Shown: one piece after another, positions 1 through 64,000 of the stretch
How positions within the stretch are numbered: position 1 is the first letter of the stretch
Layout: the number at the start of each line of letters is the position of its first letter
Assembly (NCBI GenBank): GCA_963681505.1
Contig: OY811974.1
Coordinates: 302,189 to 366,188, forward strand
Direction of reading: 5' to 3'
Length of the DNA stretch: 64,000 nucleotides
Source of the DNA: Eunapius fragilis
Lineage: Eukaryota; Porifera; Demospongiae; Spongillida; Spongillidae
Notes under the pieces: model-generated
What the model was told of the DNA's origin: nothing
Database searches by the model: none
Seen by the model: the letters and a program-made list of their open reading frames with translations, nothing else
Program-made: the position numbers and the translations under genes

Positions 1-31
1 GGTCTCCATGCAGATCATGTGATGGGTGTGA
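1..31 (+). repeat. Fragment of the CATGTGA repeat at the left window edge
   Basis: The first 32 bases are identical to 6772-6802, which lies inside the intronic CATGTGA repeat field of this same unit. In unit B the corresponding position is preceded by unrelated DNA. The left border of unit A therefore joins a piece of the repeat field, which suggests a further unit copy or a rearrangement just outside the window. Confidence 0.7.
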
Positions 32-116
32 TAGGTTTCCATGCATTTGTATGTAAATTATACCAGCTTGTGGTACGTGTACTGTGCTAGCGTGTCAAAG
101 TATTTTCATGTGGCAG

Positions 117-3100
117 GATCTTTTCCAGAGGTGAAAGGTGCTGTTGTCCAGCGGTTCCCCACTGAAGATAGAAAGGAGGCCCCATTGCCAGCGGGTTTCG
201 AGATTGTAAGTTCTGGTGCATTTGTGTTTGCGCAGGTACAAATGCATGTCAATGAGGTACATCTCATAGACACGTAGACTGGTGTGTCTGTAGGCTTTAC
301 TGCCAGATTAGTCCAGCTCAGTGTGTTCACAGTAGTGTAGTACACACTGGATAATTAGGAAGGGATTAGAAATCCGACTAGTGGCCATTTAACCCATAGA
401 ACATTTATCTGATGTAAACTGTATTTGCAATTTCACCTGCAGTGTACATTCATTAGTGGAGTGGTTTGGCATGCGATGCTCTTGCATGGTTGCACATTAT
501 ACCATACTTGCTGCTGTTCAATTGATCTGTTTTGTTGAACTAATCATGGGGGGTGGTTACACTTGCGTCTTACAGTATGGGTATAATGTTTGAATGCAGA
601 TATACTTCTCTGTCATTACGAACAAGGAATGTCTGTACATACACTTTAGTAACCTCATCTAACACTCTCCAGTACATTATGTTTCATTGGTTTACTGATG
701 TAACACTATTGATCTTGCATGTTCATATACATGTAGCATTCCCAAAAGCAAACTTAGGACTGCAACTCTCAATACATGATCTGTTGCTGTATAGCTATCT
801 AAATTCTTGCCTTGTGGTTCAGTTTTGATTGTGTCACAATTTCACAATTCTCAATGTCCATCAGGTGCAATGCAGTGTCAATATCATTTGCATTTAAAAC
901 TGCTCCAATTGTTTTCAGTTGGGTGCATTGTTTTCAAAATTAGGACACTGTTCTGAGACAGCATTTACTATTGATTTGTCACATTAAGTGTGTTCAAAAT
1001 GATGTGTCCATTTCAGATGTGCCTGTGTATATATAATTTATATACACTGTATTGCCCCAAACTACACTATGTCTGTTATTCATTGTTTCATGCTTTACTG
1101 ATGTTTTGAATTATTCTGTATGGGGAACCTACTGGAATATCTATGATTGGAGAATGATAACACCAGCTCATGTGTCCTCATTGCAAGAACTCTAGGGGTT
1201 TACAGTACATGCATACCCAAAATGTCAGTCAGGACCTCAACTTGACACAGTGAGACTTGATGTCACGGGTATAAGAGGGGTGACTGCACTATAATTGAAG
1301 AGAGATAGGAGCCTGATGACAAATTGTTGCATCATTTGCAGAAAAAAACATGATTTAGGATACACATTTTTGAGAGAAATATTAATGTTCCATATCAACT
1401 GATACCTTCTGATGTAGCTGATATACACGTACATGTAATCATGACGCTTGCTTTGGGTGCAGATTTCAGGTGATTGGTATTCTACGTACAGTGTACTGTA
1501 TAGTAAAAGACTATGGAATGTTGTTGTGACCGAGAGACCATTTTGTGCAGTTCCTCTGTGTTTGAGTGGTGTAAATAGCTTGTGTTGTTGCTCCCTGCAT
1601 TGACTCACTGATGTATACATTACCTGATACACTGCATTACACTGTATATCCAAGATGCTCATGTGGTTGTGATACCAGTGAGCTCATACTATTTTACATT
1701 GCTCATTTACTTCAATCAAGGCACATAGTGCTGTTAAGCCATAAATCAAAATGTCCTCCAAAATGGGGATTCTTAATTGTGGTCATTTCAGATTAACTGC
1801 TCATCGTTGACATTTTACATGTAGGGTACTGTATATTTACGTTTACACTTGTAGGGATCCTTAACCTATTCCTAGTACACTTCTTTCTCCCTCAACCTCC
1901 CCCCCCCCCCACTTTCTCACTGGTTTGTTTGTTATTAGTATTTGATGATGGTGTGAATCGTTGCAGCATGTCTAGTGTCAGATAAAAGTACGATAAGAAG
2001 GTTCATAAAATGGCATCTTTCAGCATGTTAAGATGTACTGTATCAAATTCCACCTCTGATGACAAACATTGTTTAGTGTGAAAGCTACTGTACTGTTGAG
2101 AACTCGCTGAGGTGTACATCTAGTTTCAAGCGATACATTTTTGCAGTGCTGCTCCTATGGGTTCTCACTTCACAAACATGCAGCAATTCTGCATAATGAT
2201 GCTTTAATTAATGTATTCTGATTGCTTATTCAGTTCTGCCAGCCAATGGGATGGCATCTCACCACAACTCTCGAGCCTCCCTATTACATCAACTTCATCC
2301 TTACTGCTGAGAATAGCAGTCGACTCTTCTGCAGTGCCCTGAACTTCCACCAATTGCACAAACCTGCTCCAAAAACCATTCGGCGACACGTAGCACTCTC
2401 CATGCATGGCAAGGTGCCTACAGAAAAGAATCGCCCACAATCTAGGTCTGTGGACTATTTTCTGGATGAAGAGAATGAAGCACATTGGTCTCCCGACGCA
2501 GTTGTGGTCCAGCAAGACGACATTTATGAACCATTCTTGTTGGCTCTGGTGTCCAAGTTTCCTCTATATGAAACCTTGCAGGTACAGCTGTATGCATGTA
2601 CTGCACACGTTAGATGCACCTATATAGTTGGCAGGCTGCTCCAGGCAATTACATACACTTTGCATTGTTTCTAGCAGTTCCGAAATGGCCTTGCCACTGG
2701 GACAAAACCATTAGAAATCTTCATTCCTTGTCTTGGTTATCTGTTCAAGAATTTACAGGTTGAGAGGATGGGTGAGGTGTGGGTATTGGGGGCCAACCAT
2801 TTGCTGAACTTCTAGCACATAATATGACCTTGGACTCTATTGCAGGCATGCCTCAAGGCAATTTACATCGCATGGCTGTCATCTGGGCAGACTACTGGTA
2901 ACTCAGTAGAACCTTTAATTGCCAGCTTGTTGAGCAGCATCACAGTTCCTTTAATAAATTGTTTTCTTCATGAGCTCGATCTCGTTGCCATAATTTCAGA
3001 TATAGCCACGCCGTGTGAATTTTGTATTATATGTTATTTGTATGGGTATTGTGTTGTGATGCACGAGTTTTAATATTTCTGTAGACACTCGCTGGTCCCA

Positions 3101-6100
3101 GTGGTGCCAGCTGCCTTGCTGGACTACATACAGCTGCCCTCCACCTACATAATGGGAGTCCACTCTTCACTTAAAGCTAACATAGGAGAATTGATGAGTC
3201 ATGAAAGTTACGGAATATTACAACAAAATTTAATTCAGTTACATACGGGCGTGTGTGTGTGTGTGTGTGCGTCTCCAACAACTGCGTGTGCCTAGTGTTG
3301 CTGTATGACTGTATGTATCATTGTGTGTTGGATGTGTTGTGTATCCAACGTTTAAGTTTTAATTTTGTACAGACCTGTAAATTACATACATATAGTACAG
3401 TATGTAGCAATCCACGATGTTATTGCAGAACCACTGTCTGGTACACTGTAAGGTGCCATTCCTTCTGTGTCATTGTGTAATGCATGGTCGTACTTATATA
3501 CTGATAGATAAAAATACATGTGCTGTAATTTCACCACTTGTTGGTCCATGGACCTATTGTACTCTACATGCACTGTTGCAGACTGTGACACGCAGTGACA
3601 TGTGTCTGTGCACCCCGCTCTCTTTCATAGCCGGATGTTGTAGTGGTTGACCTTGATGATGGCCACGTGTCTGTACCGAGCACTGTTGTTCTGCAGCACC
3701 TTCCTGGCCAGTTGAAGGAGGTAGTTGAGGAGGCATTGGCTGAGGTAATGCATCCAAGTATCAAGCAGCGAGACTACGTCTTTCCACAAGACTTCAAAGA
3801 AGGCAGATCACTTGAGATACAGGCAAGCTATTGTTGTAACTGTTGCTCTTATAGTTCTAGGCATACAAAAATGTGTTTATGTGAGTTCAGAGACTACACT
3901 TACTGTATATTGTGTACAATATGAATAGTGTTACACACAGATCCTAAATGTTTACATCCAGCTTTATTTTTGACTACGTGTGTGTACATTAAACCATTTA
4001 TGGTTTATTTTTCAGGACCGCGAAGTGCGTGCCATCTTCCTGTGTTTGTTTGTGTATCTACTAGCAGACTACCAGGACTACATCACTGTCATACGATTTC
4101 ATCCTCACCCAGCCTTTGCGTTCAGGATGGTATTTGTGCCATGCATGTTGTAAACAAATACAGTTGTTTTTGTTTACACCATGATGCATATAGAATATAG
4201 CAACATTTGCGTACAAAAATTCACTATACATTTTAATGAGTAGTATAACTGTTTTTTAATACATTGTAGTACAAAAGCTAATTCTTTGCTATCACTCTAT
4301 ATAAATGATAGTAATAAAAGAAGATTGGCAGTATATGTTCCTAAATCCTTACTCAGTTACTGGTATCTTCAATAATAGTGGAACTAATGAATTTTTAAGC
4401 TGGTTTAGTCTGTGCTAAATATAATAAATCACCCAAAACAAATTTCCCGCCATTTTGTCCATAGTTTACTTCATTTGTTTTACAATGCCTATTGATTGGT
4501 TTTTGAGGTATTATTTTATGTCTGAACTCATGCAATTTCATGTGTTCAGTCAAATCATATTCAGTATTGTACAAGAATGCAATTGTAGTGTATGCTATGA
4601 AGTAATGTACAGTGCATGTACAATAAATAGCTATGTGATGTAATGGGACACTACTTTGTGTCTACTTCTTTGTTCTCTATGGAAACAGGACAGCTTTTTG
4701 GCTAAACATGCAAGCGAAGAAATTCAAAATCTTGTTCACAAGGTTAGATGCCACATTTAAAGCATCTCTGGGTTGTATGCAAGTTTAACTGATCTCAAGG
4801 AGGGGTATCAATTAAGGTTTTATCCAAGCACAGAAAATCAGTGTTTGTGCATGTGCATGTGTTAAATGTCATATATTATATTCTATACTATTGTCATTTT
4901 GTGTATCCGTTACATGTTTGCATACTGTTGCTGTTTATTGATTTGTGCATCCATATATCCTACATGACCTGGTGTCTATCCACTTATTTTTGTGCATTGT
5001 GTGTTTTTATGTCCCTATTTTCATTTCCACAGATTACTGATAGTATTGCATTCATCAACTTTTTCCATGAAAGACCTATACCATACAGAAAATGTGATTT
5101 TTTTGATGAGGTACTTGTGCATTTGCTCATACGCATACCGTATATAATAACCTGAGGGATACTTACAGATTGAACATTTTGCACCCTCTTTACACCGCAT
5201 ACTGCATTTGCATTATTTAATTTGCCATTACAGGGAGCTTAGTCGTCGTGGCAGCTTACACTTTTGTAATGTTTTCATACGAATATATGTAGCCTGCCCC
5301 ATGTGTATTCTAGAATAAGAAGTAGAATGTAACACACTTGTGTTGTATGCATGTAATGAATTTTCCAGACTTGACTTGTGTTCAAATGTGTTTATTTTTA
5401 TTTATACCGGGAATGTGTATGTACAAAAGAATTCTCTTTACTCGCACAGCTGGTGGTAAGATACGTGACAACAATGCACAGCTGGTCTCTCAGTGAACTG
5501 TTTTCACGGACACATGTTCAACAACTGGCTCAAGAAATCATGCAATTGGTATTGATAGATACACTGTACTTGCAGTATACACACGCATGTTTGGTTTGTG
5601 ATAGCAAGGTTGAAGTTTACATTGCAAATGAACTCATTAATGTATAGAGGTCAAATTGGCACATGGTGTAATTTCCTTAATGCTTGTACATGCTTTTTAA
5701 AAGGTATGATCACATGACATTGTTTGAGCTGTACAAATGTACTCGTGCTGCTTGCCTTGTTGTGCAATAAATCTGATGCCTACACACTTGTATGAAATAC
5801 TTAATGTTACAGTGAGTATCTATTTTTTAAAATAATACCTTTTACTAACGTACATACATGTACAGTGTACATATAGTGTATGAATTCAGGTTGTCTACTT
5901 CCAGTTACCAGTAGTTGAGTATGGATCTGAAGCCTTCAATCTATCTGTTTTGAATAAGGAGCATCTCGATATTCCGCCAAGACGCTTCCCTGCACTCAGG
6001 GAAGATCTGGTGGAGAAACATATGGATGCAAACAATCTGAAAGCTAATTCATCTGAAGAAGTGACAAATTGCAGGTACTGTACGTGTGCCTTTTTAAAAA

Positions 6101-7897
6101 TAGAGAATAATCTTAAATAAAACACTGTAGTTTGTAATGCTTGATGTACTACTGTACCTAGGGTCCACAAAAAAAGACGTGGTAATAATGCACCACAAGT
6201 TATTATTATTATTGGGATTTTGTGTATTGTTGGGATTTGTCATTAGTACCCATTCAATAGGAAGAAATTATCGTTACATATTTTTAGATTATTTAGTGGT
6301 TATTTTAATCAATGTAAACATCTAAAACTATTCATAACTAAGTGCCTGAGAATCTTAATATTTTGATCTTTAAATTCGTTTTTTGGTTATAGTAAAAACT
6401 TAATACTAAGGTATTATTAATTGTCATTATAAATTATAGCTTGAATATGACTGGTCACCTAATCTTGAATGAATTGTTTGAGTTTTTATTTTTATTGTTT
6501 ATGGGTTACGAATTGACTTTAATAAAACTTAACTACAAGATATTCAAGTTAACTCAATAATCTTGCACATAGGCTAATATCATTTATATTTCCACAGCTG
6601 CCCTTTTACATCATCAGTGGTTGCCATGGAGGGAAACATGTGACTTGGACCAGACTGGTTGCCGTGAAGATCAGGTGATGTACCTGTAGGGTTTTGTTTC
6701 ATTGTACCCAGGCACTACTGAAGACTGTTAACCCTTTCAAAGGTGGGGGATCATGTGACTTGGATGTGTGTGGTCTCCATGCAGATCATGTGATGGGTGT
6801 GATCTCATCGAGAGGTGAGTCAATAGCTGGATGGGGTTTCATTTTTTAAAATAAAAGGCACTCCCGAAGGCTTTTACATCATCAAAGATGATCAAAGGTT
6901 GCCATGGAGGGGGTCATATGGACCAGTCTGGTTGCCAATAAAGATCATGTGATGTGCCGGGTAGGGTTGTATACACAGGCACTCCTGATGGCAGTTTACC
7001 CTTGTACATCATCAAATGTTTGGATGTATGTGATCTCCATTGAGATCATGAGACAGGTATGATCTCATTGAGAGGTGAGTCAATAGAGTTTCATTTTTGT
7101 ACACAGGCACTCCTGATGGCTCTTTTTACCCTTGTACATCATCAAAGGAAGGGATCATGTGACTTGGATGTGTGTGGTCTCCATGGAGATCATGTGATGG
7201 GTGTGATCTCATCGAGAGGTGAGTCAATGGTTTCATTTTTGTACATAGGCACTCCTGAAGGCTGTTTACCCTTGTACATCATCAAAGGTTACCATTGCAG
7301 GCAATCATGTGACTTGGACCAGACTGGTTGCCATGAAGATCATGTGATGTGCCTGTCAATACCTGGCAGGATTTGTTTTCACACGTGCTATTGTATCGTA
7401 GCTTGCCGTAGCAATTTGTCTATGTCTTGTGGTTTGCAACACAAATAGAAAAAGACATTCTTTTCCCCTAAGTTATTATGTTAAACTTAGTGACATACAT
7501 GTATTTGCACTGGCACACCAGGCCAATTAAACCTCTCGGCATGGTTTTTTTTTGCCTGTGGGAATATTAGTCAGCAAGAACATACAAGCTTCTATATATG
7601 TTTGAGGTACATCATCATGCTTTATTTCTTGACCAAATTAATGAATGTGCATGGTCATTTGACATGCAGAAAGGTTTAAGTCTATATTGTTTACGTGTAC
7701 ATTCACAAGCAAATTGATGTATTGTATGCATCATTTCTATTCAATCTATTATTAGTGTTTAATCCATTGGTGTGTGTAGAAGTTGTATGATCCAGCTCGT
7801 AACATTTATAGGTCAAGTAAATACCAGATGCCGAAGAGACGAAGAATTAATGCTTTTGCCTGCCATAGCACAAAGTATCAAGTCACCGATTTACTGA
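117..7897 (+). CDS. DENN-domain protein resembling SBF1/SBF2 (MTMR5/13), 5' partial, unit A
   Basis: DENN domains act as exchange factors for Rab GTPases in membrane traffic. Hand-spliced exons are 117-205, 2234-2581, 2678-2758, 2846-2897, 3102-~3250, 3631-3822, 4016-4129, 4689-4742, 5033-5110, 5450-5548, 5905-6074 and 7780-7897 (TGA), giving about 514 codons with matching phases. The order of motifs fits a DENN region: VVQRFPTED and FCQPMGWHL (upstream part), then LLDYIQLPSTYIMGVHSSL, VVVVDLDDG, REVRAIFLCLFVYLL, IRFHPHPAF, SIAFINFFHERPIPYR and FFDE. FCQPxGW followed by VDLDDG is most like SBF1/2, but no GRAM, myotubularin or PH region follows, so the protein is short. The intron after exon 6 starts with GC rather than GT. 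The donor of exon 5 is a best guess. The start lies left of the window. Confidence 0.8.
1237..2200. other. Long first DENN intron, no gene seen
   Basis: The 2-kb intron between exons 1 and 2 (206-2233) holds only chance ORFs on both strands. One antisense ORF (1237-1662) survives in B with a 9-base in-frame deletion, but its composition is not protein-like. A C-tract lies near 1899-1910 and is shorter in B. Confidence 0.5.
6595..7345 (+). repeat. CATGTGA-rich imperfect tandem repeats, unit A
   Basis: Six or so degenerate units of roughly 110-150 bases share the blocks TTACATCATCAAAGG, GATCATGTGACTTGG, GGTCTCCATG(G/C)AGATC, ATGTGATG, CATCGAGAGGTGAGTCAAT and AGGCACTCCTGA. They sit in the last intron of the DENN gene. 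TCATGTGAC resembles the M-box/E-box bound by MITF/TFE-type factors, but the copies are better explained as decayed repeats. Confidence 0.75.
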
Positions 7898-9400
7898 TAC
7901 CTGATGTGGAGTCTCGTGTGAATGCAATCGGCTGCACTTAATTAAGAGATAGGCGTCGCATTAGCTTTAGTGCAGGACTTCCATTAGTTAAGATTACTAT
8001 TTTAAAAAGTAATAATTTTTTCTGATGAGCAACCCAACTCCTGCCTGGCCTCTTGTGTGCCAATTCACCACGGTGGTTGCAGGCATTCTATGACTAGGGG
8101 TTGACATTGTAGTCTAACTATTCTGATGTCCTTACAAAGCATAGGTCATATGATTATTGCTATGGACACCATGTCTCTCATTTTTATCTCAAGTGGAATT
8201 AAAATTTCATCGTAATTGCTATGTTTCACTCCAAAGCTTTTGCAAATAAAGTATATTATTCAAAGCTGATTGCTTCAGGATGCCATGGATTACTTACATG
8301 TGTGCTTTCCTGGAGGTACTCCTCCAATTCTAGGCTAATGTTTACGAGGTTACCATATTCTGTGATGTTTGTTAGGGATGTGCAGCTGCTACCCACATGC
8401 AGTTTATGTTATGTTTATAGTCTCTCTACCCACCAGGAGTTCTAGTCTCAAGCTCATTGTGCAGTTTGCTCCAAGAAAGAGCACACAAATTTTCTTTCTG
8501 CCCATCAAAGAGAATAGAACACAGCATTGTTGTTACACGCGCGCGTCAGTTTTACAGTAGTACTAGTATGAAATATATGCAATTTCCGTTCTGTAATTAA
8601 TTAAATTCCTGGCTACGATTCCTCGCGACGTTGGATTGATATTATTACATAATCACTGGACAGAATTGAGTACAGCAGTTCACCAGACCCTCTTTCCACG
8701 TAGCGGTGATGTAATCCATTGGGATTATTTACTTGGTGGAGGTGATCATGACGGGCGATTTGTACGAACACTAGAGCCGTATTCACCAGAACGCTCTACT
8801 TTCCGATTACTATTAAATCCAACTTCAGGCCCCAATTTCAAGGGGCAATCCGAATTTTTACTTTAGAGTTTACTCTTTCAATTTAAGTTTAAAATTGTAG
8901 CGCATATGTAGCCCACATCCGTAAGGACACAGCTCTAAATGTTTATGTGCAGCTAGAGCTCTGCTTATTAGATGGAGGAAGTGACATGTGTGCTATCACA
9001 AAATGCACCACCACTTCCATCCATGCCTTTTATGTAGCATGCCACTCACAACCCCACACACACAAATAATGGTACGGATTCCAGGACCCGCAGTAACACA
9101 GCTCTGTTGAACCCTTACCATCAGCCAGTGACGCCATACTACTGTGAAGAGCCTCCTCCCACAGAATGCCAACGTTCAGTCCAACACCAATATCTGGAAT
9201 AATGGTTATTTCTGCATGCGCTTAATACAGTACACTCTGTTGTTGCTTTTACTAGTGCGTATAATTTCTTCATCATTGCCCAGCCTTACATGCATCAAGA
9301 CACATTATCTTCTCCATCCTCTTCAGGGTTAAAAATACGTGTGCATGAAAACCTGATCAAATGTCACTCATCAAGTCTACCTCAGTCCATGAGATCTAAA
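7898..9400. other. Region downstream of DENN gene, no clear gene
   Basis: The stretch holds no convincing gene. An open frame at 8636-8866 (76 codons) contains a MITE-like piece and is broken in B by a 49-base deletion, so it is not supported as coding. Confidence 0.4.
8684..8722 (+). mobile_element. Relic of the 87-bp MITE family
   Basis: CCAGACCCTCTTTCCACG followed by GTAGCGGTGATGTAATCCAT matches the left half of the MITE at 15060-15146, including its 20-base core GTAGCGGTGATGTAATCCAT. The other end is not recognisable. In unit B a 49-base stretch starting inside this core is missing, with CGG microhomology at the break. Confidence 0.5.
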
Positions 9401-9619
9401 TAATAGTCCATAACATGTAAAATTGTACCTGCACACCATATTATCACATCACAGGTGGAGGTGGGAGGGTGCATGGAGCAGAGTGGAGGGAGAGTGATAT
9501 GGGCTGGCATTAAAAAGAAATCAAGGATTGGACACCGAACTGCCCTATGTGGAGGGACGTGTGTCTTAAATCTGGTATCCAACCCCTTTCACTTTCTGTG
9601 AAACCGTCCGTGAGCGTAC

Positions 9620-9928
9620 TTGCGTAATGGGCCGCCCTCCGTTGTTCAGGTTTCCTTGGTGGAGGCGGGGCTGAAGATGGGCGTGGCTGTCACCACGGGT
9701 ACTCACTCTTCCTTCTGTGACGGCCTCGTGCCCGCCCTTACTACCCTTCTCATCCACTACGTCGCTGCTGCTGCTGCCTTTGGAGCAGGCTTGGATCCTC
9801 CAGAGCCTCCAGCCTTCTTTCCGATGGAAAGTGATGTGTTGTTGCTCAGCGTTTGTCAATGTGACCAACCACTTGGTCTCGTGATTACCTCCTCGAAATG
9901 CGAACTCTGGACGCTCTTTCTACGCTGA
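9620..9928 (+). CDS. Possible coding exon, unknown function, unit A
   Basis: This 102-codon frame stands out because it is G+C-rich in an A+T-rich region. It is preceded by a good acceptor (CGTTGTTCAG at about 9640-9649) and ends in TGA. A second candidate exon may lie at 9455-9600. In unit B the same frame has a 6-base in-frame insertion (two residues), which fits coding constraint, although the antisense frame (9566-9868) is open too. The product has an Ala-rich hydrophobic stretch and a Pro-rich segment. I recognise no domain. It could also be a G+C-rich 5' region of a minus-strand gene. Confidence 0.3.
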   Translation: MRNGPPSVVQVSLVEAGLKMGVAVTTGTHSSFCDGLVPALTTLLIHYVAAAAAFGAGLDPPEPPAFFPMESDVLLLSVCQCDQPLGLVITSSKCELWTLFLR

Positions 9929-10089
9929 AAAAAATCGTGTGTTTTTGCTGCCCCTTCCCCCCCCCCCCCCCCCCATCTTCCTGCACTGTGTCTCTCTCTC
10001 TTTACGCACATTCTTTGCGTAGACACACACACCTTTGCCTTCTTTTCTGCTCCAAGATTATGGAGTGCGAGCAGGCAGACTGCAAACAT

Positions 10090-10186
10090 TGCCAGCCTTG
10101 ATATTTGGAAGCATTACATCTCCTCAATAGCGTAGCAAAAACAACCTGCAGGGAGGCTATGCTCTCGCTATCTGAGCGGGAGGGCT

Positions 10187-10219
<33 letters not shown>

Positions 10220-12440
10220 CCTTCCCAACATGAGCTAGCATCTCCATATGCATATATGGCACACCAAAATACCGTTTGACACTTGCCATAACCTTATTGC
10301 AAATACATGTACGTAACTTGGCTTACCGAGCTGTTGTCCATTTTTCACTGCAACAATTCTTTAACGGTAAACCTCTCAGCTTTTCTTCGTATGTTTCTCA
10401 TCCAAAACTAATTGCTGTATAGCTTCTCTTGTATACTCAGTTGACTTCATCTTCAATAAGTTTTACGTCTTCCAGTTCATATCCAACTCTAGCTTCCGAA
10501 ACGCCCATGGAGCCAATTCTACTAGCTTGAGTGGATCCCGATATTGCGTTGAAGAGGCATGAACGAGGGTTGGGGAAAGCACGGGCGCGCGGATATAAAC
10601 GCGCTGCCCGTAAACGTTTGAGCTACTTTACAGCTTGAGATGATTTCTCAGTTTACGTGCAAGTACATGTCTTATTTATTGGGTTTCCATTCTACAATTG
10701 GCACAAAAAAATACACAACACAATCATTTGACTGCGCAGTTACGGAATTGCAATTAGATTAATTATTGTCCCAAAATGACTTCCATTTCTTTGGTATTGC
10801 CCAAAGGTCCTTTCAAGTCACCTCATCACTGTGGATCCTGCTATGGAAAACATGATAAGTGCACTGTACAATATTACTAGGAGAAATGACTGCACATGCA
10901 GCTCAAATATGGGCCCTAGGCTATTTGAGAGACATGCTTCCAATGCATGCCACTATACTGCAAATTGAAATTAATGCATGTGCAGTACACAATTGTATTG
11001 CTCCGTTGTAAGTGATGGTGTGCTGCATATATTAGGACAATGCACAAGGAGACGGTTAGTCTGTGCCATCACATGGACAGATTAATCTGAAACTGAACTG
11101 AAGAAGTAGATATAGGAAAAGTTCTTATATGGGCAAGACGAAAGGACACTGCATGGATCAAAAGTAAGACCATCAACCTATAGCTTGTATGCTATATAAA
11201 CAGTGGTCATTGCTGAGCATGACAGAGCATGACCTACAATGATGGAATATGAAGATACATAACTGCAAATATTAATGGTATTCCGCCTGCTATAGGTATT
11301 TTGCATGTATAGAAATCAATTCAGGTAGCTGGCAGTAGAAAATTGTACACTCTGTCAGAGAGATCCAGTGGTATGAAAAATACATGCACTATATCCCACT
11401 CTCTTAGTACGCAATGGGACAAAATCACTATGCTCAACATCACTCACTCATTGACATTGTAATGCATGTCTCTTGATTTAGATAGGTTCATTGACTGATT
11501 GCTAGGAGCATTGGGAATACTTGCAAATCAGATCACATACATGTATCCTGACCATGGTTTTAAAACCTCTTGGTTCGAGAAATCTATTAAATATGCTTCG
11601 TTCTGAATCAAATCATTTTTTCAACCTCTGGGTACTGTACCATACTCACTGTTTGGTATATATGAACATCATGGCAACTAATAAACTCCAGTCATATGGG
11701 GTTGATGCCATAAAAAGGGACCTAACGCATAAAATTTCCCACTATCCAGGACATGCAAAAGAAGGGCGATGCTTGCAGTAAAATGTATTGCTAATTTAAA
11801 GTTCGGTGCCTTAACTTCATGACAGATACTCCAATTCTCAGTGTATAACATTCATTTTGAAGAAGACATTTCAAACTTCCAGAATATCAAAATCTTGAAA
11901 ACAAAATGCGTTCTAGTACCATACATAAAGCTAGTTGTTTTTACAAGTGCTGAGCGCAGGGAATGTTTTTTTTTATTTTTAAATAAAAACAGTTTCTGAT
12001 CATAGAAAACACTGGCTGGGTATCCACAAGATTGCCCAAGGTTGCCTTTACCTCCAGATTACCCAAGGCTGCCAAAATGTAAACTATATGTACAGCACAT
12101 AGAGGTAAAGAACATCTATATTTTGTTTTGGTGGTGAATAGAAATAGCACATAAAGAATCCATTATGTTCATTATTACATGCAGGAAATGCTTGTATATA
12201 CCTATTTCATTAACAACTATGTAACTGCAAGGATTCTAAAAGTACCAGAGTTGCCTATAATACACACTGCAGAACATGGTTATACTTATACAAGCATATT
12301 GTAGAGGATAAATAGCAAAAATACAGAACAGGCCAGGGTTTATGCAATACAGTGGAATCTACAGCTGTATAATGTGACTTTGATGCAAGCAAATATAGCA
12401 ACAGACCAAATATTCACACAAAAAATGGCATACTCCCAAA
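10090..12440. other. 2.3 kb without a recognisable gene, unit A
   Basis: There are C homopolymers at about 9957-9974 and 10191-10218, then A+T-rich sequence with short open frames (for example 11521-11781) that show no domain and no splice-site support. The corresponding unit B sequence is 41430-43850. Confidence 0.4.
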
Positions 12441-12445
12441 TTATC

Positions 12446-12772
12446 TCACCCTAAATAGATCTTAACATGTTCAGCCAAAGCGCATTCCTCATTAGATTCA
12501 AGAACTGCAATTAATGACCTCCAGGAAGCATCCTTTGTCTTCAGCCATTTTTGAAACATCTCTCTGCAACATTCTTCAGGTCTATTGGGAAACTGTCGTC
12601 TTATTATCTTCAATGTGCTCCTTTCAGGATCAAAGTTAAATGCCACACAAATCTGTTCCCACTTTGCAGCAACAACAGCCATGATGTGAACTGATTTTCC
12701 ACTCATAGAGAAAGTCTGCTGTTCAGCAAGTGTTGGCCTTCGATCAGCTGCAGCTAACTGTGATGATATCAT
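12446..12772 (-). CDS. Death-domain-like protein, unit A
   Basis: This is a minus-strand ORF of 108 residues. From about residue 35 it reads AAKWEQICVAF, then LKIIRRQF, CCREMFQKWL and ASWRSLIAVL, ending ALAEHVKIYL. This spacing (W near the first helix, C-x-x-M-x-x-W-L in the middle, A-S-W-x-x-L-I later) is characteristic of Death/Death-like folds, which mediate protein-protein contacts in apoptotic and innate immune signalling. Nothing else is fused to it in this ORF. The end TTTAGGGTGAGA can be read as a TGA stop or as a splice donor, so further exons to the left are possible. The first Met is a guess. Confidence 0.6.
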   Translation of the reverse strand: MISSQLAAADRRPTLAEQQTFSMSGKSVHIMAVVAAKWEQICVAFNFDPERSTLKIIRRQFPNRPEECCREMFQKWLKTKDASWRSLIAVLESNEECALAEHVKIYLG

Positions 12773-12774
12773 TC

Positions 12775-12860
12775 CTAACTTTGTGATGTCATCATCCCTA
12801 ACTTTGTGATGTCATCATTGCTAACTTTGTGATGACATCATCCCTAACTTTGTAACCGTA
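12775..12860 (+). repeat. Short tandem repeat (about 27-bp unit), unit A
   Basis: Three to four copies of CTAACTTTGTGATGTCATCA lie directly upstream of the Death-like ORF (right side, minus strand). TGATGTCATCA is a near-palindrome resembling CRE/AP-1-type sites. Its position suggests, but does not prove, a promoter role. Confidence 0.7.
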
Positions 12861-13499
12861 ACCTGAAACCATCCTTGCAGCTTTCTGATGATCACCGTGG
12901 CCAACACTTGCATAGCTGGAATATTACTATGACAGGCATGGTGATCATTGGAAAAAGCTGCGATTAGGGTTTCTGCTGACAGTTTTCAGGAGAGCTGAGT
13001 CCCTGTTCGAGAAGTGTGTGAATGTATGGTTCATAGTGCTGCAAGGAGACTGTCTGGTGACAAAGACTTTAAATATGTGCCCAGCAGTACCCATGATGTG
13101 GCAGCTGTGATGTATTACTTATGACATCAGATATCATGTACACATGCATATTATCAGCAACTTCACTTTGAGGCAATTATTCTTTTCTTTTTAAGATTTC
13201 CCCCGCAATCTAACATAGGCCCAGTGTAAAAAAAAAAAAAGTGCAAAATTGTTCAATGGTATTGTTGCATCAAAAAGGGGACCTTGCCCCTTTTTCTTTC
13301 TCAAGTTTTGAAATTATTGCCAAGCATATCAACCTTGAAGAGTCTGTCAACTTGCCTTGGCTGTCATATGTTGTAGATGCGGCGTGCATTAAATAAAAAT
13401 TTAAAATCATGTGTATTGTAGTGTTTGGGTTAGGGTTGAACGTGATTGGTGGGATGGTGTTGAGAAGTTTGGAGTTTGGAGGGTTTGAACCCCATGACA

Positions 13500-13600
13500 T
13501 ACTAAGCCTTCTCCCACATTATATCACACATCACCCCTTCCCACATCACCCCTTCACACATCACCACACATCACCCCTTGCACACATATCACCCTTTCAC
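13500..13600 (+). repeat. CACATCACCCCTT minisatellite, length-variable
   Basis: Repeats of CACATCACCCCTTCA are more numerous in unit A than in unit B (about 44950-45030). They form a long pyrimidine-rich run just before a possible splice acceptor. Confidence 0.7.
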
Positions 13601-13606
13601 CTGCAG

Positions 13607-13715
13607 CAGTGACAGCAGTGTGCCCCAGGGGGAGTACTGTGAAAATGGCATTAAGTATACCTTCAAGGTGTACCAGAGAATTGTTACCAAAAAGATTGCC
13701 AAAAGTACTGAGTGA
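13607..13715 (+). CDS. Possible terminal exon, unknown gene, unit A
   Basis: After a strong pyrimidine run and CCTGCAG acceptor, a 35-codon frame reads SVPQGEYCENGIKYTFKVYQ and ends IAKSTE before TGA. It is identical in unit B (45039-45147). I recognise no family and found no upstream exon, so this is a candidate only. Confidence 0.3.
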
Positions 13716-14284
13716 CCTTCATTTGCTGAACATTTCTGTCTCGTTGATTTCTTTTAAAAAGTAATGATCCTACATTTCCATCCAAATTTTTACTCTCCCT
13801 GTTTATCTGTTTATTGGTATACCTGGGGGACATATGCATTTTCAATTATCACAAGCCTTAAATCGTGGATAATGAGAAACAGTCGGGAAGACTCATATTT
13901 TGCAATTATAACGTAAGGGAGATTTCGGGGGGGGGGGGGGGGGGGGGGGTTGAGTCTAAAGACCCCCCTTGGGCCCAAGTCATGAATAATTACGTCGCAC
14001 ATTTTTCTTACAAAAATGGAGCGATCAAACGCTACAGTAATAGTGTCGTTCCATGTGGTGGTTGTTGCCGAATTTACACTTCATGTCACGAGTGGGACTG
14101 GGTACAAGACTTCTATGCCAAAATGCAATGGCAGAGGCCTTTTTCTCTGGAAAAATATCAGGGGCAGACGTGGTGGGCCCACCCACCCAACGTATACATG
14201 GTTGGCGAATTGAACAAAGCAGACGGGAAACCATTGTTACAGGCGATAAAACTGGTTCCATTGAGTGAGTGCGGATCTCCCACG

Positions 14285-14515
14285 CTTTGCGGTAGGGGGC
14301 ATAGCTGCACTCTCCCCCTATTTATTATTCATGTTGCACCCTCCCCTCCCCTCCTCCCCCCCTTTCCAGAATTCCTGTATAAGGTTGTTGTTTTGGGATG
14401 GTATTGATTTTTTAGAGGCTGGGTATCACGGAAGGACATGCCCCTCCCCTTGAAATTGTTATTATACCCCCCCCCCCTTCCTGAAATCCTGGATTCGCCC
14501 CTGTGTATAGACTAT
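14285..14515 (-). mobile_element. Degenerate MITE of the CAGGGGCG family, unit A
   Basis: The right end reads, on the minus strand, CAGGGGCGAATCCAGGATTT followed by a G-run. The left part, ATTTATTATTCATGTTGCAC with pyrimidine runs, matches the interior of the intact MITE at 51325-51608. It is therefore a divergent member of the same family. Unit B has it at about 45740-45975, where its C-run is longer. Confidence 0.55.
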
Positions 14516-14551
14516 AACCTTGTCTATAATGAGGCTATTCTCATCCCCTCT

Positions 14552-14554
14552 GTC

Positions 14555-14619
<65 letters not shown>
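14552..14619 (+). repeat. (GT)n microsatellite, unit A
   Basis: A nearly pure GT run, interrupted once by TTT. Unit B (46023-46085) has a different length and interruption. Confidence 0.9.
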
Positions 14620-14620
<1 letters not shown>

Positions 14621-15059
14621 TGAAACTTGCTGCATGCCATGAGAAGAATGACAAGCAAAACATTAGACAGTACACAATTCCTTCCCTCATTCACTGAGAT
14701 TTCTTGACAGCCAAAAAATCAAACCTGTTAGGTGTCAGTACTTTGTGCCGTAATTAGAAATAATTAGAAATTTAGCATACACATCCAACTTTGTACAATC
14801 TGGTACAGATAAGTCTGTGCTGACGTTCTGTCTTGTTTACGTATAACAGTTTGTACCATTCTTGCCAATAAGCAACAATTATTTAACAATATGTTGCTAA
14901 AAGAAGCTACATTTCGTCTCTGATAGCAATATGTGCCAATCTGCTAACCAGGCTTGTAACATTCTGGATCATAAATCTATCCACGTACTCCTAGGTACCC
15001 TCATCAGACTACGCCCACCTTGCCTGCCATGATTTAATTGTCACTGTAAGCTTATACAT

Positions 15060-15146
15060 TAGTCTCGTACCCTAGACCCATATTTTCATGTAGCGGTGAT
15101 GTAATCCATCTGCAGCTGTGAAAAATTGGGTCTGGGTACGAGACGA
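15060..15146. mobile_element. 87-bp MITE with 9-bp target duplication, unit A
   Basis: The ends are TAGTCTCGTACCCTAGACCC and, on the minus strand, TCGTCTCGTACCCAGACCC, i.e. imperfect terminal inverted repeats of about 20 bases. It is flanked on both sides by CTTATACAT (15051-15059 and 15147-15155), a 9-bp direct duplication. It has no coding capacity. The ends strongly resemble those of the Academ-like element at 36089 (AGTCTCGTCCCCAGACCC), so that family or a relative may mobilise it, but the 9-bp duplication is more like hAT or Mutator elements. Confidence 0.8.
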
Positions 15147-15155
15147 CTTATACAT

Positions 15156-16135
15156 GTAGATGTGTCATCAGGAATGGGGAGTCAAACATATCGCTTTTGC
15201 AGAGAAGCTGAACATTGCACAGTTGGGCCTGGAACTTGGACAGAACTAGGCTACAATGAGTGTTCAACTGTTAACAACTAGCTCCGAGGTACAGTTCCTT
15301 TCCTTTGCTGACGCACACCGCACGAAACATCATGTGCTGTGATCACATGTCAATATTGGAACTGCAAAATTCAAAATGGTCACGAAGATAACCTACTAGC
15401 TGGAACCTCGCAGTCATGCAGTCATTTATCGAGCACTTGCATGTCTTTGACGATGATCAACATTGAGAAAGTGGTTGGCATGGTTGTTTAGGGCAGTGTG
15501 TATCATATTTATGGTGGCGCTTGTTTGGCTCAGACAATTCGCATCAGGCGTCCTATCAAAATGACTGCGCTTTCGAGATGCTGGGTTACGATCCTCTGGC
15601 TACTCTATACATGACGCCATCGCATGGTGAAAGTGCTGACTGCGATTTTTATTTTGAGTAGCTTATGGATGCTACATCAGTCCTCAGCCTGGGGTAAGTG
15701 TGCACTATGCAATGCAATTTTCATTATATAATCCTTCTTTTACCAGGGTCATTGAAACCACTTTCATTTGATGTCAAAACTCCTTGAATTTCAAAAGGAG
15801 ACTATCAACAATCTACCTGAAAGCAAAGGCAGGAGGCAAGTCAGTAATTTTTTTATACTGCATAGTAAGTATCACATTCCAACGGATGATTTAAAGCTAT
15901 ATTCATCAACCAGGAGCAACCAAGAAGGTATGTATGTATGTCATGGCTCTTGACTACCAGCCCCTTTTGGACTGCCTTGGCTGCTCCAAGCTGCTTTTTC
16001 TGTTGGTGCAGTTGTGCACAAATTCCTGCAGCTTTCAGAGACTAACTGTCGAGAGAACACTATGTAGCAATGTTGTTGACTCTAATGTATTGTTTCAATG
16101 TCAATTAACAAGAATGGAAAATTGTTTATGGTACA
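15156..16135. other. No recognisable gene
   Basis: The stretch 15156-16135 (unit B 46622-47620) is single-copy-looking DNA with short frames. One at 15768-15953 has a plausible acceptor but is disrupted in B by a 2-base deletion. Confidence 0.4.
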
Positions 16136-17229
16136 TGCATATCCAGAAATGCGTGGTCAAAGGGAATTGACAATTGTTGCGATTTGTACATTCGCGTATA
16201 CTTCCGGATAACTCCCATAGAAAATGAATGGCGTTTTATAAACTTGATTGCTATTTAATAACGTAATAGGGTACAACTTTTGTGGCTATCAATATTGTTT
16301 CAGATACATACGATCTTGATTTAGCTGAACAAAAAACAACTGCTTTGTATTGAAAATTGTTGTAGTTTTTGTGAAAACAGCACTTTCCATAGAGATGTAT
16401 GGAAAATCAACTTTTTCGCACCTAATTAATGTATTCTGCAGCTCATAATTCTTACACCAGTTTAGATTCAGATTTTGTGGGCCCCCAGAATAAGAGATCA
16501 TGCAGTTCCATTATTTTAAAAAAATTTACCTAGTATAGATTTCGGCCAATTGAATTTTAAATTCACAAGGAGTAGGATACAATTAGCGCCATCTTATAAA
16601 GTGTTTTTAATGTAGCTCCCATGGATACATGGCTAAATGTAAATTAATTATTTAACTGGAACGTTGGCTTATTGAATAGGTTATTTGTCTAGTGCAAATG
16701 ATGTCATGGGGCCTGTTCAGCGCTGGCTGTACCAAGGACTACAACATTAGTCGTTGACTGTACCATGTGAGTGTATACGTGTATTCATCCACTTCTTGTG
16801 TGCGCGCGAGATCTGGAGTTCGTGCGTGTGTTTGTATGTGTGATTGTGTGTGTATGTGTGCGTGTGTGTGTGTGTGTGGGGGGGGGATAAATAGGCCCCA
16901 AGTCATTGTGTCTAAATTGATATCCAATCTAATAGGTTTCTATTCATCATTTTATAGGCATCCCTGATACAAATTTTTTGGGGGGCTAATTTTACAGTCC
17001 ATATATACATATATGCCACTTTCTGTGAAAGTGAAGAGCAATTTACATGCAGGCCTACATGTAGATTATGTAGATATAATTCTAACTTGTATATGGTTAA
17101 CTATAATCTATTTGGAACGCCCTCTCTCTTTTTAGATGAATGCTGCATGAAAATTAAACGTAGGCCTGCCAGCCTCTTTAACCTATTGCTGTATAGGATG
17201 GATGGCATATATTTATGTGTGATGCTCTG

Positions 17230-19300
<2,071 letters not shown>

Positions 19301-19875
19301 TGATATAAATTCTACACAGAGGATTTGATGGGGTTAACCTTTAGTTCCTGCATCTATGGAATTGGTAGTAGGCAGCAGTATGATATATCATCTGCTATAT
19401 GATTGTACAGAGTTAATTGGTTTTTATTTGTTTCTTAGATGTTGGTTTTGGTCTTACCCCTTCCACGATAACATCCACCAAGCTACGAATGGTACATTGC
19501 GTTGGTACACCATCAACTTTTTGATTCACTGGTCTCTTTTAAATAGGATGAAATGAAATCCATTTCAAGAAGATGGCAATCCTTTCCTGACACTACTCTT
19601 TCTGGATGATAATGACATGATGCTATGCAGTAGTCGTCGTTGATTATTACTTGTGGACTTTTGTGTATCAGTTGGTGCATTTGGAAGTGAAATCAGAATA
19701 AAATGTTTGATATAGATCTACATCTATCCCTATTTCTGATGTGGGGCAGTGCACTGTATACAGTTGATAAACAATTGAGGGAGTAGAGACATTATGATTT
19801 AGGGCTTTGTATTCGAGGAGCAAATGTTACGTGCACGCACATAGTTGTTTGCGGAGACATAGCATACCCCACCAT

Positions 19876-20290
19876 CAATGGTGTATCCAGGATTTCAGCG
19901 AAGGGGGTGCTTCAGATCAGACTCAATATGGAAAGGGGGGGGGGGGGGGGGGGGGGGGGGGGGGCTTTAACCCCCAAGATATTTGCACTTCAAATTTCTG
20001 AAGTCGTTATAATCAATTGTATAAAGCGCTCGCTATTCAATAGATCATACAGTTGCCCTTTCATGTAAGGTACCTCCCCCTCTTCTGCTAAGCAACTCCC
20101 CCTCCCCCCCGCCTTTAGTATTGTGCCTGAAGTGTACACTTCCCCCACCCCCACTGTCGTATCGCGGGACTCATAATTAGCCCCCCTCCCCCCCACCCCC
20201 CGCTTGTCGTATCGCGGGTCTAAATCCCCAACCATAATTAGCCCCCCTTCCCCCCCACCCTTAAAACTTGTCTACGCCCTTGGGGGGTGG
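19876..20290. repeat. G/C-run rich repeats, MITE-like remnant
   Basis: ATGGTGTATCCAGGATTTCA followed by a G-run of about 28 bases resembles the CAGGGGCGGATCCAGG type element ends seen elsewhere in the window. Next come two direct copies of TGTCGTATCGCGGG with CATAATTAGCCCCCC at 20155-20260. Confidence 0.5.
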
Positions 20291-20306
20291 GGGGGAGGGG
20301 GGGGGT

Positions 20307-20515
20307 GCTGTCCGCTTCAGGTCCGATTCAAAAAGTAGGGGCCCTTTGTTTGGCACACTTATCGTTAATAATTAACGGTTACAGGTATATATAGAGAGGG
20401 TGCTCCGGGTGCTTCACCCTCCTCGGCCAAAATTGTAACCGTTAAAAACGATAACGTATTTAAATAGAGTAGGTAAAGGGCCCCCACTTTTCGTATTGGG
20501 TCTGAAGCGGACAGC
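20307..20515. mobile_element. Foldback (long inverted repeat) element, 209 bp
   Basis: The left arm starts GCTGTCCGCTTCAG and runs through AAAGT.GGGGCCCTTT and TTAACGGTTAC. The right arm is its imperfect reverse complement, ending CTGAAGCGGACAGC. The arms are about 75 bases each with a short central spacer that includes TATATATAGAGAGGGTGC. It has no coding capacity. It lies in the unit-A-only segment. Confidence 0.75.
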
Positions 20516-21199
20516 AACTCCCCACCACCCCTCCAATCATCGTACCTGGCCTGACCTGAATCACCCCCCTCGCTGACGCCGGCTACTGCCTTAGTGTGCA
20601 GGTATTAGTGTCGTGATCCATTTGAGATAATAAAGTGATGTCTTACTTCGCGCTTGCCTACCAGGGTTAGTATTTCAATATTCCACTGAACATCGAAAGT
20701 CAGCCGGCCATCAGTCTGATCGAGGTTATTTATATTATTGGTGAGAGGATTATAATTGCACATAAACATTGTTAATTCGTTTAATAGTTAGTTAATCGAC
20801 CCCCCCTCCCCCCCAAAAAATTACGTCAACTATGTAGTAATTAAAAAACATATCTTGATTTTAACTTCATAATCCATAAAAATCTGACACTCAAATTTTT
20901 ATAGTGGAAAGAAAAAAAATTCCGCTATATGTTATAATGTTATAGAATTTTTTTTTCAGAATTCAATTTGGAATTTTTTTATGAATGTCCTCCAATGTAA
21001 GGGGCATTTCTGGATATGTATACGAAGTAGGGAGTACCATTTTATTTGGTATTGAATTATGTAGTGGTGAGTTATTAAAACTCAACGTTCATTTTAAAAA
21101 TTGTAGTGGTCTTTTAGCTTTGAATATTAACCAATAAAATTTCATGCTTTTTCAAGCTTCCATCAAAGTTTATCTGCAGTTTATAAATCTTGCACTTAT

Positions 21200-21815
21200 C
21201 GTACATTATTGTCTTACAATTGCACTGATAGACCTTGTTATGGAGAGATGCTGTTGGAGAAGAGACCTAGGATGCTTTGAAGAGAATGACTTGTTGTAGG
21301 AGTGCAAACATCCAAAGGTTCTCACAGTAGTGTTGCTACAGCTGTGGCCAGGGATTAGATTGGTGGTTAGGTGAAGCGAGGGGAGCGAGGATACTGGGCC
21401 TAGTAGGAGATCCTGTTCCCGTAGACATCCAGAGTTTAAGACGCTCACCAGCGGTGGCACAAGGACGATAAGTAAAAACTTCGTGATCACTACTTAAGGG
21501 CAGAGTTGCTGTGGTGCTGCAGTTTGCTTCCAAATAGAAATGATCTAAACAGCATTCCATAGTCATCTCTTTCTGTTACATGCACACATACACACACAAA
21601 CACACACACACACATTTCTATGTAAGTATACAAGTATGCGTGCATTCGGCCACTTGGGTTATGATCTTCGCAATAGGTGTGCAAATTATATCACTTTGCA
21701 ATCATTTGTAATGACAAAAATTTACACTCATACAGCAGAAAGCTTATATGTAACAGCTTGATATAGTTATGACACAAGCAGATAAGGGTATAGAGTAAGC
21801 TCTCAGTGGCCTTGT
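21200..21815 (-). other. Probable 3' region of the NTPase gene, unit A
   Basis: This non-coding stretch follows the stop of the minus-strand NTPase gene. It holds only short open frames and a CA run at about 21586-21614 that is longer in unit B (48184-48220). No other gene is visible. Confidence 0.4.
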
Positions 21816-24005
21816 CTAAGATGTGGGTTTCCTGAAGACACGAGCAGAACAACTAGAGTAGGCCACCATTGGACACCACTTTTGTGTGTGGATACTGCTC
21901 ACAATGGCCTCATCAATGGAAAATGGATCCTTTTCTGCTTTCAGCTGCATAGGATTCTCACCCTGGTGACCCTCCACCAGCACATGCACAAACTGATATC
22001 TTTCCATGGGGTTATACCCTTCATTTACAGCCTTCCTCAGGTGATCACTGCGATTCTTTCGGAGCTTCTCTGCTGTGAAGCAACTAAGAGCCTCTTTTGC
22101 CTGGAACCCAAACAGGACTGGTTTACCATTTCCTTTTGTGGGTAGGGCCAGCAGCCCATCAAACAAAAGGTTGTATTTGTGCATCCCATCCATCGATGAG
22201 GACCATCCCTCACTGTATTCTGTGGGGGGTGGAAGAGGGGTGGGGCCCCAGTTATACCACTCATCGTTGTTAATAATTACATTCTGTTTCTGTTCCTCCG
22301 GAAGACACTCAAACTTCTCATGACCTCTGCACGCTGCACGAGGAAATATTGTCACTGGTGGGAGTTCAAAGACTGCGCCCCGAAGCGGTCGAAGTAGAAT
22401 GTCCTTACCGATGGTGCACTTGGAACCCAGAAATTGTTCAATTGATATACTCATTCCTTCTGGCATACTTGCTGCTCGACAGCGGTATGCAAGTAGCATG
22501 ATCACCTCAAACAACTTTCCACACTCTTCATCACCTGGGGGGACTGGCAATTCCTGAAGGGCTTGGACCAGCTTCAAAACATCTTTCACAAAACAGCACT
22601 GCACAGGGTCATCTGCAACCAATCCCTGAGCAAGTTGTTCAACAGCTTTTGGGCTCATGTATACTCGGTCCACCCCAGCGGTGTGGTCTCGTAGGATGCA
22701 GCACAGTCCAGCTGCATCTGCAAGGAGGGCAGCATGGAATATGTGGCCAAATGCAGTTGTATCCTCATCAAATGGAACAGGCCAAAATAAGGCCTGCAAT
22801 AGGTGATAGGGATCCACAGGAGGTTCCTTCAATCGACACGCTTCCAAGAATTCATCACATTGAGACAAGAAATCATCCTGGTCAACAAGTGGCACATCTT
22901 TTGTGTCACTTATTTTCTGCTGCTGCTTGGCTGGCATCAATGATGAAAGGACAAGGGAGTAGACACGTGCATTGTACTGCGAGCTCCAAAGATGTGTACG
23001 TGCAAGGGTGAGTGCTGGACCACAGTATAAGTTCTTCAGCTTCCAATCATCACTCTCCACAGACAGTGGAGGAAGTGGCATATAGTACACAGGGCGATTT
23101 GATCCTACTGCGATGCCCAAGGCAGGGTTGTATGCAGTATAAGCTGATGCACACACGTACAGTGCACCAAGCTTTGAATTACCCTTACGGTCTACCAGTG
23201 ATGCTGTTGACAGATCTACTAATGCCTTCAATCCACTCACAGCTTCCTTGGACACCACACCTACCAGTCCTTCCTTCCCCAACTTTGCTAATTCATCGGC
23301 AGCAATCAGTAGGTTCTCTTCTGGCTTCAGCTCAAGGATGGCACGACATGTCCTCATAACTGTATACGATAAGTCTTGCTCCAGTGATTTCAACACCGGG
23401 AGGAGAGTGGCAGCAAATTTCCGGAGAGATACGGGGCATTCCACACGACGACACACAGCCGAATACAGAATGCGCAAGTGAACACGAATGCCAGGAACCT
23501 CTGAAGTGTCACAGTCCTGATCAACACTCTTGATAATAGTCTCAGGAGGGATTATTCCACCATTAAATGTGATATACAGTGTCTTTCCTCGTGGAACTTG
23601 AGGGGAAACATTGGTTTCAAAGTGCTGCATCGCCAGGAGAAGCTGAACACTTTTCCCACTACCTGCTGTGCCACAGTTGACCGCAATTGGCAAACGAACA
23701 TGTCCTTGTTTTAGCGCAATCCAGTTATCTCCCATTCTCAACGAATCCTTCAATGCTCTGTCAAGAACATTGAGAGCTTGTTGACGATCATCCAGAGTTG
23801 GATACAAATCTGTCCATTCTACATAATCAGGGTTCCATGTTTTGCGGATTCTCTCACTGGGCATGAAGTGTGTGACTGCATCGAGCAGCTTTTTCGTTTC
23901 CTGTTCCATTGACAGGACTGTGCCATCCTCCACTGGTTGGAGATCAACGAATGCACGAGATGAACCTGAGAGATCATCAACATCACACATCAACGTAGTA
24001 CACAT
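21816..24005 (-). CDS. RHS/Crinkler-type P-loop NTPase with C-terminal nuclease-like region, unit A
   Basis: This is an uninterrupted ORF of 729 residues from ATG at 24005. A Walker A motif (GTAGSGKS, about residues 112-119) and a Walker B motif (NLLIAADEL, about 235) mark a STAND/AAA-like P-loop ATPase. Near residues 610-640 the pattern FDGLLALP followed by VLFGFQAKEA fits the D...(E/Q)xK core of PD-(D/E)XK nucleases. This combination is known from Crinkler effectors and trypanosome RHS proteins, a family thought to derive from transposon-linked or toxin-like systems and present as expansions in some sponges. I infer an intracellular NTPase-nuclease of unknown target. An in-frame TAA lies upstream of the ATG. 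The absence of introns in an intron-rich region is unusual. Confidence 0.65.
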   Translation of the reverse strand: MCTTLMCDVDDLSGSSRAFVDLQPVEDGTVLSMEQETKKLLDAVTHFMPSERIRKTWNPDYVEWTDLYPTLDDRQQALNVLDRALKDSLRMGDNWIALKQGHVRLPIAVNCGTAGSGKSVQLLLAMQHFETNVSPQVPRGKTLYITFNGGIIPPETIIKSVDQDCDTSEVPGIRVHLRILYSAVCRRVECPVSLRKFAATLLPVLKSLEQDLSYTVMRTCRAILELKPEENLLIAADELAKLGKEGLVGVVSKEAVSGLKALVDLSTASLVDRKGNSKLGALYVCASAYTAYNPALGIAVGSNRPVYYMPLPPLSVESDDWKLKNLYCGPALTLARTHLWSSQYNARVYSLVLSSLMPAKQQQKISDTKDVPLVDQDDFLSQCDEFLEACRLKEPPVDPYHLLQALFWPVPFDEDTTAFGHIFHAALLADAAGLCCILRDHTAGVDRVYMSPKAVEQLAQGLVADDPVQCCFVKDVLKLVQALQELPVPPGDEECGKLFEVIMLLAYRCRAASMPEGMSISIEQFLGSKCTIGKDILLRPLRGAVFELPPVTIFPRAACRGHEKFECLPEEQKQNVIINNDEWYNWGPTPLPPPTEYSEGWSSSMDGMHKYNLLFDGLLALPTKGNGKPVLFGFQAKEALSCFTAEKLRKNRSDHLRKAVNEGYNPMERYQFVHVLVEGHQGENPMQLKAEKDPFSIDEAIVSSIHTQKWCPMVAYSSCSARVFRKPTS

Positions 24006-24102
24006 GCCCAAGTAAAGGACGGACCATCGGTAAGGTTATGTATCTATCTATGCACAGGGTCCAACCCTTTACCTGTATTGCCATATTACGTGTGCACACA
24101 TC

Positions 24103-24540
24103 TCATGCGCTATACACACACATGGTTCTGGACAGTACGATATATTCCCTCGCAACCTGCTCACACCATTCAACCCAACACTCACCCTCGGTAGCTTCAA
24201 GTACAGGACCACTCGTTCCCAGGGACGCCTGGGGAGGAGACGGCTTGTGAATGCTGCTGCCCCCAGCCCTCGACGGCTTCATCAGCCCGGCCTGTTCACT
24301 CGAGGTCGGCGCCACGCCTAGAGGACTGGCGAATGATTCGCTGCCGTTTCCTTCTCCCCCCGAGGATATCACGCGAGGTTTTTTAGCGGCTGGCGCCATA
24401 TCTGGTTCGGGTCTAGAGCCGCTTGAACCCTGTTTCAGTGTGGTCGACTTTGAGTGTTCGTCCTGTCGCGATGTCCTCCTCATGGCTGTCACTCTCGGCA
24501 AGGTAGTTCGTAGTGTGGTCCTTAAAAGTCTGAAGTACAT
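24103..24540 (-). CDS. Disordered ORF upstream of the NTPase gene, unit A
   Basis: A 145-residue frame rich in Ser, Pro, Gly and basic residues (for example APAAKKPRVISSGG, a possible nuclear localisation signal). It lies about 100 bases upstream of the NTPase start on the same strand. The sequence GAGGGTGAGTG inside it is a good donor, so it may be the first exon of the NTPase gene, but I found no in-frame acceptor because a TAA blocks the obvious joins. No domain is recognised. Confidence 0.4.
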   Translation of the reverse strand: MYFRLLRTTLRTTLPRVTAMRRTSRQDEHSKSTTLKQGSSGSRPEPDMAPAAKKPRVISSGGEGNGSESFASPLGVAPTSSEQAGLMKPSRAGGSSIHKPSPPQASLGTSGPVLEATEGECWVEWCEQVAREYIVLSRTMCVYSA

Positions 24541-24819
24541 GGGAACCCCAATAGACGCGCAGTTCTTATATATACCGCACGGCTGTTTTAATAATTGCAT
24601 TCAAATTTGAACAACAGGTCCGCGCCCACTATGAATTTTAAGTACCTAGCAACATGGCTCAATACTTCCATAGCAACGATAAGAGGTTTATGTACATAAA
24701 GATATCGTCGGTGTATCCGCGCGAGGTGGATATGATAAAGATGACTTTGAATAGCGCTAGAGAGTCCTGCACTCTTCTTCCTTCTGCAGCTGCAATGTGT
24801 GGCGAAATATTCAGTAGCG

Positions 24820-24895
24820 GCGGGAGGGGGGGGGGGGGGGTGGTCATATGCCCCCGGGCGCAGGTCGAGGGGGGGGGGGGGGGGGGGGGGGGTGC
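24820..24895. repeat. G-runs and CCCCGGGC tract
   Basis: Two long G homopolymers flank GGTCATATGCCCCCGGGCGC. The same structure with different run lengths lies at 51730-51805. These are element-end-like tracts of high length variability. Confidence 0.7.
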
Positions 24896-24962
24896 CGTCA
24901 GGATGTAATTCTAAGTTATGTAACAATAATAAACAAATTTTGACGAGGAACGAGCGGTTATA

Positions 24963-26223
24963 GCATGATCACTTTTCGCCCTAGCAAAACTGCTGAAAAC
25001 GATTTATATTTAATAGGTATAAATTAAAAGAATTACATTCAAAGGTTACAATCATTGCCACATAGCAATTGCTATTGATTAGCGTTAGCTTCTGGGGCGG
25101 AGCCCCAGACCCCGATGGGGGAGCTTACAGCGCTCCCCCAGACCCCCTAGCTGCTGCTTTGTTTTGGCTCTTAACTATTGAAGTAGAGAGGCTAGGGGCG
25201 CTAATGTATTGTCCTGCCCCCGGGCTCTGATAACCCTCGCGCCGCCACTGGATATTCCACCAGACATGTGGTTCGTAATATCGGTTCTCCGTTGAGGTTC
25301 AGCATGGTTAAATGCTGCTGGAGTCCTAGGCACTACCAGAGATAATATATTATCTCTGGCACTACCATAGATTATTGACAGCACTGCATATGCGTATGTG
25401 TACACCTGAAATTGCGGTATTGCCGGGTCCCCAGTCTTGCCGAATGTTTTTTGACCATCCCCCTTTTAAAATTATCGATCAAGGCCATCTAGTATTACAA
25501 GAAGAATAGCGGTGTATTTTGTGGCAGCTGGAGTTCGAAAAGGTAGACTGGAGAAGGAAGGACATGCTGATGGTAAGATCTGACTTGTGCCCCCACCTTA
25601 TCGTCCATGCATTTGCGCCTTCTGGGATTCAGAGTACTAGTACTGTACAAGTGATGTCCAGAAGTGCGTGGGTACAAAAATTAGCCTGTTCAGTACGTTG
25701 CTATTTAATCAAGTAATCCAGCTCTAACTGGCCATCTAACGGCCTTAATCGGGTTTGATGTTCCCTGCCTTTGCGAAGTACTCCATACATACACGCTTGT
25801 ACAGCAAGAAGGCATAGGAATGGGAACTTTCCGTTTTGTGGAGCAGTATCACATTGTGGATGACGTACAAACTATTGACGTTTCACTTGTATAGAAATAT
25901 TATACCCACAATCAATGCAGCGTCGGAGAGTGGAACGAATAACTGCATTATCGGTGCTTATTACGGGTGGTGCATTGCTAATGCTGTTGAGGCGCGGCGT
26001 ATGACTGTGAAGACCAAGTTTTCGGACTAGTTGCACATGTGATATATAGGAAATAACATGAATGTTGTACTACCACGAAGGGTGTGTGGGTGTGAGATGT
26101 TTTGGTGGTGGAGAAAGCTCTGTTTCAGACATGTAGGACTGCGGAAGTTGTGCGTGCAGAGAGGGGTAAGAAAATAGAAAGCAATAAGCTGCATGGTCGC
26201 CCAATAGTATGTACATAATGTTG
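24963..26223. other. Unique spacer between units A and B
   Basis: These 1.26 kb have no copy in the rest of the window. They contain a short hairpin (GGGGGAGCTTACAGCGCTCC, about 25117-25136), a 24-bp perfect palindrome (25336-25359), and possible small exons (for example before GATGGTAAG at about 25574) with no domain. No gene is supported. Confidence 0.6.
25336..25359. repeat. 24-bp perfect palindrome
   Basis: CCAGAGATAATA is followed immediately by its reverse complement. The palindrome is flanked on both sides by GCACTA. Confidence 0.85.
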
Positions 26224-26308
26224 TAGGTTTCCATGCATTTGTATGTAAATTATACCAGCTTGTGGTACGTGTACTGTGCTAGCGCGTCACAGTATTTTCA
26301 TGTGGCAG

Positions 26309-29300
26309 GATCTTTTCCAGAGGTGAAAGGTGCTGTTGTCCAGCGGTTCCCCACTGAAGATAGAAAGGAGGCCCCATTGCCAGCGGGTTTGGAGATTGTA
26401 AGTTCTGGTGCGTTTGTGTTTGCGCAGGTACAATGCATGTCAATGAGGTACATCTCATAGACACGTAGACTGGTGTGTCTGTAGGCTTTACTGCCAGATT
26501 AGTCCAGCTCAGTGTGTTCACAGTAGTGTAGTACACACTGGATAATTAGGAAGGGATTAGAAATCCGACTAGTGGCCATTTAACCCATAGAACATTTATC
26601 TGATGTAAACTGTATTTGCAATTTCACCTGCAGTGTACATTTATTAGTGGAGTGGTTTGGCATGCGATGCTCTTGCATGGTTGCACATTATACCATACTT
26701 GCTGCTGTTCAATTGATCTGTTTTGTTGAACTAATCATGGGGGGTGGTTACACTTGCGTCTTACAGTATGGGTATAATGTTTGAATGCAGATATACTTCT
26801 CTGTCATTACGAACAAGGAATGTCTGTACATACACTTTAGTAACCTCATCTAACACTCTCCAGTACATAATGTTTCATTGGTTTACGGATGTAACACTAT
26901 TGATCTTGCATGTTCATATACATGTAGCATTCCCAAAAGCAAACTTAGGACTGCAACTCTCAATACATGATCTGTTGCTGTATAGCTATCTAAATTCTTG
27001 CCTTGTGGTTCAGTTTTGATTGTGTCACAATTTCACAATTCTCAATGTCCATCAGGTGCAATGCATTGTCAATATCATTTGCATTTAAAACTGCTCCAAT
27101 TGTTTTCAGTTGGGTGCATTGTTTTCAAAATTAGGACACTGTTCTGAGACAGCATTTACTATTGATTTGTCACATTAAGTGTGTTCAAAATGATGTATCC
27201 ATTTCAGATGTGCCTGTGTATTATATACACTGTATTGCCCCAAACTACACTATGTCTGTTATTCATTGTTTCATGCTTTACTGATGTTTTGAATTATTCT
27301 GTATGGGGAACCTACTGGAATATCTATGATTGGAGAATGATAACACCAGCTCATGTGTCCTCATTGCAAGAACTCTAGGGGTTTACAGTACATGCATACC
27401 CAAAATGTCAGTCAGGACCTCAACTTGACACAGTGAGACTTGATGTCACGGGTATAAGAGGGGTGACTGCACTATAATTGAAGAGAGATAGGAGCCTGAT
27501 GACAAATTGTTGCAGAAAAAAACATGATTTAGGATACACATTTTTGAGTGAAATATTAATGTTCCATATCAACTGATACCTTCTGATGTAGCTGATATAC
27601 ACGTACATGTAATCATGACGCTTGCTTTGGGTGCAGATTTCAGGTGATTGGTATTCTACGTACAGTGTACTGTATAGTAAAAGGCTATGGAATGTTGTTG
27701 TGACCGAGAGACCATTTTGTGCAGTTCCTCTGTGTTTGAGTGGTGTAAATAGCTTGTGTTGTTGCTCCCTGCATTGACTCACTGATGTATACATTACCTG
27801 ATACACTGCATTACACTGTATATCCAAGATGCTCATGTGGTTGTGATACCAGTGAGCTCATTCTATTTTACATTGCTCATTTACTTCAATCAAGGCACAT
27901 AGTGCTGTTAAGCCATAAATCAAAATGTCCTCCAATATGGGGATTCTTAATTGTGGTCATTTCAGATTAACTGCTCGTCGTTGACATTTTACATGTAGGG
28001 TACAGTATATTTACGTTTACACTTGTAGGGATCCTTAACCTATTCCTAGTACACTTCTTTCTCCCTCAACCTCCCCCCCCCACTTTTTCACTGGTTTGTT
28101 TGTTATTAGTATTTGATGATGGTGTGAATCGTTGCAGCATGTCTAGTGTCAGATAAAAGTACGATAAGAAGGTTCATAAAATGGCATCTTTCAGCATGTT
28201 AAGATGTACTGTATCAATTTCCACCTCTGATGACAAACAATGTTTAGTATGAAAGCTACTGTACTGTTGAGAACTCGCTGAGGTGTACATCTAGTTTCAA
28301 GCGATACATTTTTGCAGTGCTGCTCCTATGGGTTCTCACTTCACAACAATGCAGCAATTCTGCATAATGATGCTTTAATTAATGTATTCTGATTGTTTAT
28401 TCAGTTCTGCCAGCCAATGGGATGGCATCTCACCACAACTCTCGAGCCTCCCTATTACATCAACTTCATCCTTACTGCTGAGAATAGCAGTCGACTCTTC
28501 TGCAGTGCCCTGAACTTCCACCAATTGCACAAACCTGCTCCAAAAACCATTCGGCGACACGTAGCACTCTCCATGCATGGCAAGGTGCCTACAGAAAAAA
28601 ATCGCCCACACTCTAGGTCTGTGGACTATTTTCTGGATGAAGAGAATGAAGCACATTGGTCTCCCGACGCAGTTGTGGTCCAGCAAGACGACATTTATGA
28701 ACCATTTTCGTTGGCTCTGGTGTCCAAGTTTCCTCTATATGAAACCTTGCAGGTACAGCTGTGTGCATGTACTGCACACGTTAGATGCACCTATATAGTT
28801 GGCAGGCTGCTCCAGGCAATTGCACACACTTTGCATTGTTTCTAGCAGTTCCGAAATGGCCTTGTCACTGGGACAAAACCATTAGAAATCTCATTCCTTG
28901 TCTTGGTTATCTGTTCAAGAATTTACAGGTTGAGAGGATGGGTGAGGTGTGGGTATTGGGGGCCAACCATTTGCTGAACTTCTAGCACATAATATGACCT
29001 TGGACTCTATTGCAGGCATGCCTCAAGGCAATTTACATCGCATGGCTGTCATCTGGGCAGACTACTGGTAACTCAGTAGAACCTTTAATTGCCAGCTTGT
29101 TGAGCTGAATCACAGTTCCTTTAATAAATTGTTTTCATCATGAGCTCGATCTCATTGCCATAATTTCAGATATAGCCACGCTGTGTGAATTTTGTATTAT
29201 ATGTTATTTGTATGGGTATTGTGTTGTGATGCACGAGTTTTAATATTTCTGTAGACACTCGCTGGTCCCAGTGGTGCCAGCTGCCTTGCTGGACTACATA

Positions 29301-32300
29301 CAGCTGCCCTCCACCTACATAATGGGAGTCCACTCTTCACTTAAAGCTAACATAGGAGAATTGTTGAGTCATGAAAGTTACGGAATATTACAACAAAATT
29401 TAATTAAGTTACATACGGGTGTGTGTGTGTGTGTGTGCGTCTCCAAAAACTGCGTGTGCCTAGTGTTGCTGTATGACTGTATGTATCATTGTGTGTTGGA
29501 TGTGTTGTGTATCCAACGTTTAAGTTTTAATTTTGTACAGACCTGTAAATTACATACATATAGTACAGTATGTAGCAATCCACGATGTTATTGCAGAACC
29601 ACTGTCTGGTACACTGATACACTGTAGGGTGCCATTCCTTCTGTGTCATTGTGTAATGCATGGTCGTACTTATATACTGATAGATAAAAATACATGTGCT
29701 GTAATTTCACCACTTGTTGGTCCATGGACCTATTGTACTCTACATGCACTGTTGCAGACTGTGACACGCAGTGACATGTGTCTGTGCACCCCGCTCTCTT
29801 TCATAGCCGGATGTTGTAGTGGTTGACCTTGATGATGGCCACGTGTCTGTACCGAGCACTGTTGTTCTGCAGCACCTTCCTGGCCAGTTGAAGGAGGTAG
29901 TTGAGGTAATGCATCCAAGTATCAAGCAGCGAGACTACGTCTTTACACAAGACTTCAAAGAAGGCAGATCACTTGAGATACAGGCAAGCTATTGTTGTAA
30001 CTGTTGCTCTTATAGTTCTAGGCATACAAAAATGTGTTTATGTGAGTTCAGAGACTACACTTACTGTATATTGTGTACAACAAGAATAGTGTTACACACA
30101 GATCCTAAATGTTTACATCCAGCTTTATTTTTGACTGCGTGTGTGTACATTAAACCATTTATGGTTTATTTTTCAGGACCGCGAAGTGCGTGCCATCTTC
30201 CTGTGTTTGTTTGTGTATCTACTAGCAGACTACCAGGACTACATCACTGTCATACGATTTCATCCTCACCCAGCCTTTGCGTTCAGGAAGGTATTTGTGC
30301 CATGCATGTTGTAAACAAATACAGTTGTTTTGTTTACACCATGATGCATATAGAATATAGCAACATTTGCGTACAAAAATTCACTATACATTTTAATGAG
30401 TAGTATAACTGTTTTTTAATACATTGTAGTACAAAAGCTAATTCTTTGCTATCACTCTATATAAATGATAGTAATAAAAGAAGATTGGCAGTATATGTTC
30501 CTAAATCCTTACTCAGTTACTGGTATCTTCAATAATAGTGGAACTAATGAATTTTTAAGCTGGTTTAGTCTGTGCTAAATATAATAAATCACCCAAAACA
30601 AATTTCCCGCCATTTGGTCCATAGTTTACTTCATTTTTTTTACAATGCCTAAGGATTGGTTTTTGAGGTATTATTTTATGTCTGAACTCATGCAATTTCA
30701 TGTGTTCAGTCAAATCATATTCAGTATTGTACAAGAATGCAATTGTAGTGTATGCTATGAAGTAATGTACAGTGCATGTACAATAAATAGCTATGTGATG
30801 TAATGGGACACTACTTTGTGTCTACTTCTTTGTTCTCTATGGAAACAGGACAGCTTTTTGGCTAAACATGCAAGCGGAGAAATTCAAAATCTTGTTCACA
30901 AGGTTAGATGCCACATTTAAAGCATCTCTGGGTTGTATGCAAGTTTAACTGATCTCAAGGAGGGGTATCAATTAAGGTTTTATCCAAGCACAGAAAATCA
31001 GTGTTTGTGCATGTGTATGTGTTAAATGTCATATGTAATATTCTATACTATTGTCATTTTGTGTATCCGTTACATGTTTGCATACTGTTGCTGTTTATTG
31101 ATTTGTGCATCCATATATCCTGCATGACCTGGTGTCTATCCACTTATTTTTGTGCATTGTGTGTTTTTATGTCCCTATTTTCATTTCCACAGATTACTGA
31201 TAGTATTGCATTCATCAACTTTTTCCATGAAAGACCTATACCATACAGAAAATGTCATTTTTTTGATGAGGTACTTGTGCATTTGCTCATACGCATACCA
31301 TATATAATAACCTGAGGGATACTTACAGATTGAACATTTTGCACCCTCTTTACACCGCATACTGCATTTGCATTATTTAATTTGCCATTACAGGGAGCTT
31401 GGTCGTCGTGGCAGCTTACACTTTTGTAATGTTTTCATACGAATATATGTAGCTTGCCCCATGTGTATTCTAGAATAAGAAGTAGAATGCAACATACACT
31501 TGTGTTGTATGCATGTAATGAATTTTCCAGACTTGACTTGTGTTCAAATGTGTTTATTTTTATTTATACCGGGAATGTGTATGTACAAAAGAATTCTCTT
31601 TACTCGCACAGCTGGTGGTAAGATACGTGACAACAATGCACAGCTGGTCTCTCAGTGAACTGTTTTCACGGACACATGTTCAACAACTGGCTCAAGAAAT
31701 CATGCAATTGGTATTGATAGATACACTGTACTTGCAGTATACACACGCATGTTTGGTTTGTGATAGCAAGGTTGAAGTTTACATTGCAAATGAACTCATT
31801 AATGTATAGAGGTCAAATTGGCACATGGTGTAATTTCCTTAATGCTTGTGCTTTTTAAAAGGTATGATCACATGACATTGTTTGAGCTGTACAAATGTAC
31901 TCGTGCTGCTTGCCTTGTTGTGCAATAAATCTGATGCCTAAACACTTGTATGAAATACTTAATGTTACAGTGAGTATCTATTTTTTTAAATAATACCTTT
32001 TACTAACGTACATACATGTACAGTGTACATATAGTGTATGAATTCAGGTTGTCTACTTCCAGTTACCAGTAGTTGAGTATGGATCTGAAGCCTTCAATCT
32101 ATCTGTTTTGAATAAGGAGCATCTCGATATTCCGCCAAGACGCTTCCCTGCACTCAGGGAAGATCTGGTGGAGAAACATATGGATGCAAACAATCTGAAA
32201 GCTAATTCATCTGAAGAAGTGACAAATTGCAGGTACTGTACGTGTGCCTTTTTAAAAATAGAGAATAATCTTAAATGAAACACTGTAGTTTGTAATGCTT

Positions 32301-34057
32301 GATGTACTACTGTACCTAGGGTCCACAATAAAAGACGTGGTAATAATGCACCACAAGTTATTATTATTATTGGGATTTTGTTGTATTGTTGGGATTTGTC
32401 ATTAGTACCCATTCAACAGGAAGAAATTATCGTTACATATATTTAGATTATTTAGTGGTTATTTTAATCAATGTAAACATCTAAAACTATTCATAACTAA
32501 GTGCCTGAGAATCTTAATATTTTGATCTTTAAATTAGTTTTTTGGTTATAGTAAAAACGTAATACTAAGGTATTATTAATTGTCATTATAAATTATAGCT
32601 TGAATATGACTGGTCACCTAATCTTGAATGAATTGTTTGAGTTTTTATTTTTATTGTTTATGGGTTACGAATTGACTTTAATAAAACTTAACTACAAGAT
32701 ATTCAAGTTAACTCAATAATCTTGCACATAGGCTAATATAATTTATATTTCCACAGCTACCATTTTACATCATCAGTGGTTGCCATGGAGGGAAACATGT
32801 GACTTGGACCAGACTGGTTGCCGTGAAGATCATGTGATGTACCTGTAGGGTTTTGTTTCATTGTACCCAGGCACTACTGAAGACTGTTAATCCTTTCAAA
32901 GGTGGGGGATCATGTGACTTGGATGTGTGTGGTCTCCATGCAGATCATGTGATGGGTGTGATCTCATCGAGAGGTGAGTCAATAGCTGGATGGGGTTTCA
33001 TTTTTGTAAAATAAAAGGCACTCCCGAAGGCTTTTACATCATCAAAGATGATCAAAGGTTGCCATGGAGGGGGTCATAGGAACCAGTCTGGTTGCCAATA
33101 ATGATTATGTGATGTGCCGGGTAGGGTTGTATACAAAGGCACTCCTGATGGCTGCTTACCCTTGTACATCATCAATTGTTTGGATGTATGTGATCTCCAT
33201 TGAGATCATGAGACAGGTATGATCTCATTGAGAGGTGAGTCAATAGAGTTTCATTTTTGTACACAGGCACTCCTGATGGCTCTTTTTACCCTTGTACATC
33301 ATCAAAGGAAGGGATCATGTGACTTGGATGTGTGTGGTCTCCATGGAGATCATGTGATGGGTGTGATCTCATCGAGAGGTGAGTCAATGGTTTCATTTTT
33401 GTACATAGGCACTCCTGAAGGCTGTTTACCCTTGTACATCATCAAAGGTTACCATTGCAGGCAATCATGTGACTTGGACCAGACTGGTTGCCATGAAGAT
33501 CATGTGATGTGCCTGTCAATACCTGGCAGGATTTGTTTTCACACGTGCTATTGTATCGTAGCTTGCCGTAGCAAGTTGTCTATGTCTTGTGGTTTGCAAC
33601 ACAAATAGAAAAAAGACGTTCTTTTCCCCTAAGTTATTATGTTAAACTTGCTGACATACATGTATTTGCACTGGCACACCAGGCCAATTAAACCTCTCGG
33701 CATGGTTTTTTTTTGCCTGTGGGAATATTAGTCAGCAAGAACATACAAGCTTCTATATATGTTTGAGGTACATCATCATGCTTTATTTCTTGACCAATTA
33801 ATGAATGTGCATGGTCAATTGACATGCAGAAAGGTTTAAGTCTATATTGTTTACGTGTACATTCACAAGCAAATTGATGTATTGTATGCATCATTTCTAT
33901 TCAATCTATTATTAGTGTTTAATCCATTGGTGTGTGTAGAAGTTGTATGATCCAGCTCGTAACATTTATAGGTCAAGTAAATACCAGATGCCGAAGAGAC
34001 GAAGAATTAATGCTTTTGCCTGCCATAGCACAAAGTATCAAGTCACCGATTTACTGA
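26309..34057 (+). pseudogene. DENN-domain (SBF-like) gene copy in unit B, frameshifted
   Basis: This is the unit B counterpart of the gene at 117-7897. Exons align at 26309-26397, 28405-28752, 28849-28928, 29016-29067, 29272-~29420, 29807-29983, 30177-30290, 30849-30902, 31193-31270, 31612-31710, 32063-32232 and 33940-34057. Exon 3 is 80 bases against 81 in A, because one T is missing in GAAATCTTCATTCC. The frame shifts and meets a TAA in exon 5, in the middle of the DENN region. Exon 6 also lost 15 bases in frame (five residues). All splice sites are kept, so inactivation would be very recent or the missing base is a sequencing error. No upstream exon is visible in the spacer before it. Confidence 0.7.
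32755..33505 (+). repeat. CATGTGA-rich imperfect tandem repeats, unit B
   Basis: This is the unit B copy of the repeat field at 6595-7345, with the same units in the same order and a few substitutions. Confidence 0.75.
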
Positions 34058-35725
34058 TACCTGATGTGGAGTCTCGTGTGAATGCAATCGGCTGCACTTA
34101 ATTAAGAGATAGGCGTCGCATTAGCTTTAGTGCAGGACTTCCATTAGTTAAGATTACTATTTTAAAAAGTAATAATTTTTTCTGATGAGCAACCCAACTC
34201 CTGCCTGGCCTCTTGTGTGCCAATTCACCACGGTGGTTGCAAGCATTCTATGACTAGGGGTTGACATTGTAGTCTAACTATTCTGATGTCCTTACAAAGC
34301 ATAGGTCATATGATTATTGCTATGGACACCATGTCTCTCATTTTTATCTCAAGTGGAATTAAAATTTCATCGTAATTGCTATGTTTCACTCCAAAGCTTT
34401 TGCAAATAAAGTATATTATTCAAAGCTGATTGCTTCAGGATGCCATGGATTACTTACATGTGTGCTTTCCTGGAGGTACTCCTCCAATTCTAGGCTAATG
34501 TTTACGAGGTTACCATATTCTGTGATGTTTGTTAGGGATGTGCAGCTGCTACCCACATGCAGTTTATGTTATGTTTATAGTCTCTCTACCCACCAGGAGT
34601 TCTAGTCTCAAGCTCATTGTGCAGTTTGCTCCAAGAAAGAGCACACAAATTTTCTTTCTGCCCATCAAAGAGAATAGAACACAGCATTGTTGTTACACGC
34701 GCGCGTCAGTTTTACAGTAGTACTAGTATGAAACATATGCAATTTCCGTTCTGTAATTAATTAAATTCCTGGCTACGATTCCTCGCGACGTTGGATTGAT
34801 ATTATTACATAATCACTGGACAGAATTGAGTACAGCAGTTCACCAGACCCTCTTTCCACGTAGCGGCGATTTGTACGAACACTAGAGCCGTATTCACCAG
34901 AACGCTCTACTTTCCGATTACTATTAAATCCAACTTCAGGCCCCAATTTCAAGGGGCAATCCGAATTTTTACTTTAGAGTTTACTCTTTCAATTTAAGTT
35001 TAAAATTGTAGCGCATATGTAGCCCACATCCGTAAGGACACAGCTCTAAATGTTTATGTGCAGCTAGAGCTCTGCTTATTAGATGGAGGAAGTGACATGT
35101 GTGCTATCACAAAATGCACCACCACTTCCATCCATGCCTTTTATGTAGCATGCCACTCACAACCCCACACACACAAATAATGGTACGGATTCCAGGACCC
35201 GCAGTAACACAGCTCTGTTGAACCCTTACCATCAGCCAGTGACGCCATACTACTGTGAAGAGCCTCCTCCCACAGAATGCCAACGTTCAGTCCAACACCA
35301 ATATCTGGAATAATGGTTATTTCTGCATGCGCTTAATACAGTACACTCTGTTGTTGCTTTTACTAGTGCGTATAATTTCTTCATCATTGCCCAGCCTTAC
35401 ATGCATCAAGACACATTATCTTCTCCATCCTCTTCAGGGTTAAAAATACGTGTGCATGAAAACCTGATCAAATGTCACTCATCAAGTCTACCTCAGTCCA
35501 TGAGATCTAAATAATAGTCCATAACATGTAAAATTGGCACACCATATTATCACATCACAGGTGGAGGTGGGAGGGTGCATGGAGCAGAGTGGAGGGAGAG
35601 TGATATGGGCTGGCATTAAAAAGAAATCAAGGATTGGACACCGAACTGCCCTATGTGGAGGGATGTGTGTCTTAAATCTGGTATCCAACCCCTTTCACTT
35701 TCTGTGAAACCGTCCGTGAGCGTAC

Positions 35726-36040
35726 TTGCGTAATGGGCCGCCCTCCGTTGTTCAGGTTTCCTTGGTGGAGGCGGGGCTGAAGATGGGCGTGGCTGTCACC
35801 ACGGGTACTCACCCTTCCTTCTGTGACGGCCTCGTGCCCGCCCTTACTACCCTTCTCATCCACTACGTCGCTGCTGCTGCTGCCTTTGGAGCAGGCTTGG
35901 ATCCTCCAGAGCCTCCAGCCTTCTTTCCGATGGAAAGTGATGTGTTGTTAACGTTGCTCAGCGTTTGTCAATGTGACCAACCACTTGGTCTCGTGATTAC
36001 CTCCTCGAAATGCGAACTCTGGACGCTCTTTCTACGCTGA
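35726..36040 (+). CDS. Possible coding exon, unknown function, unit B
   Basis: This is the unit B copy of the frame at 9620-9928, now 104 codons through a 6-base insertion near 35949. It ends about 50 bases before the Academ-like insertion at 36089, so any exon farther downstream has been moved 5.3 kb away in this copy. Confidence 0.3.
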   Translation: MRNGPPSVVQVSLVEAGLKMGVAVTTGTHPSFCDGLVPALTTLLIHYVAAAAAFGAGLDPPEPPAFFPMESDVLLTLLSVCQCDQPLGLVITSSKCELWTLFLR

Positions 36041-36088
36041 AAGAAATCGTGTGTTTTTGCTGCCCCTTCCCCCCCCCCCCCCCCCCCT

Positions 36089-36192
36089 AGTCTCGTCCCC
36101 AGACCCAAATGTACGTAAGTGTTATCGCTTGCAGTATAACACTACGTACAGTGGGTCTGGACGATAAGTCAAGCGAAGTTGTTCCGTGCTTT
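36089..36192 (+). repeat. Left terminal inverted repeat containing an internal hairpin
   Basis: The first 104 bases pair with 41297-41400. Within it, CCCAGACCCAAATGTACGTA and AGTGTTAT are followed after about 10 bases by ATAACACT and ACGTACAGTGGGTCTGG, so each end can fold on itself into a stem of about 25 base pairs. Confidence 0.85.
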
Positions 36193-36255
36193 TAAAATGT
36201 TATGTAATAATTGTGACGTCATACGTAATTGCCTACGTCACATTCGCAAATTAAA

Positions 36256-39200
36256 ATGAATCGCTGCAAGGTATGTGGTTTGCCTGTTTTAAGCTGCAAA
36301 AAAAGAAGACGCCTAGAAAGTCCAACACTGGCACTGTGTTGTGAGACGCTAAGGATTTTATCTTGTGAAGTAGCGAACATGAACGTTGATTACAGCTCCG
36401 GATACATATGCTTGACCTGCTACAGGGATGTCGGAAAGTACGCTTTTCTAAAGGGCGAGCTACAGAAGATGAGAGACGAATTAATGGCAAAGCTTACTGC
36501 AAATTTGACAGCTCATTGCAGCCAAGCAGCTGCTAGTATAGAAACTGTAGAACAACGGCATTGCGTTACAAAACGAAGGGCACCAGTTGCTGAACGACCA
36601 TCCGTAAAGGTCAGTAGTGAGTACTGTGCCGGTATCAACAGTGCTCTTTATGTAGCTTTCAATTTTACAACAGGTGATCGTCACACATGACGGTTATGAG
36701 AAAAGGTACGTTTTGTCTCCCAGGAGGGAAGAGATTGGAAAATCGTTAGCCCGTAATTCAGTAAGAACATTCGCTAAGCATGCATTTGTAAATAAAATGA
36801 CGAGGAAGGAGCTGTTAGCAAGAGTTAGATTCAATTGTGCGGGAAGATATGAAAAGGATTCTTTCAGACACTACATTGAAATTTGAAGATGTTAGCCTGA
36901 AAGTATCAACGTCATATACCTGGGAAGGTCTTTACATTCAACTTACACAACTAGCTCCAACACTGATGGGTTTACTTGACACTTGTGTTGCTCGATGCAG
37001 CCCTATAAGCGTCACTCTATTCTACTAACATGTGTGGCAGTTTTAGTGAAATCTCATCATCGCCAAACTCTTATCCACATTTTAATTTCTTTACTCCTTT
37101 ACTCAGGGCATGCTGCAAAACAGGTACATGTACATTCATGCCTGTGATGTGTACTTTCAGTTCTTTGGTACATAGGACTACATTTTAAACTATCATAAAT
37201 ATGTTATCATTACAGGTATACACCAGATTGCAGAAAATGGGCATGTGCCTGTCTACAGATAGTACACAGAAACTACTAGACACTCTTGGTGCCAATCATG
37301 AAGCACTGTCCTTGAATGGGTTGAGGAACTTAAACACTTTATGCCAATGAATCAGGCAGGTCATGCAAATAATTTGGAGCATAATAAGGTTATCCTTTAT
37401 ACTTTAGGGTGTTATTTCATCATCATGTTTGGCACATATGCCTACTGGTACTTCCAGTTCATCCTCCAGTGTTCTAGCGTCATCAATATTTGATGACAAT
37501 TCACCACCAAAATTCATGTCCACTCCAAACAGCTCATTTAATGGTGCATCCGATGATGAGAAATGTGTGAGCCAGTCCTCATGTCATCAGTCTGACATAC
37601 CCCTCTTAAGTGATTGTGATTCTAGCCTTTCAGATGTATTGGACATAGCTCCAGGTTTGTGTATCTTTCTTAGTTGCATTAACAATGCATACTACTTCAT
37701 TACAGATAGTGGTAATGAATTAAGATGTGCTACTTCAAGGTGCGTACTATGTATGGAATACTCTGTGTGACTGGAGTTAAAATTTTTTAAATGTATAACA
37801 TAGAACCAAGGCAGGAGGCATCCCAGTCAGAAAGCACCACTGATGATGGAGATTGTGTGACTGAGTCAGAATGGCATGGTTTTAAACTTGTTGGAGACAA
37901 TATAGACAAAACAGTTAAACCACGTGATATGCGATTCAACCACCAAGTTCAGTCACTTCACTATTTCCATGTTTATGCCGTGAAGGACAGAATAAACTTT
38001 AGTGGTCTTAGCAACAACTCCACTTTCATTGATCCAAAAAGTAATGATTGCAATCTGTTCTACCCATCCACAGATGATGATGCTGCTCTAGCATTCAACA
38101 TGGAGATTTTGGTGGCTAGAATTTTAACTCAGAATATTCATGGACTCAGCCATTTGAAATATGCAGTTATGCCCCACATCCAGCATAAGAATACAGCAAA
38201 TATGGTACAAAAGTCACAAGTGGTTTGTGCGTGCTAGAAACATACATGTGCATGTACTGTTACTATGAAATATAACATGTAGGTGCCATTGGGAGTACTT
38301 CTGAAAAATGAAAATGTTATTTACGACATGGTGGACATTATGGATGTATTGCACAAGTATGTCCCTAAGGTCAGAAGTACTCAAACATTTGATGTCTGTG
38401 GCCAAAGTGGAAGATTAGAAACTGTTGATGTTAATATCGATCACTTTCATCACATCCTAATTGGAGGGGATCAGCTCACAATAGCCAGAATTAGAGGTAG
38501 CCAGAAGGTGCTGTCAAACTCTGAAAGTGGAAAAGAACGTCTGGAAGGTCTAATCCCTGTCATAGAGGATTGGCATACAAAGATGACATTCATGAAGGTA
38601 CATGTATATAATTCATGCTATTGAAGTTCTGTGTGGTGGTTACCCTAGGACAGCAGTTGAGCTTAGAGATAGCTAATACGTCTGTGATAGGAACTACAAG
38701 AGGTGGGAAAATTTATACTGACATCTCTTTGTCATCAGGTGGTGTGGACAAGACTATACAAGACAAGCTCAGGGCTGGAGGGTGGTACCATGTATCAGCT
38801 ACGCAACCTTATCAATAGGAGAAGTGTGGTATCAGATGTAAGCAAAGACATGAACTCTTGTGAGGACTTTCTTGAGCTTGTTACAAAGGCACACATAGTT
38901 GCAGCTGCAATCAGCCTAGTTGGGGCTGAAGATGTAGCTAATTTATCAGAATACATTCTGAGTGGTAATTCATCATCTACTCTGCATTCAGTAGCAAAAT
39001 CTATCTGTGCTAAACTAGTCACCATCACTTTTCAAGCAGGACGTACTCCGTCAAGCCAAAATCCAGACCATGTGTTGGAGTATGCCAAAGAAACACTGTC
39101 TCTAGGGCTACTGTACCTGGAATTCAAAGATGCTATACGTGAAGGAGATGGCGAAAGAGTGCTAAGATGTTGGAAATACTTCTGGCTATTTTTTCGTGCC

Positions 39201-39719
39201 ACTGGACATACCAATTACTGCCTTGAGGCATTTAATACCTTGATGCAGTAGTACTACATACTGCCCCCTCGTTATGCAGAAGAGATGTTGTGGGGTCGTT
39301 TCATCAATGCTAGGGGGAAGGCAGGCCATAATATCTCTGCTGATTTGCATATGGAGCATTTAAATCGGCACATCAAGGACTCTGTTAGGTATCTTGGTGC
39401 AAATAAAACACCCCAGGCTGTTAAAAGAGCAGGAAAAGTAGTAGGTGTGCTAAGTGAAACCTTGCACTACTTTGATGAGATCACAGGGATTCACATATCT
39501 GGAGATCATACCCGTCACTCAGAGGCCTGTGACTTGTCAAAAATAGTCTGTGAACTTGTGCAAAGTGGTGTCTTCAGCCAGAAGCCTGGCAGAAAGCACA
39601 AAACATTTCCGAAGCAACTATGTAATGGTATGCTGTATTCTATCAACAAAAAAAAATTGACTACCTGGATAAATAAGAACATTTTGATCATCCTTAAGCA
39701 ATCACCATTGGTTCATTAG
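36256..39719 (+). pseudogene. Academ-like (DUF6589-type) transposase, degenerate
   Basis: The first exon (36256-36609) encodes CKVCGLPVLSC, CC, C and CLTC, eight cysteines within 55 residues. The second starts at 36674. Later exons carry VGDNIDKTVKPR (from about 37890), IGGDQLTIARIR (38460), GTMYQLRNLINRR (38790) and DLHMEHLNRHIK (39340), the conserved core of the family often labelled DUF6589. The gene is broken: the frame changes near 36835, where the sense continues in another frame as MKRILSDTTLKF; again near 37310, before LEWVEELKHF; and TAG at 39249-39251 interrupts FNTLMQ and YYILPPRY in the same frame. Ser/Asp-rich low-complexity sequence lies at 37429-37650. Confidence 0.75.
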
Positions 39720-39783
39720 AAATGTTCAAGTGTATGTATTTATATTCATACATTAATTCAACTGGTAATAAAATGGGAACAAT

Positions 39784-41205
39784 CTATACGTTACAGATAT
39801 TGCAAGTACAATTAACAGCACACACATCACAGCAGTTACAACCATTAACATTAAGTTTGGTGCAATCAAAGTATGATGCCAATATTGTTCTTCTACATGT
39901 CCCTTGTTTTGAACAATAGACTTTCATCTCTTTGGAGATTGTGTTTGACTTAAAGTCTTTCTTTTTCCAGTAGAGCAAGGCAGTAACTGGTTCACCATTA
40001 CGGCCTGCACGACCACACTCTTGCATGTATGAATCCACATCAGAAGCTGGTCCCCAGTGAATAATTTGACTCACATTTACACAGTCCAAACCCATACCAA
40101 AAGCTACTGTGCATATCACAATTCTTAAAGGACTATCACCAGTACAAAAGGCAGTTATGATAGCGTCTTGGACAGTCTTCCTAGTAACCCCTGTGTACAT
40201 ATCCACTAGTCTAAACCTTGCTAAGTTGGGAGCAGCAATAGGCTCAGTAAATTCCTCCTTTAGTGAACTTACAAAAAAGTCATAAATGCATGCACAGTCC
40301 TCATATCGTCTGCAAAATACCATAACTCTTGGCATATTGCGTCTAAGAGTGCGTAGTTTAGCCACTATGTGTGTAAATGCAACTTCCACACTCAAGCTTG
40401 TGTTTTCTCTGACAGTGTAAAAAATATTGGCTTTGTCAGGTGAAGCAGAGACTAGAACAGGATCATTCAACCCCACTATAGCTATTACTTTATTTCTTGT
40501 GGCTACTGTGGCAGTAGCTGTCATGACCATACATTTGACATGACCTGGAATAATGCTCCGTACTTCTCCCAGACGTTTGAACTCTTGCCTGAAGTACTCA
40601 CCCCTAAGGCCGAATGTTATACATATTCTAAACCATTGTATATTGCATGACATAAATGACTAACCATTTAGTGACACAGTGAACTTCATCTATTACAAAG
40701 GCAACAAGGTTGTCCTTGTATACTGTCGTTCTGAGCATTTCTCTCATTGCCAGGTTTAGCATCAGCATCTCCGGACTGATGAAGAGAATTTTATATTCTC
40801 CTCGAAGGATTTTTTCAAGCTGAAGATCTTCCCTGTTTTCGCTGCTAATATAGGTAGCAGCCAGACCTTTAGAATTCAGTACAGCCACCTGCAAAGTACA
40901 TTGATATGGCCTAATATAAGTGGTAATGCCACTAACCTGGTCCTTCATCAAGGCTATCAAGGGAGACACAACAATTACGATGCTGCTTTCACGACCATAA
41001 AGACCATCAAATGCATAAGGCAAGGCAGCATAGCACAACGACTTTCCGCTGCCGGTCGGTAAGCAAATGAAAACATCTTTCCTTGTAGAAAGCACTTTAT
41101 GGCTGTGTGTTGACTCGGACGAACGTCACAATAACCCAATTTTCCACACGCGTGTACAATCACGCTGTCAAGATTAGCAGTATCGGAGTCGCTCGTACTA
41201 GACAT
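39784..41205 (-). pseudogene. RecQ-like superfamily II helicase of the transposon, frameshifted
   Basis: Reading leftwards from ATG at 41205: RPSQHTAIKCFLQGK, then motif I LPTGSGKS, motif Ia VSPLIALMKDQ, motif II DEVHC, motif III TATAT, then ICTVAFGMGLD and motif VI QECGRAGRNG. A cysteine-rich end follows (CRRTILASYFDC, CNCCDVC) like the RecQ zinc-binding domain. An intron at 40604-40674 joins TKW to GEYFRQEF in phase. Near 41075-41085 one base is missing: QGK is in one frame and DVFICLPTGSGKS in the next. ATP-driven DNA unwinding would have served transposition. The host RecQ genes are longer and not bounded by such repeats. Confidence 0.8.
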
Positions 41206-41296
41206 GGTTATTAACAATTTACAATGATAATGGATAATTACAATGGCGTTGTGACGTCACGCGGAAGCTGCATTCTGATTGGTGCTTCAAAATTTG

Positions 41297-41399
41297 GAAG
41301 CACAGAACAACTTCGCTTGACTTATCGTCCAGACCCACTGCACGTAGTGTTATACTGCAAGCGATAACACTTACGTACATTTGGGTCTGGGGACGAGAC

Positions 41400-41400
<1 letters not shown>
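41297..41400 (-). repeat. Right terminal inverted repeat containing an internal hairpin
   Basis: This is the reverse complement of 36089-36192 with two mismatches, and it carries the same internal hairpin. Confidence 0.85.
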
Positions 41401-41431
<31 letters not shown>

Positions 41432-43855
41432 TTCCTGCACTGTGTCTCTCTCTCTTTACGCACATTCTTTGCGTAGACACACACACCTTTGCCTTCTTCT
41501 CTGCTCCAAGATGTTGGAGTGCGAGCAGGTAGACTGCAAACATTGCCAGCCTTGATATTTGGAAGCATTACATCTCCTCAATAGCGTAGCAAAAACAACC
41601 TGCAGGGAGGCTATGCTCTCGCTATCTGAGCGGGAGGGCTACCCCCCCCCCCCCCCCCCCGGCCTTCCCAACATGAGCTAGCATCTCCATATGCATATAT
41701 GGCACACCAAAATACCGTTTGACACTTGCCATAACCTTATTGCAAATACATGTACGTAACTTGGCTTACCGAGCTGTTGTCCATTTTTCACTGCAACAAT
41801 TCTTTAACGGTAAACCTCTCAGCTTTTCTTCGTATGTTTCTCTTCCAAAACTTATTGCTGTATAGCTTCTCTTGTATACTCAGTTGACTTCATCTTCAAT
41901 AAGTTTTACGTCTTCCAGTTCATATCCAACTCTAGCTTCCGAAACGCCCATGGAGCCAATTCTACATGAGTGGATCCCGATATTGCGTTGAAGAGGCATG
42001 AACGAGGGTTGGGGAAAGCACGGGCGCGCGGATATAAACGCGCTGCCCGTAAACGTTTGAGCTACTTTACAGCTTGAGATGATTTCTCAGTTTACGTGCA
42101 AGCACATGTCTTATTTATTGGGTTTCCATTCTACAATTGGCACAAAAAAATACACAACACAATCATTTGACTGCGCAATTACGGAATTGCAATTAGATTA
42201 ATTATTGTCCCAAAATGACTTCCATTTCTTTGGTATTGCCCAAAGGTCCTTTCAAGTCACCTCATCACTGTGGATCCTGCTATGGAAAACATGATAAGTG
42301 CACTGTACAATATTACTAGGAGAAATGACTGCACATGCAGCTCAAATATGGGCCCTAGGCTATTTGAGAGACATGCTTCCAATGCATGCCACTATACTGC
42401 AAATTGAAATTAATGCATGTGCAGTACAAAATTGTATTGCTCCGTTGTAAGTGATGGTGTGCTGCATATTTTAGGACAATGCACAAGGAGACGGTTAGTC
42501 TGTGCCATCACATGGACAGATTAATCTGAAACTGAACTGAAGAAGTAGATATAGGAAAAGTACTTATATGGGCAAGATGAAAGGACACTGCATGGATCAA
42601 AAGTAAGACCATCAACCTATAGCTTGTATGCTATATAAACAATGGTCATTGCTGAGCATGACAGAGCATGACCTACAATGATGGACTATGAAGATACATA
42701 ACTGCAAATATTAATGGTATTCCGCCTGCTATAGGTATTTTGCATGTATAGAAATCAATTCAGGTAGCTGGCAGTAGAAGATTGTACACTCTGTCAGAGA
42801 GATCCAGTGGTATGGAAAATACATGCACTATATCCCACTCTCTTAGTACGCAATGGGACAAAATCACTATGCTCAACATCACTCACTCATTGACATTGTA
42901 ATGCATGTCTCTTGATTTAGATAGGTTCATTGACTGATTGCTAGGAGCATTGGGAATACTTGCAAATCAGATCACATACATGTATCTTGACCATGGTTTT
43001 AAAACCTCTTGGTTCGAGAAATCTATTTAATATGCTTCGTTCTGAATCAAATCATTATTTCAACCTCTGGGTACTGTACCATACTCACTGTTTGGTATAT
43101 ATGAACATCATGGCAACTAATAAACTCCAGTCATATGGGGTTGATGCCATAAAAAGGGACCTAACGCATAAAATTTCCCACTATCCAGGACATGCAAAAG
43201 AAGGGCGATGATTGCAGTAAAATGTATGGCTAATTTAAAGTTCGGTGCCTTAACTTCATGACAGATACTCCAATTCTCAGTGTATAACATTCATTTTGAA
43301 GAAGACATTTCAAACTTCCAGAATATCAAAATCTTGAAAACAAAATGCGTTCTAGTACCATACATAAAGCTAGTTGTTTTTACATGTGCTGAGCGCAGGG
43401 AATGTTTTTTTTTTATTTTTAAATAAAAACAGTTTCTGATCATAGAAAACACTGGCTGGGTATCCACAAGATTGCCCAAGGTTGCCTTTACCTCCAGATT
43501 ACCCAAGGCTGCCAAAATGTAAACTATATGTACAGCACATAGAGGTAAAGAACATCTATATTTTGTTTTGGTGGTGAATAGAAATAGCACATAAAGAATC
43601 CATTATGTTCATTATTACATGCAGGAAATGCTTGTATATACCTATTTCATTAACAACTATGTAACTGCAAGGATTCTAAAAGTATACCAGAGTTGCCTAT
43701 AATGCACACTGCAGAACATGGTTATACTTATACAAGCATATTGTAGAGGATAAATAGCAAAAATACAGAACAGGCCAGGGTTTATGCAATACAGTGGAAT
43801 CTACAGCTGTATAATGTGACTTTGATACAAGCAAAAATAGCAACAGACCAAATAT

Positions 43856-44215
43856 TCACACACAAAAATGGCATACTCCCAAATTATCGCACCCTAAATA
43901 GATCTTAACATGTTCAGCCAAAGCGCATTCCTCATTAGATTCAAGAACTGTAATTAATGACCTCCAGGAAGCATCCTTTGTCTTCAGCCATTTTTGAAAC
44001 ATCTCTCTGCAACATTCTTCAGGTCTATTGGGAAACTGTCGTCTTATTATCTTCAATGTGCTCCCTTCAGGATCAAAGTTAAATGCCACACAAATCTGTT
44101 CCCACTTTGCAGCAACAACAGCCATGATGTGAACTGATTTTCCACTCATAGAGAAAGTCTGCTGTTCAGCAAGTGTTGGCCTTCGATCAGCTGCAGCTAA
44201 CTGTGATGATATCAT
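43856..44215 (-). CDS. Death-domain-like protein, unit B
   Basis: This copy of the ORF at 12446-12772 has few substitutions in the Death-like region (R to G and A to T). The last codon context is GGTGCGAT instead of GGTGAGAT. That removes the TGA and would also destroy the possible GTGAG donor, so the ORF reads on for 11 more residues to 119. If A is normally spliced there, B would be altered at its C-terminus. Confidence 0.6.
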   Translation of the reverse strand: MISSQLAAADRRPTLAEQQTFSMSGKSVHIMAVVAAKWEQICVAFNFDPEGSTLKIIRRQFPNRPEECCREMFQKWLKTKDASWRSLITVLESNEECALAEHVKIYLGCDNLGVCHFCV

Positions 44216-44217
44216 TC

Positions 44218-44300
44218 CTAACTTTGTGATGTCATCATCCCTAACTTTGTGATGTCATCATTGCTAACTTTGTGATGACATCATCCCTAACTTTGTAACC
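44218..44300 (+). repeat. Short tandem repeat (about 27-bp unit), unit B
   Basis: This is the unit B copy of the TGATGTCATCA repeat upstream of the Death-like ORF, with the same copy number. Confidence 0.7.
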
Positions 44301-45038
44301 GTAACCTGAAACCATCCTTGGCAGCTTTCTGATGATCACCGTGGCCAACACTTGCATAGCTGGAATATTACTATGACAGGCATGGTGATCATTGGAAAAA
44401 GCTGCGATTAGGGTTTCTGCTGACAGTTTTCAGGAGAGCTGAGTCCCTGTTCGAGAAGTGTGTGAATGTATGGTTCTTAGTGCTGCAAGGAGACTGTCTG
44501 GTGACAAAGACTTTAAATATGTGCCCAGCAGTACCCATGATGTGGCAGCTGTGATGTATTACTTATGACATCAGATATCATGTACACATGCATATTATCA
44601 GCAACTTCACTTTGAGGCAATTATTCTTTTCTTTTTAAGATTTTCCCCGCAATCTAACATAGGCCCAGTGTAAAAAAAAAAAGTGCAAAATTGTTCAATG
44701 GTATTGTTGCATAAAAAAGGGGACCTTGCCCCTTTTTCTTTCTCAAGTTTTGAAATTATTGCCAAGCATATCAACCTTGAAGAGTCTGTCAACTTGCCTT
44801 GGCTGTCATATGTTGTAGATGCGGCGTGCATTAAATAAAAATTTAAAGTCATGTGTATTGTAGTGTTTGGGTTAGGGTTGAACGTGATTAGTGGGATGGT
44901 GTTGAGAAGTTTAGAGTTTGGAGGGTTTGAACCCCATGACATACTAAGCCTTCTCCCACATTATATCACACATCACCCCTTCACACATCACCCCTTCACA
45001 CATCACCCCTTGCACACATATCACCCTTTCACCTGCAG

Positions 45039-45147
45039 CAGTGACAGCAGTGTGCCCCAGGGGGAGTACTGTGAAAATGGCATTAAGTATACCTTCAAGG
45101 TGTACCAGAGAATTGTTACCAAAAAGATTGCCAAAAGTACTGAGTGA
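45039..45147 (+). CDS. Possible terminal exon, unknown gene, unit B
   Basis: This is the identical copy of the frame at 13607-13715, again after the CACC minisatellite and CTGCAG. Conservation alone says little, because the whole unit is nearly identical. Confidence 0.3.
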
Positions 45148-45357
45148 CCTTCATTTGCTGAACATTTCTGTCCCGTTGATTTCTTTTAAAAAGTAATGAT
45201 CCTACATTTCCATCCAAATTTTTACTCTCCCTGTTTATCTGTTTATTGGTATACCTGGGGGACATATGCATTTTCAATTACCACAAGCCTTAAATCGTGG
45301 ATAATGAGAAACAGTCGGGAAGACTCATATTTTGCAATTATAACGTAAGGGAGATTT

Positions 45358-45390
<33 letters not shown>

Positions 45391-45739
45391 GGGGGGGGGG
45401 GTTGAGTCTAAAGACCCCCCTTGGGCCCAAGTCATGAATAATTACGTCGCACATTTTTCTTACAAAAATGGAGCGATCAAACGCTACAGTAATAGTGTCG
45501 TTCCATGTGGTGGTTGTTGCCGAATTTACACTTCATGTCACGAGTGGGACTGGGTACAAGACTTCTATGCCAAAATGCAATGGCAGTGGCCTTTTTCTCT
45601 GGAAAAATATCAGGGGCAGACGTGGTGGGCCCACCCCCCCAACGTATACATGGTTGGCGAATTGAACAAAGCAGACGGGAAACCATTGTTACAGGCGATA
45701 AAACTGGTTCCATTGAGTGAGTGCGGATCTCCCACGCTT

Positions 45740-45975
45740 TGCGGTAGGGGGCATACCTGCACTCTTCCCCTATTTATTATTCATGTTGCACCCTCCCCTC
45801 CCCTCCTCCCCCCTTTCCAGAATTCCTGTATAAGGTTGTTGTTTTGGGATGGTATTGATTTTTTAGAGGCTGGGTATCACGGAAGGACATGCCCCTCCCC
45901 TTGAAATTGTTATTATACCCCCCCCCCCCCCCCCCCCCCCCCCCCCTTCCTGAAATCCTGGATTCGCCCCTGTGT
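45740..45975 (-). mobile_element. Degenerate MITE of the CAGGGGCG family, unit B
   Basis: This is the unit B copy of the element at 14285-14515, carrying an expanded C homopolymer at about 45918-45946. Confidence 0.5.
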
Positions 45976-46048
45976 ATAGACTATAACCATGTCTATAATG
46001 AGGCTATTCTCATCCCCTCTGTCGTGTGTGTGTGTGTGTGTGTGTGTG

Positions 46049-46086
<38 letters not shown>

Positions 46087-46525
46087 TGAAACTTGCTGCA
46101 TGCCATGAGAAGAATGACAAGCAAAACATTAGACAGTACACAATTCCTTCCCTCATTCACTGAGATTTCTTGACAGCCAAAAAATCAAACCTGTTAGGTG
46201 TCAGTACTTTGTGCCGTAATTAGAAATAATTAGAAATTTAGCATACACATCCAACTTTGTACAATCTGGTACAGATAAGTCTGTGCGGACGTTCTGTCTC
46301 GTTTACGTATAACAGTTTGTACCATTCTTGCCAATAAGCAACAATTATTTAACAATATGTTGCAAAAAGAAGCTACATTTCGTCTCTGATAGCAATATGT
46401 GCCAATCTGCTAACCAGGCTTGTAACATTCTGGATCATAAATCTATCCACGTACTCCTAGGTACCCTCATCAGACTACGCCCACCTTGCCTGCCATGATT
46501 TAATTGTCACTGTAAGCTTATACAT

Positions 46526-46612
46526 TAGTCTCGTACCCTAGACCCATATTTTCATGTAGCGGTGATGTAATCCATCTGCAGCTGTGAAAAATTGGGTCTG
46601 GGTACGAGACGA
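46526..46612. mobile_element. 87-bp MITE with 9-bp target duplication, unit B
   Basis: This is the unit B copy of the MITE at 15060-15146 with the same CTTATACAT flanks (46517-46525 and 46613-46621). The insertion therefore predates the duplication or haplotype split. Confidence 0.8.
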
Positions 46613-48183
46613 CTTATACATGTAGATGTGTCATCAGGAATGGGGAGTCAAACATATCGCTTTTGCAGAGAAGCTGAACATTGCACAGTTGGGCCTGGAA
46701 CTTGGACAGAACTAGGCTACAATGAGTGTTCAACTGTTAACAACTAGCTCCGAGGTACAGTTCCTTTCCTTTGCTGACGCACAATGCACGAAACATCATG
46801 TGCTGTGATCACATGTCAATATTGGAACTGCAAAATTCAAAATGGTCACGAAGATAACCTACTAGCTGGAACCTCGCAGTCATGCAGTCATTTATCGAGC
46901 ACTTGCATGTCTTTGACGATGATCAACATTGAGAAAGTGGTTGGCATGGTTGTTTAGGGCAGTGTGTATCATATTTATGGTGGCGCTTGTTTGGCTCAGA
47001 CAATTCGCATCAGGCGTCCTATCAAAATGACTGCGCTTTCGAGATGCTGGGTTACGATCCTCTGGCTACTCTATACATGACGCCATCGCATGGTGAAAGT
47101 GCTGACTGCGATTTTTATTTTGAGTAGCTTATGGATGCTACATCAGTCCTCAGCCTGGGGTAAGTGTGCACTATGCAATGCAATTTTCATTATATAATCC
47201 TTCTTTTACCAGGGTCATTGAAACCACTTTCATTTGATGTCAAAACTCCTTGAATTTCAAAAGGAGACTATCAACAATCTACCTGAAAGCAAAGGCAGGA
47301 GGCAAGTCAGTAATTTTTTTATACTGCATAGTAAGTATCACATTCCAACGGATGATTTAAAGCTATTCATCAACCAGGAGCAACCAAGAAGGTATGTATG
47401 TATGTCATGACTCTTGACTACCAGCCCCTTTTGGACTGCCTTGGCTGCTCCAAGCTGCTTCAGACAGCAGTTTCTGCTGGTGCAGTTGTGCACAAATTCC
47501 TGCAGCTTTCAGAGACTAACTGTCGAGAGAACACTATGTAGCAATGTTGTTGACTCTAATGTATTGTTTCAATGTATCTTTACAACAATTAACAAGAATG
47601 GAAAACTGTTTTTGGTACAGTAAACGAAGTAGGGAGTACCATTTTATTTGGTATTGAATTATGTAGTGGTGAGTTATTAAAACTCAACGTTCATTTTAAA
47701 AATTGTAGTGGTCTTTTAGCTTTGAATATTAACCAATAAAATTTCATGCTTTTTCAAGCTTCCATCAAAGTTTATCTGCAGTTTATAAATCTTGCACTTA
47801 TCGTACATTATTGTCTTACAATTGCACTGAGAGACCTTGTTATGGAGAGATGCTGTTGGAGAAGAGACCTAGGATGCTTTGAAGACAATGACTTGTCGTA
47901 GGAGTGCAAACATCCAAGGGTTCTCACAGTAGTGTTGCTACAGCTGTGGTCAGGGATTAGATTGGTGGTTAGGCGAAGCGAGGGGAGCGAGGATACTGGG
48001 CCTAGTAGGAGATCCTGTTCCCGTAGACATCCAGAGTTTAAGACGCTCACCAGCGGTGGCACAAGGACGATAAGTAAAAACTTCGTGATCACCACTTACG
48101 GGCAGAGTTGCTGTGGTGCTGCAGTTTGCTTCCAAATAGAAATGATCTAAACAGCATTCCATAGTCATCTCTTTCTGTTACAT

Positions 48184-48225
<42 letters not shown>

Positions 48226-48423
48226 CTATGTAAGTATACAAGTATGCGTGCATTGGGCCACTTGGGTTATGATCTTCGCAATAGGTGTGCAAATTATATC
48301 ACTTTGCAATCATTTGTAATGACAAAAATTTACACTCATACAGCAGAAAGCTTATATGTAACAGCTTGATATAGTTATGACACAAGCAGATAAGGGTATA
48401 GAGTAAGCTCTCAGTGGCCTTGT

Positions 48424-50616
48424 CTAAGATGTGGGTTTCCTGAAGACACGAGCAGAACAACTAGAGTAGGACACCATTGGACACCACTTTTGTGTGTGGA
48501 TACTGCTCACAATGGCCTCATCAATGGAAAATGGATCCTTTTCTGCTTTCAGCTGCATAGGATTCTCACCCTGGTGTGCCTCCACCAGCACATGCACAAA
48601 CTGATATCTTTCCATGGGGTTATACCCTTCATTTACAGCCTTCCTCAGTTGATCACTGCGATTCTTTCGGAGCTTCTCTGCTGTGAAGCAACTAAGAGCC
48701 TCTTTTGCCTGGAACCCAAACAGGACTGGTTTACCATTTCCTTTTGTGGGTAGGGCCAGCAGCCCATCAAACAAAAGGTTGTATTTGTGCATCCCATCCA
48801 CCGATGAGGACCACCCCTCACTGTATTCTGTGGGGGGTGGAAGAGGGGTGGGGCCCCAGTTATACCACTCATCGTTGTTAATAATTACATTCTGTTTCTG
48901 TTCTTCGGGAAGACACTCAAACTTCTCACGACCTCTGCACGCTGCACGAGGAAATATTGCCACTGGTGGGAGTTCAAAGACTGCGCCCCGAAGCGGTCGA
49001 AGTAGAATGTCCTTACCGATGGTGCACTTGGAACCCAGAAATTTCTCAATTGATATACTCATTCTTTCTGGCATACTTGCTGCTCGACAGCGGTATGCAA
49101 GTAGCATGATCACCTCAAACAACTTTCCACACTCTTCATCACCTGGGGGGGCTGGCAATTCCTGAAGGGCTTGGACAAGCTTTAAAACATCTTTCACAAA
49201 ACAGCACTGCACAGGGTCGTCTGTAACCAATTTCCGAGCAAGTTGTTCAACAGCTTTTGGGCTCATGTATACTCGGTCCACCCCAGCGGTGTGGTCTCGT
49301 AGGATGCAGCACAGTCCAGCTGCATCTGCAAGGAGGGCAGCATGGAATATGTGGCCAAATGCAGTTGTATCCTTATCAAATGGAACAGGCCAAAATAGGG
49401 CCCGTAATAGGTCATAGGGATCCACAGGAGGTTCCTTCAATCGACACGCTTTCAAGAATTCTCCACATTTAGACAAGAAACCAGAGTGGGCAACAAGTGG
49501 CACATCTTTTGTGTCACTTATTTTCTGTGGCTGCTTGGCTTGCATCAATGATGAAAGGACAAGGGAGTAGACACGTGCATTGTACTGCGAGCTCCAAAGA
49601 TGTGTACGTGCAAGGGTGAGTGCTGGACCACAGTATAAGTTCTTCAGCTTCCAATCATCACTCTCCACAGACAGTGGAGGAAGTGGCATATAGTACACAG
49701 GGCGATTTGATCCTACTGCGATGCCCAAGGCAGGGTTGTATGCAGTATAAGCTGATGCACACACGTACAGTGCACCAAGCTTTGAATTACCCTTACGGTC
49801 TACCAGTGATGCTGTTGACAGATCTACTAATGCCTTCAATCCACTCACAGCTTCCTTGGACACCACACCTACCAGTCCTTCCTTCCCCAACTTTGCTAAT
49901 TCATCGGCAGCAATCAGTAGGTTCTCTTCTGGCTTCAGCTCAAGGATGGCACGACATGTCCTCATAACTGTATACGATAAGTCTTGCCGCCGCAGTGATT
50001 TCAACACCGGGAGGAGAGTGGCAGCAAATTCCGGGAGAGATACGGGGCATTCCACACGACGACACACAGCCGAATACAGAATGCGCAAGTGAACACGAAT
50101 TTCAGGAACCTCTGAAGTGTCACAGTCCTGATCAACACTGTTGATTATAGTGTCAGGAGGGATTATTCCATCATTAAATGTGATATGCAGTGTCTTTCCT
50201 CGTGGAACTTGAGGGGAAACATTGGTTTCAAAGTGCTGCATCGCCAGGAGAAGCTGAACAGTTTTCCCACTACCTGCTGTGCCACAGTTGACCGCAATTG
50301 GCAAACGAACATGTCCTTGTTTTAGCGCAATCCAGTTATCTCCCATTGTCAACGAATCCTTCAATGCTCTGTCAAGAACATTGAGAGCTTGTTGACGATG
50401 ATCCAGAGTTGGATACAAATCTGTCCATTCTACATAATCAGAGTTCCATGTTTTGCGGATTCTCTCACTGGGCATGAAGGGTGTGACTGCATCGAGCAGC
50501 TTCTTCGTTTCCTGTTCCATTGACAGGACTGTGCCATCCTCCACTGGTTGGAGATCAACGAATGCACGAGATGAACCTGAGAGATCATCAACATCGGACA
50601 TCAACGTAGTACACAT
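48424..50616 (-). CDS. RHS/Crinkler-type P-loop NTPase with C-terminal nuclease-like region, unit B
   Basis: This is the unit B copy of the gene at 21816-24005, 730 residues and intact. Walker A reads GTAGSGKT, Walker B and the FGFQAKEA segment are unchanged. It differs from A by one inserted codon (LRRQD for LEQD) and a few dozen substitutions, several clustered around residues 380-420. Both copies have stayed open over about 2.2 kb, which argues that selection acts on them or that they are very young. Confidence 0.65.
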   Translation of the reverse strand: MCTTLMSDVDDLSGSSRAFVDLQPVEDGTVLSMEQETKKLLDAVTPFMPSERIRKTWNSDYVEWTDLYPTLDHRQQALNVLDRALKDSLTMGDNWIALKQGHVRLPIAVNCGTAGSGKTVQLLLAMQHFETNVSPQVPRGKTLHITFNDGIIPPDTIINSVDQDCDTSEVPEIRVHLRILYSAVCRRVECPVSLPEFAATLLPVLKSLRRQDLSYTVMRTCRAILELKPEENLLIAADELAKLGKEGLVGVVSKEAVSGLKALVDLSTASLVDRKGNSKLGALYVCASAYTAYNPALGIAVGSNRPVYYMPLPPLSVESDDWKLKNLYCGPALTLARTHLWSSQYNARVYSLVLSSLMQAKQPQKISDTKDVPLVAHSGFLSKCGEFLKACRLKEPPVDPYDLLRALFWPVPFDKDTTAFGHIFHAALLADAAGLCCILRDHTAGVDRVYMSPKAVEQLARKLVTDDPVQCCFVKDVLKLVQALQELPAPPGDEECGKLFEVIMLLAYRCRAASMPERMSISIEKFLGSKCTIGKDILLRPLRGAVFELPPVAIFPRAACRGREKFECLPEEQKQNVIINNDEWYNWGPTPLPPPTEYSEGWSSSVDGMHKYNLLFDGLLALPTKGNGKPVLFGFQAKEALSCFTAEKLRKNRSDQLRKAVNEGYNPMERYQFVHVLVEAHQGENPMQLKAEKDPFSIDEAIVSSIHTQKWCPMVSYSSCSARVFRKPTS

Positions 50617-50713
50617 GCCCCAGTAAAGGACGGACCATCGGTAAGGTTATGTATCTATCTATGCACAGGGTCCAACCCTTTACCTGTATTGCCATATTAC
50701 GTGTGCACACATC

Positions 50714-51148
50714 TCATGCGCTATACACACACATGGTTCTGGACAGTACGATATTATCCCTCGCAACCTGCTCACACCATTCAACCCAACACTCACCCTC
50801 GGTAGCTTTAAGTACAGGACTACTCGTTCCCAGGGACGCCTGGGGAGGAGACGGCTTGTGAATGCTGCTGCCCCCAGCCCTCGACGGCTTCATCAGCCCG
50901 GCCTGTTCACTCGAGGTCGGCGCCACACCTAGAGGACTGGCGAATGATTCGCTGCCGTTTCCTTCTCCCCCCGAGGATATCACGCGAGGTTTTTTAGCAG
51001 CTGGCGCCATATCTGGTTCGGGTCTAGAGCCGCTTGAACCCTGTTTCAGCGTGGTCGACTTTGAGTGGTTCTGTCGCGGTGTCTTCCTCATGGCTGTCAC
51101 TCTCGGCAAGGTAGTTCGTAGTGTGGTCCCTAAAAGTCTGAAGTACAT
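50714..51148 (-). CDS. Disordered ORF upstream of the NTPase gene, unit B
   Basis: This is the copy of the ORF at 24103-24540 with 144 residues. A one-codon difference near RQDEHSK/RQNHSK keeps the frame, and the KKPR motif is kept. Confidence 0.4.
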   Translation of the reverse strand: MYFRLLGTTLRTTLPRVTAMRKTPRQNHSKSTTLKQGSSGSRPEPDMAPAAKKPRVISSGGEGNGSESFASPLGVAPTSSEQAGLMKPSRAGGSSIHKPSPPQASLGTSSPVLKATEGECWVEWCEQVARDNIVLSRTMCVYSA

Positions 51149-51324
51149 AGTCTTATGGGAACCCCAATAGACGCGCAGTGCTTATATTACCGCACGGCTG
51201 TTTAATAATTGCATTGAAATTTGAACAACAGGTCCGCGCCCACTATGAATTTTAAGTACCTAGCAACATGGCTCATTACTTCCATAGCAACGACAAGAGG
51301 TTTATGTACATGAAGATATCGTCG

Positions 51325-51608
51325 CAGGGGCGGATACAGGAATTATAAAAGGGGGGGGTCCGACATGAATAATTAATAAGGGGGAGGGTGCGGGAGGGGG
51401 ATGTGCCCCCTCCCGCGCGAAGCGCGGAAGCTTTTGGGGGTCCGTGACACAGACTGTCTGACGCCTGAAGCTGTTTGTGGCCATGTGCACCTGATATTAC
51501 GATTAAGGCACGCAATGAGGGTTAACTGTACACGTCACGTGGTATAGGCGGAGGGGGGGGGGGGGGGGGGTCTGGACCCCCCGGACCCCCCCCCTGCGTC
51601 CGCCCTTG
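51325..51608. mobile_element. 284-bp MITE, unit B only, with 6-bp target duplication
   Basis: The ends are CAGGGGCGGATACAGG and, on the minus strand, CAAGGGCGGACGCAGG. It is flanked by TCGTCG on both sides (51319-51324 and 51609-51614). Unit A has the empty site with a single TCGTCG at about 24706-24711. The interior is G-run rich with ATGAATAATTAATAAG and has no ORF of note. Related degenerate copies lie at 14285-14515 and 45740-45975. Confidence 0.85.
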
Positions 51609-51885
51609 TCGTCGGTGTATGCGCGCGAGGTGGATATGATAAAGATGACTTTGAATAGCGCTAGAGAGTCGTGCACTCTTCTTCCTTCTGCAGCTGAAAT
51701 GTGTGGCGAAATATTCAGTAGCGGCGGGAGGGGGGGGGGGGGGGTCGGGGGGGGGGGGGTCATATGCCCCCGGGCACCGGTCGAGGGGGGGGGGGGGGGG
51801 GGCGCCGTCAGGATGTAATTAAAAAAAAAAATTCTAAGTTGTGTAACAAAAATAAACAAATTTTGACGAGGAACGAGCGGTTATA

Positions 51886-52037
51886 CTTTTGGAATTGATT
51901 ATAGATGGAGACATACGAATCTCTATAGTCATCAGCCATGCAGGCCAAGCTAGATTCATCAAGTTGCTAGTTTTGTCAGTAACGAGAGTGATATTAATTG
52001 CGAGTCGTTACAATTCCATCACCCCGTGAACTCATTA
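51886..52037. other. Unique sequence between unit B and the large element
   Basis: These 152 bases match neither unit A nor the transposon arrays. Nothing recognisable is seen in them. Confidence 0.5.
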
Positions 52038-52077
52038 ACCGTGTGGAAGTTAGCCCCACATTCCTCAGCACCACATT
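52038..52077 (+). repeat. Left 40-bp inverted repeat of the large element
   Basis: It begins ACCGTGTGGAAGTTAGC and contains CACATTCCTCAGCACCACAT. It matches the reverse complement of 63927-63966 at 37 of 40 positions. Confidence 0.75.
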
Positions 52078-52204
52078 TAAGCATGAATAAGTTTAACATT
52101 CCTCAAGCGGCGGGCGTCCGAAACGAGCGCTTCTTAATATAGATCACGTTATGAACGTAAGCAAACACTATGCAACGTGTTATATGAAGATGCTGTGAGC
52201 TAGT

Positions 52205-53275
52205 ACTGTTGCCACAGGGTAGATGTGTACCTGTGCCAACCATGGACTCAAGGTCACGTGCCGATCCTGAACACTGGACTAGCTTGGATCCTGAACACTG
52301 GACCAGCTGGGGTTACAAGCTGTTCCATGTACCCACAGGGTAGGTGAGTACCTAAGCCAACCAGGGACCCAACGTCACGCGCAGATTCCGAACACTGGGG
52401 TGTGTGACCACAACTAATAAGTTCTTTCAAGCTGACCTGTGGAGACGGGTGCCATTCTTGTGAGTTGCAAAGCACACTGAATCTGACTCTGAGGTGTTTC
52501 ATGTACCCACAGGGTAGGTGTGTACCTGTGCCAACCAGGAACCCAACGTCACGCGCGGATTTTGAACACTGGGGTTGTGACCACAACTAATATGTTCTTT
52601 CAAGCTGACCTGTGGAGATGGGTACCATTCTTGTGAGTTGCAAAGCACACTGAATCTGACTCTGAGGTGTTTCATGTACCTACAGGGTAGTTGTGTCCCT
52701 GTGCCAACCAGGGACCCAACGTCACGAGCGGATTTTGAACACTGGGGGAGTGACCACAACTAATAAGTTCTTTCAAGCTAACCTGTGGAGATGGGTGCCA
52801 TTCTTGTGAGTTGCAAAGCACACTGAATCTGACTCTGAGGTGTTTCATGTACACACAGGGTAGGTGTGTACCTGTGCCAACCAGGAACCCAACGTCACGC
52901 GCGGATTTTGAACACTGGGGGTGTGACCACAACTAATAAGTTCTTTCAAGCTGACCTGTGGAGATGGGTGCCATTCTTGTGAGTTGCAAAGCACACTGAA
53001 TCTGACTCTGAGGTGTTTCATGTACCCACAGGGTAGGTGTGTACCTGTGCCAACCAGGAACCCAACGTCACGCGCGGATTTTGAACACTGGGGGTGTGAC
53101 CACAACTAATAAGTTCTTTCAAGCTGACCTGTAGAGATGGGTGCCATTCTTGTGAGTTGCAAAGCACACTGAATCTGACTCTGAGGTGTTTCATGTACCC
53201 ACGGGGTAGGTGTGTACCTGTGCCAACCAGGAACCCAACGTCACGCACGGATCCGGAACACTGGACCAGTTGAGG
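52205..53275 (+). repeat. Left subterminal array of 173-bp tandem units
   Basis: Units start at about 52327, 52500, 52673, 52846, 53019 and 53192 with exactly 173-base spacing, plus a partial, more diverged unit at 52205-52320. Each contains CACAGGGTAGGTGTGTACCTGTG, where CACAGG and CCTGTG form a small inverted repeat, CCAACGTCACGCGCGGAT, and TAATAAGTTCTTTCAAGCT. Open frames across them are by-products of the period. The units may bind the transposase. Confidence 0.9.
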
Positions 53276-53774
53276 GTGTGACAACAACTGCTCAGTTGAA
53301 CAGCTCATCATATAATACGACCTCCTGTCATGGACCTGCTCAACTTATCTTTTTTGTTATGTTTCTGGTTTCCAAACTGCCTTTTTTAGTGTGAATAATA
53401 TTTTTCGTTACGTTGGTTGATCCAGGGGACGTTTGTGTGACCTGATATGAATGTTGTTGTGTGTGAGTGTGTATGGGTGTGAGACTGCGTGATTATATTA
53501 TGGCATATGTAATGTTACATACATCTGAGGTGTGGCTTAAACTGATAGTTCTACTTTGTGACCTTATTTGGATGCATGAAAAATGAGCTGTGCTATTGTT
53601 AATGTAAGCAAAGCTTTGAGGAGTGGTCTTCCCATCCACTGTGTACATTTTCCCTCCATGCTATATCCCAGGATATGAAAACTATGGTGGGTGGAGCCTG
53701 TGTTTGGTCCTATATAAATGCATAGACTTCTACATAGTCCCATTGCGTTTGTGCTTTTTGCAAGTTACTTTGTG
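53276..53774. promoter_or_regulatory. Upstream region of the transposon gene
   Basis: These 500 bases hold no open frame of note. TATATAAATG at 53711-53720, about 60 bases before the proposed ATG at 53775, is a TATA-like word. It is preceded by CCCAGGATATGAAAAC and GGTGGGTGGAGCC. The role as a promoter is inferred from position only. Confidence 0.35.
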
Positions 53775-56700
53775 ATGGTAAGTTAACTTCAGCTTAAGTT
53801 TTGTTATTTTATTACTTTCATAGCCACCTATTAGACGAAAGCATAATTTTGAACCTGGTGCTCTTGTAAAGTACATTGCTGACACAGGGGAGACACCTCC
53901 AAAAGATGCATCATGCAATGGACCAAGTGGTTACTGGTACTTAGCTGCACAAGTTTTGTCTGGAAAATCAAATCCATCCTTCAAGTTTGTGGCAGCAGTT
54001 GCTTCATACTGGTACCACAAACGATCTGATTTATGTGTGCAAAAACAAATTGGTACAAGCCATCCCTGTCAGGTATATAAATTTACTTTTACAGTGTTAA
54101 TGTATTAATGATGTTACAAAATTACTGATGAAAAACATGCAAAGCTATAATGTGGGTGTGTACACATATGTTGTAATGAATATACATGTAGACCTGCACT
54201 AGAGACCAAGCAGGAAAACCAGTTCTGGTTACAGATGGAAAAGGGGCTGATCATGTACAAGAAGAGACCAGTAGTCATATGGATGAAGAGATTAACGAGA
54301 GTAAGGAGGAAGGAGCTAATGATGTAGAGACTGTGGATGAAGGACGAAGTGATGGTGTGGACCAAGGATCTAGTAATGGTATGGACCAAGGACCTAGTGA
54401 TGGTGTGGACCAAGGACCTAGTGATGGTGTGGACCAAGGACCTAGTGATGGTGTGGACCAAGGACCTAGTGATGGTGTGGACCAAGGACCTAGTGATGGT
54501 GTGGACCAAGGACCTAGTGATGGTGTGGACCAAGGGCCTAGTGATGGTGTGGATCAAGGACCTAGTGATGGTGAGGACCAAGACAATGATGAACCTCATC
54601 CTGACCATATTGAGGACAACGACGATCATGAAGAGAATGCTGCTAACATCTACTGCGTGTGTGAAACACACTATGATCCTTCAAGGTTCGTTTTTGTTAT
54701 TGTAATGAATACTATATAGTTTTCATTACACTTGCACTGAATGATTAGATTTATGATTGCTTGTGATTATTGTGGAGGCTGGTATCACGGAGATTGTGTT
54801 GGAGTTACTGAAGACACAGCTTCTCACATAGAGACTTATAAATGTCCTGCATGTACGGCTGCTGGTGTTCTGAGACCCTTCTATACAGATGGTTAGCACA
54901 GATATGAAGCATGATAGATAGATATACATGAATTTGTTTCTTACAGGGGCAATACAAATTCAAGACACACATCTTGATCTCATTCCGGTATATATGTAAT
55001 GTATTGTAATGTAATGTAATCTATATGTATGTAATGTAATCTATGTATGTATGTATGTATGTATGTATGTATGTATGTATGTATGTATGTATGTATGTAT
55101 GTATGTATGTATGTATGTATGTATGCATGCATGCATGCATGCATGCATGCATGCATGCATGTATGTATGTATGTATGTATGTATGTATGTATGTATGTAT
55201 GTATGTATGTATGTATGTATGTATGTATGTATGTATGTATGTATGTATGTATGTATGTATGTATGTATGTATGTATGTATGTATGTATGTATGTATGTAT
55301 GTATGTATGTATGTATGTATGTATGTATGTATGTATGTATGTATGTATGTATGTATGTATGTATGTATGTATGTATGTATGTATGTATGTATGTATGTAT
55401 GTATGTATGTATGTATGTATGTATGTATGTATGTATGTATGTATGTATGTATGTATGTATGTATGTATGTATGTATGTATGTATGTATGTATGTATGTAT
55501 GTATGTATGTATGTATGTATGTATGTATGTATGTATGTATGTATGTATGTATGTATGTATGTATGGATGGATGCATGCATGCATGCATGCATGCATGCAT
55601 GCATGCAGTGAAACACATCCTTGTTTAAGATAAATGAATGTAGGTAATTAATAACTACAGGTTGATCCAGCTATCTCAAGAACGACTGCAGGCTGTCTTG
55701 CTCGATCTTCACATTTGCCTAATAGTAGCTCATTTACTAAAATCAGTCTACAAGCAGGGTCCTTTAAAATTTCAAAATTGCAATGGGATGACACATTTGT
55801 CGGTGACAGTATAAAGCCATCATGGGTACATACCCTAGCTGATGGATTATTGCAACTGAACAAGTGCTGTTCATTTGCTTTCAAAAAGCACTGGAGAAAG
55901 AAATCAAATTCTCGCAAACAGTCGCTTGCAATTTTCAGGGCAACTGCATATTGCACATTTTCTACCTGTAATGTGATTGCTATACTTTCAGTCTCTAGTG
56001 AGGAAATCAATCCTGATAATGTGACAGTACGTGTAGTATTTTCGGGAAATGTAGATCATCAGGTTGGTGAAACCCATGCTCGTCATTTCAGCAGTACCAA
56101 TAGAAGCAAACTTCACCAGTGGTTTCAGAATACACAAGTCGCTCCATCTAAACAGTACCTGAGCCGATTGATGAACCTAGAAACTGAGCAATATGCAGCA
56201 GGAAATAGAGATGGTGTGGGATGTTCGAAAGCAGTAATTAGAAAAATTTCATCAGAGACCAGATTGCTGCAGCAAGATGATCGAGACTTCATCACATCCC
56301 TTATGATTTTACAACGCAAATTAATCAATGAAGATACTGTGAGCTCTTCTAAATTTGGACTTCATCGCCCTGACTCACCAATTCCAGGTTATATTCAGTA
56401 CATACAAGCTTCTCCATTTGGAGTTATATGTTTCAATGAAACTGGTGTGAGACTCTACCATGAAGTTGCAAAATACTCTCCAGTTTTCTGTGATGCCACA
56501 GGTACAATAGTTACTGTTCCAAAGGATGTGGGCACAAAGCCTTCTGTGCGCTACTACTACAGTCTTGTAGTTAAGCATCCTGTTAGTGGCAAACCTCCTA
56601 TTCCAGTTGCAGAATATATATCTTGTGACCAAACAGTACTGGCAGTCAGTTCTTTCTTACAAAGTTTTAGACGGGCCGAAAGCTTATTGTTTGGCTCTGG

Positions 56701-59700
56701 TGCATCCATAAAACCCATAAGGGTCATAATTGATCGCAGCATTGTGCTACTTATCAGCTTTTTACATGTTTTTAACATGGAGACAGTTAATGATTACCTG
56801 TTACGAACATTTAGAATTGTTAGTGGTGCAGGACAACGTAAGGATTTTGAAAAGATACTACCTCATGCCTGTACAAGTCACGTGATGAATTCGGCTAAAA
56901 AGGATTGCAAGAAATGGTAGGTTTAATGAATAATGTTTAAAAGCGTAATAATATTCACACTTATATGGAAGAGGTGTCTATGTCATGTCATTAATAATCA
57001 CATTGCATCTATCATCATTTACTCAGGTTTAAGAATGAAGAATACTCTTTTTCCATGTTTTGCTTTTCAATTCTTGTTAACTCTACTACTTTAAAAGATT
57101 TGGTGATGCGACTTGGTCTGCTAAAATGTCTTTACTACTCAAAGAAGGTGTCCATCAATATGAAATCTGCATATAATAGAATTGTTGATATTATTAATGA
57201 TCTCAATAAGAAGCCACTTTTCCCTGATATTGTGAATGATGATACACTCAGTGAATCAAATGAAGACTCGGAGCAGTTTAATAGTTTTTCTCATGATGAA
57301 ATGTCACTTAAGTTGCAACCATTTAGCATGTACTTCAATAGAAAAATGGAGGAAGTACATGTACATGATGATGATGATGATAATGGAGAGAAGGAGAATA
57401 GGAACTATAATCCTGACTATTTTAATGAACTTTTAACGAAGTGGCTTCCAATGGCACCATTCTGGACATGTATGTTGCTTGGTAAGTGTTTAAAGTTTAC
57501 AATGTAACCCACTTGTTAACTTTGCACATAAATAGGAAACCTTGATAGACACAAGGTGGAGAAACCATTGCCAATTACAACTATTGTAAGCTTTTATACA
57601 AGAATGCATTGTCTGCTGTTAATTGCCCTATTTAGCATACAGAGTTAAGCAGAACTGCTGGGACTATAGAAGCATGGAATTTTATTCTAAAGAAGATTGA
57701 CCATCCTCAGAAGCATTTAAGACCAGATGTTTTTTTGAGACAGCATTATCCCATCATCATTGCAAGACAGAGGCAGTTTTATGATGATATGCAGGATAAG
57801 CTACGAAAGCATGTAAAGGTATTGTGTGTTTTGACATTAATGACAGTTAAATGAGTTTATCACATTTTTAGTTATCTCTTAAGACCAAACCTTCTCGCCC
57901 TTTGAAAGAGAAGTGGTCTAAACGGCCATTGAAGACATCAAGAATTCATGGCCATTTCCAAAAGCCGTCAAAACCACTCACCCATATGTAAGCAAATGTA
58001 GTTTCTGTTGGACATTTGTCACATCTACATTGCAGATGTCACACTGTAGAAAATGATACCCTAACAGCAGAGTTAAACACCACGAGTCTGACAGCTAAAA
58101 ACGACCCCCCAACTAAAGAACTATGCAATGCAAGTGCAACACTAGAAAACATCACTACAGCTCCAGATCAACCAAATGAGTATGTGTGAACATTGTTAAA
58201 TTCTATTCATTTTTTATCATTATAAGCAGCAAAGAAATTGCTATGAACAAGACCAAAGAAGATGCCGATTTTCAGCATGTGTAAGCTGAAACAGACAATT
58301 GATGTAGTGACATACATCTTTGCATTACATGCATCAGAGTTGAAATTTCTTCCACCATGGAAAAGAAAACTGCTCATCAAACACAGTATGTTATAGGATA
58401 AGGTTTGATTGAAAAAGTAGCTATGCTATGCTATGCCATACTAATTGATGTATTTCTTTTCAAAACCGTTGGGCAAATTGTATTCATGTAGATAATTAAA
58501 TTGGTGTCTAGTTAGAAATAATACTACAGCTCTTTCATCATTACTCCACCTACAGATTTGCTGAAGACCAAGAGATTATGGTCGGTTTAATTTGAAAGTT
58601 TGCAGTGTTATTATGTATGTTATTCTGCACCCCTAGCCCCTTTGCATAGAATTGGACATTTCCAGAAGAGTGAACAAGGAACTGCATAATACAACATATA
58701 CGTGTTGGATGAATGCTGCATTACAGGCTCTTGCTGCAACTCCATTGTATTTGATGATGAAGGTTAAGCCACCCATTTAAAACGAGATTCTGCTCCCTCT
58801 TACAAATAATCACATGGCATGCATGTAGCAATGGATGTGCAGTGCTTCAATTCTGTTCAGAAGGAATTTGTGAGTGTTATGGATGAACTTGAAACAAGTT
58901 CAGTTCACCCTTGCAATGCCTCAAAATTAGTTGTAAGTAAAATGAATTTTGTAGTGAATGATACTTTAGTAGCCAAATATAGCGTGCACTACAAAAGGAG
59001 AAAGCATACTCCCTCAACTGTGGATTGCAAAATGACTGTGTCGATGGAATAACAGCACTGCTTGAAGTACTGTTATCAGGATCAGAGGTATTTCATTACA
59101 ATACATCCTTGTAAAGCATTAGTTTAAGATTAGTATTATGTCAGATAGCAAACAACTTTAAGAAAGAATTCACAACAACAGTCAACAAAATGGCTACATG
59201 CTGTTCACAGGTGAAAAACCCTGTGTTTTATATATCATTTATAATACATTATAAACCAGATAGTGCATGATTCTTCAAGTTGGACTGTGATTCCATTCAG
59301 CGCTGAAGGTCAACCAGAGGATATTAGTATGATGGATATACTGACCACCTGGCTTGATGCTTTGTTGGAGAATTTGTGTACCCAAAAGTAGGTCTACAGG
59401 AATATGACTATGAATGCTGATATGTTTATCATATCATGTGCAGGTTTTGTGATGTCTGTCACAAGCAATTAGCTGTTCAGGAGAAACACGTTTCATTTCC
59501 AAGCATATTGATTTTGAACTGCAGTAGGGTAAGTTGCAGTGTTCCAGCCAGAAAACTGAAAAACAGAATTAAAGTTCCAAGGTTTAATAATTGTTTTATG
59601 TGTGCTGTATTTAATAAATGATACACTATCCAGGGCTTGCAATCTTGCACACTCAAGTTCCCAAGAGAGCCATTTCTATCAGTTATGTGCAATCCTGGTT

Positions 59701-62242
59701 AGTAAAAATCAGCAAGTAGTTTGTTATTCCCCTTCATATCCACACATACAGGTGCACCATGGAAAAGACATTGCAGAGGGCCACTGTAAATGAATAAGAA
59801 TATCTTTCATTTAATTTCATCCCATTGAATCAATTTTACAGATACATGCTACGTGAAAAACAGAAAGGAGTGGATTCACTATGATGATTCATTGATATGT
59901 ATAAAAACTACTACTGATTTTCATTCCTCAAGAATAGTTGAGGTTGTAGTGTTAAAATCATAACAGTCTTACAATGTAGCCTTTACATTTTTAGGAGAAT
60001 GTATGTCTTGCAGTTTACACCACATCAATGTCAAAGGTAAGGGGGAAATGTGCAAGCAACACAAGATAGTAATAATACTTCTGCAGACATTTCTTCATAG
60101 AGAGTTTACTATTCATCCTCCAAATGGAAAACTTGTGAGTTAGAATGCATGCATGCATTGAACATGAATATCCTTGAATGCCTAAACCAGATTTACAGCG
60201 GCCTACCATCAAGTATTGAAGCTGAGGTACTTAGGAAAATGCTTTTCAGATTTACATGCACCACGACTGTTTTCAAAAAGTTATACAACAAAGTTCCAGT
60301 ACCAAACAAAGTGTTCCAACTTGAAAAGAATGCCTTACAACAACTACTGTTTGACGATCAACTTGACTCAAAGGTATGGTATTAACCTCATCAGAAAAAT
60401 TCTATGAAAACCCATGTAGATCATTTCTGCATACATGGAACTATTGCAAGAGGCTGCTACTAAGGTTTGCTTAATCATATTATTAAAGTTACATCTTATC
60501 ATTCTTACAACAGAATGGGAAAAGAATTAAGGTCTTTGACCCAACATTTATTCCCCTGTTCAAAGCGCGAGGCTACCTATCAGTCAGAAGGCACTCAAAA
60601 GTGAATCACATGCATGAAACTACAATATGGCTTATGAGAATGCATTTTTGACTCTAGGGTGAGGATGTATGCAGCTACCAGAAACTGTTCTTTCCTGTAC
60701 ACAAACCAAATCATTGGAGTCTACTGGTAAACTTCAGTTTGTACCAGAGTTCAAAAGGTGATAAAACCTGATGATAAAATACTAGGTAGTCCATCCACAA
60801 GCTCAATTCATTCAAAGCTTTGATTCAATGCACTGTTCTGATGATGATGCTGTAAACTGGATTTGGTAAGCTAGTGGCACAAAATTCTTAATGTACAAGT
60901 CAGTAAAACATTTCTATGCTATATAGGCTGTACCTTTGCAATGAAATGCAACATAGAACGAAGTTACACCTCAGTCATTTAGACTGGAAGTATTCTGATT
61001 CAATAGTATTCAGTGCCTTGCATGGAGTTGTAATGTACTCTAATAAGGGATTTTCCAATGATGTAGGCCAGCAATTCACCAAGGCAAACCAATTCATATG
61101 ACTGTGGAGTTTGTGTGTGTCTTGTAAGTTTTGATTTCAACACTCTATGAAAGCATTCTTAACCATGCATAATATTATACAGGCAGCAAGATTGCAAGTG
61201 GAAAGCCAGGACTGCGTATTCACACAAGTAGGATATAAAACACTAAGCACTAGGCATAATAGAAGCTTATCCACAGAAAATGATGAGTTGCTTCAGAAAA
61301 CAGATTGCATTTGAATTGTCCGTTGGTGCACTTTATCCACTGCAGAAAGCAGATGATGATGCACTTCAAGGTGAAACACACCCAGTTGTGTCGTGTAAAT
61401 ACATGTGTATAGTTGTAAACTTTTTCAGGAGTGACTGAATGTCATAGTGTGAATGAAGTAGATGGTGATGACGATGATGACGACATCGAAATTGGAAGCC
61501 CTATATCTTTGAATTCTGATATTCATTCTGATGACTTTTTGGTTCCTGACTTCGAAAATCCTGGTCCTGACCCTGATGACCTTACTGCCCTGAAGTGGGG
61601 ACGAGACCACTATATCAGAAGTTTCCCACATCATCTTCTGAAGAGGAAAGAAAGGTAATGAGAAAATGTGTGCAATTGTTTCTTAGCTTTAGCTCCAATA
61701 CTCATCACAAATGAAGTGAATCACCATTTACAAGAAGATCAATACGACAAGTGGTGAAGAAGATGGAGGTACTTAGAGCATGCATGCATGCATGCTTAGA
61801 TCCATGTAAATATACTTTTCTTTCACTTTACAGCCACTAATACGATGCTTTATAACTGGTAGACAGATGTCAATGTTTAAAAATCACATCCCATATATCA
61901 AAACGTTAAGAAAAGAAAATCCATATTGGCCTCTAGAAACATGCAGTGATATGGTGAGTTAAATTAAAGTTTAATACTATATATGTACTACTCACTGACA
62001 CATACTATACTAGGTACATGAGATTGAGCTGTACCTTATGGGCATTCAGGATGATGTGGGTAAGAATGCATCCATGACACTTTCTGAAGTCAATAAATTT
62101 ATCGTATGGCCTGAAGTAAGTAATACTAATCAATTTTGGCTTAAAAAATTTTTTCCTGTTCACTTAATAGATAATCACTGGTGTCATTATGGAAGCTTAT
62201 AGATTGACCTGGGATGAAGCAAAAACATGCGTTTTGAACTAA
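53775..62242 (+). CDS. PHD finger - DDE transposase-like - USP - Ulp1 fusion protein
   Basis: Exons by hand: 53775-53777, 53824-54072, 54192-54685, 54749-54891, 54947-54987, 55661-56916, 57027-57481, 57536-57585, 57636-57818, 57872-57987, 58036-58179, 58227-58280, 58338-58385, 58556-58580, 58637-58762, 58843-58932, 58983-59087, 59145-59210, 59260-59387, 59444-59581, 59634-59697, 59752-59785, 59842-59942, 60014-60036, 60101-60134, 60191-60373, 60420-60464, 60514-60600, 60658-60726, 60786-60865, 60927-61005, 61067-61123, 61183-61227, 61277-61370, 61429-61654, 61735-61768, 61834-61953, 62014-62115, 62171-62242. Phases agree throughout, giving about 1,820 residues. The weakest join is 59942/60014: reading on gives TAA at 59961-59963 and a 1,377-residue product ending after the USP, with Ulp1 then a second gene. 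The initiator ATG is followed at once by a GTAAG donor. Confidence 0.65.
54192..54590 (+). repeat. Coding 24-bp tandem repeat (GPSDGVDQ)
   Basis: From about 54346 to 54580, ten near-identical 24-base units encode GPSDGVDQ inside exon 3, making an acidic, flexible linker before the PHD finger. Flanking sequence is also acidic (DNDEPHPDHIEDNDD). The nucleotide identity between units suggests recent expansion. Confidence 0.9.
54645..54860 (+). other. PHD finger of the fusion gene
   Basis: Joined across the intron 54686-54748, residues about 237-285 read IYCVC, then CDYCGGWYHGDCVGV, then YKCPAC. This is the complete Cys4-His-Cys3 zinc ligand set. The WYHGDCVGV segment is typical of PHD fingers that bind the histone H3 tail, so it may direct the protein to a chromatin state (known for the family, not shown here). 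Confidence 0.9.
55034..55606 (+). repeat. (ATGT)n/(ATGC)n tetranucleotide microsatellite in an intron
   Basis: About 570 bases of almost pure TATG repeat, with CATG blocks at about 55125-55160 and 55570-55606. It occupies most of the intron 54988-55660 between the PHD and transposase-like parts. All six frames are open, which explains the long repetitive ORFs here. The alternating purine-pyrimidine pattern could favour Z-DNA or slipped structures. Confidence 0.95.
55661..57818 (+). other. DDE (RNase H-like) transposase core of the fusion gene
   Basis: The long exon carries VFCDATGTIV (Asp at about residue 588) and IRVIIDRSIVLL (Asp about 668). Then come LPHACTSHVMNSAKKD, a His/Cys motif after the second Asp, and an all-helical stretch, and finally TELSRTAGTIEAWNFILKK (Glu about 900 or 909). 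D...D...E order with an insert before Glu matches Mutator-like and KDZ-type transposases. I cannot assign the superfamily. Just before the Glu there is an acidic linker (DDDDDNGEKEN). Confidence 0.6.
58637..59942 (+). other. Ubiquitin-specific protease (C19) domain of the fusion gene
   Basis: The Cys box reads NTTYTCWMNAALQAL (Cys about residue 1110). CGLQNDCVDGITALLEVLL follows where QQDAxE usually sits, then a CxxC-type segment (FCDVCHKQL) with FPSILILN, then FYQLCAIL joined to VHHGKDIAEGHY (His about 1337) and WIHYDDSL (Asp about 1353). All three catalytic residues are present, so deubiquitinase activity is plausible. The domain is short (about 270 residues). Confidence 0.8.
60191..61370 (+). 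other. Ulp1/SENP (C48) SUMO-protease domain of the fusion gene
   Basis: IISAYMELLQ matches the start of Ulp1-type domains. Catalytic residues appear in order: NHWSLL (His about 1514), SFDS (Asp about 1531), and PRQTNSYDCGVCVCL (Gln about 1578 and Cys about 1584), followed by AARLQ and RKQIAFEL as in other members. The last two motifs only appear when exon 61067-61123 is joined from the GATGTAG acceptor. The family removes SUMO from proteins. Ulp1 domains are known passengers of several plant and animal DNA transposons. Confidence 0.8.
61429..62242 (+). other. C-terminal tail of the fusion gene
   Basis: An acidic stretch (GDDDDDDIE) and ALKWGRDHYIRSFP lead into a basic segment (RSIRQVVKKME). 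A unique tail follows (CFITGRQMSMFKNHIPYI, LETCSDM, MTLSEVNKFIVWPE) that ends at TAA 62240-62242. No known domain was recognised. Confidence 0.5.
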
Positions 62243-62340
62243 AAACTACCTATGCAGATTTAAGAGCATTACTGTTTTGTGAATAAGTGAAATGCTTAGA
62301 AAAAAGATGCACACAGGCAGAACATTGCTTGAAGTGAAGA

Positions 62341-63650
62341 CACTCTAAAACTCCCTTTAACCTCTAAGACTTGTGACATAACCATGGTCCTCAAGGGGGA
62401 GGGGCCATTTTAATGACACATGTTCTGAAATGTGAGACAGACCTCATCAGATGCTCTGGTGGTGCAGGATCACCAGAACATCGCTTACCTTGGTCAGACA
62501 GTGGGGTAAACTCACTCTCACATGTGTGACATGGCCATGGTTCTCAAGGGGGAGGGGCCATTTTAATGACTTATGTTCTGAAATGTGAGACAGACCTCAT
62601 CAGATGCTCTGGTGGTGCAGGATCACCAGAACATCGCTTACCTTGGTCAGACAGTGGGGTAAACTCCCTCTCACATGTGTGACATGGCCGTGGTTCTCAA
62701 GGGGGAGGGGCCATTTTAATGACACATGTTCAGAAATGTGAGACAGACCTCATCAGATGCTCTGGTGGTGCAGGATCACCAGAACATCGCTTACCTTGGT
62801 CAGACAGTGGGGTAAACTCTCTCTCACATGTGTGACATGGCCATGGTTCTCAAGGGGGAGGGGCCATTTTAATCACACATGTTCTGAAATGTGAGACAGA
62901 CCTCATCAGATGCTCTGGTGGTGCAGGATCACCAGAACATCGCTTACCTTGATCAGACAGTGGGGTAAACTCACTCTCACATGTGTGACATGGCCATGGT
63001 TCTCAAGGGGGAGGGGCCATTTTAATGACACATGTTCAGAAATGTGAGACAGACCTCATCAGATGCTCTGGTGGTGCAGGATCACCAGAACATCGCTTAC
63101 CTTGGTCAGACAGTGGGGTAAACTCTCTCTCACATGTGTGACATGGCCGTGGTTCTCAAGGGGGAGGGGCCATTTTAATGACACATGTTCAGAAATGTGA
63201 GACAGACCTCATCAGATGCTCTGGTGGTGCAGGATCACCAGAACATTGCTTACCTTGGTCAGACAGTAGGGCAAACTCACTTTCACATGTGTGACATGGC
63301 CATGGTTCTCAAGGGGGAGGGGCCATTTTAATGACACATGTTCAGAAATGTGAGACAGACCTCATCAGATGCTCTGGTGGTGCAGGATCACCAGAACATC
63401 GCTTACCTTGGTCAGACAGTGGGGTAAACTCACTCTCACATGTGTGACATGGCCATGGTTCTCAAGGGGGAGGGGCCATTTTAATGACACATGCTCAGAA
63501 ATGTGAGACAGGCCTCATCAGATGCTCTGGTGGTGCAGGATCACCAGAACATCCCTTACCTTAGTGGGGTAAACTCACTCTCACATGTGTGACATGGCCA
63601 TGGTTCTCAAGGGGGAGGGGCCATTTTAATGATACGTGAGACAGACCTCA
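62341..63650 (+). repeat. Right subterminal array of 153-bp tandem units
   Basis: ACATGGCCATGG-type unit starts lie at 62376, 62529, 62682, 62835, 62988, 63141, 63294, 63447 and 63592. The spacing is exactly 153 bases except the last, which lost 8. Each unit has TCTGGTG and CACCAGA separated by nine bases (a hairpin), CTCAAGGGGGAGGGGCCATT and TCACATGTGTGACATGG. It shows no similarity to the left array. Confidence 0.95.
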
Positions 63651-64000
63651 TCAGATGGTCGGGTTCACCTGTACAATAAAAAGTCTCATTTCTGTGCAAC
63701 TTGGTAGGGTTAGCCAGGCGCCTTGGACACAAAAAGTACCGTGATTCCAGTCCATATGTGGAAGCCCGGCTCATATTACAGGCCGTGTCGTGAACTGGTA
63801 AGTAGGCTGTTTTCCTTCTGCGCAAGCTAGCTAGCTACATGTACCTGAACGTTCTGGCCGCGATTAATGTTGGCCGCATTAATGATTATCGTCAGGCCGC
63901 ATCTTAATCACATTACAAATTAATTGGAATGTGGTGCTGAGGAATGTGGTGCTAACTTCCAAGCGGTGTACTGATGGAGGGAGGGAGGAGTGGAGGATAA
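63651..64000. other. End of window, no gene
   Basis: It holds the right inverted repeat of the large element and, before it at 63855-63910, three GGCCGC words each near a TTAAT word. No coding potential was seen. Confidence 0.5.
63927..63966 (-). repeat. Right 40-bp inverted repeat of the large element
   Basis: On the minus strand it begins ACCGCTTGGAAGTTAGC. It contains the motif AATGTGGTGCT twice on the plus strand. Confidence 0.75.

Follow-up and report, generated by a model that had tools for sequence, protein, structure and literature searches.

The domains Ulp1, OTU, USP and PHD are known from unrelated transposases, singly or as the pair of Ulp1 and PHD. That Ulp1 travels on DNA transposons was stated in a first-pass annotation of the locus reported here. 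Ulp1 has been described on Mutators, Ginger1 and plant MULEs, and its Mutator/MULE carriers include KAONASHI/VANDAL in plants and the Mutators of hydra and lancelet; the available excerpts of these sources mention no USP on the Ulp1-bearing MULEs (PMC13317346, PMC2528002, PMC2836005). Ulp1 is described as reversed in orientation on Arabidopsis KI-MULEs, which are elements without terminal inverted repeats (TIRs), and as present in both orientations on melon and rice MULEs, in melon also on elements with TIRs (PMC13317346, PMC2528002). Ginger1 proteins can carry a C-terminal Ulp1 or OTU domain, and Ginger1-9_HM combines Ulp1 with PHD; their transposase is of the Gypsy-integrase type, however, and the table in the accessible text gives one protease domain per protein and no USP (PMC2836005). 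A USP-type domain on a transposase is described for the Trichomonas protein XP_001314237.1 (transposase_11 with Peptidase C19), which by its description belongs to another transposase class and for which the excerpt mentions neither PHD nor Ulp1 (PMC2836005). In RAG1-RAG2/Transib, as outlined in the available text, a recombinase has a PHD-bearing partner and RAG1 carries a ubiquitin-related RING domain, but the PHD sits on a separate protein and the enzyme is a ubiquitin ligase rather than a protease (PMC4411706).

Rehavkus, an outgroup or relative of MULEs, has been reported from arthropods and annelids (PMC6446971). Its description, as far as the available text goes, includes a 9-bp target-site duplication (TSD), TIRs of 26-400 bp, an adjoining minisatellite, one ORF and a PHD in the transposase (PMC6446971), and Rehavkus-1_TC is a 9.5-kb element with a 164-bp repeat unit in its inverted termini (PMC10218199). 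The proposal that ubiquitin and SUMO play a part in transposition dates from 2010 (PMC2836005), and we found no decisive test of it in the literature searched.

Here we describe an element in a 64,000-nucleotide stretch of the genome of the sponge Eunapius fragilis (contig OY811974.1, positions 302,189 to 366,188; hereafter the window) whose single gene joins a PHD finger, a transposase core, a predicted USP deubiquitinase and a predicted Ulp1 SUMO protease. Among the publications listed by the literature searches we found no transposase with both USP and Ulp1, and none with PHD, USP and Ulp1 all together. The first-pass annotation had called this architecture unfamiliar, which holds for the two proteases on one transposase, but the locus is less isolated than that judgement implied, given Ulp1 with PHD on Ginger1, Ulp1 on Mutators and C19 in Trichomonas in the excerpts of PMC2836005.

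Results

A spliced four-module gene within a transposon

The features of the window copy, numbered from the first letter of the window, are as follows.

52038..63967, + strand: whole transposon, 11,930 bp, delimited by inverted repeats at both ends and by homology limits shared with other copies
52038..52077, + strand: left TIR, starting ACCGTGTGGAAGTTAGCCCC, 40 bp, 92.5% identical to the right end
52321..53264, + strand: 173-bp tandem repeat array, 5.5 copies, inside the element; unit number differs between element copies
53711..53719, + strand: TATA-like word about 60 bp upstream of the start codon, a word match only
53775..62242, + strand: single gene, 38 exons, frame of 1,821 aa, against 1,825 aa in the element copies c2 and c3
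53775..54072, + strand: conserved N-terminal region encoded by exons 1-2, 74% identical in family L027
54332..54582, + strand: 24-bp coding minisatellite (GVDQGPSD), changing in length between copies by multiples of 24 nt
54654..54854, + strand: PHD finger, Cys4-His-Cys3, exons 3-4, with an intron at 54686-54748
55745..56065, + strand: WRKY-like zinc/DNA-binding fold, exon 6
56459..57818, + strand: putative RNase H-like core of the transposase with its C-terminal part, spanning exons 6-9; Asp residues at 56492 and 56732, C(2)H at 56870/56879 and Glu at 57669
58666..60036, + strand: predicted USP deubiquitinase, exons 14-23, Cys/His/Asp triad kept
58763..58842, + strand: intron 14, inside the USP, non-GT in the window copy at the donor used by six other copies
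60191..61370, + strand: predicted Ulp1/SENP-type SUMO protease, exons 25-33, His-Asp-Gln-Cys kept
61429..62242, + strand: conserved C-terminal domain of undefined fold, exons 34-38, 39-44% identity in three families and present in Ephydatia muelleri P0042
62372..63632, + strand: 153-bp tandem repeat array, 8.3 copies, inside the element
63928..63967, - strand: right TIR, starting ACCGCTTGGAAGTTAGCACC, paired with the left TIR

The first-pass annotation had read one frame through PHD, DDE, USP and Ulp1 over 53775-62242, with the key residues of each intact. The frame and all of these residues (PHD Cys4-His-Cys3, D/D/E, USP Cys-His-Asp, Ulp1 His-Asp-Gln-Cys) are present; the exon number of 39 becomes 38 by splicing. 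Profile searches of the spliced protein, which it had proposed, recovered PHD, UCH and C48 and left the MULE profile PF10551 unmatched. The closest relatives of the PHD finger are BPTF, PHF2, CXXC1, PHF8 and JHDM1D/KDM7A, and in alignment to PHF2 it keeps Tyr, Tyr, Met and Trp, which we take to be the aromatic cage positions of PHF2. PHD fingers of the BPTF/PHF2 type bind H3K4me3, and with its Cys4-His-Cys3 ligands and PHF2/BPTF-type sequence with aromatic cage the sponge finger may be such a reader. The USP matches Pfam UCH at E 3.6e-24, its nearest relatives being USP36/46 (best PDB match USP36, E 3e-8), and the Ulp1 matches C48 at E 2.6e-16, nearest to SENP2/SENP1 (best PDB match SENP2, E 1.6e-19). 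The transposase part of the window protein has no Pfam match; over 32 aligned sequences one of its Asp residues is invariant and the other is kept in at least 90%, and the third catalytic acid (Glu, 57669) was assigned from conservation alone. The 3' end of the gene is unplaced, since AATAAA is absent within 460 bp past the stop codon (to 62700).

The coding minisatellite lies in an acidic stretch upstream of the PHD finger, and in six other copies exon 3 differs in length by -24, +72 or +216 nt, always keeping the frame. A very long ATGT microsatellite (54988-55605), with matches in other copies too, makes up most of intron 5.

Ends and target-site duplications

The left homology limit at 52038 is seen in copy c4, the sole other copy with a left end in the compared stretch. 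The right limit at 63967 is shared by four copies (c2, c3, c5 and c6), and the alignment of c7 extends 17 bases further. Across the genome the TIR pattern occurs at 77 forward and 73 reverse sites, and its reversed control at 0 and 0. Among 20 related elements bounded by TIRs, whose TSD pairs were picked by hand from 100 of the 150 TIR matches, 14 have an exact 9-bp TSD, two have one mismatch, one (c5) has an exact 8-bp duplication and three have none. The TSD of copy c8, which carries 153-bp arrays at both ends in mutually inverted orientation, is CTATTACCA.

Four of these 20 are short elements of 1.2-1.5 kb with the same TIRs, too small for the gene, and three of the four show an exact 9-bp duplication (C6:2685325-2686732, C10:2945655-2947175 and C3:7595536-7596918, of 1.4-1.5 kb). 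The same ends and exact TSDs in elements that lack the gene indicate that mobilisation of the ends probably also occurs in trans, and that the short elements are probably non-autonomous and moved in this way.

The window copy itself has no TSD at its flanks (52038 and 63967). Neither its flanks nor those of the intact copy c2 (C3:2292725-2311829) match, although both are nearly identical to copies whose duplications are perfect; copies may have recombined with one another.

Near-identical copies, some with intact frames

When the genome (219 Mb, 24 contigs) was searched with exon 6, 104 matches were obtained: eight copies at 96-100% identity, including that of the window, and many at 50-63%. 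The window copy, c2, c3, c5, c6 and c7 are 99.5-99.8% identical, and c8 is 98.5-98.8% identical (over 6.2-6.7 kb). Intact copies exist: in c2 and c3 the frame is open for 1,825 aa. Under the same 38-exon model, c5 has a stop at residue 1186, c6 at residue 199 and c7 at residue 531; c8 is frame-shifted or mis-spliced, and five exons of c4 can be traced. The frame of the window copy is open and finishes 7 codons early. The GT donor of intron 14, present in six other aligned copies, is missing there, with an in-frame cryptic site on offer, so that its USP product may be slightly altered.

Linkage of the modules across loci

Merging the 104 matches gave 64 loci, of which 61 were retained after removal of the three with the weakest matches (best E above 1e-20). 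Modules were counted on the same strand within 6 kb upstream for PHD and within 0.5-8 kb (USP) or 1-12 kb (Ulp1) downstream. At 33 loci the transposase spans 1 kb or more (two of these spans assembled from fragments); 31 of these loci have the PHD upstream, 27 have the USP and 26 the Ulp1 downstream, and 26 have all modules, in the same order and on the same strand. Over all 61 loci the counts are 48 for PHD, 39 for USP, 40 for Ulp1 and 32 for all four modules. The places counted were copied by hand, about one per locus; those of USP (49) and Ulp1 (64) include every locus found, and for PHD 51 were kept from 101 matches, comprising the stronger ones and two weak ones chosen for their nearness to transposases. 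Removing these two gives 46/61 for PHD and 31/61 for all four, and leaves the counts over 33 loci unchanged. The weak PHD matches left out are likely host PHD genes, and some of the misses probably reflect limited sensitivity.

The strips around the 61 loci cover about 0.25% of both strands. Of the places counted, 47 of the 51 for PHD, 39 of the 49 for USP and 41 of the 64 for Ulp1 are near a transposase; the others may be solo fragments or host genes. At five sites (C2:15573220, C8:5163238, C18:3744461, C2:16610363 and C3:10570958) USP and Ulp1 pieces lie close to each other without a nearby transposase match, the second-last and last falling between paired TIR matches. These sites may be copies that have suffered deletion or diverged strongly, or derivatives reduced to the proteases.

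Conservation in diverged families and in Ephydatia muelleri

The c3 protein was aligned with splicing to three diverged loci, L025, L026 and L027, and the domain order in all three is that of c3. Compared with c3, the PHD is 54-58% identical, the transposase core 55-61%, the USP 39-45% and the Ulp1 39-46%. The linker between transposase and USP is the least conserved part, at 25-27%, its frame being open in the three families. Pfam searches of the three loci gave UCH at 2.4e-30, 3.3e-28 and 3.7e-26, C48 at 9.3e-19, 7.1e-16 and 8.5e-19, and PHD in each. Introns with identical position and phase number 24/35, 25/33 and 22/39, against 0.26 expected.

None of the three families has lost the PHD ligands, the D/D/E acids, C(2)H, the USP Cys/His/Asp or the Ulp1 His/Asp/Cys. 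Two of them retain the Ulp1 Gln, which in L026 falls in a poorly aligned exon, and L026 also lacks the USP Asn five residues upstream of the Cys, presumably the oxyanion residue, which the other two families keep. All cage residues of the PHD are kept in L025 and L026; in L027 the first cage Tyr is His. Codon positions 1 and 2 exceed position 3 in conservation, with identities between L025 and L026 of.53/.67/.34 in the USP,.61/.69/.40 in the Ulp1 and.32/.44/.30 in the linker at positions 1/2/3; third positions stand at 0.34-0.42 in USP and Ulp1. The pattern is that of catalytic residues kept under purifying selection. The lesions are one stop in L025, one shift and one stop in L026, and one stop and two shifts in L027; a problem near residue 1405 common to all three may be an intron missed by the aligner.

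Protein searches with exon 6 found 41 relatives, including P0013 of the freshwater sponge Ephydatia muelleri, and those with the region from USP to C-terminus found five proteins. All NCBI relatives that carry an organism name (P0013, P0044 and P0045) are from E. muelleri. Em0003g991a (P0042; 833 aa, in a cluster of 27), assigned to this species by its id and by the sequence it has in common with P0045, combines UCH and C48 in a single annotated model and aligns at 39% from just upstream of the USP to the C-terminus. P0045 holds the C-terminal part of the transposase, the linker (including the first 28 residues of P0042), part of the Ulp1 and the C-terminus, lacks the USP and ends in about 300 unrelated residues. 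P0013 joins the transposase to fragments of the USP and of the C-terminus and has no Ulp1. These are published gene models rather than transcripts; as sequences they strongly favour a fusion of USP with Ulp1 and moderately favour its fusion to the transposase. The first-pass annotation had proposed looking for the same domain order in related genomes: it recurs in 26/33 long genomic copies, and its USP-Ulp1 half in P0042, but among 3413 candidates no annotated protein has all four modules at E <= 0.001.

Discussion

The closest described group is Rehavkus/MULE, to which we liken the element by the features described for that group. A 9-bp TSD, TIRs of about 40 bp, 173- and 153-bp repeat units near the ends and a PHD in the transposase all recall the available description of Rehavkus (PMC6446971), although the single ORF of Rehavkus corresponds here to one spliced frame known from genomic sequence, and the excerpts on Rehavkus mention neither the USP nor the Ulp1 that this 38-exon gene contains (PMC6446971, PMC10218199). 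An Ulp1 on a MULE-type element and the 9-bp duplication would also fit MULEs as these are described in the accessible text (PMC13317346, PMC2528002, PMC2836005), the sponge Ulp1 being in frame with the transposase, unlike the reversed Ulp1 reported for Arabidopsis KI-MULEs. The D/D/E acids and C(2)H motif of the putative sponge core may correspond to the IS256-like RNase H core of MULEs. At E <= 1, PF10551 matches none of the 32 sequences in the transposase alignment, its 45 matches in the genome overlap none of these transposase loci, and profile comparison of the transposase was likewise negative. We therefore call the element Rehavkus/MULE-like rather than a proven member. Membership in Ginger1 was rejected, as no integrase Pfam family is among the matches of the window protein or of the transposase alignment. 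The E. muelleri relatives would extend the host range of Rehavkus beyond arthropods and annelids.

The reading that we favour, at roughly even confidence, is that of a multi-family, recently active cut-and-paste transposon of this Rehavkus/MULE-like kind, with one polypeptide (transposase, H3K4me3-reader-type PHD, USP and Ulp1) that targets active chromatin and breaks a relay of SUMO followed by ubiquitin. That the locus is a transposon, as first annotated, is borne out by TIRs, 9-bp duplications, near-identical copies, one conserved exon order across diverged families and catalytic residues kept under purifying selection. We infer the steps of the mechanism: the WRKY-like domain would bind the element ends, the DDE core would cut and paste with a 9-bp stagger, and the PHD with its PHF2-like cage would anchor the complex at active promoters, on chromatin marked by H3K4me3. 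So tethered, USP and Ulp1 could strip both modifiers, ubiquitin and SUMO, from the transposase complex itself and from chromatin proteins close by, and the element might thereby escape degradation or silencing. SUMO-targeted ubiquitin ligases require prior attachment of SUMO before they add ubiquitin, and SUMO-dependent transcriptional silencing acts on transposons in animals; carrying both proteases would fit a defence against these. The earlier proposal that the element edits both modifiers on its own complex, or on repair or silencing factors of the host, is consistent with active sites under purifying selection. A further-reaching version, in which a single transposase is both chromatin reader and dual ubiquitin/SUMO eraser, a self-contained counter-silencing recombinase acting on its own complex and locus and maintained across a sponge transposon radiation, is put forward only tentatively.

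Through an alternative promoter, splicing or start, the gene might instead yield more than one product, with a USP-Ulp1 protease made apart from a PHD-transposase and acting in trans. P0042 begins at a Met inside the linker, which makes two products possible; P0045 contains that Met too, following transposase sequence, at least one Met occurs in the poorly conserved linker of each family, and in plant MULEs Ulp1 can be a separate gene, according to the available text (PMC2528002, PMC13317346). Yet the P0042 Met has no positional counterpart in c3, where Met occurs at 1043 and 1062, or in L025-L027, the linker frame is open in three families with most introns shared, and P0013 and P0045 splice across. 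AATAAA is also missing between transposase and USP, a weak point, as there is none past the stop codon either and ATTAAA occurs in intron 13. On balance we regard separate products as possible but unlikely. A similarly doubtful, marginally less probable reading keeps one polypeptide and has the proteases act mainly on host DNA-repair or checkpoint proteins at excision and insertion sites, in preference to the complex or to silencing. Such a target was proposed for the Ulp1/OTU Ginger transposases, and the accessible text describes repair as regulated by ubiquitin and SUMO (PMC2836005), but the sponge sequence contains nothing that singles out repair factors.

It is very improbable that the proteases are captured passengers with no part in transposition. 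MULEs are described as often capturing gene fragments (PMC2528002, available excerpt); here, however, active-site residues and frame are largely kept at 39-46% identity with a third-position bias, the modules are associated in 26/33 long copies and the USP-Ulp1 fusion is found in E. muelleri too. The short exons and the lack of a Pfam match for the transposase might make one think of a chance open frame, or of unrelated neighbouring genes fused by hand splicing, but the same order at dozens of loci, the identical intron positions and the E. muelleri proteins leave this hardly credible.

The favoured one-polypeptide reading places two proteases and a histone reader on one protein, whose active sites have for the most part survived deep divergence and which has young copies, two of them with intact frames. 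The role of ubiquitin and SUMO in transposition thus becomes testable by point mutants in one gene. The element may represent a transposon counter-defence against two modifiers at once, in a sponge.

Additional observations in the window

The window contains direct segmental duplications that are 97.1-98.3% identical (32-8710 vs 26224-34870; 9951-16135 vs 41405-47619; 21018-24710 vs 47620-51324), the third pair stopping about 700 bases upstream of the transposon. Within a duplicated segment, 48424-50646 on the - strand holds an unbroken 740-aa frame with a P-loop-like GTAGSGKT motif.
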